A stretch of 64,000 nucleotides of DNA, taken from assembly GCA_013368315.1 (NCBI GenBank), contig JAACJM010000036.1:1-64000 (forward strand), read 5' to 3'. The notes under the pieces were generated by a model. The model had not been told where the DNA came from, did not search any database, and saw only the letters and a list, made by a program, of their open reading frames with translations. A program made the position numbers and the translations under genes. Positions 1 to 64,000 of this stretch are shown here, one piece after another. The stretch comes from Tetrapyrgos nigripes. Taxonomy: Eukaryota; Basidiomycota; Agaricomycetes; Agaricales; Campanellaceae. The first letter of the stretch is position 1. Each line of letters starts with the position of its first letter.

Positions 1-2421
1 CTTCCAAGCGATGATGAACACTATTTTCAAGGATCTCATCGACCAAGGAAGATCGTCATCTATATGGACGACATTTTAATATTCATCCCATGACCTAGAA
101 GAACATCGAGACCTGGTCCGAACAGTCCTACAATGACTACGGGACAACGACTATACGCCAAACCCGAAAAATGTGTATTCGAAGCAGACAAGGTCGACTT
201 TTTGGGACTGATTGTCTCCCACGACACTTTGGCAATGGACCCAGCCAAGGTAGCGGGAGTACTTGAATGGCCAATCGCCCAAAACAGTAAAGGAAGTACA
301 GGCCTTCTTGGGTTTCGGGAACTTCTACAGACGTTTCATCAAGGACTTTTAGAAAAAATGCAACGACCTCTCTTCGATCTGACGAGGAAGGACAACCACT
401 GGAACTGGGGAACAGAGGCCAAGAAAGCCTTCCAATCCCTCAAAACGGCCTTCATGTCCAAACCTGTTTCTACTAATGCCAGATCACACGAAGCCATACT
501 GAGTAGAAGTAGACGCATCAGACTACGCAACAGGGGGAATACTTATGCAAACTGGAGAAGACGATCGATGGCATCCAGTCGCCTACATCTCTAAATCCCT
601 CTCCAAAACTGAACGAAACTACGACATCCATGACAAGGAACTACTGGCAATCATATGAGCATTGAAGCATGGAGACACTATTTGGAGGGAGCCCCCCACA
701 CTATTGAAATCTTCACAGACCATAGGAATTTGGAGTATTTCCAGACCGCCCAAAAACTCAGTCGACGACAAGCACGATGGGCATTGTTCCTCACACGATT
801 TGAGTTTTCCCTCCTACATAAACCAGGAAGTCTCAACAAAGCTGATCCGTTGTCTAGATGATCAGATCACAGAGTTGGGACCAAGAACGACAACGCCGAC
901 AGGATCCTCCTTGATCCCAAATTCTTCCGAATTCGAGCAACTAGACAAGGAACAGTAACCGCCATAGGAGACGTAGAACTACGACGGAGAATCAAGGAAT
1001 GCCCCAAAAGGGATCTAGAGGTAGTAAGTGCCTTAGATGTCATTCTATGGAACGGACCACGTTCGCTGGTGAAAAATCTACAGGAATGGAACTACAAAGA
1101 TGGAATCATCTTATTCCGAGGGAAAATTTACGTACCGGCGGACAACGATCTCCGTCGGGATATTGTAAAACTACACCACAACTCCATAGCAACAGGACAC
1201 CCCAGACGATACAAAACTTACGAACTAGTCAGCAGAGAATTCTGGTGGCCGGGAATGTCGGTCTTCGTCAGAGACTATGTAACTGGCTGCGCCAAATGCC
1301 AGACGACGAAAACTAACAATCATCCTACTCGGATCCCCTTAATCCCCACCGAAATTCCAGAACGTCCTTTTGGAACCATTACTACCGACTTCATCACTGA
1401 TCTCCCCAAATGTAAAGGGTTCAATGCGATTCACGTCACAGTTGACAGGTCGACGAAAACGGTCATCATATCACCGTGTACAAAAACAATTGACAGCGAC
1501 GGCACGGTCAATCTCCTACTTAACAACACATGGCAGCGGTACGGACTATGGGATAAAATGATATCTGATCGCAGACCACAGTTCGCTAGCAAAGTCATGG
1601 CCGCGGTCCATGAAAAGTTAGGCATAACTTCAGCCCTCAGTACAGCTTACCACCCACAGACCGACGGAGAGTCGGAACGATACAACCAAGAACTGGAACA
1701 GTTCTTATGCATTTTCTGTAACTACCGACAAGAAGACTGGGTGGACTATCTACCCTACGCCGAGTTCAGTCATAACACCAGAATCCATTCAGCAACAGGA
1801 AAGTCGCCATTCGAACTCCTACACGGATACCAACCACGTTTTTTCCCATCATTCACCCCAACCTCTAACCTACCAACGGTAGAGAAACGACTTGAAAACC
1901 TCAACCAACTCAGGGATGAACTCAAAGCAAGCCTGACGTTGGCAGCCGAAACAATGAGAACACAGTATGGAAACCATTCCATGTCTTGGACAGGGTACAA
2001 AGTTGGGGATAAGGTGCTACTGGACGGAAAAAACCTAAAGACAACAAGACCCAAAGCTAAGTTGTCCGATCGTCATCATGAGGTAATTAGCCAAGTCAAC
2101 TACAAGTTGAAATTACCAACGACCTGGCGTATACACCCCATTTTTCACACATCCTTATTAACGCTGTACGTCGAAACGAATGCTCACGGACCAAACTACC
2201 CCGAACCCCCTGTGGAGCTACTGGACGCGGACGAAGAATACGATGTCGAAATGATACTAGACTCGAAACTGACCAGAAACAGAAAAGGGACTCAATACCT
2301 CATCAAATGGTTGGATTATCCCGACTCGGAGAATACCTGGGTACCTACGTCAAACCTAACCAAGGTAAAAGACATGATCGAAGAATTTCATCAGAAACAT
2401 CCCCGAGCTTACCAACACTAA
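1..2421 (+). pseudogene. Gypsy A pol: RT-RNase H-integrase-chromodomain, broken
   Basis: Reading starts inside reverse transcriptase around the YMDD site (about 60-75), which is already off frame. Fragments follow at 133-594 (RT connection, PEKC motif), 655-861 (end of RNase [15 protein letters not shown]) and 1069-2421. The last is open for 450 codons and carries the integrase zinc site (GHPRRYKTYELV ... GCAKCQ), core motifs (DFITDLP, STAYHPQTDGESERY) and a C-terminal chromodomain (YDVEMILDSKL ... QYLIKWLDYPDSENTW). Compared with element C, one T is missing near 155 and other indels lie before 600. A TGA lies at 134-136, where most relatives would have arginine. It cannot make a full polyprotein, although the integrase-chromodomain part is still open. 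Confidence 0.92.
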
Positions 2422-2580
2422 CGGCGTCTACTGTCACAACCTAACGGACAGCGACTTGGCCGCCTCCCATTACCACAGACAAGAACTCGTTAAAAGGCAG
2501 CCACATCGAACCCAAACGACAGAACAAAGCTCAATCACATCCTACCAGACACCTCTTCACCCTCACACTACACCCCTACC

Positions 2581-3077
2581 ATGTCTACACCCATTGCCAT
2601 CACAGTCTCAACTAACACCACAACGACGATCAACCCACTGACGGACAACACCGGACGCTGCAGATACGGTCTACGTTCAGGCCGGTGTTGCAGGTTAGAC
2701 GATGGACACATGGGGAGGCACAGTGGATGTAATCAATGCATCTGGACAGGACGTGAGTTGTCAAAACAATGCAAGTTAGGAGCGGGACACCGGTCGAGAT
2801 GCACTACCTACCGATCTAACCTCCGAGCGAACGAGCGGAACAACCTAGGATGGGAGGAAACGTTGAGTTAAATTATGTCAACAACAACAACGGATGGGGT
2901 ACATGGGAAGGGACAGGATGGGGTGAACCTGAACCAGACCTAACAGGATGGGGCACCTTCCCCAATGACTTACCGAAAACTTGGCCAACTATATGGGGGT
3001 TGGACAAAAGGATCAGAAAACAATGGACGAAGCAGTGGACCATTCGGCTTCTGAGCTCCGGTGAAAGCTCAACCTAA
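2581..3077 (+). pseudogene. Gypsy A extra ORF (ORF3), Cys/His module plus Trp-rich tail, frameshifted
   Basis: This lies downstream of the chromodomain and just before the polypurine tract. The first reading frame (2581-2871) begins MST, as in element C, and holds the Cys/His module at 2656-2802: spacing C-x9-C-x5-H-x3-H-x5-C-x10-C-x5-H-x3-C, with a conserved RCRYG start and CxW in the middle. The tryptophan-rich tail (repeated GWG motifs, ending LSSGEST) continues in another frame at 2850-3077, so a frameshift near 2860 has broken the gene. The homologue in element C is a single open frame. The eight regularly spaced Cys/His residues suggest two zinc sites (inference). I recognise no named family. 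Confidence 0.75.
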
Positions 3078-3089
3078 AAAGGGGGGTAG
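3073..3089 (+). other. Polypurine tract of gypsy A
   Basis: A run of A followed by G (cctaaaaaggggggtag) lies directly against the 3' LTR, as expected for the plus-strand DNA primer. It follows the last codon of ORF3. Confidence 0.8.
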
Positions 3090-3553
3090 TGTCATGAATC
3101 GCCTCCCGCCTTCTTCATTTTCTTTCTATTACCTATTCACTTTCCGTTCTATTCCCTTCTATAAACCCATAAAACACTAATTACTTCTCATCATCGTCCA
3201 TCCGATCTATGACTCACTTCTTCGTTCCCTTTATCTCCATGGACATTCCCACATATATACTCCTCTACTTGACTCACACTCTTATCTCCTCCGATCCCTT
3301 TAACTCCATGGACATTCTCACATATTCACTTCTCTCTTATATATATCGTAGATCTCGTAGCTAGGTTCCTCAGTCTGTTCACTTCGTCTCCACTCCGCTC
3401 CTAGTACAGTGCAGTGTTGAGCATAGTCAGCTACTCGCTCTTCTCTCGTCTTTATTATCTCTCTACATCTCTCTCGTCTCTCATATCTTGTCAATCTATC
3501 TTGTTCATTGTGTGACTTGGGTGGTTAATTGCTAAGTGACAACGTTCTTGACA
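3090..3553 (+). repeat. 3' LTR of gypsy family A
   Basis: Begins TGTCATGAATCG and ends CGTTCTTGACA, giving TG...CA ends. The same sequence with small differences recurs as the solo LTR at 19826-20283 and, reversed, as the 5' LTR of element C at 27360-27866. It contains a TATATATA stretch followed by pyrimidine-rich sequence, plausibly its promoter. Confidence 0.9.
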
Positions 3554-3770
3554 CCTTTATGCTTTATAACCCAAGTTTTACAACCAATGCCTTTGCACTA
3601 TTTTATTGTGATTTTATGTAGAAACCTAATAAGTACCATGTACTTCATTAGTTAAATCTTTTGTGCATTATGTGCATTATAACCCATACCTCACTGAAGG
3701 CTCACTGTGCATGCTTCAAGTCCTATCCTTCCAAATCGGTGATCTTTGGATACACTGGCCTTTCTTGTGC

Positions 3771-4030
3771 AAAACAAATGCCAGTTCCTCAGCATGGCTA
3801 TAGGTAGACCATTGAATAATTTGGAGAGGAATTTGCTGGAATGGCAAGTCAAGTGCTATGGCTGTTGCATACCTTCATCTTCCTTGCATCAAATGCATGT
3901 AAAATAAATGCCAGTTCCTCAGCATTACTATAGGGAGACCATTGAATAATTTGGAGAGGAATTTGTTGGACTCGCAAGCCAAGTGCTATGACTGATGTGC
4001 TTTCATCTTCCTCACTGTATGTCAGCTCAT
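3771..4030. repeat. Tandem duplication, period 130 bp
   Basis: Two adjacent copies, each with ccagttcctcagcat, ctatagg and gaccattgaataatttgg, are offset by exactly 130 bases (3771 versus 3901). They differ at scattered positions, so the duplication is not recent. Confidence 0.85.
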
Positions 4031-4079
4031 GAACAGACCATCTAATTAGTCTCAAAAAAACAAACAATTCCAAGCAGAT

Positions 4080-5110
4080 CTTTCCTTCTCGTACTCAATG
4101 TCTGGTACCAAACAGCATGAGGGCCTGTGGTTCTGGGTTCCAGATTGTATCAAGGAGAAATGAAAACCACTTGAGGATAGTGAAAAGCATGGGTATGCAG
4201 GTTTTTGACAGATTGGGAGGTACGGGTTTGACGGGTACAGGTATGGGTCAGTGTATCTGAACCCACTGCAAACCCATGACCTATTGGTGGGGTGGACAAC
4301 CCTCATATCCACCCAATATTATCAAATTTCTCACACAAAAAGGACCAATATTTAACTCATTCATTTACTTTATGGTGTGAAACGTTGGTGAACCAACTCG
4401 TTATGCATTGTATCCCATGGGTCAGGCCTATGACCCATCTGCCCTGTTCAAACCCTTGACCTGTCTGGACAGCTACAGGATTTGGCAGGTACAGGGATGG
4501 GTCAAAAAAATTTACCTGTGGGATCCTGGTGCTGTTTCCTACTTGAGGATGATGATGGATGTTGGGAAGATGAATTGAAAGGAGAGGTAGCTGTAGAGGT
4601 GTTTCTATGATTGAGGTCAGTTAGTCTTAGGGAGATTCCAAAGAGTTTGCCTGGGCTTAGTGAACTGCAGGGGTATCCTGCAGGTACTTTTGGCTGTACC
4701 CATACCTGTACCTCTCAGAAGGGTATGGGTTTTTGGCGGGGTTGACAGGTACAGGTAACCCATGAGTTGCAAGGTGTATATATGCACACTACTTATTTGT
4801 AGACTATACTTACCATGATAGCTATTTTTTTTTAATGCATGCTGCTGTGGTTTTTGTATTGTTGAAGCATTCAGCCACAAAAATTGACGTGTCACCTACT
4901 ATATTGGGATGATGCACATGGCCAGGCTGCAAACAATATCATTGTAAAAAACAGTTCTATTAGACAATAAAAATCATGTAAAATATACAGTAGGATTATG
5001 TGTACTGATACCTAGGTGGGGATATGGCGGGTCTGCTCTATGGGTAGGGGTCAACACGGGTTTCAAAATCCATACCTGTGACCTGTGGCTACCTGCATAA
5101 CCCCTGCTTT
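4080..5110. repeat. Degenerate gggtatgggt/acaggtac repeat region
   Basis: Variants of ggtacaggtatgggt and their complement acccatacctgtacc occur many times, for example near 4200-4260, 4430-4510, 4670-4760 and 5020-5090, in both orientations and at irregular spacing. No coding potential is apparent. The origin is unknown; it could be a decayed non-autonomous element or an expanded minisatellite. Confidence 0.55.
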
Positions 5111-5635
5111 TCACTACCTGGGCTTACTTTGCGATTATCTACAGAAGGGTTGTCAATGCCAATGACAATCTTGTATTCTCTGCAGAAGTTGTTTGGGAAG
5201 GATTTGGATGGGAAAGAATGGCCTTGGAAAGAGACATTAAATATCCATGTGAATGATTGACACAGGGAGATTTGGGTGAAGACAACAGGAGCCAAATTTC
5301 AGCTCATTAATGGTTGACTTTGCTAATTTCTCACAGTCCCAACAAAGGGCCTTGCACTTGGGACACACTTTGGACTGGAGGATCCTTCTTTGAATTCCTT
5401 GTGTTGTGATGATGCTACCATCCAGCCAGGTAGCAAAGAAAGGTCAGCTTTGTATCAAGTAGTTCAGAGAGTGTATGCACCTTGATCTGCCCTCAGACAC
5501 TCAAGGTCTTTTCCTGGACCACCTCTGGGAATCTGAGAAGTCAATGCATTCCATTCTGCATCTCCAACAATAGCTTCGATTATGGCAATTCACTCATGAA
5601 ATATGGGTCATAATCTTCCACTTCAATAATAGGAT

Positions 5636-5986
5636 TGTTAAGCAGGCATGGTACGGTCCTGTACACTACTAAACGCAGTGGCAACTACGCTACTTACCTG
5701 GGGATAAGTGATAGCTTGTTAGGCTTGTTAGAGGCTTGTAGAGCAATGTGGGTTAAGTATAAAACTTATTATTTGGAGGACTATCTACGAGTTCTTATAT
5801 ACCTTTGAGGAGGTACAAATACATGTAAACTAATACTAGAGTAACAATAAGGTTCTATTGTACTTGATAGTACAATGCTGGTTTCGTACACTATTGTCGT
5901 ACTACATTTATTGTTCTATTTATAACTACTACTATTGTTCTACATAGATGACGTTGATGGCTGCAACTGAATGTGCCAATTCAACA
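5636..5986 (-). repeat. Copia 3' LTR
   Basis: On the plus strand it runs tgttaagcagg ... ccaattcaaca, with TG...CA ends, flanked on the left by the target duplication aggat (5631-5635). It differs from the other LTR at only a handful of bases. Confidence 0.95.
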
Positions 5987-6102
5987 CTCCCCCTTGCTAA
6001 GCAGCACGGTAGTGCATGTAAGCATAGGTAGGCGCTGTAAGCAGCCATGGAAGGAAGGGATCAAGTGCCTCAACATTTTCGATGTGATTTATAGGACTTT
6101 CT

Positions 6103-9100
6103 TCAATTATAAAACTGAAGCCCTAATTGTTTCCTGAACTTTTCAAACTTTACTCGATCGAGAGCTTTAGTGAGTAGGTCTGCAGGGTTATTACTTCCTT
6201 CAATGAAGAATAACTTGACTGTCTTGTCGATGACTTTTTCTCGAACAAAATGATATCGAATATCAATGTGCTTGGTATGCTTATCCGTGACAGGGTTTGA
6301 TGCAATAAAAATTGATCCCTGATTGTCACTGTAAATTGGAATAGCGTGGAGAGGATATTCAATTTCACTAAGAAGAGTCTTGAACCAGCATACTTGTCGA
6401 CTGCAGTCACTAAGTGCCATGTATTCAGCTTCAGTCAAAGATAGGGCAACTGTCTTTTGTTGTCTAGATGTCCAGCTAAATGGTGCTTGGGCTAATTGTA
6501 GAAAGAAGCCAGTTTGAGATTTGCGAGATCCAGGATCTGATCCCCAATCGGAGTCTGTATAGGCTGATAAGCCTTCTCCCCCTCTACTGTTGTACACAAG
6601 AGCATATTTTCTAGTGCCAACGAGGTAACAGCAAATGTCTTTCGCCTTATTGTAGTGTTCTTGTGAGGGGTTTGCAGCAAATTGTGCAAGTTTTGTGACA
6701 GCAAAGGATATATCAGGACGTGTTCCTAACATTAAGTAGAGTAAGGATCCGATTATCTCCTGATAACTTTGACGAAGAGTATAATTGACAGGAGCGTCTT
6801 CTGGAAGAGGAAGAGGGTGATAATTGGCGGGTAATGGAGTAGCAGAAGCTTTCGTGTTTTGCATTCCATATGTTTCTAGGATTTTATCCAGATAAGCGCA
6901 CTGGTCTAAAGAGACCTTGCTGCCTTTCCTGGTAATTCTCATCCTAAGGAATTCTTTGGCATCGCCTAGATCCCTACATTCCCATCTCTTCATAAAGTTT
7001 CCTTTGAGTCGTAAAACTAAGGTTTTGTTAGCTCCACAGAATAGAGTGTCATCCACATAGACTACGGCAATAACAATAGAATTTTCAATAAGATTATTGT
7101 TAGCGTTATAGTGTTTGTGAATGAAGATTCCGGCGTCGGAAATGATTCATTTAAAACCAAGTTCCGCCATGGACTTATCAAGACTTTTCCACCACGCAAG
7201 TCCTGCTTGTTTGAGTCCGTAAAGAGCACGAAGAAGCCGGACGACTTTATGCTCTTGTCCTTTGATTTTAAAGGCTTCTGGTTGTTCCATATAGATTTCT
7301 TCATCGAGTAAGCCATATAAGTAGGCTGATCAGACATCGACACCAGACACGTGCCAGCCCTTAAGTGCAGCTAAAGCGAAGATTAAGCGCACAGTCTCGA
7401 ATCAGACAACAGGCGAATATATTTGATCAAAGTCTATGCCTTCAATCTGTGAAAAACCTTTTGCAACGAGTCTTGCCTTTTTACGACCATCAGACTTGAT
7501 GTTGAAGACCCATCGGTTTTTGATAACTTTCCTATCTGTAGGTCTTTCGACCAATTCATAGGTGTCGCGCTTGTGAAGAGCCTCTAGTTCTTTGCGGCAA
7601 GCTCAGCTATAGGTAAGCGAGCAATATCTTTGAATGTCCATTCGCGAATATTACGAACATTCGGTTGATTCCCATCATTCTGAATAAGCAAGTGGGAATC
7701 AATTTCTCCAGGAGCAATTGCCTGCATAAGCAAGAAATTTATAGATACTCCCCCTTCCCGGCATGGTTCTGCCATTTCTTCTGATTCAGGACGTGCAGAG
7801 TCATCACTCTCGGCTTGCTGCTCCCCCTGGGGTGCGCTTCCGGATGCAGAACTAGGTCCGGGAACCTGTTGCTCTGCAGCTTGTTGACGTCGGTTCTCTC
7901 TCCGAGCGTCTCTCTCTGCTTTAGCTTTTGCTTCCGCTCTTTTATCAGTTGCGATTTGAGGTTCAAGATCGCGTGTAACTTGTATGGGGTGTTTATCTCC
8001 GTACCGTTTGTTTGGTTCACTAACACGCTCGCTTCGACGTGTTGGTTCTCCGTAATTCCGTCTTGGTCTAGTGACTTTTCGAGGTGCCGCAGGAGGTGGT
8101 GTCTCCCTTGGAGGTGGCATTATAGGCCTTCTAGGTTCTAAGTCACTATCCGGGGATGAAGGCGGTGGATCCTGTTCAGGTTTGTCGTCACAAAGCTGAT
8201 CAGGTCTCCTTATGGAAGGGATGCGAGAAGGACAATGATTAAAATCTTCATCATCATCGTCAGGGCTTGGTTGTGGTAGAGGAGTGTCATCACTTTGCGA
8301 TGACTCAATAGGAAGTTGTTTTGAGCCACGAGATTGAGTTTTACATCGAGGAAAGAAGTCTTCCTCAAACACGGCTTGCGGGGATGTAAATTCCGCATTG
8401 TTTGTACGCATGAAAAGATTTCCACGTTCTCCCGGTGCTACACCAAGATACATCATGAGTTCTGACTTGGAAGCGAGTTTGTTCTTTCGAGTTTCCTCAG
8501 GTTTAAAGACATAAGCTCCACAGCCAAAGACTCGCAAATGATCGATACGTGGTTTTTCCTTTTCAAGCATTTCAAATGGAGGTATCCATTTGTGTCGTCG
8601 TAAGGGAGTACGTCGATAGACATACAATCCATGACAGACAGCATATTCCCACCAAGATTCAGGTAGACACACTAGCTTCATCATTGTCAGTGCCTTATCC
8701 ATTAGAGTGCGTATAAAGCGCTCTGCTCAACCATTCTGTTGATGAAGGATTCTAATACCCTTATCGAGTAACATTTCTCGGTAGGTACCTTTGATGAATT
8801 CACCACCCATATCCGACATCCACTGTTCGACTTTCGTCTTATATTGAGTTTCTACCATCGCAAGGAACTGGCGAGTGGCAGTCAGTGGTTGTTTCTTGTC
8901 TTTAAGAAGTCGTATCCAAGCATCTGAAGTGTAATCATCAAAGAAGACGATTATATACTTGTACTTGTGGTAGGATATCGTGGGGAATTCCTTCAAATCC
9001 GTATGGATAATTTGGAAAGGACAAGTAGCACGTTGTTCATTGGGAGTTTTGCCTTCAAGACATCCTTTGCGCAAAGGAAGCTCCTTTGGAATGATGAATT

Positions 9101-9122
9101 CAGGAGTGCCAAGGGTGTGTTG
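6103..9122 (-). pseudogene. Copia pol: integrase, reverse transcriptase, RNase H with TGA codons
   Basis: Minus-strand order: integrase pieces at 8727-9074 (core D in FFDDYTSD, DMGGEF, end at HQQNG) and 7584-8702 (integrase C-terminus, then an acidic Pro/Ser linker). RT follows (KNRWVFNIKSDGRKKARLVAKGF, then YVDDTLFCG just before 7056). RNase H is at 6103-7056 (YTDSDWGSD, TEAEYMALSDC, SDNQGS, KHIDIRYHF). In-frame TGA codons lie at 9123-9125, 8727-8729, 7402-7404, 7330-7332 and 7147-7149. At least four stand where relatives have arginine, for example HQQNG-stop-AERF. A single-base frameshift near 7600 separates linker and RT. Confidence 0.9.
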
Positions 9123-10955
9123 TCAGACATGTTTTAGAACATCACGAGAGGGATGTCCTATACGACGATGTAAGATCTCGTAGTTGATAAGATAAATCAA
9201 AAGATTGGCTTTAGAAGCGACAATTTTCGACTTGTGTGGAAGATAGTATAGCGTTTCTTCCGGTATACGCTTTGAGAAAGTCAAGAATGTTGTATTTCTC
9301 GAGATGGTGATATGATCGGAGTTACTGCGCATAAACATGTTGTCATTTAAGAATTGACCGACAGATAAGAGTCGTTGATTTAGATCGGGAATGTAATAGA
9401 CCAGATATAATTTCATAACTCTTTTACGTTGAGAGATCAGGACTGTTCCGGATGCACGAATATTCGTGAAACCATTGGCAGTTTTCACTGGAATTGGTTT
9501 TATATAACTCAATTCAACAAAGTCATTAATGTCGAACGTAAAATGCGCTGATGCTCCAGAGTCAAGTAACCATCCATCACCGAAGTGGATTTTGACAGTG
9601 TTAGATCTCTTCTTCTTACACTTCTGGCATAATGAAAACAAGGTGCCACAGGCACATAAATATATTTTGTTGCTGCCAGGGCTAGTGTACAGTTCATTAT
9701 AAATAAAAGGGGTTGTAGAACCCAGAGGAGCGGTATGTAATAAATATATACATGAAGAACCTGCTTCCATATTACGAGCTGCTGGAAAAAGCACATCAGT
9801 ACTTTTATTCATAAGATCTGAAGTGAGATCTGACCTGAGATAACCGTTGTCCATGCCAGACACCTCAGAGTCTAGGGACCAACCATAATTATTTGCGGCA
9901 TTGACAGTAACCATGGCGGGGGTAGAAGGTCGTGGACTTGGAAGTCTGTCTGACCAGGTTACCTCTACGGGTGATGTAGGGAGGCTCATCCTGCTGAGCG
10001 ATGGCGGAGTCAACATATACTCGAGGTCGCTGGTGTCGGATAGGCTCGGAGACATGCTCCGGAGTTCTGGCATTGAACTCAGAGTCGGGACTCTGGATGG
10101 TATTTCCTCCGCCATTTCCATTCCTCCTAGTCCGATTGTTGCGTCTCTTTGCCAATCGAGCAGCTCGTTGTACCTTCCATCCTCGTTTTTGAGATGAGGA
10201 GTTAGCCATTCCCATCCTGTTGAAGTCCTTCCAGGTGTTGGGCTTACAGCACGACTGGAGGGTAAGGACTGAGTGGTCATGCCACTGGGATGTGCAGGCA
10301 GTGAGCCACTTGGCATCTCGTTGCGGAATGCAGCAAGGCGTTGGACCAGTGAAAGAGTGCCCGTTGATGCACCGGTGTTCACTACTGCTCGGAATGGAGT
10401 TGCTATCTCCCCAAGGATGTGAAGAGGGTCCTCGGGATTCTGGAATCTCTCCCCAAGGTGAATTCCGCACTCCAGTATATCGGCAGCAGGATCCGAGGCA
10501 AGTCGGTCGATAAGTGGAACAGGGGTCCTGGTGTCCTGCGATACCTTTACACCTGACTCCGTCGTTGTGGAGCCAAACACACTTCCGAGTTCCGAAGTGT
10601 TCACCAGAGTGTCCTCGTTCCAACTGGCATCTTCTTCCTGAGCACATTCCATATCGGCATCTGAACCAGTCTGAGTTCCGATGGAACGAGTAAAGGCATC
10701 ATTCCAGTTGTCATTACATCCCCAACCATCAGAGGATGATTGGAGATTATTCCAATAGATGCGTTCTGTGAGAGTGCATTTGGGACGAGGAGCGGGGGTA
10801 AGGGGAGTGAAAGAGGAAAGATCAGGGTGAGACATGATGACATCCTCAAGAGTAGCAACAGTCTCACCAGATGGTCTTGCGCCAATATCGCGTGCAAGAT
10901 TGATAGCTCTTTTGGTACCTGTGAAAAAGGCATCAAAAGGCTTTTCCATTTCCAT
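9123..10955 (-). CDS. Copia gag-pol linker and protease
   Basis: A 610-codon open frame follows gag and ends at the integrase-proximal TGA (9123). Its first 430 residues are Ser/Thr/Pro-rich with no recognised domain. A Cys cluster (CACGTLFSLCQKCKKKR) precedes the aspartic protease site WLLDSGASAHFT near 9545-9580, and the integrase zinc region begins at its end (LHRRIGHPS). The frame is not continuous with gag, so expression would need frameshifting or the junction is mutated. Across about 250 codons a second frame is also open and encodes the Cys/His module (9889-10662). Confidence 0.75.
   Translation of the reverse strand: MEMEKPFDAFFTGTKRAINLARDIGARPSGETVATLEDVIMSHPDLSSFTPLTPAPRPKCTLTERIYWNNLQSSSDGWGCNDNWNDAFTRSIGTQTGSDADMECAQEEDASWNEDTLVNTSELGSVFGSTTTESGVKVSQDTRTPVPLIDRLASDPAADILECGIHLGERFQNPEDPLHILGEIATPFRAVVNTGASTGTLSLVQRLAAFRNEMPSGSLPAHPSGMTTQSLPSSRAVSPTPGRTSTGWEWLTPHLKNEDGRYNELLDWQRDATIGLGGMEMAEEIPSRVPTLSSMPELRSMSPSLSDTSDLEYMLTPPSLSRMSLPTSPVEVTWSDRLPSPRPSTPAMVTVNAANNYGWSLDSEVSGMDNGYLRSDLTSDLMNKSTDVLFPAARNMEAGSSCIYLLHTAPLGSTTPFIYNELYTSPGSNKIYLCACGTLFSLCQKCKKKRSNTVKIHFGDGWLLDSGASAHFTFDINDFVELSYIKPIPVKTANGFTNIRASGTVLISQRKRVMKLYLVYYIPDLNQRLLSVGQFLNDNMFMRSNSDHITISRNTTFLTFSKRIPEETLYYLPHKSKIVASKANLLIYLINYEILHRRIGHPSRDVLKHV
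9889..10662 (-). CDS. Alternative-frame ORF with Cys/His module inside copia
   Basis: Fully overlapping the gag-pol linker, this frame is open for about 270 codons down to a stop at 9889. Residues read from 10662 to about 10519 match the ORF3 module of gypsy A and C position by position: RCRYG, then C-x9-C-x5-H-x3-H-x5-C-x9-C-x5-H-x3-C, CVW, AGH and TYR. The only early ATG (10647) falls five residues inside the module, so normal initiation would clip its start. The part after the module is basic (arginine-rich near its middle) with no known domain. Either it is reached by frameshifting from gag, or it is a captured relic. Homology of the module is clear; expression is unproven. Confidence 0.55.
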   Translation of the reverse strand, partial: RCRYGMCSGRRCQLERGHSGEHFGTRKCVWLHNDGVRCKGIAGHQDPCSTYRPTCLGSCCRYTGVRNSPWGEIPESRGPSSHPWGDSNSIPSSSEHRCINGHSFTGPTPCCIPQRDAKWLTACTSQWHDHSVLTLQSCCKPNTWKDFNRMGMANSSSQKRGWKVQRAARLAKRRNNRTRRNGNGGGNTIQSPDSEFNARTPEHVSEPIRHQRPRVYVDSAIAQQDEPPYITRRGNLVRQTSKSTTFYPRHGYCQCRK

Positions 10956-10984
10956 GTGAAGTATGGCTTACGGGAATCAACTGC

Positions 10985-11970
10985 AGCGGGCATGTCGACG
11001 ACGGTGACTGTGTGCATCATGAGAGACATATCACCATGAACGAGATGTGCTTGGCCCTGTCTCTTGGCCTGTTCATTCTTCCCAGCTTGACCTCCTCGAC
11101 GGAAATGAGCTTTTCTCTTGCCCTTTCCTTTGCCCTTTCCCTTGTTATCTCCGTTAGAGCCACTGGCTCTGTTAGCGCCGCTGCTGCTGCCACTAGGGCG
11201 CTGCTGCTGCTGCTGCTGTTGGAAACTAGGATTACTGTCCTTTCGCTTGACAGCAGAAAGATGGTTGGCATGTGCTTTCCCCTTGAAAGCTCCTTGGCGA
11301 GATTCCCAGATATTGACAATCTCGCTTTGCAGTTCATCAAGATTTTGATTGTCGATTTGAGAGATGGAACATTGAGTATATTGATTGATAAGATACTCAT
11401 ATCTGGGAGGGAGTTTCGATATGATGAACATGACGATGAGGAAATTGGTGACTTTCATAATGGAGGTTTTTGTGGAGTCATCAGCAGAGATACCGGTGGC
11501 ACTAACCCTATTGAAGTGCATGCGAATAAGCTCGACTGCAGCACTAGGATTAGCGTCGTTAGGAATGATGATGGAAGTAGCACGTTTAAAGTCGGTGTAG
11601 ACTGCGGAAACTCCAGGTTTCCCGTAGGTCTTCTTGAGGGTAGTCCAAATTTCTTGGCACTAGTCAAACCAAGTACCTTCTGACGAATGGGAGGAGAAAG
11701 ACGAAGTTTGATAGACCCAATGGCCTTATTGTTCTTCTCGTCCCAGTCGGCCTGTTTCTTTAGAGCCGCCGTGATAGCCTCAGCTTGAGCCGCTGTATCT
11801 TCAGCAGATAGAGGAGAGACGGTACTCACTTCAGCATCACTAGGGCGATCAGAACCAAGGACTGAACTAAGTCCAGTGGCCTGGAGCCAGGAAAGAAGAA
11901 TGTCAGCCCAGATGTTGAAATCAACACCAGCAAAGACAGGTACAGTGGTCATCAAAACGTTGGAAGACAT
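10985..11970 (-). pseudogene. Copia gag, frameshifted
   Basis: The start at 11970 (MSSNVLMTTVPVFAG) reads a typical copia-type N-terminus (VDFNIWADILLSWLQATG) to about 11690. It then loses frame and continues in the frame of 10601-11521 (PPRYEYLINQYTQ, a glutamine run of seven, then a Gly/Lys-rich basic tail). A one-base change near 11660-11690 explains the break. The usual CCHC zinc knuckle is not seen in gag, which makes the nearby Cys/His module notable as a possible replacement (inference). Confidence 0.8.
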
Positions 11971-12271
11971 CTTTGATAAGTTCTGGGGAGGTCAACTGTC
12001 AGCATTTATCCATATGCAGCATAAGAAGGCAGCAATAAATGCGCCATGCGAAAGTGAAGAGAGGCAGCGATGAACGCGCCATGACAGTGACTACTCCCCT
12101 AGATCGTCAACAACTGCAGATGGACATAAGTCCTGCGCTGTTGAACATATCGTCAAGCCATTAAAGGCGACGCAGGCTGCCACAAAGGGCGCCACAGGCT
12201 GCCATGAAGGCGCCATCCAGGTAGTATGCGAAGTCTATGGTTTGCAGCCATTGAAGGCGCTCCCAAGGGCC

Positions 12272-12287
12272 TTTGGGGCCCATAACC
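12272..12287 (-). other. Copia primer-binding site, half-tRNA type
   Basis: Directly inside the 5' LTR the plus strand reads ggggcccataacc. This equals the anticodon stem-loop of eukaryotic initiator tRNA-Met (GGGCCCAUAACC). The transcript therefore pairs with the anticodon half of that tRNA rather than with its 3' CCA end, as established for Drosophila copia, where a cleaved 5' half of initiator tRNA primes. Confidence 0.8.
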
Positions 12288-12638
12288 TGTTAAGCAGGCA
12301 TGGTACGGTCCTGTACACTACTAAACGCAGTGGCAACTACGCTACTTACCTGGGGATAAGTGATAGCTTGTTAGGCTTGTTAGAGGCTTGTAGAGCGATG
12401 TGGGTTAAGTATAAAACTTATTATTTGGAGGACTATCTATGAGTCCTTATATACCTTTGAGGAGGTACAAATACATGTAAACTAATACTAGAGTAACAAT
12501 AAGATTCTATTGTACTTGATAGTACAATGCTGGTTTCATACACTATTGTCGTACTACATTTATTGTTCTATTTATAACTACTACTATTGTTCTACATAGA
12601 TGACATTGATGGCTGCAACTGAATGCGCCAATTCAACA
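12288..12638 (-). repeat. Copia 5' LTR
   Basis: Partner of 5636-5986, with the same ends and length. It is followed on the right by the target duplication aggat (12639-12643). Confidence 0.95.
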
Positions 12639-13159
12639 AGGATTTCTTCAAATTCCTGGCATGGATCAATTGGAGGCTCAAATAGAGCAGGATCATCTAT
12701 GCCATTGTCAGGCTCTGGCTCAGGTTGATATTGAGGCCTTGGTTCAGGAGGTATGGGAGGGTCTTCCTGTGGTTCAATGTGAGCTGTTCCCAGAGCTTGA
12801 CCTCTGCCTCTGCAATGTAAACAATCACAGCTAGTTGAGAGTACCTGATGAGCAGGAATATTTGCAAGCTGGTTGTGAAGGTCAGCTGGCAAATGTTGAA
12901 ACCTATTTGCATAGTTCTAACATACTTTATATAAGAAAGTTGGCTAATATATGAACAGACAAACTTACCTGTCCATCTACCTGCATATCATTGTTCCTGA
13001 TATTAGAAGAGCCAGCAGTTGTAGTTGATGGCCCTGCCAGAGTATTCTTATATAGCAGAGAAATAAAGGATAATCAATTGTTTCACATAAATATTTACAA
13101 TTTTTAAGAAAGCTTACCTGTTGATGGGGTCTTCCACATGCTCTACTTGGGCCTGGCAT
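12639..13159 (-). pseudogene. Spliced gene interrupted by the copia element
   Basis: On the minus strand an ATG at 13159 (MPGPSRACGRPHQQ) is followed by two plausible short introns with gtaag donors and ends at ag, then an open exon with a CxCLHC motif and a Pro/Glu-rich stretch (EPEPDNGIDDP). The copia target duplication cuts this exon at 12639-12643. The sequence resumes at 5635 and reads downward, but an intact frame is not found there, so the gene is dead. The CxxC motif followed by an acidic Pro-rich region recalls the N-terminus of fungal transposase-like proteins, but I cannot name the family. Confidence 0.45.
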
Positions 13160-13218
13160 TTTGGTGACAAATCTCAGATCTGTGCAGCAATGCCCTGAGT
13201 TAGCTGATACTGATGAAC

Positions 13219-13840
13219 TGTTAAGTCCAGGCAGATCCTAGCGTTAGGAAACACGTCAGACCCGAGCGGAAGTCTTATTGGGGTTTTTGGGAAAGGATAA
13301 AGATGAATCCGGGCGGAACCGGTAGTCTCTGAGATCGAAGTATAAGGAAGACATGGAATGGAATCTGTTAGGACAGTACTATGTTGTCTGAAGTCAGATG
13401 AAGTTAGGAGACCAGCTAATTCGATTTTAGACTTAAGCTATCTACTACAAAGTTGCTAGCTTAAGTACTACTTTGGAAACTATCTGAATGAAGAGGAGTA
13501 AGATAGGGATGGTTCAGAAATAAAGGAAAAGCACATGGTGCTATTGGAGATGGATGGAGTACTGCGGAACAAAGTGGAAACAAAGTGGAACGGATTGGAG
13601 ATGAAGTGGAGTAAGTTTGGAGATTAGATACGAGCTATCCAGTAGTTATCCAAAATGAATCACGGGTTCCCGGATGGGATCCGTTTGTGGAGATTAATAG
13701 TGGAGCTCGGATATGAAATCGGAAATGAATGATTGGAAAGTGTTCAGGATGGAAGGGAATAAAGTTCGAAATAAAAGAAAGAGAAGTTCGGAAAACAATC
13801 GGATGCGGTCAGAAAGATGTACAGAGGCATAGATCTTACA
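13219..13840 (-). repeat. 3' LTR of gypsy family B
   Basis: Runs tgttaagtccaggc ... agatcttaca on the plus strand (TG...CA ends, 622 bp). The first 410 bases match 19008-19420 closely. The polypurine tract (plus strand gtatccccctcttagg) lies at 13841-13856. Confidence 0.88.
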
Positions 13841-14057
13841 GTATCCCCCTCTTAGGCCTCGAGCCCTCGAGAGGCATGGAAACGAATAGTAATCAGTCAG
13901 GATGAAGTTGAAAAGACAATAGAAGAAAAAGGAAAATGAACAATGGAATCGGAAACGAATGGAAATGATCGGAATTGTGAATGGTTTCTAAATTAAGTAA
14001 TTGGTAACAAAATGAACGGGAAACAATAAGGATGGTCCGTGCGTGAATTTGAAAATG

Positions 14058-14065
14058 TATAAAAG
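14058..14065 (+). promoter_or_regulatory. TATA box of the antisense gene in element B
   Basis: TATAAAAG lies 46 bases upstream of the ATG at 14111, outside the LTR and pointing opposite to gag-pol. The spacing suits a Pol II core promoter with a short leader. Confidence 0.55.
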
Positions 14066-14110
14066 GGAGAAGTCCTTGGAAGCAGGGCAAAACCAACTTC
14101 ACCGTTATCG

Positions 14111-15129
14111 ATGTCTTCCACCACCTCCTACGTTCCCCTTGACGTCTCCATGCTCCTGACGGAGTATACGACCGAATGGACACCATCCAATGCGAAACCT
14201 CCGGCTCCTGTGCAACCCGAACCTTTGGTGGAGAAAATGATCGATGATAGTATGAGGGTGACGGAAAAGCATCGGGTCCGTCAGGAAAATAAAAATGGTG
14301 TGTGATCTTTTTTGAATTGGGTTTTCCACAGATGCTAACGGAATCGGCTTTAGCTCGACAAGCACATGAAGCTCTGATGGAGGAATACGAGGCTGCGCAG
14401 GAGTTGATGGAGTTGTGGTTGGAGCAGCGGAAAGACACGGAAAAGGCGAAGAAGGAGGAATTGGAGGCTGAGGAGAGGAAACAGCTGGAGGAATGGGCAA
14501 GGAAGGAGAAGGAACAGACGGAATGGGGTCCAGAGGTGGAAATGGAGCATTCCGATGCGGGCCCGTCGGAGAAGGCGAGAGGAAAGAGAAAAGCGAATTC
14601 TGGGCTGAGTAGTCCTCATGCAGCTCGGAAGCGACGTAGGGACGAGGGATCTGGAGATGATGACTCGGAAAGCGAGGAAGAGGTTGAGGTGGAGAAGGGA
14701 GAAGCGTATGCTGAGGTACGTGGTTTTTCCGTTTTTCTACCTTCGGATTGTGACCTTAATTTTCTGTAGCGGTGTTCCCAGTGTACCTGGCTCAGTTTGG
14801 AGTGCACGTCCCAAGGTGGCGGGAAACGTGCTTGCGAGCCCTGCGTGGCATCACGTGTGGGGTGTAGCTTCACCGGTCAGAAGGCCATCATTCCCGACGT
14901 CTCGACCCTTTGTGCCATACAGTTGGCCCAACTTCGTCGCCTCATCCATATGGGGAATGTTCTAGAAGCGATCGCGGAAGCGTCAGATATCCCACTTCCC
15001 AAATTGGAGGATGAGAAGTGGACGGGAATGGAGGCAAGGTTGCTGGACATGCCGGATTCGCTCAGAAAGCCTAAGAAGAAGGGAAAGGGGAAGAAACCAA
15101 GATCAAAGGCAGTGGTAGAGGAAGATTGA
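14111..15129 (+). CDS. Antisense accessory gene of element B: coiled-coil protein with Zn2Cys6-like cluster
   Basis: Three exons are proposed: 14111-14297, 14354-14715 and 14770-15129, joining to 302 codons. Intron 1 (56 nt) starts GTGTGT and has a CTAAC branch site before TTTAG; intron 2 (54 nt) is GTACGT...TGTAG. Both keep the frame. The middle exon is a long Glu/Lys/Arg-rich helix, probably a coiled coil, then basic (KRKA, KRRRDE) and acidic patches. The third exon begins with a cluster spaced C-x2-C-x6-C-x9-C-x2-C-x6-C, fitting the fungal Zn(II)2Cys6 pattern, although the usual basic residues between the second and third Cys are absent (TWLSLE). It ends in a Lys-rich tail (KKKGKGKKPRSK), likely nuclear. 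It lies antisense to pol inside the retrotransposon. Function unknown. Confidence 0.72.
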
Positions 15130-15355
15130 AGAAAGGGACGGATGCGCGCCAGACGCGATGGACACAAACAATTGTATATAGATTTTTTGTAATGGATACT
15201 CGACTGGACCCGGATGGGCAAAAAACTTTCTTGGAACAAATTTTTGAGTGAAGTTAAGATGTGATCGGAGTAAAAGGAAAAAATGAGAAAAAATAGAATA
15301 AATCGAAATTAGTGAAGAGCGCTGGAAGAGACGGAAAACATCGGAAAGATGAGGA

Positions 15356-17509
15356 TTAAGATGAAATTGGAAGAGGACCGGGTTTGTTCAGATTTTTCTG
15401 ATGGTACTCGTCTATAGCTTCTTTGGCTGTAAGCTCATCCATGGGAAGCCAGGAAAATTCTTCGTCAGTGCCTTCGTAACCAGACCACTGTACCAAATAT
15501 AGTAGAGGACATTTCCGACAGCGCCAATCGATTTTCGAGTCTAAGATTTCAGTGATTTCATATTCAAGTTCACCTTCAATCTCAACCAGAGCGGGCGGAT
15601 CTGGAATACAATTCGGAATCGTGTTGGGAACAGCGGGTTCGAGTTGGGACACATGGAAAACTGGATGGATACCACGGAGATAGTCAGGGAGCTTTATGGC
15701 ATAGGAAAGAGAGCTGGGGCGAGAGATAACTTTGAATGGGATGACCAAGGATCGGGGCGGAAGTAAAAGCGTGCTTAAGGTAATCGAAAGATTCCTGGCA
15801 TGCCTGTGTCCATTTCCACTGGATAGCTTTTTGGGTGAGACAGGTTAGGGGTATGACGATATCCGAATAATTGAAGATGAAGCGTCTGTAAAAATTACAG
15901 AAGCCTAGGAAGGATTGTATATCCCGGACCTTCTGAGGAACAGGCCATTCTAGGATAGTTCGGATTTTAGAAGGATCCATTGTTAACCCTTCAGGGGAGA
16001 GAATGTAGCCTAGATACTCCACGGTATCAACGGAAAAGAAGCATTTTTCGGGGTTAACAAAGAGCCCGTGTTCTCGGAGCCGACGGAATACTTCACGAAC
16101 ATGCTTCTGATGATCCTCCTCATTGTCGGAATAGATCAGGACGTCGTCGAGATAGACGATGATGGTAACGTCGAGGAGATCCTTGAGGATGTCGTTGATA
16201 AATCGCTGAAAAGCGGCGGGAGCATTACTGAGACCAAAAGGCATCACTTTCCATTCGAAGGATCTGTAGCGGGTCCGGAAAGCAGTTTTCCATTCATCCC
16301 CTTCGGCGATATGGACCAAGTGGTAAGCGTGATGGAGAACCAACTTGGTATAGATTTTCGCGCGCCGGGGGGTGTCTAAAAGCTCGGAAATAAGTGGAAG
16401 CAGATACCTATCCTTCTTCGTGATGGCATTGAGGCCACGGAAGTCAACGCAAAGCTGAAGCTCTCCGCTTTTCTTCTTCACAAAGAGGACTGGAGCCATG
16501 AAGGGCGAGGATGAAGGTTTGATAAAACCTATAGTCAGATGTTTGTCGATAAATTTCCGTAATTCTCCTAATTCCCTGTCGGATACCGGATAAATCCGGG
16601 CAATCGGCAGAGCTGCACCCTTGACAAGATCAATCTTGAGGTCGTAGGGACGATGCGGAGCCAGTTTATCTGAAAGTCCTTCATCAAACACATCAGAATA
16701 GTCAGCTAAGTATTTGGGAGCCTTTGGAGAAGGTGGGGTTCCCGAATTTGAGGCTTTCGCATGAACCTCAGCATCCAGGGTTAACTGGAGCACCATTGGT
16801 TCGAGCTGATCCTGTTTGCAACAGCAAATGAAAGCTGCTGCTCCGATGATGCTAATGCGGGTGTCGTCAACGGAAGACGCCATTTGCGAGATGGAAGGAT
16901 AGGAATAGATGGGTTCGTACAGCCATGATGATTTAGAACGAATTGGTGGCGTTGAAGCCGGAAGTGGTGTGGAAACCGGAGAACCCGGGTCAGCCTCAGA
17001 GGGCGACACACAGGGTTCAGAGCTCGGGGTAACAGCAACCAGTTTGGGGTCACGGAATTCGATGTTTCCTTTTACCCAGTCAACCGATGGGTTGTAGTGG
17101 GAAAGGAAACTATATCTGAGGACTCCCTTACAAGTTGAGTCGAGATTAGTGACATAAAAGTCAAGAGGAATTTGTTCCCCCTTCGGAAAGTAAACGGAAA
17201 AATGGCATACTTTATTCAGGGTGCAGGGTACGGAACCATCAAGTAAGCGTAGACAAACGGGAGGAATGGAGAAGGTAGGTAGGGAATGTTCAGAAACGTA
17301 CGTAGAGTCGATAAAACAATCTGAAGAACCAGAATCCAAAAGCGACGGAAAAGAAATGGAAAGTTTGTGTTTAGTATATGAAGGAATAGAAAGTGGAAGG
17401 ACTAAGGATTTAATGGAAAGAGCAGCGGCGTTGAGAGTAACCTCCTGATTGGCACGATCCCAGTCAACGCAACTCTGACCTCGTGCTGAGGCATCAGAGT
17501 CGCTGACTA
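15356..17509 (-). pseudogene. Gypsy B pol with RNase H/integrase deletion
   Basis: Read from 17509 downward after a -1 shift from gag. The protease (LLDSGSSDCFIDS) lies near 17335. RT carries KKKSGELQLCVDFRGLN and the catalytic YLDD site (IIVYLDDVLIYS), and the PEKC and FLGFCNFYRRFI motifs follow. The frame then runs into a deletion: at about 15735-15750 the RT-RNase H boundary (FTSAPILGHP) is fused to the integrase tail (FKVISRPSSLSYAIKLPDYLRGIHPVFHVSQLEP), which continues in another frame to a chromodomain (YEITEILDSKIDWRC ... YLVQWSGYEG) ending at 15356. RNase H and the integrase zinc and DDE regions are absent, so this copy could move only with help. Confidence 0.9.
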
Positions 17510-17516
17510 TTTTGGG
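17507..17516 (-). promoter_or_regulatory. Candidate -1 ribosomal frameshift site at the gag-pol junction of B
   Basis: Gag codons read TCC CCA AAA TAG. The heptamer C-CCA-AAA (17510-17516) has the X-XXY-YYZ form and sits directly before the gag stop (17507-17509). Slipping back one base gives CCC AAA ATA GTC, which enters the pol frame. That frame is open from here through the protease to 15684. Confidence 0.6.
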
Positions 17517-18988
17517 GACTGCGTGGAAGCAGTGCCAGTTGCGGAAGTACTACCGGAGAAGGTGCTTTCCGTGTTCACAGCTCGGCTGCGAGCCTCGTTC
17601 ACTGCCTTCTGCTTGTTACAGTCATCCGTCGAATGCTTCCCGCCACAGAACATACAGAGATTGTTCTTTTTGTGGCGGTCCCTTTCGTCCTGGGATAGCT
17701 TTCCGTCTTTCCCGAGCTTGTTGGCCCAGGGTTTCTTCTGGCTGGAAGGGAACGAAGACGATGAGGATGAGTTAGAGTTGGGATTGTAGTTGGAATTGGA
17801 GGAATTTCCGGATTTCCCACCTTTACCAGAGTTTGAGGACTTTCCAGAACCGGAACTGGAACTATTACCTCCCAAGCCTTTCCCCCCGGAATTCCCTTTT
17901 CCCCCGCTCGCTTCTTCCCGTTTCTTCTCAGTTTGGCAACGCCAGTAACGGGAATCGATTCGGAGAACCTGGGATTTGAGATGGGGAAGGTTCTGTTCCT
18001 CGTAGACTAGGGCAAGAGCGTCCTTGATTCGCAGAGCCAAACCCTTTCAGAAAAAGTGTCGCAAGGAATTCTCATCCCAAGCGACCTGCGAAGCAAGTTG
18101 TTGGAACTTGACGCAGTATTTCGTGGCCTGATCGGAATCCTTTATGAATAGGGCCTCCAATCAGTCCTCAGCATCCCCAACCTTGTCGAAAACCCCGAAG
18201 TTGTCCTTCAGCTCCTTGACGAAAATACCAAAGTCAAGGGTCCACGGAGCGGGTTCCTCGGGATCCGGGTTGAGGATTTCCGGCTCAAAGAATTCAAGCG
18301 CGGTGCTGGAGAGATAGGAAAGAGTGAAACTGATTTTTGCGGCATCAGTCATGTATGCCTTGGGACAGTTCTGGAGATTGATCTGGATCTGGATCAGGAA
18401 CGGACAGAGCTTCTTCAGATCCAACCTATCAAAAACGTCGGGTTTCTTCACTTCCGTCTTTTCACTGTGACCAGGTGTAACCTTTCCGATGATCTCGTTG
18501 AAACTTTGGAGGGCGGTAATGAACTGCCTCCTTTCGTTATCATCGTTGTCGGAATCATCAGAACCATCTTCTCCTCCACCACCCTGGTATTGTTCATTGT
18601 TGTCCTTGTCATTTCCCTGACCATACTGCTGGCCTGGTGGAGGACCTCGGCCGTCATCGGGATTGGCGGTTGTACGCGAGGGTCCTGCTCGAGAGGATCC
18701 TTGAGTTTGCTGTTGGACGTATGAATGGCTTTGGGTTTGTGTAAGGGTTGCGGAGTCTCCTGGCTCCAGGCCGTCCCAGCTATCGAGGAATTCCTTGAAC
18801 GGACTCGTGTGGGGTTTGGTTGGGCTCAGATGTGCGAAAATGCTGCCAGAGCGTCTGTGTTGGCAAATTTGAATGTTACAGAAGAGGTTGGAATAATAAG
18901 CGTTTTTGAATGGAGTTACCAGAACCGTAAGGTTCGGTGTCAGGAAAGGAGTTTGTGGTTGAGAACGTTGGGACATTGTAGACAACAA
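17507..18988 (-). pseudogene. Gypsy B gag with two TGA codons
   Basis: One frame runs from 18988 to the stop at 17507, interrupted only by TGA at 18161-18163 and 18047-18049. The N-terminal part is disordered and Gln/Ser/Gly-rich. The capsid-like region includes KKPDVFDRLDLKKLCPFL and DFGIFVKELKDNFG. The C-terminus has a Ser/Gly/Asn-rich linker and a CCHC zinc knuckle (CMFCGGKHSTDDC). Both stops are TGA, consistent with CGA arginine codons changed by C-to-T mutation. Confidence 0.88.
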
Positions 18989-19007
18989 GAGTGGAAGTCT
19001 AAAATAC

Positions 19008-19420
19008 TGTTAAGTCCGGGCGGATCCTAGCATTAGGAAACACGTCGGACTCGAGCGGAAGTCTTATTGGGGTTTTTGGGAAAGGATAAAGATGAATCTG
19101 GGTGGAACCAGTAGTCTCTGAGATCGAAGTATAAGGAAGACATGGAATGGAATCCGTTAGGACGGTACTATGTCGTCTGAAGTCGGATGAAGTTAGGAGA
19201 CCAGCTAATTTGATTTTAGACTTAAGCTATCTACTACAAAGTTGCTAGCTTAAGTACTACTTTGGAAACTATCGGAATGAAGAGGAGTAAGATAGGGATG
19301 GTTCGGAAATAAAGGAAAAGCACATGGTGCTATTGGAGATGGATGGAGTACTGCAGAACAAAGTGGAAACAAAGTGGAACAGATTGGAGATAAAGTGGAG
19401 TAAGTTTGGAGATTAGATAC
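19008..19420 (-). repeat. Truncated 5' LTR of gypsy B
   Basis: Matches 13219-13632 with few differences, then stops abruptly at gattagatac where an oppositely oriented LTR of the same family begins. Confidence 0.85.
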
Positions 19421-20399
19421 TGTAAGATCTATGCACTTTCCTGTACTTTCCTATGGCTTTACGGTACCCTTTTACTTTCCTGTACTTTCCTATGACTTTC
19501 TGGTACAGTCTTACTTTCCAGTTTTTTCCTATGACTTTCCGGTACAGTCTTAGTTTCCATTACTTTCCTATCGCTTTCCGATCTTTTCCCTTTTCCTTAT
19601 TCACACATTCATTTCCGATTTCATATCCGAGCTCCACTATTAATCTCCACAACGGATCCCATCCGGGAACCCGTGATTCATTTCGGATAACTACCGGACA
19701 ACTCGTATCTAATCTCCAAACCTACTCCACTTTGTTTCCACTTCGTTCCGCAGTACTCCATCCATCTCCAATAGCACCATGTGCTTTTCCTTCATTTCCG
19801 ATCCTTTCCTATCTAATTCCTATGCTGTCATGAATCGCTCTCCACCTATGCTCTCCGCCTATTCATTTCCTTTCTATTCTTTTTTCCCTTTACTATCTAC
19901 TTCCCACTCTAACCCCATAAACATCAGATCTATGACTCACATTCTTATCTCCTCCGTTTCCTTTATCTCCATGGACATTCCCACAAATATGCTTCTCTAC
20001 TTGACTCATACTCTTATCTCCTCCGATCCCTTTAACTCCATGGACATTCTCACATATTCACTTCTCTCTTATATATATATCGTAGATCTCGTAGCTAGGT
20101 TCCTCAGTCTGTTCACTTCGTTTCCACTCCGCTCCTAGTACAGGGCAGTGTCGAGCATAGTCAGCTACTCGATCCCTTCTCATCTCTATCATTCTTCCTC
20201 TATCTCTTCTCATTATAACTTGCTGAATCTATCTTGCTCATTGTGTGACTTGGGTGGTTTGCTAAGTGACAATGTTCTTGACATATGCTCTCCGAAGTAG
20301 TACTTAAGCTAGAAAGTTTGTAGTAGATAGCTTAAGTGCAAAATCGACAAAGCTGGTCTCCTATCCTTCCTCAATGGTTTCCTAGAGTTTCCCAGTCTT
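19421..20399 (+). repeat. Inverted LTR of gypsy family B, interrupted
   Basis: Starts tgtaagatctatgc, the exact LTR start of family B, in plus orientation. It continues with sequence complementary to the truncated LTR next door. The U3 part contains four diverged copies of an actttcctatgactttccggtacag-type unit (19433-19590), absent from 13219-13840, so it is a different subfamily. It is split at 19826-20283 by a solo LTR of family A. The right end, near 20399, merges into the end of element C, where the boundary is unclear. Confidence 0.75.
19826..20283 (+). repeat. Solo LTR of gypsy family A with target duplication
   Basis: TGTCATGAATCG ... ATGTTCTTGACA, 458 bp, flanked by tatgc on both sides (19821-19825 and 20284-20288). 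It was left by LTR-LTR recombination after insertion into the family B LTR. Confidence 0.92.
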
Positions 20400-20417
20400 T
20401 CCAACTGAAATCCCTCT

Positions 20418-20933
20418 TTAGGACGAGCTTTCACCGGAGCTCGACAATCCAGTCTTCCAATGCTCCGCCCATTGCTTGCGGAGTCGTCTGTCTACATCCC
20501 CTTGGCTCGGCCAATATTTGTCCCAATCTATGGTGTAGTTTCCAATCTCCCATCTAGGGTCGTTCCAGTCTAAGTTCCCCCACTCCGTTGTGTTGGTAGC
20601 CATTCCCCATCCCCCTCCATTGTCATCCATGTTCCATTGTACAACGTTGTCTGCCCCCCATATGCTGGCGTCTCCCCATCCTAGATTCCCTCTATGTTCC
20701 GCACGTAGCGACGTCCATTGTACCACACAACGGGCTTTATGTCCTCTGCCCAATCTGCACCGTCCTGGTCCATCTTCTCCTCCCCACGTGCAGTGTTGAC
20801 ACCCGTTGTGAGGTCCTGTGTGTTGTTTCGCCATTCGGCATCGACGTCTGGAACGGGTTCCATAGGTGCAACGTCCCCTATTGGTTGGGAGCGCGTCGTT
20901 CACGTTGGTGTTGGTGGAGGAAGTGGTTGACAT
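20418..20933 (-). CDS. Gypsy C ORF3: Cys/His double zinc module with Trp-rich tail
   Basis: A 171-residue protein. The ATG at 20933 (MSTTSSTN) is preferred over the upstream in-frame ATG at 21008 because gypsy A starts with the same MST. The module spans 20727-20873: RCTYG, then C-x9-C-x5-H-x3-H-x5-C-x10-C-x5-H-x3-C, with HCTW and GRGH in the middle. This can be read as a CCHH site followed by a CCHC site. The rest has more than ten tryptophans in acidic Gly/Asn-rich sequence (WGNLDWNDPRWE) and ends in a basic helix (RRLRKQWAEHW). It sits after pol, where some elements carry env-like or accessory genes, but no signal peptide or membrane segment is visible. Role unknown; nucleic-acid binding is a guess from the module. 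Confidence 0.72.
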   Translation of the reverse strand: MSTTSSTNTNVNDALPTNRGRCTYGTRSRRRCRMAKQHTGPHNGCQHCTWGGEDGPGRCRLGRGHKARCVVQWTSLRAEHRGNLGWGDASIWGADNVVQWNMDDNGGGWGMATNTTEWGNLDWNDPRWEIGNYTIDWDKYWPSQGDVDRRLRKQWAEHWKTGLSSSGESSS

Positions 20934-21107
20934 GGCTATGATGAAGGTGTAGTATGAGGGGAGTAAGGTGAAACTGGTAGGATGTGGTTGAGTTCTGTCC
21001 TTCTTCATTGTGGAGAGGGGGGTCTTTTATACTTGTCTGTCTGTATGGAGAGAATTTTGAATGGACGGTCAAGTTATCCCCGAAGATGGTTTTGACAGTA
21101 GACGCCA

Positions 21108-24100
21108 TTAACGAGGGAATGCGATCGATGAGTGATGACAGAAATCTGAGTTCGATTGCTGAGTGGGGTGTGAAGGCGGGCATAGAATACCCACGGTTCG
21201 TAACAGTGTTTCTCCTCGGAGTTCTGCTTTCGCTTGAAGCACACGGGTACTTCGCCATATGTCTTCCATGGCGATTCCTAATGAACGTACCGTTGTTCCC
21301 GGGCGTATCAGGTTCTTGGGTCGATATGCATCTGGATGTTGTCGATGGAAGGTCTCAATCATCTCCTTCACCTTTGTCAATCCTGACGCTGGTTCCCATG
21401 AATTTTCCGAATCAGCATAATCCAACCATTTGACAAGGTATTGTACTCCCCGTCGGTTTCTCGTTGGTTTTGAATCTAAAATTGCTTCTACATCATATTC
21501 GTTGTCTTCGGGTAGCAGCTCAGCAGGTTCTCCCGGATAGTTCACTCCGTGGGCTTCGGTCTCTTTGTACGGCAATAGGAGTGAGGCGTGGAACACTGGG
21601 TGAATGCACCAGCCATTCGGTAATTTGAGTCGATAATTGACTTCACTGATAATGTCAGTGATTTCGAATGGTCCGTGACGACGATTTGCCAACTTAGCTT
21701 TCGGTCTCGTCGTTTTCAGATTCTTCCCATCCAGCAACACTTTATCCCCAACCTTAAACTTCACCCCTTCGTTCCTGTAGTCCTTGTTTTGCTCTTTCAT
21801 CAGTTCAGCTGCCGTCGCCAGACTTGCTCTTAGTTCTTCTCGAACTGCATCCAAGTTCTGGAGGCGTTCTTCGACTTTTGGTACGTGTGAAGCTGGATTG
21901 ATAGAAGGGAATAGCCGGGGTAAAAATCCATGGAGTAATTCAAACGGCGATTTCCCAGTTGCTGAGTGAATTCGAGTATTATGACAGAATTCGGCGTACG
22001 GCAGGTATTTGACCCAATCGTCTTGACGATAGTTACAGAAGGTTCGAAGGTATTGTTCCAATTCTTGATTGAACCTCTCTGTTTCGCCGTCTGTCTGCGG
22101 ATGATAAGCTGTACTGAGTGCCGAAGTGATACCTAACTTAGCGTAAATGCCTTTCATTACTTGGCTTGCGAATTGAGGTCCTCGGTCGGATATCATTTTA
22201 TCCCATAAGCCATACCGCCGCCAAGTGTTGTCGAACAATAAGTCGATAGTTCTGTTGCTATCAATATCTTTTCTGCATGGGGAAATGACAACTGTTTTTG
22301 TTGAACGGTCGACTGTGACGTGAATTGCATTGAAGCCGTCACATTCTGGCAGGTCCGTGATGAAGTCAGTTGTAATGGTACCAAAGGGTCGTTCCGGTAT
22401 TTCGTTCGGGATTAAGGGTACATGCGCAGGATGGTTGTTTGCCTTGGTTAACTGGCAGGTAGCGCATCCTTCAACGTAGCTGCAGACGAATACTGACATA
22501 CCAGGCCACCAGAATTCTCTACTGACGAGTTCGTATGTTTTGAATCGTCCCGGGTGACCTGCAGTAAGGCTGTCGTGGTGCATTTTAACGATGTCCCGTC
22601 TGAGTTGTTGATTGTTAGGGACGTAGATCTTCCCTCGGAACAAGATAATTCCGTCTTTGTAGTTCCATTCCTGTAAATTCTTTGCCAAAGCGCGTGGTCC
22701 GTTGTCAAAGATAGTTTGTAACGCACTCACGACTTCAGCATCCTTATCTGGACACTCCTTAATCCGCCTTTTCAACTCCGCATCTCCTATTGTGGTTACT
22801 GTTCCTGGTCGTGTCGCTCAAATTCTGAAGAATCTAGGGTCAAGCAAGACCCTGTCCTTGTTGTCGTTTTCGACCCCCTCTTTATGGTCCGATCTCCAAG
22901 AAAGTGGGTCACTTCGATTCAGATTTCCAGGTTTATGGGTGAGCGTAAAGTCGAATCTGGTCAGGAACAAGGCCATCCTTGCTTGCCGTCGGCTGAGTTT
23001 CTGAGCCGTGGTGAAGTATCTAAGGTTGTCGTGATCGGTCAAGATTTCGATGGTGTGCGGCCCTCCTTCCAGGTAGTGCCGCCAGGCTTCCAGTCCGCAT
23101 ATGATCGCTAGTAGTTCTTTGTCATGAATGTCGTAATTCCGTTCGGTTTCGGATAACGCCTTTGACAGGTAGGCTACTGGGTGCCATTTGCCGTCCGATC
23201 CTTGTTGTTGCAGGATACCTCCTGTGGCGTAATCTGACGCGTCAACTTCTACTCGGTACGGTTTAGAATGATCAGGCATTAGAAGAACTGGTGAAGTCGT
23301 GAACATATCTTTGAGTGCATGGAAGGCCCTTTGAGCTTCCTCGGACCATTCCCATGGATGTTCCTTTTTCGTGAGATCGAACAGTGGTCGTGCGATTTTT
23401 GAGAAATCTCGTATGAAACGACGATAAAAGTTCCCGAAGCCGAGGAATGACTGTACGTCTTTGACGTTCCGTGGGACTGGCCATTTAGTTACGCCTTCGA
23501 CCTTGACTGGATCCATCGCCAATGTGTTGTGTGACACGATGAGGCCGAGGAATTCTACTGAGTCGGTTTCGAAGGTGCATTTTTCCGGTTTAGCGTATAA
23601 GTCGTTATCATGGAGTCATGCCAGTACTTGTTTTACCATGTATCGATGTTCTTCTAGTGATTCCGTGAATATGAGAATATCGTCCATATAGATTACGACT
23701 TTTCCAGAGTCGATCAGGTCCTTGAATAGAGTGTTCATCATCGCTTGGAATGTGGCTGGAGAGTTCATAAGACCGAAAAACATCACCGTTGGTTCGAAGA
23801 GACCGCGGTTGGTTTTGAACGCCGCTTTCCATTCATCTCCCTTCTTGATACGTATGTTGTTATATCCCCATCTAAGGTCGATTTTGGAAAATATTCGTGC
23901 CCCTTTGAGTTTGTCTACAAGTTCCGATATAAGCGGTAAAGGGTATTCGTTCTTGACGGTCCCTTTATTTAGGGCATGGTAATCCTGTACTGGTCGTAGT
24001 TTTCTGTCTTTCTTTTTTACAAAGAAGAAGAGACTCGCCATAGGAGACTTCGACGGTCTTATGTACCCTTTCTCCAAGTTTTCCTTGATGAATTCATCAA

Positions 24101-25213
24101 GCTCCTTTTGTTCATTTGGGGACAACGGATATGTTTTGCAAGGGCGTGGTTCAAAGTCCGATTTTAACTCGATAGCGTGATCCCATTCGCCACGTTTCGG
24201 TAATCGTTCTGAGGTTTGTTTGTCAAAGACTCGTAGGAACTGATGATACTGCGAAGGAATCTTATCTTTAAGAGGTACATCGACCTGAACGCTCTGAGCT
24301 GCCTCTGCGAGTTCTTGTGCTTTCGTAAAACCTGCACGGATGTTCAGATCTGGTGTCCCTGACGCTTCTTCATCAAATCTCTCCTCTTTCCCTAACAATT
24401 CTTCCATTACGTCCTGTTCCCATCGTTCTGGGATCGTATCTCTCCCGTAGTCATCTTCGGTAAAGATTGCCGTTCCTTCTGAATTTCGGTGGAAGGATCG
24501 GACAGGAATTCGACGACGTCGCCCTGCAATTTTCGATTGGGCAATTGGTTTGAATCGTCCAACTGGTTCTATCCACCTGACTTGGTACTCCTTGTGGTGG
24601 GTTCTTGGATCGATGACTGTGGGTTTCAAGGCTCTAGTTTTCAAGTGGAGAACGGGAGGTTTTGCTGTGATACATGTTTCTGGGCATCTAGTCATGTCTA
24701 CCCGTGAGTCTGACCAGTCTATATCTGGATTATGTTCTTCCAACCAGTCGGTACCAAGGATTATATCGTGATCCCCAATGTCCGTTACATAGAATTCGGC
24801 CCGTTCTTCATGGTACGCCTTGTTGTCTCGAGAATAGATATGAAGATTTTGGATAGTGTATTCCCGTATCCATCCCATGGTGTTTTCAGAGCCGTCAACG
24901 TTTCGAACTGGGAACGGGTTTTTGATAGGAAGGAGGGTAAGTTGATTTCTTTGTGCGAATTGACTGTTAATGATTATGCCTTCTGCACCGCTGTCTATTA
25001 AAGCGTTTGCGTCAATTTTTCTGCCAGTAATTTTGCCGATTAGTTCAGTTTTGAGTGTGATTGATGGTATCTGTTTATTGCGAGTGATTGCTGACATTCT
25101 TATTTCTGAAGGAAAGGTTCGCTCACAAGAGGGGTATAACACACTATATCGATTGTTCTTTAACTGTCCAGTGTACTGTTTTACTCCTACTGACGACGTA
25201 GCAGAGGAGTGAT
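21108..25213 (-). pseudogene. Gypsy C pol: protease, RT, RNase H, integrase, chromodomain; two TGA codons
   Basis: Domain order from 25213: protease (NALIDSGAEGIIIN), RT (VKKKDRKLRPVQDYHALN, catalytic YMDD at about 23680), then a TGA at 23616-23618. RNase H follows ([33 protein letters not shown]), then a second TGA at 22818-22820. Integrase carries the zinc site (GHPGRFKTYELV, GCATCQ) and core (DFITDLPECDGFNA, STAYHPQTDGETERF), and the C-terminal chromodomain reads YDVEAILDSKPTR ... QYLVKWLDYADSENSW. All parts share one frame. At the second TGA, gypsy A has CGA (arginine), so a single C-to-T change made the stop. Apart from these two codons the polyprotein looks complete. Confidence 0.93.
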
Positions 25214-26716
25214 TTAAAAATCCAATTTAGACATAATGTCGGTTGCTTGTTCCTTTTCCTCTCCTTCTAATCCTTTAACCCTATTTACCATGTCGGAGAT
25301 TTCTTTGATCGTGTTTCGAGATGAAGACGCCTGTGCTACTGTTACCAGTGGAGGGGATGCGGTTTCGGCTGTTCGAATAGTACGAGGGGGGAAAGTTCGA
25401 GACGTGTTCTGAGACGACATCTTTGGGAATGTTGGACATTCGTTGCTCATGTGTCCAGTTTGTCTACATGCGAAGCATGCTCCTTCTTTTCGAAGTCGGT
25501 CCCTTTCATCAGGTGTCAGTTTAGGCGGCAGATTGAAAGATGAGTTAGCACCTGATCCCATGAGCGCATTGACGCTTGCTACCGTTCTTCCTTGAGACGG
25601 ACCCGGACTACTCTTCGACGTTGAAGTAGTTTTCCAGCGTCCCTGTCTTTCTCGTTCCTTCAGCCACTCTAAATGAAGTTCCACAGCTCTTTCTTTATAC
25701 TCGTTGAAGTCATCCCATTTCGGATACGTTCTTCCAACTGCTTCCCGGAGTTTGGGTGGTAACCCATCCTGATAGAATTCTAACAACGCCACGTCTCCGA
25801 ACTCGGATTCTTCTCCATATGTGTCGAAGATGCTGTTGTAGCTGCTAATGTCCGTCCCTCTCATTCTAGCGAATTTGATCTTCGTTCTCGCCACGTCTTC
25901 TGAGGCAAGAGCTTTGAAGTCCTTTTTGAATCTATCCCGTATCTGCTTCAAGGTTATCCATCTCCATTCACCTGGCATATTTGCCAAGTTCTCATTCTCC
26001 TCGTCTGCGTCTCGTTCCATCAATCTCTGTGTTGCCCAATCTCCTCCTTTCTCTCCCGTGAAGAATGACAGGAATAGTGAAACCTGACTTTCTTCGGTTG
26101 GGTACTTTCCTTTATTCATGCGTAGATAGTTATTGAACAGGGCCAGCCATCGTTTCGCCTCGCTGCGTCCCCCATTGAAGGGGTCTGGCTTCCTTCCTCG
26201 TTCGGAGGTTCCATTCGACCCAATAGGGGGTGTATCAGCCATAACTGAGTCGTTCGGGTCTGATGGATCTGGGGAAGGAGGTGTAGGAGGGCGACGAGGG
26301 GCTACGGATGGTCCTTCAGCCGATGGAATGGTGGGCGAAGAAGATGGGGAGGTGGGGTTGTCTGGTTCTGGTGGGTTATCGGGAGGGGTTTCTGGTACTG
26401 GGTTAGATCCGGAGGGTTGGTTAGTAGGTGTAGAGGTCCCTTGTTCCGATTCTGTTGCAGGTTTAGGTTTTGGGTGTGCTTTTTGAATTGCAAATTCTTG
26501 TAATTGGGTTATAACGTGTAGTCCATTCGGGATTTTCTCGACGGGCAGTTTTTGAGTGTTGTATCTGTTTAGGCACAGTTGTACGGTGCACGGAGTCCAA
26601 GGGTCGTCGACGAAGTAAGCGGTGTCTCGGATGGATGGGGGATGGGATACGTGTGGTCGCTTGGCACACTGGAGGTTTGGGTCTGCAGATGCGGCTCGTC
26701 GATCGGTCATACACAA
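25214..26716 (-). CDS. Gypsy C gag
   Basis: A 500-residue protein starting at 26716. The N-terminal third is Pro/Ser-rich. The capsid region carries KPDPFNGGRSEAKRWLALFN and WDDFNEYKERAVELHLEW, a Ty3/gypsy retrotransposon gag pattern. A CCHC zinc knuckle CFACRQTGHMSNEC lies near 25440-25500. The stop TAA at 25214 overlaps the pol frame, which is in the -1 register and open from this point. The five-T run in GAT TTT TAA would allow a P-site slip into pol. Confidence 0.9.
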   Translation of the reverse strand: MCMTDRRAASADPNLQCAKRPHVSHPPSIRDTAYFVDDPWTPCTVQLCLNRYNTQKLPVEKIPNGLHVITQLQEFAIQKAHPKPKPATESEQGTSTPTNQPSGSNPVPETPPDNPPEPDNPTSPSSSPTIPSAEGPSVAPRRPPTPPSPDPSDPNDSVMADTPPIGSNGTSERGRKPDPFNGGRSEAKRWLALFNNYLRMNKGKYPTEESQVSLFLSFFTGEKGGDWATQRLMERDADEENENLANMPGEWRWITLKQIRDRFKKDFKALASEDVARTKIKFARMRGTDISSYNSIFDTYGEESEFGDVALLEFYQDGLPPKLREAVGRTYPKWDDFNEYKERAVELHLEWLKERERQGRWKTTSTSKSSPGPSQGRTVASVNALMGSGANSSFNLPPKLTPDERDRLRKEGACFACRQTGHMSNECPTFPKMSSQNTSRTFPPRTIRTAETASPPLVTVAQASSSRNTIKEISDMVNRVKGLEGEEKEQATDIMSKLDF

Positions 26717-26723
26717 TTTCCTT

Positions 26724-27017
26724 TTAAGAGAGGTAGTTGGGTCCTAAGACAAAGGAAGCTGCTAGACCGTATTTGGGGGAAGGTGCTAGTGGAGAGTAGT
26801 CGACGTGTTCTTTGAGGAATAGAGGCCCTTCAATCTGAACCACAGTTTCTCCTGTATCGAAGTCCTCTTTTACTGTTATGTACGAGAATGTTGAGAGGAC
26901 TACGTCACCTGAGATAAGTTTCCACACCCAACGTCTTGTGCAAACGAAGTGTCGGTCGAGACTCCAAGGATCCGTTCGTAGTTTTCTTCCGTGGGAGACC
27001 GCGTATTCGGAGTACAA
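26724..27017 (-). CDS. Small ORF upstream of gypsy C gag
   Basis: Ninety-seven codons end eight bases before the gag ATG and are not in its frame. The sequence (DPWSLDRHFVCTRRWVWKL, then VVLSTFSYITVKEDFDTGETVV) looks protein-like rather than random, but I recognise no family. It could be a separate leader protein, or an N-terminal gag extension detached by an indel. Confidence 0.35.
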   Translation of the reverse strand: MYSEYAVSHGRKLRTDPWSLDRHFVCTRRWVWKLISGDVVLSTFSYITVKEDFDTGETVVQIEGPLFLKEHVDYSPLAPSPKYGLAASFVLGPNYLS

Positions 27018-27359
27018 GAGGTAACGGGGAAGGGGAAATGGAATCCGTTTGTAGTCACGAGGGGTTTCAGGAGGTTCGATGCGAATTCGGGGACGTGGGG
27101 TAGACAGGGTGAAGGGAATATGAAAAGAAAAGCGATTGTTGTTACACTGTTACTCGAAGTATACAGTGGATCAGCAGTCTACTCGGAGTAGTGTCTGCTT
27201 AAGCAATCGAAACGTATTCGAGTTTGCAGGGAGGAGGGACGACGCTTGCAATATAGATGAAATAGTGGTGAAGGGTAAGAGAGGTTGAGAACTAGAGGCG
27301 GACAAGATAGGAGGAGAAAAACTCAAATAGTGAGGTGGGTGTATGGGAGTTCGTTCAAG

Positions 27360-27866
27360 TGTCAAGGTCGTCGGTACACTCAATAACCACCCAAGTCACT
27401 CAATGCAAGAAAGCCGGTTACAAGAGAATAGATTGTTGCAAGAAGTAGAGAGATAGAGGAATGGAGAGAAAGTAAGCTGACTAGGCTCTACACTGCGTAG
27501 TAAAAGTACGGAGCGGAGACGAAGTGAACGAACTAAGGAATAGGTTACAAAGATCACAGGTATATAAGTAAAATATGAACAGATGGGAGAGAGTAAGTAA
27601 TAATAGACGGTATCATGTGGAAATGTCAAGGGCGAGAGAATAATGAGTCAAATATGGATAGATGAAGGTACTGGATCATACGGAGTGATTGACAGTGAGA
27701 ATGTCCATGGAGATAGGAATCGGAGGAGATAGGAATATGAGTCATAGATCTAGAGAGATGGTAACTATAGACGATGATGAGAAATGGTTGATGTTTATGG
27801 GTTTAAATAGGTAGTAAAGGGAAAAGAATAGAAAGGAAATGAATAGGCGGGAGATGATTCATGACA
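27360..27866 (-). repeat. 5' LTR of gypsy C
   Basis: On the plus strand it runs tgtcaaggtcgtc ... gattcatgaca, the reverse of the family A LTR with TG...CA ends (507 bp). The bases outside (gacac) would be the target duplication, but its partner is lost. Confidence 0.88.
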
Positions 27867-28260
27867 GACACAAAAAGTGTCCTAAGTCACATTACATAGA
27901 CAAAAGTGTACAAACATGAGGCAGAATGAAACTAATGATTGAGTTTTCGCGTTCGGAAATGAGGTCGCGCGGCGTGAACGGAAATTCCCGGCCATAAGCA
28001 CGGCCGCCTGTTTTGTTTCCGTCGGAAGCTTGCTTAGTAAAGATTATATAATATTCTTTCCGTCGGGAGATTGTATCTTAATATATAGATCTTATCTTAT
28101 CAGGTAACATGTGACTTCAGATTTACCATATATGGAAGGAGAGGGGGGGAGGGGGGGTCAGAGGGTCTTGCTAAATTTTTTTTGGAGGGGATGTATGGAA
28201 TTTCTATTCCACCACCCCCTTGATTTGACTGATACTTGGCTCTTTCAAGATACGCATGTA
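27867..28260. other. No gene seen
   Basis: This lies between the LTR of element C and an inverted-repeat transposon. It contains a short inverted motif (acacaaaaagtgt) and a GC-rich patch with gcgcggcg. No convincing ORF. Confidence 0.5.
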
Positions 28261-29879
28261 CTATATTGTACCGGGAAGCTGGCCACACTGGGAAGCTGGC
28301 CATTTGGTAAATATCTCCAGAACGAGGAGACTTTGGATAAGTTTTGTAGGATGAAAATAGACAACTAAGTGGTCATCGTTCACGTACCAAAGCTCATCCA
28401 GAGAGAGGTAGCCGACATTGAGAAATCGGCAAAGTTTTGACATGAAATGAAGGGAATGACGCAAATCCTTAGGTAAGCAGCCACCCATAATGGGATCATC
28501 GCGTCGTATCTCCTCCTCCTCTGCGTCATTTACATCCATTTTGTACTCCTTTTGCTCCCTTATATCTGGGCTTCTTTAGCAATCACCCTATCTGCTATTT
28601 TGTGCAATAGCCCGCACTATACATCTATCTTTGCTTGAAGATTGCTTACCTACTCAGATGCTGAACACACCACCTTGTCCCTCGCATGCTGACTCCAGAT
28701 GACCTCGGGACGCAATGTAACTTTACAGTCTCAATTTTGACATCTTCCTTGGTGCGATGTCACATATTTTTCATTTTTAAGGTTTTTTCCTGATGCTTGA
28801 GCAGGCTCCATTCCTCGCCTACACCTTCTGTGTAAGGGCTGAATAAACAAGGTCTAGGGTGGAAGTGATTGATTTCAGGGACCAAAAAGCTTCACAAGTG
28901 TGTAACTTGACCTTCAATCTTACTTTCTGAGCATGATTCATGGGGATTGTCTCATAGGCTGTTCACTCAGGCGGTGTCAGGCTTGGGATGTTTTGGCCAA
29001 AAATACCACCATCTTCTTGTTGACCTTTAGCATAACTTGTAATGTCAAAATAATGTAATAAACAATGATTTCGTGCTCCTCTACAGCATTCTCAATTGAA
29101 AAGTGTCCTCAGCATCGACATTCGCGCTTCAGCTCCTTGTACCCCATTTTGTCCCAATACCACCTACATCAACTCTTGACCTCGATACTCTCAACGATTT
29201 GACTTTCAGCCAGGATGAAAGACTGCAGCATGCTTTGAGAGCCATAAAAGAAGACCCCAAAAGGTCCCAACATGCCTTTGCAGTGTTTATGGAGTCCTGC
29301 AAGTTACACTTACCACCCGTCTCAATGGAGTCTGACCACTGACTATTTTCCACACCTTGCTATGCGGTTTGCCTCAGTAGTTGTTTCAAGCACTAATACC
29401 ATCTATTGATATGTCATTCCGGAGTGGTAGGCATGAGTTACAGTGGGTATGGTACAAAGTAGCAGGTATGGAGTAAGAAGGAAAGGAGAAGAAAGAGTAG
29501 CAGTATAAGTCCTTTTAGCACCCCAAAACACTTTAAATAGGTCAATTTATCTTTATAGTATAGCTACATGTGCCTGGCGAAGTAGATGAGGGACTGCGAC
29601 GCGAATACAGGGCGAGAAACGGACGACGTTGGTGACGCGGACTGGCTGCTTACAAATATTCTCACGCGTGGCCAGCTTCCCAGTTTTAGCCAAATTTCGA
29701 CTTGTCGCAGGAAAATATTCACTGAGCCAGCAGTTTCATTGGTAAAAATCCCATACTCATATATCTTATAGCAAAGATGCTACACTATCCATAGACACAA
29801 CAATCATGGCAACAGCACATTGTTGTCAAGAGGAATTATCAAAAGACACTATGGTGGCCAGCTTCCCGGTACAATATAG
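28261..29879. mobile_element. TA-flanked inverted-repeat DNA transposon, decayed
   Basis: Perfect 26-bp terminal inverted repeats: ctatattgtaccgggaagct, continued by ggccac, at 28261-28286 and its complement at 29854-29879. Both ends are flanked by TA, the target duplication of Tc1/mariner and pogo/Fot1 elements. Short partial repeats of the end (gggaagctggcca) recur just inside both ends (28289-28302 and near 29670). No intact transposase is present. Confidence 0.82.
29103..29342 (+). pseudogene. Possible transposase N-terminal fragment
   Basis: A 79-codon ORF inside the TA-flanked element contains DERLQHALRAIKEDPKRSQ. This resembles the start of a pogo-type helix-turn-helix region, where a helix of this kind precedes the recognition helix. 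The rest of the transposase is not found. The assignment rests on one short similarity plus position. Confidence 0.25.
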
Positions 29880-29890
29880 TACTGCTAGTA

Positions 29891-30152
29891 CCATTTCATT
29901 CAATTCGTCAGTAACGAGTAACGGACTCCACAAAAACGACGAATATTGGGGCTTGTAACGGGTAACATCGCCAAGTGATGAATTTCTCCCCGTTACACCC
30001 CCAAAAGCCTCATAACCCACCCAAAAATGGAATTTTTTCGTCGCCTTCAGCGGAATTACAGGTCTTGTAACAGGTAACTTCTGTAAGTGACGAAAAAAAA
30101 GGTTCGTCAGTGTTGTAACGATAACAATGGGGCGACGAATTGATTGAAATGG
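29891..30152. mobile_element. MITE of 262 bp with TA duplication
   Basis: Terminal inverted repeats ccatttca-tcaattcgtc, one mismatch over 19 bp, lie at 29891-29909 and 30134-30152. TA flanks both ends at 29889-29890 and 30153-30154. The interior has repeated gtaac motifs and no coding capacity. It sits 11 bases from the larger TA-flanked element. Confidence 0.75.
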
Positions 30153-30235
30153 TACAGTATGAATGATAGACAAAAAGCTTGCATAAACCTAGTGTTTCTG
30201 GCGGGCAAGCTCGACCGCCCTAACATTCATGGCCA

Positions 30236-30325
30236 CCCTTCATCTTTAATCTATAGCAACATTCAAGTTCATGGCTAAGAACCCTTCGTCCTTAATCTGT
30301 AGTAACATTCATGCCAGTGGTCACT
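30236..30325. repeat. Short tandem duplication
   Basis: The phrase ccttcatctttaatctatag-caacattcaagttcatgg is followed by a diverged copy, ccttcgtccttaatctgtag-taacattcatgcc, about 50 bases on. No gene accompanies it. Confidence 0.6.
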
Positions 30326-30759
30326 TGAGGTGCCATAAGATGTGCACAAAATACCACTGGAAAATCCGCAAAAAGCAGCTCCCTCAGGGCCACTGTGCGA
30401 TGCATTTCGCACTTACTTCTATTTCTGCAGGTAGAAATGCAGCCCGAAAAGTCATGGGATGCATCTTATATTACGCGTTTTATTACAGTTCAAGGTCCCA
30501 TCAAATAATCAAATTTAAAGATATACTTAAACCAATGGGGAATGGGTCTCGTCGAAACTTAAAGGAAGTAGGCTGGTCCTTTGCCCAGGCACCGTGACAT
30601 TATATACTAGCAAGTAGGATAGATTGACTAACCGTATATCCTATCAGCCTATTCCGGTCCAGGAAACAGCGTTCACCGTAAAAACGAATCACACCACCGT
30701 TTCGATGAAAATATTTTGCGTAGGGTAAGACCGATTCAACGACTCGCAAAAGCTAAGGA

Positions 30760-31786
30760 TCAGAAATGATATTCTTGATCCATTGCCACGGGATCCCGAT
30801 ATAAGAAACGATAGATGCGTTCCTCGCCGTTGAGCAACTGTAACGCAGAGACTGAAACTACGTAGGCTAATGCAAAGATTCGACAAGATTGCGTCAAGAC
30901 GAAAATGAACTTGATTAATACACACGGAAAAGGAGGAGTGTATTACCCAGGCTGGAAAAACACTAGGGTCAACTGATTCCGTGATGTCTTTATAACGTCG
31001 AAAGTTAATAATGGTCTTACTTTTATCCTCAGTCCAACTGCCTCTCATTTCTGCATCGCCTCCTTGTCGAACTGCTTCCGGCGGATAGTTGTGTTTGCAA
31101 ACGCAAAGATCCGCTAGTGAGCAAAACGGTGCATATGGTTTGATTGCACTGTCATATGCCAGTCGATGCCAGGGTGTTATTTTAGGTAAGGAGCCGGTTT
31201 TAGACCAAGATTCGTCCAAATACGAGTGGTTGCGAGGATGTTCAATATACAGCCTGATATTGTACAGGTTGTGAGCGGGTTCCCGAGGTATATGTATATA
31301 CTATCTTCATGATCGTACGTGAGCTTGAACTGCGAGTTCCATATCACCGGAGTCAATGACTGAAGAGTTCAAGAGACGTGCGGGGATACGTAGTGATGGA
31401 CACATGGTATGGTATTCTAAGGCCCTTTTTAAAAAGCCGGTCGCCTCCTGGGTTCTGTCAATGACTTGCACCTGAGGCCCAAGTAGGTCTTGAGTACGAG
31501 CGGCTCCAAGATTAAGACGAGTGTTTGAATCATGAGGAAAATACTGGCACTATCTTGAAATATGGCTTTATGTAGTGTTTTGTGAGGCCAACCTTCGTCA
31601 TGAGACTAAGTATTAGTTTGCGAGATTCCAAACTGAGAGAGCTCGGAGATAGCTGAAGCAGAGTCGAGACCCGAAATTGTCGGGCAATGACCTTGGAAGT
31701 GATTCCCTGACAACTTGCAGACGAAGTGGACCTGATCCAGGTGCAGCAGCAGCGGCGAGATGGGGAGTAGAACGGCAGAGTCTCAT
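30760..31786 (-). CDS. Unrecognised multi-exon host gene
   Basis: Minus-strand exons with coherent coding sequence are seen at about 31634-31786 (start MRLCRSTPHLAAAAAPG), 31319-31543 (YFPHDSNTRLNLGAARTQD, TGFLKRALEYHTMCPSL), about 31000-31302 (LYNIRLYIEHPRNHSYLDES, PWHRLAYDSAIKPYAPF) and 30760-30866 (LQLLNGEERIYRFLYRDPVA, ending MDQEYHF). Intron 1 (31544-31633) keeps phase 0. The second and third introns are uncertain because their best donors are weak. No motif known to me is present, so no function is offered. The single long ORF often called here (30689-31219) reads through an intron. Confidence 0.5.
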
Positions 31787-32133
31787 GCAGGGCCAAAGGT
31801 CCAGGTCATGGTAGCTCTCAAAAAGGAAACGCTGTGTTGCATATCCGGCTTAGATAATCAACATCGACCCGCTGGCGCAAGCGACAACACTACAGCAAAC
31901 AAAGACCGCTTTAACGAGTTCCACTTCTCGGACGACAATTATTGTCACTTGCTAGTAGCCACTTGGTGCGTCCCCACAAGCTCCCTTCATCTGTTTCTCT
32001 GTCAAGCTGACCCGAGGCCTTTTTTCGCTTCTTTTTCCGATTTTTTTCTCGGGGTTTTGTTCAGTAGGATTTTGATTTCTCAAAGACAAGACAACCACGA
32101 GAATTCGAGGAGAAAAAGAAGAAAGAAAAGGAT

Positions 32134-35100
32134 ATGAATCGACAAGGTATGTGCTTTGCTTTGGGGATTGTCTGCTCCTTGGAGAAGGACGCGGAAAGAA
32201 AGAAATAACAAACCAACTAACTCGTGCCTCTTATGCACACACAGGCCAACCACAACCCAGACCACCAAGTCTAGGACCCAATCCCAATAGCGTCACTCTC
32301 AACCTAAACAACCCCAATCCTATCCTCCAAGCCCAAGCCCAAAGCTATCGCTCGCCTTATGGTGCCTACGGTGTCGGTGGAGGCGTTACTGTCGGCGGTG
32401 GTCCTCATAACCACAACCACAATCATACCCACGGCGTTGGATTACCGCAATCGAGAAACGTCAATATACTTGGAGGTACAGGGTTAGGCGTAGGAGGAGG
32501 ACTTGGAGGCGTTGGTGGAGGAACACTTGGAGCACTCGGTGGAGCACTAGGCGGAGGCGTAGGTGGTTTTGGTGCTGGTGCAGCAGCGGGAGGGTTTGGA
32601 GCGGGTGCTGGAGGAGGTGCACTTGGAGGTGGCGTTGGGTTTGGTGGAGGTGGGTATGGGTTACAGCCTATTTCTCGGACGGCAGGGCAGGGGCAGCAAG
32701 GGCAGCAACCTCAGACGCCGTTTGTGACGCAACAACAGCAGCAAAGAACGAGTACATTCCCCTTCGGTCTTGGCTCGCAGTCACAAGGACAGCCGACGAC
32801 ACCATCTAGTGCGACGTTACAACAGCAACAACAGCAGCAGGCAAATGGCGCTGGGAATGCGTCGTCAACAACGGCAATTGGAACCGGAACTGGGTCGAAT
32901 TCCCTACCTCCCCATTTAACTCAGACCCAAACACCCAACCTATCGAGCTCACAATCAGTATCGACATCAGGAACGGGTACGCTGTCGATGTCGATATCTG
33001 CTTCGTCGATATCTGCTTCGTCTGTTTCTGAAGCCAGTCCCGGTACTGGGGCAGGTGGTCTAGATCCGAATGATTTTCCTGCTCTCGGATCTGCTTCGGT
33101 TTCGGGGAACGCCAACACTGCCATTGTGAGCAGTAATAACACTAATGGTACTGGGTCAGGGAATAATGGGACGAGTTATGCAAGTCAGGCAGGGACGGGA
33201 ACGGCGACGACAACGGGAGCTGTAGGAGCGGGCAATACGAGTCAACCAAGAGATTTTACAGCGGATGATTTTCCTGCGTTGGGTGGACAGCCTCAATCGA
33301 CAACGACGGGTCAAAACGCATCGTCAACAACGGCCACTGGTGTAACGACAACCGTAGGTTCAGGTACAACAGGTACGGGCACTGGAGCAGACTCGAATCC
33401 GCATTCTTATCCACCCGGACTCAACGGCTTCGATCACCGGCAGTTGGGGACGTTGGTTACGAGTGGGTTGACTTCCAACTCTGGGACTGGAACAGGGAAC
33501 GGCACGGGACAGACGCCGGGTATGTTGAATTTGGGAGCTGCAGCTGTAGCTGCAGAGAAGGGACGGGTGAGTTGATCGTTCGCTTTTGCCTTTTCTCCAG
33601 TTATTTTCTTTGGTCTTTTTACCATTGGGATCGTGTTTTTTCTCCTTCTTCTCTTCCTTTTCGGAATGGCTTTCTGGCGGACTTTTCATTCACTTTTTCG
33701 TTGTTCTGGTTTTGGAGTTACGTTTTCTGTCTCCTTCGTCTTTCCATTTGTTTATTCTCTTTACCTATTTCACCTTTTTCATTTTTGCGTCATTTTCTTT
33801 CTCTTCACCTTATACTCATTCCATGTCTTTCCACAAACAGAATAACTACCCCCTCAAACTAAATCCCGCAACAGCCGCATGGAACTCTTCTCCCTCCCAA
33901 CAACAAAATGGTACATCGACACTGAGTGCACCACCGGGTGTACCTCCTCCGAACAGTGCAGGTGTCAACGGCTTGTCATCCGACAACAACCCTTCACATC
34001 AAAATCCTTCACATCCTAATCACACCAACCCTCACAACCACAACGCAAACGCAAACGTCAACACACCTCACACTCCTCAATCGCAAAGTCATCCCCAAAG
34101 CTCGTTACCAAACTCGACAGCGCATATTCATCAACATCCTCAGACGCCTGCGCAGCAGATATTGATGAGTGCGGCTGATAGATGGGGACTACTGGGGTTG
34201 TTGGCGATGATTAAGAGTGCGACGACGGAAGGACTTGGGGATGGGTTGGATAGTAATGGTATGGATGTAAGTGTGGGTGGTGGACGAGCCGTTGGGAGAG
34301 GTGCAGGTGGAGGAGCAGGGATTGTTGGGTTGGTAGGGACTGATTTGGGTACGATGGGGCTGGATATGGGGTATGGAGGGTGAGTTTGAGTTTTACTTCT
34401 TTTTAGTTTCGCTTTCTTTCTGCCCTTTCCCTTGTCGGCTTTTCTTATTTTTTCTTCTCGTCTTTTCATCACCTCATCCCCACACTAACTTTTCCCAATT
34501 TGATTCCAGAGCCCTCTACTCAACGTTTATAACCCCCTGGGCCGACCAATCAGCTGCTCATACCGTTGAACCGGATTTCCATTTACCTCAATGTTATAGT
34601 GTCCAGCCGCCTCCTCCAGGGCCGAGTAAAGCTCAAGCGTTCTCAGACGAGACGTTGTTCTTCATGTTCTATTCGAGTCCAAGGGATGCATTGCAGGAGG
34701 TTGCGGCGCAGGAGCTGTGAGTGTTCCTTGTACTTCTTTACCTTTCCTTTTCTTCGTCTTTTTATTCTGTATCCAAAGAGACGGCTAGCTGACCCTGCTC
34801 TCTTCGCTTCATTCATAGATACAACCGCAACTGGCGTTTCCACAAAGACCTTCGTCTCTGGATGACCAAAGAATCCGGCTCTGCTCCTTCACAGAAAGTC
34901 CTCGGTGGCGAATCTGGCACTTACACATACTGGGACCCAGAAAATTGGAGCAAAGAACGAAAAGAGATGACAGTGATGTACGCTGAACTGGAGGAAAAGA
35001 CGAGTCCGGCTTTCTTACCTGGTCTGGGTTTGGTTCCTGCGAATCCCAATTCGGCTGGAGTGGGGAATGGAAGTCAGAATCCGGGTCAACAGCCATTAGG

Positions 35101-35215
35101 ACAAGGACAAGCGGGTCAAACTCAGGGAGGAATGGCGGCGATGGCTGCACAAGGTGGGATGGGTGGAGGAATGGGAGGACACAGGGGGTCGTTTTCAGTT
35201 GGCGTATCTGCGTAA
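32134..35215 (+). CDS. NOT2: CCR4-NOT complex subunit NOT2
   Basis: Five exons: 32134-32146, 32245-33566, 33841-34379, 34510-34716 and 34819-35215, giving 825 residues with all phases consistent and GT-AG borders. The long N-terminal half is low complexity (Gly-, Gln-, Ser/Thr- and Asn/His-rich), with two DFPALG motifs typical of NOT2 proteins. The C-terminal NOT2/NOT3/NOT5 domain runs from DRWGLLGLLAMIK through LYSTFITPWADQ, PDFHLPQCY, FSDETLFFMFYSSPRD and LYNRNWRFHKDLRLWM to TYTYWDPENW. It ends in a Gly/Gln/Met-rich tail longer than in yeast. In the family this domain anchors NOT2 to the NOT1 scaffold in mRNA deadenylation and transcription control. The tiny 13-nt first exon is chosen because ATG AAT CGA CAA G splices in frame. 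Confidence 0.93.
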
Positions 35216-35738
35216 AGGTGGTTAGCTGGAACTAAGGTATTATTTCGAATGGACGTTTTCCGTTCGTTTCTCATATCATACACATTCACGAATACGTCCA
35301 TCCATCTGTTTTCCTTCCTGTTTTCTGTTTCTTATTCTGCTTTCACCTATTTTCGAGTTTGCCCTGCCCTGCCCTGTCCTTTCCTCGTTGCAATTGCATC
35401 ACATCCACATCCACATCCACTCGTATCACCTACTGCTCTCTCTTCACGCACCTCTATCAGTCTCACTCTCAGTCTCTCAGGCACCATCGACTCATTATTT
35501 GCTCCACTCCAGCCTTTAGTTTACCTTTTTTCCTCTTCCTCATTTCATTCCTGACTTTTTAGTCTCTTATCACTTTTATCACTATCAGTGCCTGCCCTGT
35601 CTCTGATCCTGTACAGTGTATGTACTTTTACTTTTACTACCGTCTGCGTCTGCGTTTGTCTCTACTAAAAAGTGTTTTCTTGCAATTGTCAAGACAGGGA
35701 GATGACGCCTTCACTGCTGAATCCTGATGAGGTGACAT

Positions 35739-35794
35739 GACGGTCCTGGTTTCCTATGAGGTCTGGACGAGGGCATTAGGAAACCAGGACCGTC
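35739..35794. repeat. Perfect 18-bp hairpin
   Basis: Arms gacggtcctggtttccta (35739-35756) and its complement (35777-35794) enclose a 20-base loop. It lies between NOT2 and the dioxygenase. It is too strong for chance but matches no structure I know. Confidence 0.75.
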
Positions 35795-35814
35795 GCACAG
35801 GTTTCTCGTCGCTG

Positions 35815-36065
35815 GTGTTTGACTGTTATCAACTGCGTACGCGTTAACTTTGGCCCGATGTGTTGGTGATGCAACACCAACGCTTGATACTTCACGTTTC
35901 TGGAATATTGATCTACCCTTGGTGGATAAGGGATGTACCGAGCTTTGACAGTTGAAGACACTGGTGTTTGACTGCGTATCAACAGCGTATGCGTTCACTC
36001 GGGCCCGATATGTCGTTGATGCGACAAAAAGCTTGATACTCAGTACTGTACGCTTCTGGAACCTA
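35815..36065. repeat. Direct repeat, period about 150 bp
   Basis: gtgtttgact...tatcaac..gcgtacgcgtt...ggcccgat...gttg.tgatgc...gcttgatact...cttctggaa occurs twice. Related units in the opposite orientation lie at 48060-48520, upstream of the minus-strand dioxygenase. Confidence 0.7.
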
Positions 36066-36436
36066 TTCCTGCAAAGTTGACTGCTGCAGGTGAGCATTGG
36101 AATTTTTTGAGCTCCTAATCTACTTGTACCTAGGCTTCAATCTTCAAGGGGGTCCTCAAGAGACAATCCAAAATCTTAAATGAGCGCAGCATCCGTAGGC
36201 TAAGCTTTACGGCGTCATTTTCTTAACCAACCCCAACGCGACCGGTCGCACTCCAAAAAATTTTCCTTATTCCGATTTCTGGTCAACTATCCTGGCGAGC
36301 CAATCGTTGGCAAGCCAATGGTCAAGCAACTGCGGACGAACGCATACGTATTGCCGTTACGCCTTTCACTGGCACATATAAAAGACTGCTTGAAGATGCA
36401 GAGGTCATTCATCCAGAACAGCAGCCCAGATCACCA

Positions 36437-37822
36437 ATGGTCTTCCTCTCCAGCATCCTTTCTACCGCTTTAACGGCTGTTTCTCTCGCACAGCTCTCCT
36501 CTGCTCACTCTCATCCGGCTCCTGGGTCGCCTGAAGCCATCAAGCGTGCTGTCTTCCAGCAAAATGCACGTCGTTCGCTCGCCGATTGCCAGGATACACT
36601 GAGCAAACGTGGGGGCGTCCATGAACAAGCAAAAGCTCGACGTGAAATTCTTGCCAATGAGATCAGAATGGCTCGTGGTCTGAACACCGGTGAGTAGAGG
36701 CTAGGCTTTCTTCTAAACAGTGGCTGACGTTGGGCTTTGTAGCTGCTCCCTTCAAGCGAGACCTTGACTCTGTCTTGGCTACTGACCATCATTCAAACAA
36801 GACTGGCATCACCAACAACACTGATGCTTCCACTATCTTCGAGGGAAACAGCTCCTGCGTCTTGGCCTCTGAGACAACACAAGGACCTTATTGTGAGTAG
36901 TGTCCTGTTTTTCAGTTCCTCAGTTCCTCCTTTGAAGGACCGTTATGCTGATGTGTTTTTGTAGACGTCGACGGCGAATATGTCCGATATGACCTTCGTG
37001 AGGATCAAGAAGGAGTCGATATCTACGTCGATGTCCAGCTCATTGACGTTAGCACTTGCGAACCTGTACCCAATGTTTACATCGACTTCTGGCATGGTGC
37101 GTGCTGATCACTTTGACGGAAAACGTTAACATTGACCATTTTCTTTTTTAGCAAACGCTACTGGTGTGTATTCTGGTGTCAGCGCTAGCGGTAATGGCAA
37201 CTCTGATGATGAGACCAACTTGGTATCTCTCTACATTTGTCGGAGACTATATTTCCTGACTTGGGTTTTTCTTCTTTTTTGCTAGAACAACACTTTCTGT
37301 CGGGGAATCCAAAAGACTGACGAAGACGGTGTCGCCCAATGGCTCAGTATTTTCCCTGGTCACTACACCGGTCGTACCACCCATATCCATGTCTTGGCCT
37401 ATCAGACCAACGGTACCCTATTCACGAATGGCACCTACAGCGGTGACTCCATCAGTCACATCGGCCAAATCTTTTTCGACCAGGATCTCATCTCAGAAGT
37501 CGAAGCCGTGGAACCTTATTCCACCAACTCCCAAACGCTCACCACGAACGACGAAGACGGCATCATGTCTGAAGAAGCGGAGAATATTGATCCAGTCCTC
37601 AACTACGTTCTCTTGGGCAACAGTGTGTCTGATGGTCTCATGATGTGGACTTCGGTTGGAATAGACGCATCTGCTGTTTATACTACCTCTGCTGCTGCGA
37701 CGCTTACGGAGAATGGTGGTGTTGCCAATGAAAACGCGATGGGATCTGGTGGACCTGGTGGTAGCGGTGGACCTCCTAACATGACGATGCCGTCCAATGC
37801 CTCTGCTGAGGTTGCTGCTTGA
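36437..37822 (+). CDS. Secreted intradiol ring-cleavage dioxygenase, copy 1
   Basis: Five exons: 36437-36689, 36743-36892, 36965-37096, 37152-37222 and 37286-37822, 380 residues. Residues 1-23 form a signal peptide (MVFLSSILSTALTAVSLAQL, ending near SSAHS). The catalytic domain has QGPYYVDGEYVR, CEPVPNVYIDFWHANATG and FPGHYTGRTTHIHV. These supply the two Tyr and two His that bind Fe(III) in intradiol dioxygenases. Family members split catechol-type rings between the two hydroxyls; fungal secreted forms are thought to act on lignin- or plant-derived aromatics outside the cell. The C-terminus is Gly/Pro-rich (GGPGGSGGPP). A near-identical minus-strand gene lies at 46283-47629 and a broken copy at 40389-41422. 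A box like TATA at 36376 precedes it. Confidence 0.93.
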
Positions 37823-38111
37823 GTGTAAGGTTCCAATGGTACCTTTCCCGTTTACACCTTTGTATCGTTCCTTTTCGGAATTTGATGAATATTTTTGTTT
37901 CGTGATTATAAGACTCTAGTGTCAGGTACTTAGATATAGATTAGACAGGTCTATCACTGAGTAGACATGATTGTTACACCTTTGTAGCGTTCCTTTTCGG
38001 ACTTTGATGAACATTTTTGTTTCGTGATTATAATACTTTAGAGTAACCATATCTCCCCCGAACAACTTCCTGTAAGGAGCTAAACACCTAAAGATTCGGC
38101 AATTAAGACGT
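37823..38111. repeat. Tandem 3' flank duplication
   Basis: The phrase cctttgta.cgttccttttcgga.tttgatgaa.atttttgtttcgtgattataa occurs at 37858 and again at 37978, a duplicated 3' flank of the dioxygenase gene. The same flank follows the broken copy near 41470. Confidence 0.75.
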
Positions 38112-39689
38112 CTATTCATCCAAAAACTTCGACGAGCACGAAACCCGCAACCCAAGACCCTTATAAACGTCCAGCAAATCACACAGCTCCTCCGCGTCCA
38201 ATATCATCGCATCCCTACTCCTAAGCACCAAAATTTTGACCACAGTCAAATTATGAACACCAAGCACGGCAGCATACTCGGGATTGGTAGTCCACCGGGA
38301 CTCTACGAACTCGACAATTGACCTCGCTTGTAGAGTACCATGCAAGCAGAGGTCCAGAGATTGAAGCCGTTTGGTCAAGCACGGGGAAGGTCGGCTCGAG
38401 AACGTGTGATGGCAGTCCATGCGTAAGGAGTCGAAAAAGTGGGAGGTAAGGATGGTATTTTTGAAAGGTTGGCTGGCGCGTTCGTGGACGGTCAGGTGGG
38501 ATAGGGAGGGTAGTGAAGCGATGATAGCGAGTACCTGGACGTCTGAGAGGGGAAGATTCGTGAACGAGAGTGATGTGATCGTGCATGAGGAGCGGGACAG
38601 GAATGTAGGGAAGCAGTCATTGAGGAAAACGTCGGTACAGGAATCCGGGGGATCGTTTTCGGCTCCTGCGACGTTTAAGGTGGTCAACCGTGGCAGAGTC
38701 AACCAGTTAAACCAGTGGTGAAAATTTGACTCCTGGCCGCCAACGACGATTGAAAGCGAATGAAGTTTATGGTTAATTATGCCGAGAGAACGTCTTAGGG
38801 AGTCGGGGTTGAAACATTGGGACAGTGTTATTTCGGTAGCTTCAGCAGCCTTGAATAACGCTGCGTAAGCGGTCCCGCACTTTGCGTATTTGGTGGAAAA
38901 GGAGGAGACCTGATGCCAGGGGAGTTTCAGTCTGGAGATTCCACGATTAGTCTCCAGGTTTACTATTCGGAGACTGGGAGCGACCTCGAAGGCATCCATT
39001 ACATCTTTAAATTCGCTCCTCTTGAGGTGCAAGGTATGGAGCAGTGGAAGCTTCTCCTTGACGGCGAGAAGCTGTGCATCGTAATGCTCTGGGACGCCCA
39101 AGCTTATCGTCCTCCAGCGAGGAGACTCTGAGATCAGAACTTTGGAGACGAAGGATACAAGCTCATTGTTGACTGCTGGTAATACTGGTATGTCAAGGTC
39201 GACATACAATGGCGAGGGTTTCGAAAGTTCGAGGTGCATCCTGAGCAGAGGCCCGACCTGCTCTATAGTGCGGTGTGTAAGCCCAATCCGCTCGAAGCGC
39301 AGTACCGACCAAAGCCCCGGTATAGAGCGTACACACTTCCGCCAAGCTGTGCACACCCAGGTGATCTGCGCTGAAGCAGAGCTGGCTTCTGACCCGACCT
39401 TCAACCCTTCCAGGCAGGCAAATTGAAAAATATTTTGGAGAACCTCGGGCGGTAGACGTCGGATAGGTGCCAGAAGGGATCGATATTGCGAAGCTTTCCA
39501 CTCCAGCTCTTTCCGTTCGGCTTTAAGGGACACTATTTTTCTTTCGAGTTGACGGACTTCGTCGCGGATACGCTGGATGTCTTGTTCCGTAGTGTTGAGG
39601 CATTGTGAAATGTCGGGGAAGTAGCTATTGGGATTGGAACGCAGTAAATTGAGAATGGCGTTGATGTTTCCGAATTGCGGTTGATCCAT
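38112..39689 (-). CDS. F-box protein, single exon
   Basis: 525 residues. The N-terminus has a heptad-rich segment (EQDIQRIRDEVRQLERKIVS) followed by the F-box (IRRLPPEVLQNIFQFACLEG ... VCTAWRKCVRSIPGLWS). Leucine-rich irregular repeats follow (LPLLHTLHLKRSE, LPRLTTLNVAG, LPSLSHLTV). This coiled-coil plus F-box layout is very common in mushroom-forming fungi, where hundreds of such genes exist. By family, the F-box links Skp1 of an SCF ubiquitin ligase and the repeats choose the target. The start at 39689 (MDQPQFGNI) is the first ATG. No intron is needed. Confidence 0.92.
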   Translation of the reverse strand: MDQPQFGNINAILNLLRSNPNSYFPDISQCLNTTEQDIQRIRDEVRQLERKIVSLKAERKELEWKASQYRSLLAPIRRLPPEVLQNIFQFACLEGLKVGSEASSASAQITWVCTAWRKCVRSIPGLWSVLRFERIGLTHRTIEQVGPLLRMHLELSKPSPLYVDLDIPVLPAVNNELVSFVSKVLISESPRWRTISLGVPEHYDAQLLAVKEKLPLLHTLHLKRSEFKDVMDAFEVAPSLRIVNLETNRGISRLKLPWHQVSSFSTKYAKCGTAYAALFKAAEATEITLSQCFNPDSLRRSLGIINHKLHSLSIVVGGQESNFHHWFNWLTLPRLTTLNVAGAENDPPDSCTDVFLNDCFPTFLSRSSCTITSLSFTNLPLSDVQVLAIIASLPSLSHLTVHERASQPFKNTILTSHFFDSLRMDCHHTFSSRPSPCLTKRLQSLDLCLHGTLQARSIVEFVESRWTTNPEYAAVLGVHNLTVVKILVLRSRDAMILDAEELCDLLDVYKGLGLRVSCSSKFLDE

Positions 39690-40388
39690 CGGAGATGTCG
39701 AGTGGTATGTAGATGGTTGGAGTACCTGTCTTGATTATTGGGGTATGATGAACCACAGCACCAACCGAAAGCTAAAAGATCATACCAGAGTTTGAAATAA
39801 GAATATGTCTTGTATACTATGTCATTAGATGAGGATTAGGAGTCGTCAAGGTGTCCTTTGTTGTTATAATCTGAATATTTAGACTCTAATATCTAGAGAA
39901 GTTGAGCGCGGGTCCTTCCAATAGCTATAATCACTTACTTGACCGAGTAGAAGGGTTTGGGTGCCGCTCTATGCTGTTTTCTGGAAGAAAACTCGATTAT
40001 ATGATGGAGGTTTTGGACAAGGCAGGCGCGTCCGACGCGTCACATGCATGGCGGACATCTCTATTCCCAATCACCATGACCGAGTCACCTAGGCCTCTTT
40101 GTTGATCAATCGTCAAGGAACATCCTTAAGATACGATCCAAAATCTTAACTGAGCGCAGCATCCGTAGACTGAGCTTTACGGCGTCGTTTCCTCAATCAG
40201 CCCCAACGCACTCCAAATTTTTCTTGTTCCGGTTTTTGGTCAACCATCCTGGCAAGCTAATCTCAAGCGACTGCGGACTAACTCATACGTACCGCCGTAT
40301 CGTCTTTCAAAAAAGACTCCTCGAAGATCCAGAGGTTATTCATCCGGAACAACAGCCCAGCGATCTCGCATGAGTCTAGACATCACCA
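39690..40388. other. Intergenic; left end of a duplicated segment
   Basis: No gene. From about 40110 it resembles the 5' flank of the dioxygenase gene (catccgtag..tgagctttacggcgtc also at 36190), marking the edge of the duplicated block. Confidence 0.6.
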
Positions 40389-41422
40389 ATGGTCTTCCTC
40401 TCCAGCATCCTTTCTACCGCCTTAACGGCTCTCGCACAACTCCCCAATTACTAACCAGGATGCACTGGGCATTGAACATGGAGGCGTCCATGAACAAGCA
40501 AAGGCTCGACGTGAAAATTTTGCCAATGAGATCAGAAAGGTGCGTGGTCTGCTGAGTGGAGGCTACGCTTTCTTCTAAATTGGCTGACGTTGGGATCCCT
40601 TCAAGCAAGACCTTGACTCTGTCTTGGGCTACCGATCGACCATCTTTCAAACAAGATTGGCATCACCGACAACTTGCTGATGCTTCCACTATCTTCGATG
40701 GAAACAGCTCTTGCGTCTTGGCCTCTGAGGTAACACAAGGACCTTATTGCGAGTTAATGATGTGCGGGCCTAGGGGTTAGGTCCGAAGCCCGTCCAGACC
40801 AGGTCCGAAAAGCCTTAGCCAAGCCCAAGCCCGATGCAGGGCCTACAGGGCGTCAGCGCTAGCGGTAAAGGCTATTTAGACGACGCAACCAACTTGGTAT
40901 ATCTCTAAACATTTGTCGGAGACCGTATTGAGTCCTGACTTGGGTTTTTTTTGTTTTTTTTTTTTTGCTAGAACACTTTCTGTCGGGGAATCCAAAAGAC
41001 TGATGAAGACGGTGTCGCCCAATGGCTCAGTGTTTTCCCTGGTCACTACATCGGTTGTACCACCCATATCCATGTCTTGGCCCATCAGACCAACGGTACC
41101 CTATTCACGAATGGCACCTATATCCTTATTCCATCAACTCCCAAATGCTCACCACGAACGACAAAGACGGCATCATGTCTGGAGAAGCGGAGAGTATTGA
41201 TCCGGTCCTCAACTACGTTCTCTTGGGCAACAGTGTGTCTGACGGTCTCATGATGTGGACTTCGGTTGGAATAGACGCATCTGCTGTTTATACTACCTCT
41301 GCTGCTGCGACGCTCACGGAGAATGGTGGTGTTGCCAATCATTGAGAACGCGATGGGACCTGGTTGGACCTCCTCCTAACATGACGACGTCATCCAATAC
41401 CTCTGCTGAGGTTGCTGCTTGA
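40389..41422 (+). pseudogene. Intradiol dioxygenase copy 2, broken
   Basis: The start (ATG GTC TTC CTC) matches copy 1, but most of exon 1 is deleted. Exon 2 is frameshifted. Exon 3 and its iron-site tyrosine region are replaced near 40765-40850 by a GC-rich insert with repeats such as gggcctaggggttaggtccgaagccc. In exon 5, the active-site region reads FPGHYIGCTTHIHV, with Arg changed to Cys, and about 75 bases are missing after GGCACCTA. It cannot encode an enzyme. Confidence 0.9.
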
Positions 41423-42119
41423 GTGTAAGGTTCCAATAGTACCTTTCCCGTCTTTACGTCCTCTGTTTACACCTTTGTATCGTTCCTTTTCGGATCTCGA
41501 TGAACATTTTTGTTTCGTGATTATAATACTTTAGTGTCAGGTACTTTGGTATAGATTATCGGACAGGTCTACATGTAAGTAGACATGACTATGATTATGG
41601 TCGTCGTTCTTTATAGTACTGACTTACTCTCTGGGTCTGAGTGCTTAGTGGCTAAAAGTGGACATGATCCAGAGCTCTAGGAAGTCAACCGGCTCAAAGA
41701 CGTACCCACATTGGACCCACATGCAACCAACAGCGTTCCTTGAGCTGAAGTCGTCGATGTCACAAATTGGTCAACGTTAGTCGATTTTCATTTTTGGAAA
41801 GCCCACTTCCAAAAAGCGGATTAGCTCCTCGAAGTACTTAGTACACCATACTTATACCATATGCCGTAAGTATACGTACTTCTTCCCTTCTTCCAACAGA
41901 TCAAAATTACATACTCTAAAAAATCAACTTCTACAGCCGACTGCCAAGGTCTAAGTGTATAGGCTCCATAGACTTGAAGCTTGAAGCTTGAAACGTGAAA
42001 CTTGAAAAAGTTACCTATAATTATACACAGAGTACAACGCTGGCGGTAAAATGAAAACTAGTGAAGCCAACTTCTGAACAAGCATAGCAAAAAAAAAAAA
42101 ATTGGTACCATCGAAATGA
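41423..42119. other. No gene; arm of an inverted repeat
   Basis: This segment matches, in reverse orientation, 45683-46280, with clear phrases in common (for example the gaaaatcgactaacgttgac region). It has no ORF of note. Confidence 0.6.
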
Positions 42120-42211
42120 TTCCATCGCGGGGAATCGAACCCCGGGCTGCTGTGTTTCTTCTCCTTCACATGATTGAAAGACAGCAATGTTAGCCACTAC
42201 ACCACGATGGA
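42120..42211 (-). tRNA. tRNA-Glu(TTC) with 20-nt intron
   Basis: On the minus strand: acceptor TCCATCG pairs with CGATGGA plus discriminator A, anticodon stem GCTGT/ACAGC, loop CTTTCA-intron-C with anticodon TTC, and T-arm CGGGGTTCGATTCCCCG. The intron lies after position 37, the standard site, and its 20 bases differ from those of the two other copies. Confidence 0.93.
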
Positions 42212-42792
42212 TTATACAAAGCAAGTGGTCCCGCCGGTCAAAGAAGACCGTATCACTATGTATGTATCATTGTGTGCAAAAAACCTCGATTCGTCCACGT
42301 CACCAAGCCAAAAATACTGGTGCAACTTTGCCAGTGATTGATGAACCAAACCAACGAGACAGAAACAGAAACAGAGATATTTATCATACCTCAAAGTAAG
42401 TAGCTACTAGATGAGTGCAACGTCAACGCGTCGGCATGTACTTACTACTTAAAAGCTTGCGACGACAATGTAAGGAGTAAGGAATAAGGAACGGGATTGT
42501 AAAGGAGAGTGATTAAAACGTCCATGTATACGTACTGTATGCGTATGCGTATGCATATGGATAGATACGAGAGCAACCAAACCAAACCAAGTCCGAATTT
42601 TGCAAATGATAATGGGAAAGAAAGGGGGGAAAAGACAAGATTAGAGAGAAAGAAAGAAAGAAAGAAAGAAAGAAACCACCCCATGGCCAGCAGTTTACCC
42701 TACCCACCCCCATAAAACCCTCACTCCCATCCTTCTCCTAATCCAACCAAAACCAAAACCAAAACCAAAACCTGGAACCAAAACAAAACTTC
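42212..42792. other. Intergenic with microsatellites
   Basis: Contains an (aaag)n run at about 42648-42676 and an (aaaacc)n run at about 42745-42775. No gene. Confidence 0.6.
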
Positions 42793-44321
42793 TTAACCAG
42801 CACTCAAAGGCAACTCAACCGGACAAGCCGCATTCGTCACTTGCGTAGACGCTGTCCGTTTGCCAATCAACCCTGCAATGTGCATCTCGAGTACGAAACG
42901 AAAGTTGAGCCCGGGACGTACACCGCCTTGGACGGCACCCGCGTTTTGGCATGCGTCGTGCCAGTTTACCCCTACACCAGAGGAAAGGGAAAGGGAAAGG
43001 AACAAGAACAAGTCGTCAGCACTCATATTCACCCTAGACGCGAAATTTAGTAATAGGCACTCACAAGTAGGATCCGTAAAATTCGTCGCCAAATACGTAA
43101 AATTCAAAGGTAACACCACCCTAGTTGTCTCTTTCGCAGGGATCGTGTATCCCTGTCCTCCCCCATCGATACTCATATCCCCCGTCGCAACCATTTTTCC
43201 CGTCTCTGAATCGAAAACCGACCCAGATAATTTATTAAAATGAAGTGGGAGATAATTCGAATCGGTGTTGATTTCCATGTCGGCGTAGGCGGGGAAGGAA
43301 AAGTTGGCGGGGAGACGTTCAAAGTGGATGGGGATGGAGGAGGCGAAGTCGCTGGAGATGGTGGAGGCGTTGGCGAAGGGGGAGTCGGAGTTGAGGAAGA
43401 AGGAGGGGACACGGGGGATGGTGAAGGCTAGGATGATGCCGACGCTGGAAAGACAAAGGACGTCAGCTCTGAGCTATCGACCAGGAAAAAGAAGAAAAGA
43501 AAACCCACATAACACACACCACAAAGACCACAATAACCAACATCTTCTTCGTAAACCACCTTCCACAAATACCTCTTTCACCACGATTCCAAGCTTTCCA
43601 AGCTTCTCTCCTACTTTCGTATCTTCTTGCCCGTTTAGCGGTTTTAGTCATATCGCGCATTTCGTCTTTACGCCATTCGGGGCCTAGGGCCGGGACGGTA
43701 ACTAGTTCGGTCCCGGGAGTGCTGGGGTTGGAGAGATCGGTCTTGGATAAGGAAGCGGTGTTGGGTGTCGGGCTGGAGGGTCCGTTTAGGGCTTGGTAGC
43801 TGTATGTGCGTTGTGAGGTAATCGTAAGAAAACGAAAAGGATGAGACGACGAGAATATGAAAGACTACTCACCCATTCGAGCTCGTATACGCCGAACTAT
43901 ACTTTGGCCCTGCATTGTTAAAATCGGCATAGATATCAAAGCCGGGGTCTCCTCCTCCTCCTACTGGCTCTCCTGGGCCAGCACCATATCCACCTGCCCC
44001 AGTGCCATATGCACTCTCCCTCCTAAAGCCATCCTCTTCCTCATCTCGACCACCTTTCAACGGCTCCTCCCTTCCGGCGAAGAAAAATGAGTTACGGTTA
44101 TACCCTGCGCTAGCTGCTGCTCCAGCAGGTCGGGCGTTTGGGTTTGGGTTGGCACCGAAGAAGGAGGAGGCGTCGTCTGCTACTCCACCCCGTTGATGTT
44201 GGTTAGAGGTAGAGTAAGGATTGGAATTGGGAGCTGGGGAGGGAAAGTCGTTGTTTAGGGCATCCATGGAGCCTTTTCTTCCATAGAAGGAGGAGACGGT
44301 TGATTTGCGGTCAGAGTCCAT
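42793..44321 (-). CDS. Single-pass membrane protein with LEA-like lumenal domain
   Basis: Four exons: 43873-44321, 43509-43799, 43065-43444 and 42793-42971, 432 residues, phases consistent with GT-AG introns of about 60-95 nt. The N-terminal cytoplasmic part is disordered and Gly/Ser/Asn-rich. A basic segment (KTAKRARRYESRREAWKAWN) precedes one membrane helix (MLVIVVFVVCVIVGIILAFT). The outer domain (SIPIHFERLPANFSFPAYAD, GSVFDSETGKMVATGD, TTRVVLPLNFTYLA) has the beta-rich pattern of LEA-2-type proteins and ends Cys-rich. Similar fungal proteins are of unknown role. It lies in the spacer between two inverted dioxygenase/tRNA arms. Confidence 0.8.
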
Positions 44322-45124
44322 TGTGTTGTGTGGTGCTTCAGGTCTTCAGGCTTCTGATTGGGAAGGGCTCTTCAAGACAAGTTGGTTATGCCTTGGGATC
44401 CGGGTAAGACAGCCTGAGGACTTTGCAGAGTATAGCTGTCCTCAGACGAGTAGTAAAATAGGCGACGGGTGACGGGGACAGTAGTCAGTGTGAAACCCGA
44501 GACCGTTGCGAGGCGTGGGTACGGCCACAAATGATGTAAAACATCATGACATTCCTTACCACCACCATCAAGTCCCTACATAGACAGGTCTAGGCTGCTT
44601 CTTAACACCAATCAGTCAAACGCAACTTGTCCAAGACTTTTTTGTCACTAGTCGCTAGCAACTCTAGTCTCAGACTCTCAGTGGCCTCTGACCATGACCA
44701 TAGTGCACTATCTGGACTCTGCGTATCAGGGTCCCCAGCTCCCGACTCTGTCTCTGTCTCTATTGTCATTACCACATCCGTCGAGTCTGTTATCTCAACC
44801 TAGACACTCTCTTTTCCAAACTCCAGCTCCCTTGAGAGTCTCTGGGGCGGGCCAAGACTTTTTTTTCAACCCTTCCCATTCCACACACACAACAATCGGA
44901 ATGTCACCAATGCGCGTCTTCTTGGTCTGAGTCTCCCGACTCTTTCGTTATTTCTATCATACGACTCTGAAGCAACCCTACAGTATGGCGTATGGCGTAC
45001 ATTCTCCCTTCCTGCCTTTCTCCTCCTTCCTGTAGGCTGTCCCTGTTCCGTACTATCTTCTCGTCGACGGCCTCGGCTTTGTTACGTGGATATAGGGCGT
45101 ACTATCTGTGCAATTAAGCAACAA
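44322..45124. other. Intergenic, no gene seen
   Basis: This is the promoter side of the membrane-protein gene. It holds no ORF or repeat that I can support. Confidence 0.5.
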
Positions 45125-45216
45125 TCCATCGTGGTGTAGTGGCTAACATTGCTGTCTTTCATTCAGCCTTGAAATACTGCGCACAGCAGCCCGGGGTTCG
45201 ATTCCCCGCGATGGAA
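45125..45216 (+). tRNA. tRNA-Glu(TTC) with 20-nt intron
   Basis: The mature sequence is identical to the copies at 42120 and 45591, with anticodon TTC, and only the intron differs. The gene is followed within five bases by a copia LTR junction fragment. Confidence 0.93.
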
Positions 45217-45590
45217 ACCGGGGCCCATAACCTGTTGCAGCAGGTATGGGTAGCCGTTCTCTTTCTTTTTACTCTTTCTTTCTTTCTTATTTTTCCTTAT
45301 CATCTACTGTCTCTTTGAAAAATCAAGTAACAAGGGTATCTACATACCCGGTGTAGCTTGCCGCTGGTAAGGTCATTGGTTGTGTGGAGAGTACTAGCTT
45401 TTGAATCGTCGGAGGGACTTCGAGGAGCAGCGGATGCTATTTTGTTTTCGGAAGCCAGCTATGTACCCATACATGGTGACACGGTCTTCTTTGACCACTG
45501 ACAGGTACTGACTAGCACTGGCATTCATGAGTTCGCGAAGGCGCTCAGGCTTCTGCAATGATTTTGTCCCGCCATCCCACCCTTTTGTGA
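45217..45590. other. Spacer between two tRNA-Glu genes
   Basis: Contains the copia fragment and a (tttc)n run (45260-45300). No gene. Confidence 0.55.
45219..45260 (-). repeat. Fragment of a copia LTR/primer-site junction
   Basis: ggggcccataacc followed by tgttgcagcaggtatgg matches the primer site plus LTR start of the full copia element (tgttaagcaggcatgg), with changes. It is a remnant of a related copia insertion beside the tRNA gene. No further element sequence is evident. Confidence 0.6.
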
Positions 45591-45682
45591 TCCATCGTGG
45601 TGTAGTGGCTAACATTGCTGTCTTTCATCCACGTGATGGAAAAGAGGCACAGCAGCCCGGGGTTCGATTCCCCGCGATGGAA
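45591..45682 (+). tRNA. tRNA-Glu(TTC) with 20-nt intron
   Basis: The mature sequence matches the other two copies. It lies at the inner end of the right arm of the inverted repeat, mirroring the gene at 42120-42211. Confidence 0.93.
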
Positions 45683-46282
45683 TTGGGCATGGCATTAACA
45701 AGTTTTTTTTGTGCCATCTTTGTCCTTTACCCCCCCAACGTTGTACTCTGCGTGCGTAAAAGTGACTCTTCAAGTTCAATTCTATGGAGCCTACAAATTT
45801 TTCACACTTCTCAAAGTTTTACAGTTTGCTGTAGAAATTGATTTAGAGCACTCAGGCTTTTTGATCTGTTGGAAGAGGGGAGAAGCACGAATACATATAA
45901 GTTCGCTTACTTCGAGGGGCTTTCCAAGAATGAAAATCGACTAACGTTGACGAATTTGAAAAGAGGAGATGGTCATCGGCGACGAATCAGAAGGACCTCG
46001 AGGAATGGGCTTGCATGTGGGTCCAATGTGGGTCTTTGGGCCGGTTGGCTTCCGAGAGTTCTGGACCACGCCTGATCACGTCCACTTTTAGCCACCAAGC
46101 ACTCACTGGACCCAAAGAGTAAGTAGTTGTTGAGTACATACAAAACGACAACTTCCGTAAATATAATCATGTCTACTTATAGACCTATCTAATCCATACC
46201 TGACACTGAAGCATTATAGTCACGATACAAAGATGTAAACAGAGGAAGTAAAGACGGGAAAGGAAGCATTGGAACCCTACAC

Positions 46283-47629
46283 TTAAGCATCAACCTCAGG
46301 AGGAGGAGGTCCACCAGGTCCACCAGACCCGTTCTCATTCATAACACCACCATTCTCCGTGAGCGTCGCAGCAGCAGAGGTAGTATAAACAGCAGATGCG
46401 TCTATCCCAATCGAAGTCCACATCATGAGACCGTCAGACACGCTGTTGCCCAAGAGAACGTAGTAGAGGACCGGATCAATTACATCCGCTGCTTCAGCCA
46501 GGAGGCCGTCTTCCTCGTTCGTAGTGAGCGTTTGGGTGTTGGTGGAATAAGGTTCCAGAGCTTCGACTTCTGAGATGAGATCCTGGTCAAAGTAGATTTG
46601 ACCGACGTGGCTGATAGAGTCACCGATGTAGGTGCCATTCATGAAGAGGGTACCGTTGGTCTGATGGGCCGAGACATGGATATGCGTGGTACGACCGGTG
46701 TAGTGACCAGGGAAAAGACTGAGCCATTGAGCAACACCGTCTTCGTCAGTCTTTTGGATTCCTCGACCGAAAGTGTTGTTCTAGCAAAAAAGAAGGACGA
46801 ACCCAAGTCAGAAAACATGGTCTCCAACAAATCTAGAGACATACCAAGTTGGTCGCATCGTCTGTATTGCCGTTACCGCCAGAGACGACGCCAGAATACA
46901 CACCAGTAGAGTTTGCTAAAAAATGGTCAACGTTGACGTTTTCGTTTTCCGTTATAGTGAGTGATCAGGACCCACCATGCCAGAAGTCGATGTAAACATC
47001 GGGCACAGGTTCGCAAGTGCTAACGTCAATGAGCTGGACATCGACGTAGATGTCGACGCCTTCTTGATCCTCACGAAGGTCATATCGGACATATTCCCCG
47101 TCGACATCTACAAAAACACATCAGCATAACGGTCCTTCAAAGGAGGAGCTGAGGAACAGGACACTACTCACAATAAGGTCCTTGTGTTACCTCAGAGGCC
47201 AAGACGCAAGAGCTCTCTCCGTCGAAGATGGTGGAAGCATCAGTGTCGTTGGTGATACCAGTCTTGTTTGAATGATGGTCGGTAGCCAAGACAGAGTCAA
47301 GGTCTCGCTTGAAGGGAGCAGCTACAAAGCCCAACGTCAGCAAGCCAATTTAGAAGAAAGCTTAGCCTCCACTGACCAGTGTTCAGACCACGAGCCATTC
47401 TGATCTCATTGGCAAGATTTTCACGTCGAGCCCTTGCTCGTTCATGGATGCCTCCCCGTTTGCTCAGTGTATCCTGGCAATCGGCGAGCGAACGACGTGC
47501 ATTTTGCTGGAAGACAGCACGTTTGATGGCTTCAGGTGACCCAAGAGCCGGATGAGAGTGAGCAGAGGAGAGCTGTGCGAGAGAAACAGCTGTTAAAACC
47601 GTAGAAAGGATGTTGGAGATGAAGACCAT
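46283..47629 (-). CDS. Secreted intradiol ring-cleavage dioxygenase, copy 3
   Basis: Five exons: 47377-47629, 47172-47321, 46976-47107, 46845-46915 and 46283-46780, 367 residues. Exons 1-4 have exactly the lengths of copy 1, so the structure is conserved. It has a signal peptide (MVFISNILSTVLTAVSLAQL) and the iron-binding residues in FPGHYTGRTTHIHV. The last exon lacks the Met/Asn tail of copy 1 and ends GGPPPPEVDA. The exon 1 donor is GTCAGT instead of GTGAGT. Being intact and diverged at silent sites, it is likely functional. Confidence 0.92.
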
Positions 47630-48779
47630 TGGTGATGTTTAGATGGGAGATCGCTGGGCTGCTTTGCTGGATGAATGAACTCTGCATCTTCAAGGAGTCT
47701 TTTATATGTGAGAGGCGATAGAACGATACGTATATGCGTTCGTCCGCAGTCGCAGTCGCTTGACCATTGGCTTGCCAGCGATTGGCTCGCCAAGATGGTT
47801 GACCAGAAATTATCAGAACAAGAAAATTTTTGTGGAGTGTGACCAGGTGCGACCGCCGACCGCTCGCGTTAGGGTATGTACATAGGTTGGGGTTAATTGG
47901 GGAAATTACTCAGACGTCGTAAAGCAACCTACCGATGCACTCGTTTATAAGAATTTGGATCGTGTCTTGAGGATGCCCCTTGACGATTGATTAATAAAGA
48001 GGCCTAGGTATAAGTAAAAGCTCAAAAAAATCCAATGCTCACCTGCAGCAGTCAACTTTACAGGAGTAGATTCCAGAAGCGTACAGTAGTGTCAAGCTTT
48101 GTTTCGCCGCATCAACGACATATCGGGCCCGAGTCAACGCACACGTTGATACACAGTCAAACACCAACATCTTCTGACTTCAACTGACATCAAGGGTCGA
48201 TACATCCCTTATCCACCAGGAGGAGGAGGACTTCATTACACGGCATTGGTCCACGAGTTGAACGCCGGTTTCCGGGAGGCACATGCTTAGCAGCGTTCCC
48301 GGCCAGGAGTAGATTCCAGAAGCGTACAGTGTCAACTAGTATCAAGCGTTGTGTCGGATTAATGACATATCCGGCCCCCGAGTTAACGCGTACGCAGATG
48401 ATATGCAGGCATCTTCAATTGTCAAAGGTCGATGTACATTCCTTGTCGACAGCCAGCGTTCACCGTCTCGGTATCAAATTGGGTCAAAGATTCCAGAAAG
48501 ATGGACTCGTGGTGAAAGGAAGTTCATAGGTCAGAGGTCAGAGGTCCTTTGAGCATGTGCACGACGTCGACGCGAAAAGACAGGAAATCAAATGGTCAGC
48601 GCAAGCCAATCAAGACGTAGACGGATAGACGTAGCTGGAATACTTACCGAGAAGCGGAACAAAAAGAAAAAGCCAAAGACAAAAGACAGCCAGATCCAAA
48701 CCATATATCTGCTGATGTTGCTGATGTTGCTCTTGTAACTGTCTGTGATGAACCTGATTCAAGATCTCCACTGAAGGCT
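47630..48779. other. Upstream flank of copy 3 with inverted repeat units
   Basis: 47630-48000 mirrors 36190-36436 (shared catccagcaaagcagcccag-like leader and cgatacgtatatgcgttcg). At 48060-48520 lie two to three diverged copies of the 150-bp unit seen upstream of copy 1, reversed. No gene. Confidence 0.6.
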
Positions 48780-49130
48780 TTACGTCGTAGTTGCGGCTGC
48801 AGCGAAGTCGGGGCCGTAGTCCATTGGGTCCATTCTTTCCATATCCATCCTCTCCATATCCGCCTGCGCCTGTGCAGCCTCATAACTCTGATGGTACGCA
48901 GCGGCAGCACTGGCATTACTAGTAGCAGGATAAGCAACGGTCATCCGAGTCTTCGGTGTTGGTGTCCCCATCGACGTGGAAGTATTCTCAGTCGCAGTAA
49001 ACGGCGAGCTACCAGGGTCCAGCACTCGACGTCGAAGCAGAAGTAGCGCCATAGGGACTTGTGCTTACATTTGAGTGGGCTTGTGAATGGGCTTGACTGG
49101 AAGATGAGACAAAGTCGACGCGTCAAGCTT
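48780..49130 (-). pseudogene. C-terminal fragment of a Ser/Thr/Ala-rich protein, frameshifted
   Basis: Minus-strand reading gives a Ser/Thr-rich segment (SQAHSQAHSNVSTSPYGATS) up to about 49020. After a one-base shift it gives a Thr/Ala/Met-rich tail (GTPTPKTRMTVAYPATSNAS, then repeated MERMDMERMD) ending at 48780. The two pieces look like one tail split by an indel. I do not recognise the parent gene. Confidence 0.35.
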
Positions 49131-49359
49131 CAACTCGTCCTTACTGAGTGACGGTGTACACTCCTGCCCGTAATGCTCTTCACTATGTACACCGTGCTAA
49201 GTAGTCCGAAGGACCGAAGCCCATGCTATCTGCTGAACAAGATCAGAGACGGACCATGCTCCTCGCCATGACAACAGTGGTCGTGGTTCATTTGCAAGAA
49301 GCTTGCCAGCTGTCACTCTAATTAGCTCGAAGTCGGAAGACTAGTCTGTGTCTTCTAGC

Positions 49360-51094
49360 TCAATTCCTGCGATATATCAAGTCGAGACCGGCTCATTGGT
49401 CTCCCTTTGCGATCTCCCTGACGAGAAGGGTGAGTGGACGTTTCTACTGACGTCGGTCGGTACACATGCTGACCCTTTATGCAGTCTGGGCAGGCCCTTC
49501 AAATTTCGTCTGTCTTGACTCGACCAATCTTCTGTTGGCGCTTATGGATAGGGATGTCGAGTTGGCGGTGCCAGGGGTGTTGGAATGGGACTGTGAGTGC
49601 TCCCTTTCTCACTTGCAGCCTGAGGCAGCTTTACTGACCACATGGCTGAAAATCAGATCCAAGACGTGTATCGGACGACGGGAGGGAGCTTTCCTGCATT
49701 CCATATGAAATCTACGAAGAAATCTTTCTGTATTTTGATCTCCGACCTGAAAACTTTGACCACAAGGATGCTTTCGGTCCCAAGCAATCTAAACGGGTCC
49801 TCATCTGTATCTCTGTTACGTGCCGGCTTTTCCGCCATCTCCCACTTTCTGTCTGCGAGGTCACCATCCATCCCGATATCATGTTCCCTCCCAATGACCG
49901 TTGTGCCAGGATGTACAAGTTCTGCCAGGATATCGTTGAAGCCCATGATCTCCAGAATCCCATGTACTCCAGCGCAATGCCCAGATTCATACGCCGCTTT
50001 ACTTCCTATGTCAAGAAATGCAATCTATGCGCTATTCATCAGTTCGCCGACTATAACGTCCCGCTGCGAACGTTGTCTCATTTCCTCAATCTACAAACAC
50101 TCTACCTCGATGAGGTAACCTGGCCCGCATTCGCAGACACCCTCTTCGTTTCCCCGCAGCTCAAGCATTTAACATCCCTCGGCCTTCTTTGGTGTGAAGG
50201 ATTGTCTGACGAATTCATCCATCTCAACAATTTCGTTTGTCCGGTTACGACTCGAGGGAACAAAATTTCCACCTTGGAATCTACTTGACCATAATATCAA
50301 GACCGAGTGTCTGCAGGAATTAGAGATGGACAATGGTGAAGCGTTCCAAACGTTGGCGAAGAAAGGCCCTATGCACTCCCTCAGGTCATTGCGCATTGTT
50401 CCTTCACTTTTCTGGCCTCCTTCTGATTTCGCATCATACCAACTTTACGAGCTCCTTCCTCGTGCGCCCAACCTTGTCGAGCTCAGCCTTGACAATGTTA
50501 AACTCATTAATCCACTACCGCTAGCGTCACTCCATTTCAACAAGCTACAACATCTCTCGTGTTCAGACCAAATGCTTGCTGTTTTTGCATTTCCTGCCGC
50601 AAGCAGGGACGTTGCGTTGGGGGTGCTACGATTATATCCAGAAGAGAAATTCCGAGACGGTGCTGGCTACGCCGCGGTCATGCCTCAGCATGTTGCTGCT
50701 TGTTTGACAGAGCTTACAGTGCCTTATCCATGGCTTCTTGACGAAGGTGGACCGACTAATACCCTCTCAAACCGCTCACACCGTGACACATTGGCAAAAT
50801 ACTTCCCTCGCCTGGAGATTCTCTCCATTTTCACTCGCGCGCGCACGGGCTTGACGGACCCTATGGCTTTTTCAACAACCCAAAGAAGTCGAATGATCAT
50901 GATGTAAGTCTTACCAATACTAGTCTGTCTGTCGTCCATAGTAAGACTCTTCTTTCTCAAAGGTCCATGATAAATTCCTCCTCCCAAAACTCATCGATGC
51001 ATGCAAATGTCTGCCCAGTCTGAAAGAGGTGAATATTTCTATGAACCGATGCTTCTCTGGCAAGGAGCGTCACAAAACAACTCGCGGGCCTTAA
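49360..51094 (+). pseudogene. F-box/LRR gene with two frameshifts
   Basis: Coding exons: one ending at 49429, then 49485-49592, 49657-50903 and 50963-51094. The F-box lies at about 49690-49860 (IPYEIYEEIFLYFDLRPENF ... KRVLICISVTCRLFRHLPLS). LRR-like segments follow (LSHFLNLQTLYLDEVTWPAF, PNLVELSLDNVKL). The frame shifts near 50240 and again in a (CG)n run near 50838-50848, so the third exon is not one open frame. The C-terminal exon (KFLLPKLIDACKCLPSLKEV) is intact to TAA at 51092. The start codon is not identified. It may be a recent pseudogene, or the sequence may have errors at these two points. Confidence 0.65.
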
Positions 51095-51479
51095 ATACTC
51101 GGAATCTTCCTCTCCAACTTCAAACCATTCGCACATGGCTCGCTAGACTCCCTCGTCCATGTCTGCAAACTGTCTCCTTTACCCCGGAAATTCGGTGGAC
51201 TCGAGTTGGATGCAAGAGCAAGGTGCTTGTAACCCGTAATAGTGCGAAGCAGGACGTTGGTGCTGGTACCTGTTACGCTGACACTGAGACTGGCACTGAT
51301 CAGACATGTACATTGGCTCGTCAAGCTGTCGGTGTCGGTGTCGGCAGAGTAAACTTGGAGAATGAATATAAGAGTGACGAGGTTGGCCCGAAAACGAAAA
51401 CTATTTGGAAGTCGCAATGGGTCCCGCATGTGCCGTATCAGAAGCGAGATGCTGTCACTCGGATGGTGCAGGTGGCAGG

Positions 51480-52080
51480 AGGACCCTGGATAATAGGCGA
51501 GAAACCCGTTCCAAGAATTTGGCAATTTGGCCAAGTTTTGTCCGAACCATTTTGGAGCTCATTCTCGAAATTTTTGTCCGAATCCTGGACCGGCTCCTCC
51601 CAGGTCCAAATTTTTGTCCGAACTGGGGTAACGGCTTGTAAAAAATCGAGAAATTTTCAGAAATTTTCCGTAGCGCGTTCCGTGCGTCTCTGAGGCGTTC
51701 CAGCAAAAGTTTCGTTAGGTCGTCGATGAAGAGTGATAGCAAGTCCATGAACAAGAAGGTAGTAGAAGGTAATGTTGAACAAAAAGATCTAATTTACAGT
51801 AGTAACTACGTCTATCTACGCCCTCGAAAACCTTCGAAGACCTATTAGTAAGGAAAGCAATAAAACTTTCACCACTCAGAAATAGCCATATGCTGCCATA
51901 TATATGCGGAAAGGTCAGTGAGGTAGGGGGTCAGGAACGTTGCGTAGATAGTGGAGTTCAACCTAGTTCAACGCATGGCGCCCAAGACCTATTGTCCAAA
52001 CCCAGGCCGGCTTTCCGACCCTCTGAGCCCACTTTTGTCCAAACCGTGGAACGGGTTCGTCACCTATTATCCGGGGTCCT
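51480..52080. mobile_element. MITE-like element with 34-bp inverted repeats
   Basis: aggaccc-ggataatagg-ga--aacccgttcca at 51480-51513 and its complement at 52047-52080 agree at 30 of 34 bases. Inside are three or four copies of a ttttgtccgaac-type phrase spaced about 33-39 bases (51537, 51570, 51609 and 52028). No target duplication is obvious and there is no coding capacity. Confidence 0.65.
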
Positions 52081-52354
52081 ACCTAGATTATGACCAGTGC
52101 TTTGAGCGCATGGAGAAGGATATTGTTTTCTGATGTCCATTATATTTGACGGTCTTGTTACGTTTTTGGTATTGCTTGTAGTCTCGTTTCTATTGAACCG
52201 TGACGTACCAATAAATCTTCTTCGATACAATGTTGATACAATGCAGCTGAATTATTTACATAAACGGTAATCTTTCTGAAGGAGGAAGTATCAAATCGTC
52301 AGAAGCGCCGGGCACACTCGCGCTTGTTCCTCAACCTCATTGTCCGCAGCCGTT

Positions 52355-54305
52355 ATGCCTTTGCTGCCCTCTTTGCCCAACGAGCTCCTTGAAGAGGTTG
52401 TACGATATGTAAGTATTGGCAAGTAATCAAACTGGAACTAACCAGACTATCGAATAGGTTGAGCGTTTGAAAGACAGAAAGAGTCTCCGAAGGACGTGCT
52501 CAAGGCTAGCACTCTTTTTGCGGCCTCATGTCCTCCAAGAAGTCACTCTCAACATCTACAAAGGCAATATAGAACCTGGAATCGACCTGCTCAAAGTGCT
52601 CGCGACCCCGAAGAATATCTACTCGCCGCTTATCCGCACACTCTATATCGATTCGCTTTCGCCTTCTCACCATCCTAGTTGTAAACGAGATGCGCTGTAT
52701 GGGGAACGGGATCCTGATGACTGCAAGCACTTTGGTGTCAGAAAAAAGGGTGCAGAAGAACAAATGCTTGCTCTTCTGAAGCCGGCCCTGGGATCTCTAG
52801 AGTATCTGAAGGCTATTAGGCGCGTCCAATCTGCCCTTTCCGTTGTCTAGCGTCATTCTGACTATTTTCTCCACTCCAGACTGTGTTGGGTGTACAAAGA
52901 TTCCCGAGAAGCCTTAACGACAATAATGCAATCATTCTCCGAGTCGACTCTTCAACGTGTGGAAGAGTTCACGTTTTACTATGACCCTTTGCCATATACT
53001 ACAAGTCCTTTCTTCGAAATGATTCCTCCCCTTCCAGCCTTTTCAAATCTCAGCGTTCTAGTCATCCGGCCTCCTTTGGTTAGACAGTGGCAAGACTTCC
53101 ATGGTGTTCTGCTACTCCATCTCTTATCTCGTCAAAAGTCTCTTTCAGCTGTACATCTTGATACATGTCTCCACGATGATGCTCTAACCAATAACGCCTT
53201 GGAAGAACTGGCATCGCATTCTCACATCACTCACCTCAGTCTGGGGAGCTGGGTTAAGGGGCCTACCGAAATCCTGTCCGAGTTCCCCCACCTCAGGTCT
53301 CTTGAAATGCATTGCCCTGAAGAACGAGGTCTGCTCTTCCTTGGCCTTACGGCGAAGGGAATTTACCTTCGTAGTCTGACATGGTTTAATCCTGTGTATG
53401 GTCGACATGTTTTGGATCATCTATTGGACTATATCGAGGGGTATTCTGGACTAGAGGTCCTATCTCTCAGAGGCTATATTCTGGAGTCTTTTGCAAACGA
53501 CAATATAGATCGCTTTTATCGGAGGATATTACCGTTACATTGTGATACCCTCTCCCACTTGGCTATTGAACCGGAAATTGGATTTCCATGGTGTAACGGG
53601 CCCTTTGAGCTGGACAACCTCGATGCCATCGGCAGATGCCAGAATCTTCGATATTTATCTCTGAGGGTAAATGGTTATAGAACACTTCAAACAAGTTCCT
53701 CAGACTCGTCTGTCGCATTGTCCAGTGTAAATCGGTTTTGTTGAGTGCGTTTTAGTGGGTCTGACTGCATCTTTTTTTTTTTTCATTCTAGATCAGTCAT
53801 CAGGCAGTGGTAGCAAGGGTGCCCAATCCAGTTGTAAGCATCATCATCGTGACGACAGTGCTATGCTTGAGTGTTCTGCTGACTACCACGTCAATAGCAT
53901 CTGCTGCTCATGATGGTCTCTTCAAAGCTGCCGGAATTACAGGCCCTCCACATAGATTCAGCATGCACTCACCGCTCTTGCGGGCGTAGTCCTCCCTACA
54001 GAAACGCCCTTCGCCGATGTGTCAGTGTGCCTCATTGTGATTTACGAGGGTGCATACGGTCTTCAATTCTGGATCCTCTACAGGAGGAGGAACTTGAAGA
54101 AGTCCCCTATAATCCTGAAGTGCTGAGATGGGTAAGGATATATGTCGGAGGGGAAAGGTTGGCACTGGATGGTGTAGTAGGGCTAGAAGACCACTTGGAT
54201 GGCGAACCCGTTCGCAACACAAAGTCAGCGGCGCCGGGTCTACTACGCTCACTTTTCAAGACGATGAAAAGGAAGTTTACTTGGAGGAAGAAATGGGTAA
54301 CGTGA
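52355..54305 (+). CDS. F-box/LRR protein, tandem paralogue 1
   Basis: Five exons: 52355-52408, 52458-52819, 52880-53666, 53792-53833 and 53898-54305, 550 residues. The F-box spans the first intron (LPNELLEEVVRY / VERLKDRKSLRRTCSRLALF). LRR-type segments follow (LSAVHLDTCLHD, ITHLSLGSWVKG, LRSLEMHCPEE, LEVLSLRGYI). Intron 2 would use a GC donor (AG|gcgcgt), where the paralogue at 54491 has AG|gtgcgt. With it the frame stays open and aligns codon by codon with the paralogue. Likely an SCF substrate adaptor (family knowledge). Confidence 0.85.
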
Positions 54306-54490
54306 TTTGTTGTGATACTTGCCCTGAGTCTCAGTCTCAGTAGCCTGACTTACTGTGTTACTTTCTGTTTATTGCGTTGTCAGCATACATATACATACCT
54401 AGTCATATACGCGAAGAGATGTTTTGATTCCATATATGGAAAGTTCATCTAAAGCCTGACCTCCATCTCACAAGGCTCGTTGTCGTCGCC

Positions 54491-56340
54491 ATGCTCGCTC
54501 TACCCAATGAGCTGCTCGAAGAAATTTTACACCATGTAATTATTGGCATTAAACTGGAAACAACGCGTCATTTACAGTGTTTACCAGGTTGAGCGGCTGC
54601 AAGATAGGAAGAATCTGAGGAGAACGTGCTCGAGGCTAGCACTTGTCTTGCGGCCTTACGTTCTCAAAGAAGTCACTCTGAACATCTACAAAGGCAATGC
54701 AGAATCTGGAATGAACTTGCTCGGAGCACTGGCGGCACCGAAAAACGTCTATTCGCCGTGTGTCCGAACACTTTACATCGACTCTCTGTCGCCCTCTCAC
54801 TATCCTATTGGTTACAAGGGGAAGACCCAAAGTTGGCGCGGCAAAGCAATTTTGGGGCGGACTTTTGGTGGTAATGAGAAGAGCACAAACAGTCACCTGC
54901 GTACCCTTCTGAAACCAGCGCTGGAATCTTTGGAGGGTCTGGAAGCTATCAGGTGCGTGTCTTCTAATACCTTTCAACTTTCTTCCCTAATGATTTAGCT
55001 GGACTTTAGATGGTGCTGGCAAGAAAAAGATTCCCAGTGGTCATTAAAGATAATCATGCAGTCATTCTCCGCCCTTCGAGACGTCAAAGAATTTACTTTT
55101 TACTATGGCCCAATAGTCGACATCACTATCCCCTACCCCGACCTTCCAAATCTCAGGATCTTGTCTATCAGCACTCCTCAGGAAGAACCGATTGGACAGT
55201 GGAACTGGACCCCTAGCCATTCCCTTCTACTAAAGCACCTCTTAAACTGTTCAAGTTCTCTTTCGGCTCTACACCTTGACTCAAGAATGGTCTTTTACGC
55301 CGATTCTCATCTAGGCCATGCCTTGCCAGAAATGTCGCTACATTCCTCCATCACTCATCTGAGTCTCAGTGGTTGGTCCTTACCCATTTTGAGGCCATTC
55401 ACGGCATACGTTTCCAAGCTCCCCAATCTCACATCGCTTCGGATTTTTATGCGGTATCATAGCAGTTCCCCTTTGAAAGACTTCTTCTCTGCTCTCAGTG
55501 CCAATCACATTCACTTGCGACGTCTGGTGTTGGATGGTGAGGTTGACGTGAAGCCTGTACTTGACTACATCGAAGGATACTCTGGGTTGGAAGTTTTGTG
55601 TCTCATCGGAGTGCACTCGCATCCATATGTGGCTGACCGCTTTTATCGGATAATATTGCCGTTACACAATGATACCCTCGTCGAGCTGGATATACAGCCA
55701 CTATTTCAGAGTACATGGTGTTTTGGTACGCACAATGCTGAGGCTATCAGGAGGTGCAGAAAACTTCGGCGTCTTTCTGTGGGGGTGAGCCCGTTTTTCA
55801 CCTTCATCGGATGAGTCCCAATGTTTCTGACTAGATCGTTTCTCTAGGTCAGTAATCAAGTAGAGGGTCAAATGGTACCAGTGCTCAATCCAGTGGTGGG
55901 CTTCTTATGACAGTGCTGCTAGCGTCTCAGTATTTTGCTGACTTCCACATTTGTAGTATCTGCTCCTGAGGATAGTATCTTCATCGTTGCCTGAATTACA
56001 GGCCCTTCACATAGATTCCTGTTACGAATATCGGCTTTTCCACCGTTCTGTCGACGACGGCCCCAGCCCGTGTAACGTTGTGCCTCATTGTGAGGTACGA
56101 AGGCGTATACAGTCTTTAATCATGGATCCGTTATTGGAGCAGCGAGAAATCCCTTATGATCCTGAAGTGCTGAGGTGGGTCAGGATATGTATTGGAGGGG
56201 AAAAGTTGACATTGGATGATGCAATGGGGCTGAATGGTGACCTGGCAGATAGTGATACGCAAATCCACACTACAACGTCAACAAGTCTGCCGTTACTTCT
56301 CAAAGCAGCGACGGGGAGGTTTACTTGGAAGAAGAAATGA
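54491..56340 (+). CDS. F-box/LRR protein, tandem paralogue 2
   Basis: Five exons: 54491-54535, 54588-54952, 55010-55784, 55848-55895 and 55957-56340, 538 residues, same intron positions as paralogue 1. F-box LPNELLEEILHH / VERLQDRKNLRRTCSRLALV. The LRR part includes ITHLSLSGW, LTSLRIFMRY and LEVLCLIGV, and the C-terminus LPELQALHIDS ... PYDPEVLRWVRICIGGEKLT is shared with paralogue 1. All introns are GT-AG. It arose by tandem duplication with its neighbour. Confidence 0.87.
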
Positions 56341-56499
56341 CAGATAGCGTGCTTACTCTGAGTTCCCGTAGCCTGACTTATCATCTCACTTACTGCTTAC
56401 TACATACCATGTTGTATCCTTATACTGAGTCATTCAGAGCAAAAAGTGAGGACACACAGTGTTCCAAATACGGAATGTTTTCGACCGTTTGTTGTCTAA

Positions 56500-56888
56500 G
56501 TTCCCGCAAAGGTGTCGAGCTGCTCGAAAAACTTGTACACCATGTAAGAATTGACAAACACTCATTTCTCTGACATTGCCCTTCTAACCTTCCTTTCTTT
56601 GACAGCACTTATTCCTAGAGACGCTTTCTTCAAAGCTCCTCGGCGAACACGCACTTGACATAGATGCTGCGTATGCTATTGGACATGTGCTCGATGAGTC
56701 CTTTTCTCGTCGGTGCGACGCTGCTGATTGTCGTTTGGCGCGAGACGCAGTACGGTCTTCAATTCTGGATCCTCTGCAGGAGGAGGAACTTGAATCCTGA
56801 AGTGCTGAAGTGGATTAATATATATGTTGGAGGGGAAAAATTGGCATTGGATGGTTCAATGAGACGAGATGGCGGATGCGCAGCCTGA
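56500..56888 (+). pseudogene. F-box/LRR paralogue 3, two remnants
   Basis: Only the end of exon 1 (GVELLEKLVHH with a gtaaga donor, about 56505-56546) and part of the last exon (LDPLQ, then NPEVLKWINIYVGGEKLALD, about 56760-56860) remain, joined without the middle 1.3 kb. This is a third tandem copy that lost its core by deletion. Confidence 0.75.
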
Positions 56889-57111
56889 ACCTGCAAAGTC
56901 AGTGGGTCTACGAGCAGTGCCCAAAAACATTGAAAAGGTTCCTTGCACGCGCGGAGTGTTAAATAAATGCTGCGCACTCTGTTCTGCTCTGATAGTATTT
57001 CGGACAATTTTCGCTACAGACCTAATCGTCAGACACTTCACTACCAGCATCCGTAATAGAACTTGACTTCACGACACAACACAATGTCCATATAGAGTCC
57101 TAGAAGCTAAA

Positions 57112-58245
57112 TCAGAACGAGGGTATACCGTGAGTTATGTTGAAAGTCAATGCTGGGTTTGCAATGATGGGCAGCTGGTTAGGGAAGCTTGCGTTCATCA
57201 GGTCCGCCACCATCCTAAACGGACATTCAGAAGAGTGCTTGGATTAAATATTTCTACCCACCTTCCAAAGACGATAGTTCCGTTGTTGTTGAGATGGGTG
57301 TTATCATCGGGAGTTCTGTTCAACCTGTGAGCTGGGTCCGGGCCAATCGCTTCAACGTAGGTTATAGAGGCAGCATGCAGGTCCAATAGATGTGTGTTTT
57401 GTTGCTAAGATTGCCATATGAGTAATTCTTGAAAAAGAAAAGTCAGAAGTCGGGATGTACCTGAGAAATCAAAATCGTCTGGTCTGCCCACGGACCCAAT
57501 GAGTCGTTGATCGTTCCATCGTTGTTAAAGTCACGCCTGGTAAGAGACGTAACAAGTACCGGTTCCGCCTTCAGGGCTCGAATTTGCTGGACCATCATTG
57601 TCAGGTTTTGACCCATTGACTCTGGCGGGGCAATCTGCGCGATTTGGTTTTCTTAGATTACCGGCGACAGATAAAGGCAGCGACATACCTTCATGTCATT
57701 GTGACCGAACTATAGGTCAGAAAAGATGAGTAAAAAAGAAGACCAGATAGAGGGAACAAGCGAACCTGAATCGTGACAAGCGTACGGCGGCCTTTTGCAA
57801 CTTCTCCCCTGATAGCGGCAACTAGGATGGTATGAGTCGCTACACTTAGCATTCTACGCAGAGCCGACATACGTGAGATGTCCCAGAACCCGTCGGCCAC
57901 AAATGAACCAGTTGTAGCCCCGTTGTGTGCGGTATTGATGCCTGGGAGTTACAACTGGTTAGCTACGATTGACCAGGACACCAGGATGGCTTACAAGGAG
58001 TGCCAGGTGCAAGAGAAGACGGTGTCGACGTTACAGTGGAGCCACAGAAACCATTTCCCCAGCCTCCACTGTTTGGTGTAGTGCTATATGCCGACCCTAG
58101 TCAGCAAGCTTGGAATTGTATGAGATTAGAAACAGTTTGCTTACCCATTTGCGGTGGTACTATCTCCCACCAGAACAAAAGATGTAGGAGCAGTCTGGCA
58201 TAAAGCGGGCAAGACGAGAGAGAGGGCTATTGCGAGTCTGAGCAT
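57112..58245 (-). CDS. Secreted SGNH/GDSL esterase, rhamnogalacturonan acetylesterase-like
   Basis: The start at 58245 gives a signal peptide (MLRLAIALSLVLPALCQTAP) and then the nucleophile block FVLVGDSTTANG. Exon 1 is 58145-58245 and exon 2 starts at 58083 (TTPNSGGWGNGFCGST). Later exons carry HNGATTGSFVADGFWD, GRRTLVTIQ / FGHNDMK (oxyanion Asn block), APPESMGQNLTMMVQQIRAL and TPDDNTHLNNNG (catalytic Asp and His), ending RMVADLMNASFPNQL ... TFNITHGIPSF with stop at 57112. Introns are about 45-65 nt. The order of blocks and GDSTTA match carbohydrate esterases of the rhamnogalacturonan acetylesterase type, which remove acetyl groups from pectin outside the cell. Confidence 0.85.
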
Positions 58246-58619
58246 TGTGGGCGAATGATGTAGGAGTCGCCCAGATGGTCAAATTTAAAGGCGACAGTCA
58301 TGATTCGGCCCGCGTAAAACGGTTTTCTGAACCGGGATATGAAGAACGAGCCTGTAAGTCGACGGCGAAAGTCTTTGACCAGCTGCCATAGGCTCATGTG
58401 ATATGCGGTCCGGGAAGTTCTATGCCAGTCATCGATATATTCCCCGCCGTAAGTGTACGTAGTCATGGACAGGCCCGAGTATCCTCCGTTAGACATCATC
58501 TCATGTTGAGCTGACCGCATGACGTGTAGCCAGGAATTGAGAGCATTTGAGAACTGGCCAAGTATAGACGTAACAGAAGCAATGCGACCTTCTGCACTTG
58601 TCGCAGAAATAATGAGCAA
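58227..58619 (-). CDS. Unrecognised ORF upstream of the esterase
   Basis: Open for 130 codons; its stop lies 18 bases inside the esterase start. The sequence (SMTTYTYGGEYIDDWHRTSR, SFFISRFRKPFYAGRIMTVA) looks protein-like, and more coding-like sequence continues to about 58730, suggesting further exons. The overlap with the esterase ATG is unusual for fungal genes, so it may be a decayed gene tail. No family recognised. Confidence 0.28.
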   Translation of the reverse strand: MLIISATSAEGRIASVTSILGQFSNALNSWLHVMRSAQHEMMSNGGYSGLSMTTYTYGGEYIDDWHRTSRTAYHMSLWQLVKDFRRRLTGSFFISRFRKPFYAGRIMTVAFKFDHLGDSYIIRPQCSDSQ

Positions 58620-58729
58620 TCAGTGACAGCGTATGGGCCATAATTATATGGTCTAGGTTTCGGAAGTCGAGTATCGAAAATGGAGGAAATTTTCTTCTGA
58701 AAGGGATACACGCAACTCGCTATCGTCAT

Positions 58730-61700
58730 GAAAAATAGGTTCGGAGTCTAGTTAGGTTAGTGCAACCAATCGAGAGGAAAAACAAATGCTCTCACAGTTC
58801 AGATCCCAGATCAACACTTCTGACATCTCTACGCGAGCGCCGAGGCTCAACAACAATCTCTGGAGAATAAGTACAGGAGCTCCTTGTGTGACATCAGTAA
58901 CGCGTCTGCCAGAGTGATGTCAGACCAAGAACCAACAAACGTAGCATCAGATACGCACTACAGTCAGTAATGGGTTATACCAGCGTAAGAGATGAAAATT
59001 CTCATTTTCTGTGCTGAAGTCGAGCCAGAGTTAGAAGACAGACCGGATGCCATGACCCATTGACGCTCAAGGCTTCTCAAAACAAATGACAACCAGAACT
59101 TTGCAGGGAGAAAATTCCAATGCTACGGCCATATCTTTACAGCCAAATCGAAAACCGAGAAACCGAGAATTTGCTGTGCCAGTTGATCAGGACGACACCA
59201 GCTCAATTACTATCCACATACCATGTCTACAAGCTGTCATACTGCATCAAGATAGTAGGAGTGACTGGCAAAATCCGTATACAGGACAGGAAGGGTAGGA
59301 AGGGGTGTAACCTCGGGCCAAACCGAGCGGGTCAATATGGTGGTCAGTGGGCAACACGTTTTCTTTCCAAATATGGAAATTTGACTCCTCGGTGTTCGAT
59401 TTCAAGCTATCGCGTTTAACTGCTCGGTCGTCCTGTATCCCTGGCTCTCTTCGGTGGGAGTTGCGCTTCTTATCTCATACTTTGCATCTGCTAGAGCTAA
59501 AAGGCTGTGACTTCGTCAACTCGACTACTTACACTGGTCTCCATAGCAAAGTCTCGGACAGGCTCTGAATCGGACAAGACTTGGAGTATACTGCGTGGAA
59601 ACACTGGATCTTGTTTTTGCCCATCATCCGTCTTTTAACAGCCCATGACAGTCTCAATACTGGCTTCTGATTGAACTGTTGATCACGTTTCCAAAGCACC
59701 GTAATGAACGGTCAAAAGCTGTTGGCATTCAACTCAACTACAAGGTTGACTCAGGATCACGAATCCGCTTTCCACCGGCTTGGCGCTAAACCAGCTTCGT
59801 TTTTCGGAATGACGATCTTCAACTCTGTGGCGCTGCTGTGCATACCTCAAGCTGATTGCACAAATGCAGATCGAGATCGGTCCTTAGCTGGGGAAAGCTC
59901 AGCATGCTACTCTTCTCTTATCCAAGTTTAGAGTCACAAATACTACAGAACCAGTCTTCGCAAGTCTCTGCACTAGCATACCAGTGAGCGTATTTACATT
60001 GCTTCGGATTAATGCGAGTACTAATTTATCGTAGCTATTCGAGAGCGACGGTTGGACAAATGGGCGCGGTAAGTTATGTCCAGAGTATACCTCAAAAGCA
60101 GCCTGATTGATAACTGCCTTGCTTCATCTGGATATAGTTTTGGACCCGGAAATCCTTCATAGGGTGTGCATGGTTCACGTATTCTAGCAGACCATCCTTC
60201 TACTGGTGCCTCCAAAATCCTACGAAGCATCCTCTCTCTTCATTGACGAAGAGTACTTTATATGGAGAGCCTCTGGCTCAGGAGTCTGAGATTCTACGTC
60301 GACACAACGATAGTCCAAGGGAATATCTCGAGACGAATTCGGTTCCGCCGCGGAGGACGCAGTGATCCGGAGACGACGCTCCAGTGCTCGAGTCCCGAAG
60401 TAACATGTCGATGACAAAATGATCATGAATAGTAGCACGAATAATACTTTGAGGTATGATTGTGTGCTACAGGTCAGAGTGAACTTACTGGCAAGAACAA
60501 AGGTGAGACGTACGGACTATGACGAGCTGGTTAAGGACTTGATCATATTTGGACAGATTGGACGTCGTTCGGGAGACAAGTGAGTGAAACGAGGCGGAAA
60601 GATGAGGCATTTGGGACTGAAAGTAAGTGATACAGTATCATCCAACAGCGCTGGTATCCGGGTCGCATTGAAACTCAGTCGAAAGGTCTCTTATAGAGCA
60701 CACTACAAGCTCCGACATCAAGGCGAGGTATTGACTGAATTCGGCTTGACTCAGAAATAAGGTTGATACTTGTACCATTGCTTTGTATTTGTCAAATTGA
60801 TTATTTTTGACTCGTTAACCCCTGTCGGGTGTAGTATGTTGTTTAACAGCTTTCTCCCAAATTTGGGATGGAAGTACTTGATGTCAGTAAGCTGAATTCA
60901 TTCACCTTCAGTCCAGAAGATTCTAATCAGAACGAGAGAAATGATAGTACCATGGTCCCCGCACTTACGTTGACTCACATAGGCGCCCTCCCCCCATGGC
61001 AGAAAAGGCGCGAAAGGACGGTCCCCCCGATCAAGGTGCGCAATAAGCGCTTCCGGCGAGTTTTGCTTAACAGGTTAACTACTCTCTGACTCCAGGCACG
61101 CTGAGTACAGCACTGTTTTAAGACTGTGGAGAGATGACTCACCAAAGAAGAGATTTGCATCATTGTGAGGAAGGAACTCCAGGAGAGCAACCTTTCAATT
61201 GGATAGGATAGACCGGCGAAGTTTCGGACGCATGAGGCCTTTCTCGATGATGAGCTACAGCTATTTGCATTCATTTTGACTACTGGGGATGAAGCGCCCC
61301 GCGCCTCACTTGAAGCCTTTCATGATCGTTGATCTATAGAAGCATCCATGGGATCAGGAATAGTATCCGTCTTCGAGGTATTGGAGGCGTCTAATGCGCA
61401 GCCCCATTAACGTTCATATCCAAGGATAGGTAAATGAGACTAAAAATTACTTTTGTTGAGCAGAGCCACAGAGTGCAGATATAGCAAGAGTAGTAGGTCG
61501 TAGCTAGGTATCATAGTAGTACAAGAACCTTGATAGTACATTTTGGCATCATATGCGTGATTGGGTATCTGGATTTGAGGGTAGCACTGGCAGAGACAAA
61601 GATGGCACAGTAAGGTCTGTTCATAACGCGTCAGTGATCGAAAAGTCGCAAAGAGTTGCCTGGAACATCCTTACAAAGTGACCCTGTACATCCGTCCTTT

Positions 61701-61840
61701 GGCGTTTCCTGGTCTTTTCGTGGAGGTCGTTCTTGACATCTAGGCTTCAGGGCTGGGCTAGGTACATTTAACGTTGAGCCCGTAGAGCCATAAGATCGCA
61801 AAGAACTGATCTCGCTATTGAGGTTTGCTTCGAGGCGGTT
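58730..61840. other. Gene-poor stretch
   Basis: No coherent gene model. One minus-strand ORF (60220-60438) reads a possible membrane helix (VLLFMIILSSTCYFGTRALE) followed by a short polar tail, and 60021-60230 is weakly protein-like. Neither can be joined convincingly. Confidence 0.45.
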
Positions 61841-61870
61841 ATATCAGTCTACTTATCGATGCATGAAGTA

Positions 61871-62260
61871 CAATTTAACTTACTTCGTCGTAGTAGCCTT
61901 TCATACTCTCTTAATCTGAGATACATCCACCTATCCAATAGAGCTAGGGCATAGAACACGAGCATGAAGAACACCACGATCAGTGCGCCTGCGATCACGG
62001 AGCATTGCGACAATGAGCTTGCAGTTCGGAAGACTGGCAAATTTTAGCAGAAGTTACTTACACTTGGTAGAGTTGCATTGAGGCCCGAAAGTTTCTTCTA
62101 TACCCGCTCCATTGGCAGTCTCTTCGCTTGCGGTATGTGTAAACGGGATAAACATCGTAGCGGGGAATGAGAGAATGGGTCCTGGAGCTTTCGAAGTCGA
62201 CGATTGCGTTATATATTAGCGTTAGCCTGATCGTACAGCTTTGGATATGCTTCCGCATTG
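61871..62260 (-). CDS. Possible single-pass membrane protein fragment
   Basis: Two plausible minus-strand exons. An outer segment rich in Thr/Ala/Gly ends ETFGPQCNSTK (about 62065-62200). An exon with a strong membrane helix (CSVIAGALIVVFFMLVFYAL) and a basic inner stretch (RLREYERLLRRS) follows, ending at a gtaagt donor near 61880. No start or full model is found and no family is recognised. Confidence 0.3.
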
Positions 62261-63585
62261 CTTGGCTTGAATCATACGTAGGTCAAGGAGCAACCAGAGC
62301 TGTTGAAACGAAACTGAAAGCTGTTGCAAGGACTTGGGACGCCGCCTCGGATCCGATTGCCAAGTGGGGTCAGCTGCAGGAAACTCGAGGCGGTTCGAAA
62401 TATCGACTAGTAAGCCGAGTAGCAGAGCCGAGACGTGAGCATTTCTAGATTCCTCTGACCAACGTACCCTCTCAGAGTATATTCCAGACAGGTTTGCTAG
62501 CAGTGAATACAGGCGGCTTCTGACCGCTGAGCATCATAAATTATCATAAGGCAGGCTGCGGTAGCGTGTCCTAATTACGTACATAAGGGCCTCAGCCAAA
62601 TACTGCCACATAGACTGAACCTTAATTTTGGCTGTACAGTCATCGGAGGAGGAGTCTATTACCCGGGCTAGGACCAAGAGCTGAAGCGCTGATACGCCGG
62701 GGGTCCGGGAAGCATCCCGATGTAGGTCTGAGTACATCATCGTTCCCGGGATGATAGGACCTCGAGCAAGACGAGCTGGCGGTTCATAGGTCCGTCGTCG
62801 ATCCGCCCAAAATTCTACCACCGCTGAGGATACAGGCAAGTTTACCGATGGTACTACCATATGAAAAACGGTTGGTCTACATACTCGTTCCACTGACACT
62901 GTAGAGCATAAACCAGGTAGCGTAGGGCAAGTTTAGCATGTCGGTAAGCCATTGGTGTAATCCCTGTTTCCAAAAATTTTACGACCACATTTGTAAAGTT
63001 CTACGCTCATCTGAACGTGCTCCGCTTAACCAGGGTAACAGTCATAGACATTCGCACACACTGAGGGCAGACGAGGCACCAAAAGCGCCGTCATCAGCAA
63101 AGCTTAAGGCAGTTTCGCGGGACAATGTCCAGTGATGGTAATGGAGTACTGCAGATTTATTAATTGAAGTGTATGTACACAATGAAGCTACTACCAAGCA
63201 CAAGTCAAGCTTATTCTGCACAGGCTTGCGTGACGTCTGCTCGTAAGTGAGTCAGAATGGTCTCGCAGCGGTGGAATAGCGGACAGGCTGGAGGGGCATT
63301 GTGCGTGGGAAAAGTATTGTGGGCGCGGAAAATGAGGAGAGTGGTGAGCTCGCCGTTGTCAGCGACATCGGCGAGCAAATATCACATTGGTGTCCACCGA
63401 AATCGAGAGCTCGATAGGAGTGCACCAGAAGATTTCGTAAACGAAAATTCGGTTGGATAGCGGAAGAACTGAGCTGGATGCTGCAGTTTTACTTTGGATG
63501 ACATTCCAAGATGATGGAAGTTTGGATCGGAACAAGAGCTGCCAGTAGTCTTATAAAATAATACAATCAAGGTACAGTACAAGGC
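62261..63585. other. Weakly coding stretch
   Basis: The minus-strand ORF 62534-62899 contains protein-like text (VVEFWADRRRTYEPPARLAR, GPIIPGTMMYSDLHRDASRT) ending at a possible gtaata donor, perhaps a single exon of an unknown gene. Nothing else is supported. Confidence 0.3.
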
Positions 63586-64000
63586 TCAGACTCGGTGACC
63601 TCTGAAAAATCTCCCAATCCTGTTCTGCATTGCACGTAAAGGTCCACAGAGATGGACGGAACGCTTGCTTTGCCGCGACTTTGGCGTCTCTGGCCGCATT
63701 CCGTCAAATGACTGCGAATTATAGAACGGATTCCGTGACGAATACGATGGTGGAGGTTGCTGAAAATGTAGGGAACTGGGGCTATCAGATCTGTGCGCTT
63801 CCCATGACAGCCCATAGTCCATCGAGGGGAAAGAGTGCTCATAACTCTCATAATGCTGTGTCCACGGCGACACTGACGGATTAAATATTCTCCGTAAGTG
63901 CTATGTCTTGAGTAGATCAGGCAAATACTCACCTAGCCCATTGAAGGAGTTCGAGTTATTGGAATATGTATTGTTGCTGTTATGTAGATTGGAATTAACG
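63586..64000 (-). CDS. 3' end of an unknown gene, cut by the window edge
   Basis: Two exons in phase: 63933-64000 (Asn/Ser-rich, HNSNNTYSNNSNSFNGL) and 63586-63872 (SPWTQHYESYEHSFPSMDYG, QPPPSYSSRNPFYNSQSFDG, ending RAMQNRIGRFFRGHRV). The 60-nt intron is GTGAGT...GTCAG. The polar, Tyr/Ser/Pro-rich tail with a basic end could be a cytoplasmic tail, but nothing identifies the protein. Confidence 0.55.

What the first reader, a model, noticed from the sequence alone, without database searches (positions are those of the whole stretch)
14111..15129. Intron-containing antisense gene with a Zn2Cys6-like cluster carried inside gypsy element B
Between pol and the 3' LTR, opposite to gag-pol, lies a gene with its own TATA box (14058), two clean introns and an unbroken 302-codon reading. 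Meanwhile gag of the same element carries stops and pol is deleted. A gene with introns antisense to a retrotransposon keeps its introns through genomic-RNA retrotransposition, because the element's transcript does not splice them. The product pairs a coiled coil with C-x2-C-x6-C-x9-C-x2-C-x6-C and basic patches. It could be a captured regulator acting on the element or host.
Basis: partly seen in the sequence, partly recalled or inferred. Interest (0 to 1): 0.9.

Follow-up and report, generated by a model that had tools for sequence, protein, structure and literature searches.

The report
Spliced antisense gene in fungal retrotransposons
A mobile element in this fungus carries a real, intron-containing gene written backwards next to its tail; the gene is kept by selection across dozens of copies and comes in several interchangeable versions, so it probably makes a nuclear control protein for the element.

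Summary
The window lies in a 98-Mb, probably basidiomycete genome. The gene at 14111-15129 (3 exons, 302 aa) is not unique to element B: 40 matches (39 besides the window, 83-94%) were scored, and in 20 of 20 copies fetched with flanks it sits antisense beside the 3' LTR. TATA box, start codon and all four splice sites survive in 37-39 of 40 copies. Coding constraint follows the exons (pN/pS 0.26-0.31; introns 0.47-0.93; neutral simulation 0.70). Four types (24-46% identical) share six invariant cysteines; 61 of 66 close integrase relatives carry the gene, 0 of 11 distant ones. New: types F3 and F4 have matching integrase and LTRs but different antisense genes, so the gene was probably swapped as a cassette; F2 and F3 each lack one intron cleanly, hinting that spliced antisense RNA was reverse-transcribed. 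Antisense accessory genes are known in Retand/Grande, HTLV and Botrytis Boty, so this is a new variant of a known kind. Function is inferred; no transcript was tested; Pfam's Zn2Cys6 cut-off is not met.

The parts
13217..13840 (-). 3' LTR of gypsy element B (element reads on the - strand)
   Evidence: 95.7% match over 415 nt to 19006-19420; LTR pairs and TG..CA ends in other copies. Inner end 13840 inferred from where the hits start.
13842..13851 (-). polypurine tract beside the 3' LTR (by eye)
   Evidence: read directly; the stretch from 13846 on matches in all 14 F2-F4 upstream loci aligned
14058..14065 (+). TATAAAAG box of the antisense gene, 53 nt before the ATG
   Evidence: kept in 38 of 40 copies; TATAAA 51-63 nt before a start found in 8 of 18 diverged loci by strict pattern
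14111..14297 (+). exon 1
   Evidence: pN/pS 0.31 in frame
14298..14353 (+). intron 1 (GT..AG; branch-like GCTAAC by eye)
   Evidence: absent in type F2
14354..14715 (+). exon 2: charged, coiled-coil-like stretch, basic NLS-like stretch, acidic run (all by eye, no predictor run)
   Evidence: pN/pS 0.26 in frame
14716..14769 (+). intron 2 (GT..AG)
   Evidence: absent in type F3
14770..15129 (+). exon 3 with six-cysteine cluster and lysine-rich tail
   Evidence: pN/pS 0.30 in frame; cysteines invariant in eight aligned peptides of four types
14773..14865 (+). C-x2-C-x6-C-x9-C-x2-C-x6-C cluster
   Evidence: each of the six kept in 36-38 of 38 B copies
15370..15690 (-). end of pol: SH3/chromodomain remnant, convergent with the antisense gene
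   Evidence: tblastn to the integrase/chromodomain protein of element C; boundary approximate
15684..17339 (-). reverse transcriptase part of element B pol
   Evidence: PF00078
17510..18991 (-). broken gag of element B
   Evidence: 88% identity to another copy's gag, 2 TGA inside
19006..19420 (-). 5' LTR of element B, incomplete
   Evidence: beyond it lie inverted LTR-like fragments

Best explanation
The gene is a standing accessory gene of one clade of chromodomain Ty3/gypsy elements in this fungus. Its own TATA promoter beside the 3' LTR would make an antisense mRNA convergent with gag-pol; host splicing would remove the introns, giving a charged protein with a six-cysteine (probably zinc-binding) cluster. 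The genomic RNA is the other strand and reads CT..AC at these introns, so it is not spliced there and new copies keep them. Most likely the protein is a trans-acting nuclear regulator of the element's expression, in the manner of HTLV HBZ or Grande GENE23. Shown here by sequence: the gene, its frame and introns, selection, its clade-wide place, deep types, and two types on matching integrase and LTRs. Inferred: transcription, splicing in life, zinc binding, nuclear location, regulatory role. Because F3 and F4 share LTRs and integrase but differ wholly in this gene, the partner that drives its change is more likely a host factor (for example silencing machinery) or another element product than the LTR DNA alone.
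For: 40 scored matches in the genome. In 20 of 20 flanked copies the gene is antisense with the LTR on its promoter side; pol parts lie on the other side in 19, the contig ending there in one, L010. Splice sites, ATG and TATA kept. NG86 Ka/Ks 0.26 in frame against 0.89 and 1.25 in shifted frames, 38 copies. Exon pN/pS 0.26-0.31 in frame, introns 0.47-0.93 over all six frames. Neutral simulation 0.70, SD 0.17, lowest of 300 runs 0.37; observed 0.28. Selection looks weaker between the closest pairs (0.39) than the farthest (0.25), and N:S is 76:45 in single-copy against 138:130 in shared changes, as expected if selection acts while the lineage moves and fades after insertion. 61 of 66 integrase hits of at least 60% identity have the gene convergent within 3 kb, 0 of 11 of 39-44%. 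Six cysteines invariant at 26-46% identity to the window. F3/F4: integrase Ks 0.31 against 0.34 within F3, LTR identity 0.79 against 0.83 and 0.80 within, matching flanks on both sides, but antisense exon 3 pS 0.73, near saturation.
Against: No transcript, protein, zinc-binding or localisation data exist here. Pfam Zn_clus is below cut-off (15.8 of 21 bits). The single-sequence model of exon 3 is poor (pLDDT 50). No homologue in the protein database; no convincing one in Pfam or PDB. Single-copy changes (N:S 1.69) stay somewhat below the neutral N:S of about 2.1-2.6 for plausible mutation biases, so relaxation after insertion is not complete on that measure. The 11 LTR pairs measured are 95.6-98.0% identical, so no sign of present activity in them.
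Confidence: 0.55

Rival explanations
1. The antisense RNA itself is the active product: it pairs with genomic RNA or feeds small-RNA silencing and limits copy number; the reading frame matters little.
For: Convergent antisense transcription over the element's 3' part is expected from the anatomy; dsRNA roles are discussed for antisense accessory genes (PMC7264820, passages read) and Ty1 antisense RNA acts in trans (PMC12786077, passages).
Against: Protein-level constraint is clear: pN/pS 0.28 against 0.70 neutral, frame switching at the introns, six cysteines invariant. An RNA-only role predicts no frame-specific constraint. Both roles could coexist.
Confidence: 0.12
2. The gene is an element-specific repressor giving copy-number control or superinfection immunity, the types being immunity groups.
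For: Deep types and apparent exchange between backbones look like immunity-type diversification; self-limitation by an element product is known in Ty1 (recalled, no call).
Against: A repressor that reads its own LTR should vary with the LTR; F3 and F4 share LTRs yet differ wholly in the gene. A Gag target was not tested.
Confidence: 0.2
3. It is a host gene captured once and now merely carried, or a domesticated host gene family.
For: It has spliceosomal introns and a TATA promoter like a host gene.
Against: 68 of 79 gene loci lie in elements by integrase, gag, RT or LTR evidence; constraint is weaker in the closest comparisons. The intact fraction (15 of 38 full-length copies) needs no selection in place. 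Old capture as the origin is not excluded, and 11 loci stay unplaced.
Confidence: 0.1
4. Chance open frame opposite a sense gene or in decaying DNA.
For: One reverse-strand frame mirrors the low pN/pS in each exon (0.27, 0.37, 0.32), as expected if its third positions coincide with those of the gene.
Against: That reverse frame has stops in 38 of 38 copies in exon 1, 5 of 38 in exon 2 and 12 of 38 in exon 3; the spliced forward frame runs throughout in 15 copies.
Confidence: 0.01

Closest known systems
brtn of Boty-like Ty3/gypsy elements (Botrytis cinerea, Sclerotinia)
   Same: Fungal gypsy element with an additional antisense gene; PMC7264820 files Boty among elements whose additional antisense frame lies between pol and the 3' LTR (passages); a Boty copy's gag-pol includes a chromodomain (PMC4227169, passage).
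   Different: Ascomycete; Zhao et al. 2011 is not in the library (title seen in reference lists only), so introns, motif and relation could not be compared.
Retand (TRP28, PF04195) and maize Grande gene23 antisense genes of plant gypsy elements
   [quoted passage not shown] Grande gene23 has its own promoter and a nuclear product (PMC11963269 abstract, passages and discussion; PMC7264820 passages).
   [quoted passage not shown] the word 'intron' has 0 occurrences in the main texts of PMC11963269 and PMC7264820. Here: a short region, a six-cysteine protein, spliceosomal introns, swappable types.
HTLV-1 HBZ
   Same: Antisense retroviral gene under a promoter at the 3' LTR (start of abstract of PMC10186651 in a listing); spliced, basic, nuclear coiled-coil regulator (recalled).
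   Different: Retroviral bZIP protein (recalled) with its promoter within the LTR; no sequence relation claimed.
Fungal Zn2Cys6 binuclear cluster proteins (PF00172)
   Same: Cysteine spacing C-x2-C-x6-C-x9-C-x2-C-x6-C in types B, F2, F3.
   Different: Below the Pfam cut-off in the members scanned; F4 has x14 in the middle; the basic residues typical between cysteines 2 and 3 (recalled) are weak in B; the cluster sits behind a long charged stretch.

Membership tests
Chromodomain Ty3/gypsy element (chromovirus) | gag, RT, RNase H, integrase with H2C2, then chromodomain, between LTRs | tested here: met
   RT by Pfam in the window copy; RNase H and integrase-chromodomain regions by tblastn to element C's proteins in other copies; LTR pairs in 11 copies. 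The window copy itself lacks most of RNase H and integrase.
[quoted passage not shown]
   20 of 20 flanked copies, pol side cut off in one; 61 of 66 close integrase loci; frame constraint
Retand TRP28 antisense proteins | PF04195 domain | tested here: not met
   not among the hits at E<=10
Botrytis brtn | sequence homology to BRTN | not testable with these tools
   paper and sequence not found in the library
Fungal Zn2Cys6 (PF00172) | profile score above Pfam gathering cut-off | tested here: not met
   best seen 15.8 against 21 bits, an F2 member; 3 of 8 members hit at all at E<=10, best E 0.015
Fungal Zn2Cys6 (PF00172) | six cysteines with the class spacing | tested here: met
   F4's x14 lies outside the usual 5-12 (range recalled)
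Fungal Zn2Cys6 (PF00172) | two zinc ions bound by six cysteines, sequence-specific DNA binding | not testable with these tools
   model pLDDT 50
HBZ-like regulator (works like) | nuclear protein that changes transcription of the element | not testable with these tools
   no expression or localisation data

The most novel reading that the evidence does not exclude
A clade of fungal chromoviruses carries a spliced antisense zinc-cluster gene that behaves as a swappable type locus: deeply split alleles (24-46% identity) are exchanged whole between elements whose LTRs and integrase match. Clean lack of intron 1 in one type and intron 2 in another records spliced antisense mRNA being copied back into element DNA during reverse transcription. 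The gene would be the element's fast-evolving counter-defence or incompatibility factor.
Probability: 0.3. Interest if true: 0.8.

Novelty: new variant of a known kind. Interest (0 to 1): 0.62.

Why it matters
Antisense accessory genes of LTR elements have been described in plants and Botrytis, but a review calls their function unknown (PMC7264820). Here one genome holds many copies of several diverged types, two natural intron absences and an apparent gene swap between matched backbones: a natural experiment that says the protein, not only the RNA, is under selection and that its partner need not be the LTR. RNA-seq, silencing and binding tests can follow directly.

Tried and rejected
Host gene decaying in place: rejected. 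Chance frame or mirror of a sense gene: rejected. Repressor matched to its own LTR: weakened, since F3 and F4 LTRs match. Simple fast protein evolution as the reason for all type differences: could be enough between B, F2 and the F3/F4 group (integrase Ks about 1.1-1.2), not for F3/F4, whose synonymous sites in the antisense gene are near saturation while the flanks are not. Relatives elsewhere: none in the protein database; in the PDB only Zn2Cys6 protein LEU3 at E 2.8 and prostasins at E 1.3-1.4; none in IMG/VR, but there the integrase found nothing either, so that absence says nothing. The protein database does hold named basidiomycete integrases at 55-66%, but words of five exact residues limit reach for so fast a protein, so absence elsewhere is not shown. 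The single-sequence fold gave nothing usable and was not searched further. Pfam LysM-type hits (2 of 8 members, best E 1.1e-4; 22 of 43 profile positions and below cut-off in the member listed) and EAD11 (E 0.22) were judged chance.

Full report
What is there. The window is part of contig C36 of a 98.46-Mb, 587-contig genome. Short introns and the named database relatives of the element's integrase (Armillaria, Lentinula, Trametes, Cyclocybe, Scleroderma, Pisolithus, 55-66%) point to a basidiomycete; the species was not identified. Element B reads on the - strand: 3' LTR 13217-13840, SH3/chromodomain remnant near 15370-15690, RT 15684-17339, broken gag 17510-18991, partial 5' LTR 19006-19420. 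On the + strand lies the gene of the finding: TATA at 14058, exons 14111-14297, 14354-14715, 14770-15129, 302 aa.

It is a family trait. A DNA search with 14050-15200 gave 40 scored matches out of 51 candidates: the window and 39 others at 83-94%, two of them partial. Twenty were fetched with flanks as far as the contigs allowed. All 20 have the gene antisense with an LTR on its promoter side; 19 have pol parts on its other side, and L010 is cut by a contig end there. In 11 of the 20, both LTRs were matched over more than 500 nt; they are 95.6-98.0% identical, with repeats such as GACCC/GACCC and AGAAC/AGAAC beside the ends. So these copies are old. No copy of the 20 shows one pol frame longer than 1165 aa.

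It is a coding gene with introns. Of 40 copies, TATA survives in 38, ATG in 37, donor 1 in 39, acceptor 1 in 39, donor 2 in 38, acceptor 2 in 39; 15 are intact throughout. The two partial copies were left out of the rate work, leaving 38. NG86 Ka 0.055, Ks 0.215, ratio 0.26; frames shifted by one or two bases give 0.89 and 1.25. Exon by exon in the proposed frame pN/pS is 0.31, 0.26, 0.30; the introns give 0.47-0.93 over all six frames. One reverse frame per exon is also low (0.27, 0.37, 0.32) but carries stops in 38, 5 and 12 of 38 copies. A simulation with the mutation spectrum of introns and flanks gives a neutral value of 0.70 (SD 0.17 per pair, 300 runs, lowest 0.37); observed 0.28. pN/pS falls from 0.39 in the closest 5% of pairs to 0.25 in the farthest 20%. 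Changes seen in one copy have N:S 76:45, shared ones 138:130; plausible neutral values are about 2.1-2.6. That is roughly what selection on a moving lineage followed by decay predicts, so survival of the frame in the window copy needs no function in place.

Types. An exon-3 protein search of the genome gave 90 hits at E<=10 and a second one with a diverged member 50 at E<=1. I merged fragments by hand to 79 loci (13 fragments dropped, 2 loci added). Integrase hits (82 of 1554 candidates scored, 90 rows) were merged to 77 (13 fragments dropped). 61 of 79 gene loci have a convergent integrase on the other strand within 3 kb; 61 of 66 integrase loci of at least 60% identity have the gene, 0 of 11 of 39-44%. 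Of the other 18 gene loci, 7 show element parts by other evidence: the window itself, C212 (LTR), C6:56900 (gag), C29 and C57 (gag and RT), C62 (LTR and RT), C65:8308 (RT). Eleven remain unplaced; three of these have E above 0.01. From the loci whose sequence I took, four types stand out: B, F2, F3, F4. Integrase amino-acid identity is 82-92% within and 79-84% between types; antisense exon 3 is 69-90% within and 24-46% between (pairs sharing under 100 or 60 residues left out). Six cysteines, with spacing x2, x6, x9 (x14 in F4), x2, x6, are invariant in the eight aligned peptides; in a wider set one F3 copy has Tyr for the second.

Divergence or exchange. Between B, F2 and the F3/F4 group, integrase Ks is about 1.1-1.2, so a fast-evolving protein alone could explain those differences: antisense Ka is 0.5-1.0 where integrase Ka is about 0.1. 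F3 against F4 is different. Integrase Ks is 0.31 (14 pairs; within F3 0.34, 21 pairs). LTR regions are 0.79 identical (25 pairs; within F3 0.83, within F4 0.80). Sequence is shared up to about the TATA box and again from about the stop codon towards integrase, 75-91%. Yet antisense exon 3 has pS 0.73 and pN 0.51 (16 pairs), and F4 has intron 2 while F3 does not. Selection on the protein should not saturate synonymous sites; whole-gene exchange between backbones is the simplest reading. A stretch of 62-79 nt in the charged region is still 72-78% alike, so old common origin is likely. Against a clean story: within F3 antisense pS is 0.44 (Ks about 0.67) against integrase Ks 0.34, and in the one F4 pair Ks is 0.44-0.87 against 0.29. 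The gene thus runs about twice as high at synonymous sites even within these types, which I cannot explain fully; the F3/F4 gap is still far larger. F4 integrase sequence in this test is from two loci, and gag was not compared.

Introns. In 4 of 4 F2 loci one frame runs through the place of intron 1, and intron 2 is present; in 7 of 8 F3 loci one frame runs through the place of intron 2 (L055 has a small deletion there), and intron 1 is seen in the four loci shown. B and F4 (31% identical) have both at matching places, though one F4 locus (L062) has a deletion at intron 1. Clean loss is most easily explained by copying of spliced antisense mRNA. Since that mRNA has the polarity of minus-strand cDNA, template switching during plus-strand synthesis is one possible route. 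This is inference; deletion or intron gain is not excluded.

What it may do. The basic and acidic patches and the charged, coiled-coil-like region are by eye. The cysteine cluster has the class spacing of fungal Zn2Cys6 proteins, but Pfam scores stay below cut-off (best seen 15.8 of 21 bits), and a search of the genome with PF00172 found 36 other places at E<=0.01, none at these loci. The exon-3 model has pLDDT 50 and is not used. By analogy with Grande GENE23 (nuclear, own promoter) and HBZ, I take a nuclear regulator as most likely, and by the F3/F4 comparison a target other than the LTR as more likely than the LTR itself.

What is known. [quoted passage not shown] PMC11963269 (abstract, passages, discussion) reports antisense coding regions in all its Retand elements, 97% of clusters with TRP28, and proposes regulation. 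PMC8365987, PMC4227169 and PMC5987419 (passages) mention brtn. PMC2864245 (passages) mentions an additional ORF of unknown function in a figure of its gypsy survey, without orientation in the passages seen. PMC5408684 (passages) reports extra ORFs in rotifer LTR elements expressed from spliced messages. Searches listed no paper, by title or abstract start, on a spliced antisense six-cysteine gene of basidiomycete gypsy elements; some lists were cut at 8-20 rows and the library lacks most subscription journals, so this is not proof of absence.

Noticed in passing
window 19606-20363: LTR-like fragments of the same family in inverted orientation lie between element B and the next gypsy element: a nested or rearranged insertion.
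   Followed up: partly
window 20418-26716: Second chromodomain gypsy element (zinc knuckle, protease, RT, RNase H, integrase, chromodomain) whose integrase is only about 30-39% identical to the B family's; no six-cysteine match in it.
   Followed up: partly
window 1069-2421: Part of a third gypsy element: integrase with chromodomain on the + strand.
   Followed up: no
window about 7584-11970: Copia-like element on the - strand, by a Pol_BBD domain in 9123-10955 (the copia label is recalled).
   Followed up: no
window 38112-39689: 525-aa frame with a sub-threshold leucine-rich repeat match.
   Followed up: no
L053-L060 and L062/L063: Within types F3 and F4 synonymous divergence of the antisense gene is higher than that of integrase, about twice in F3; unexplained.
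   Followed up: partly
G000:C30:471705-471932: A 45%-identical relative of F4 exon 3 found only with the F4 query; context not seen; candidate further type or host copy.
   Followed up: no
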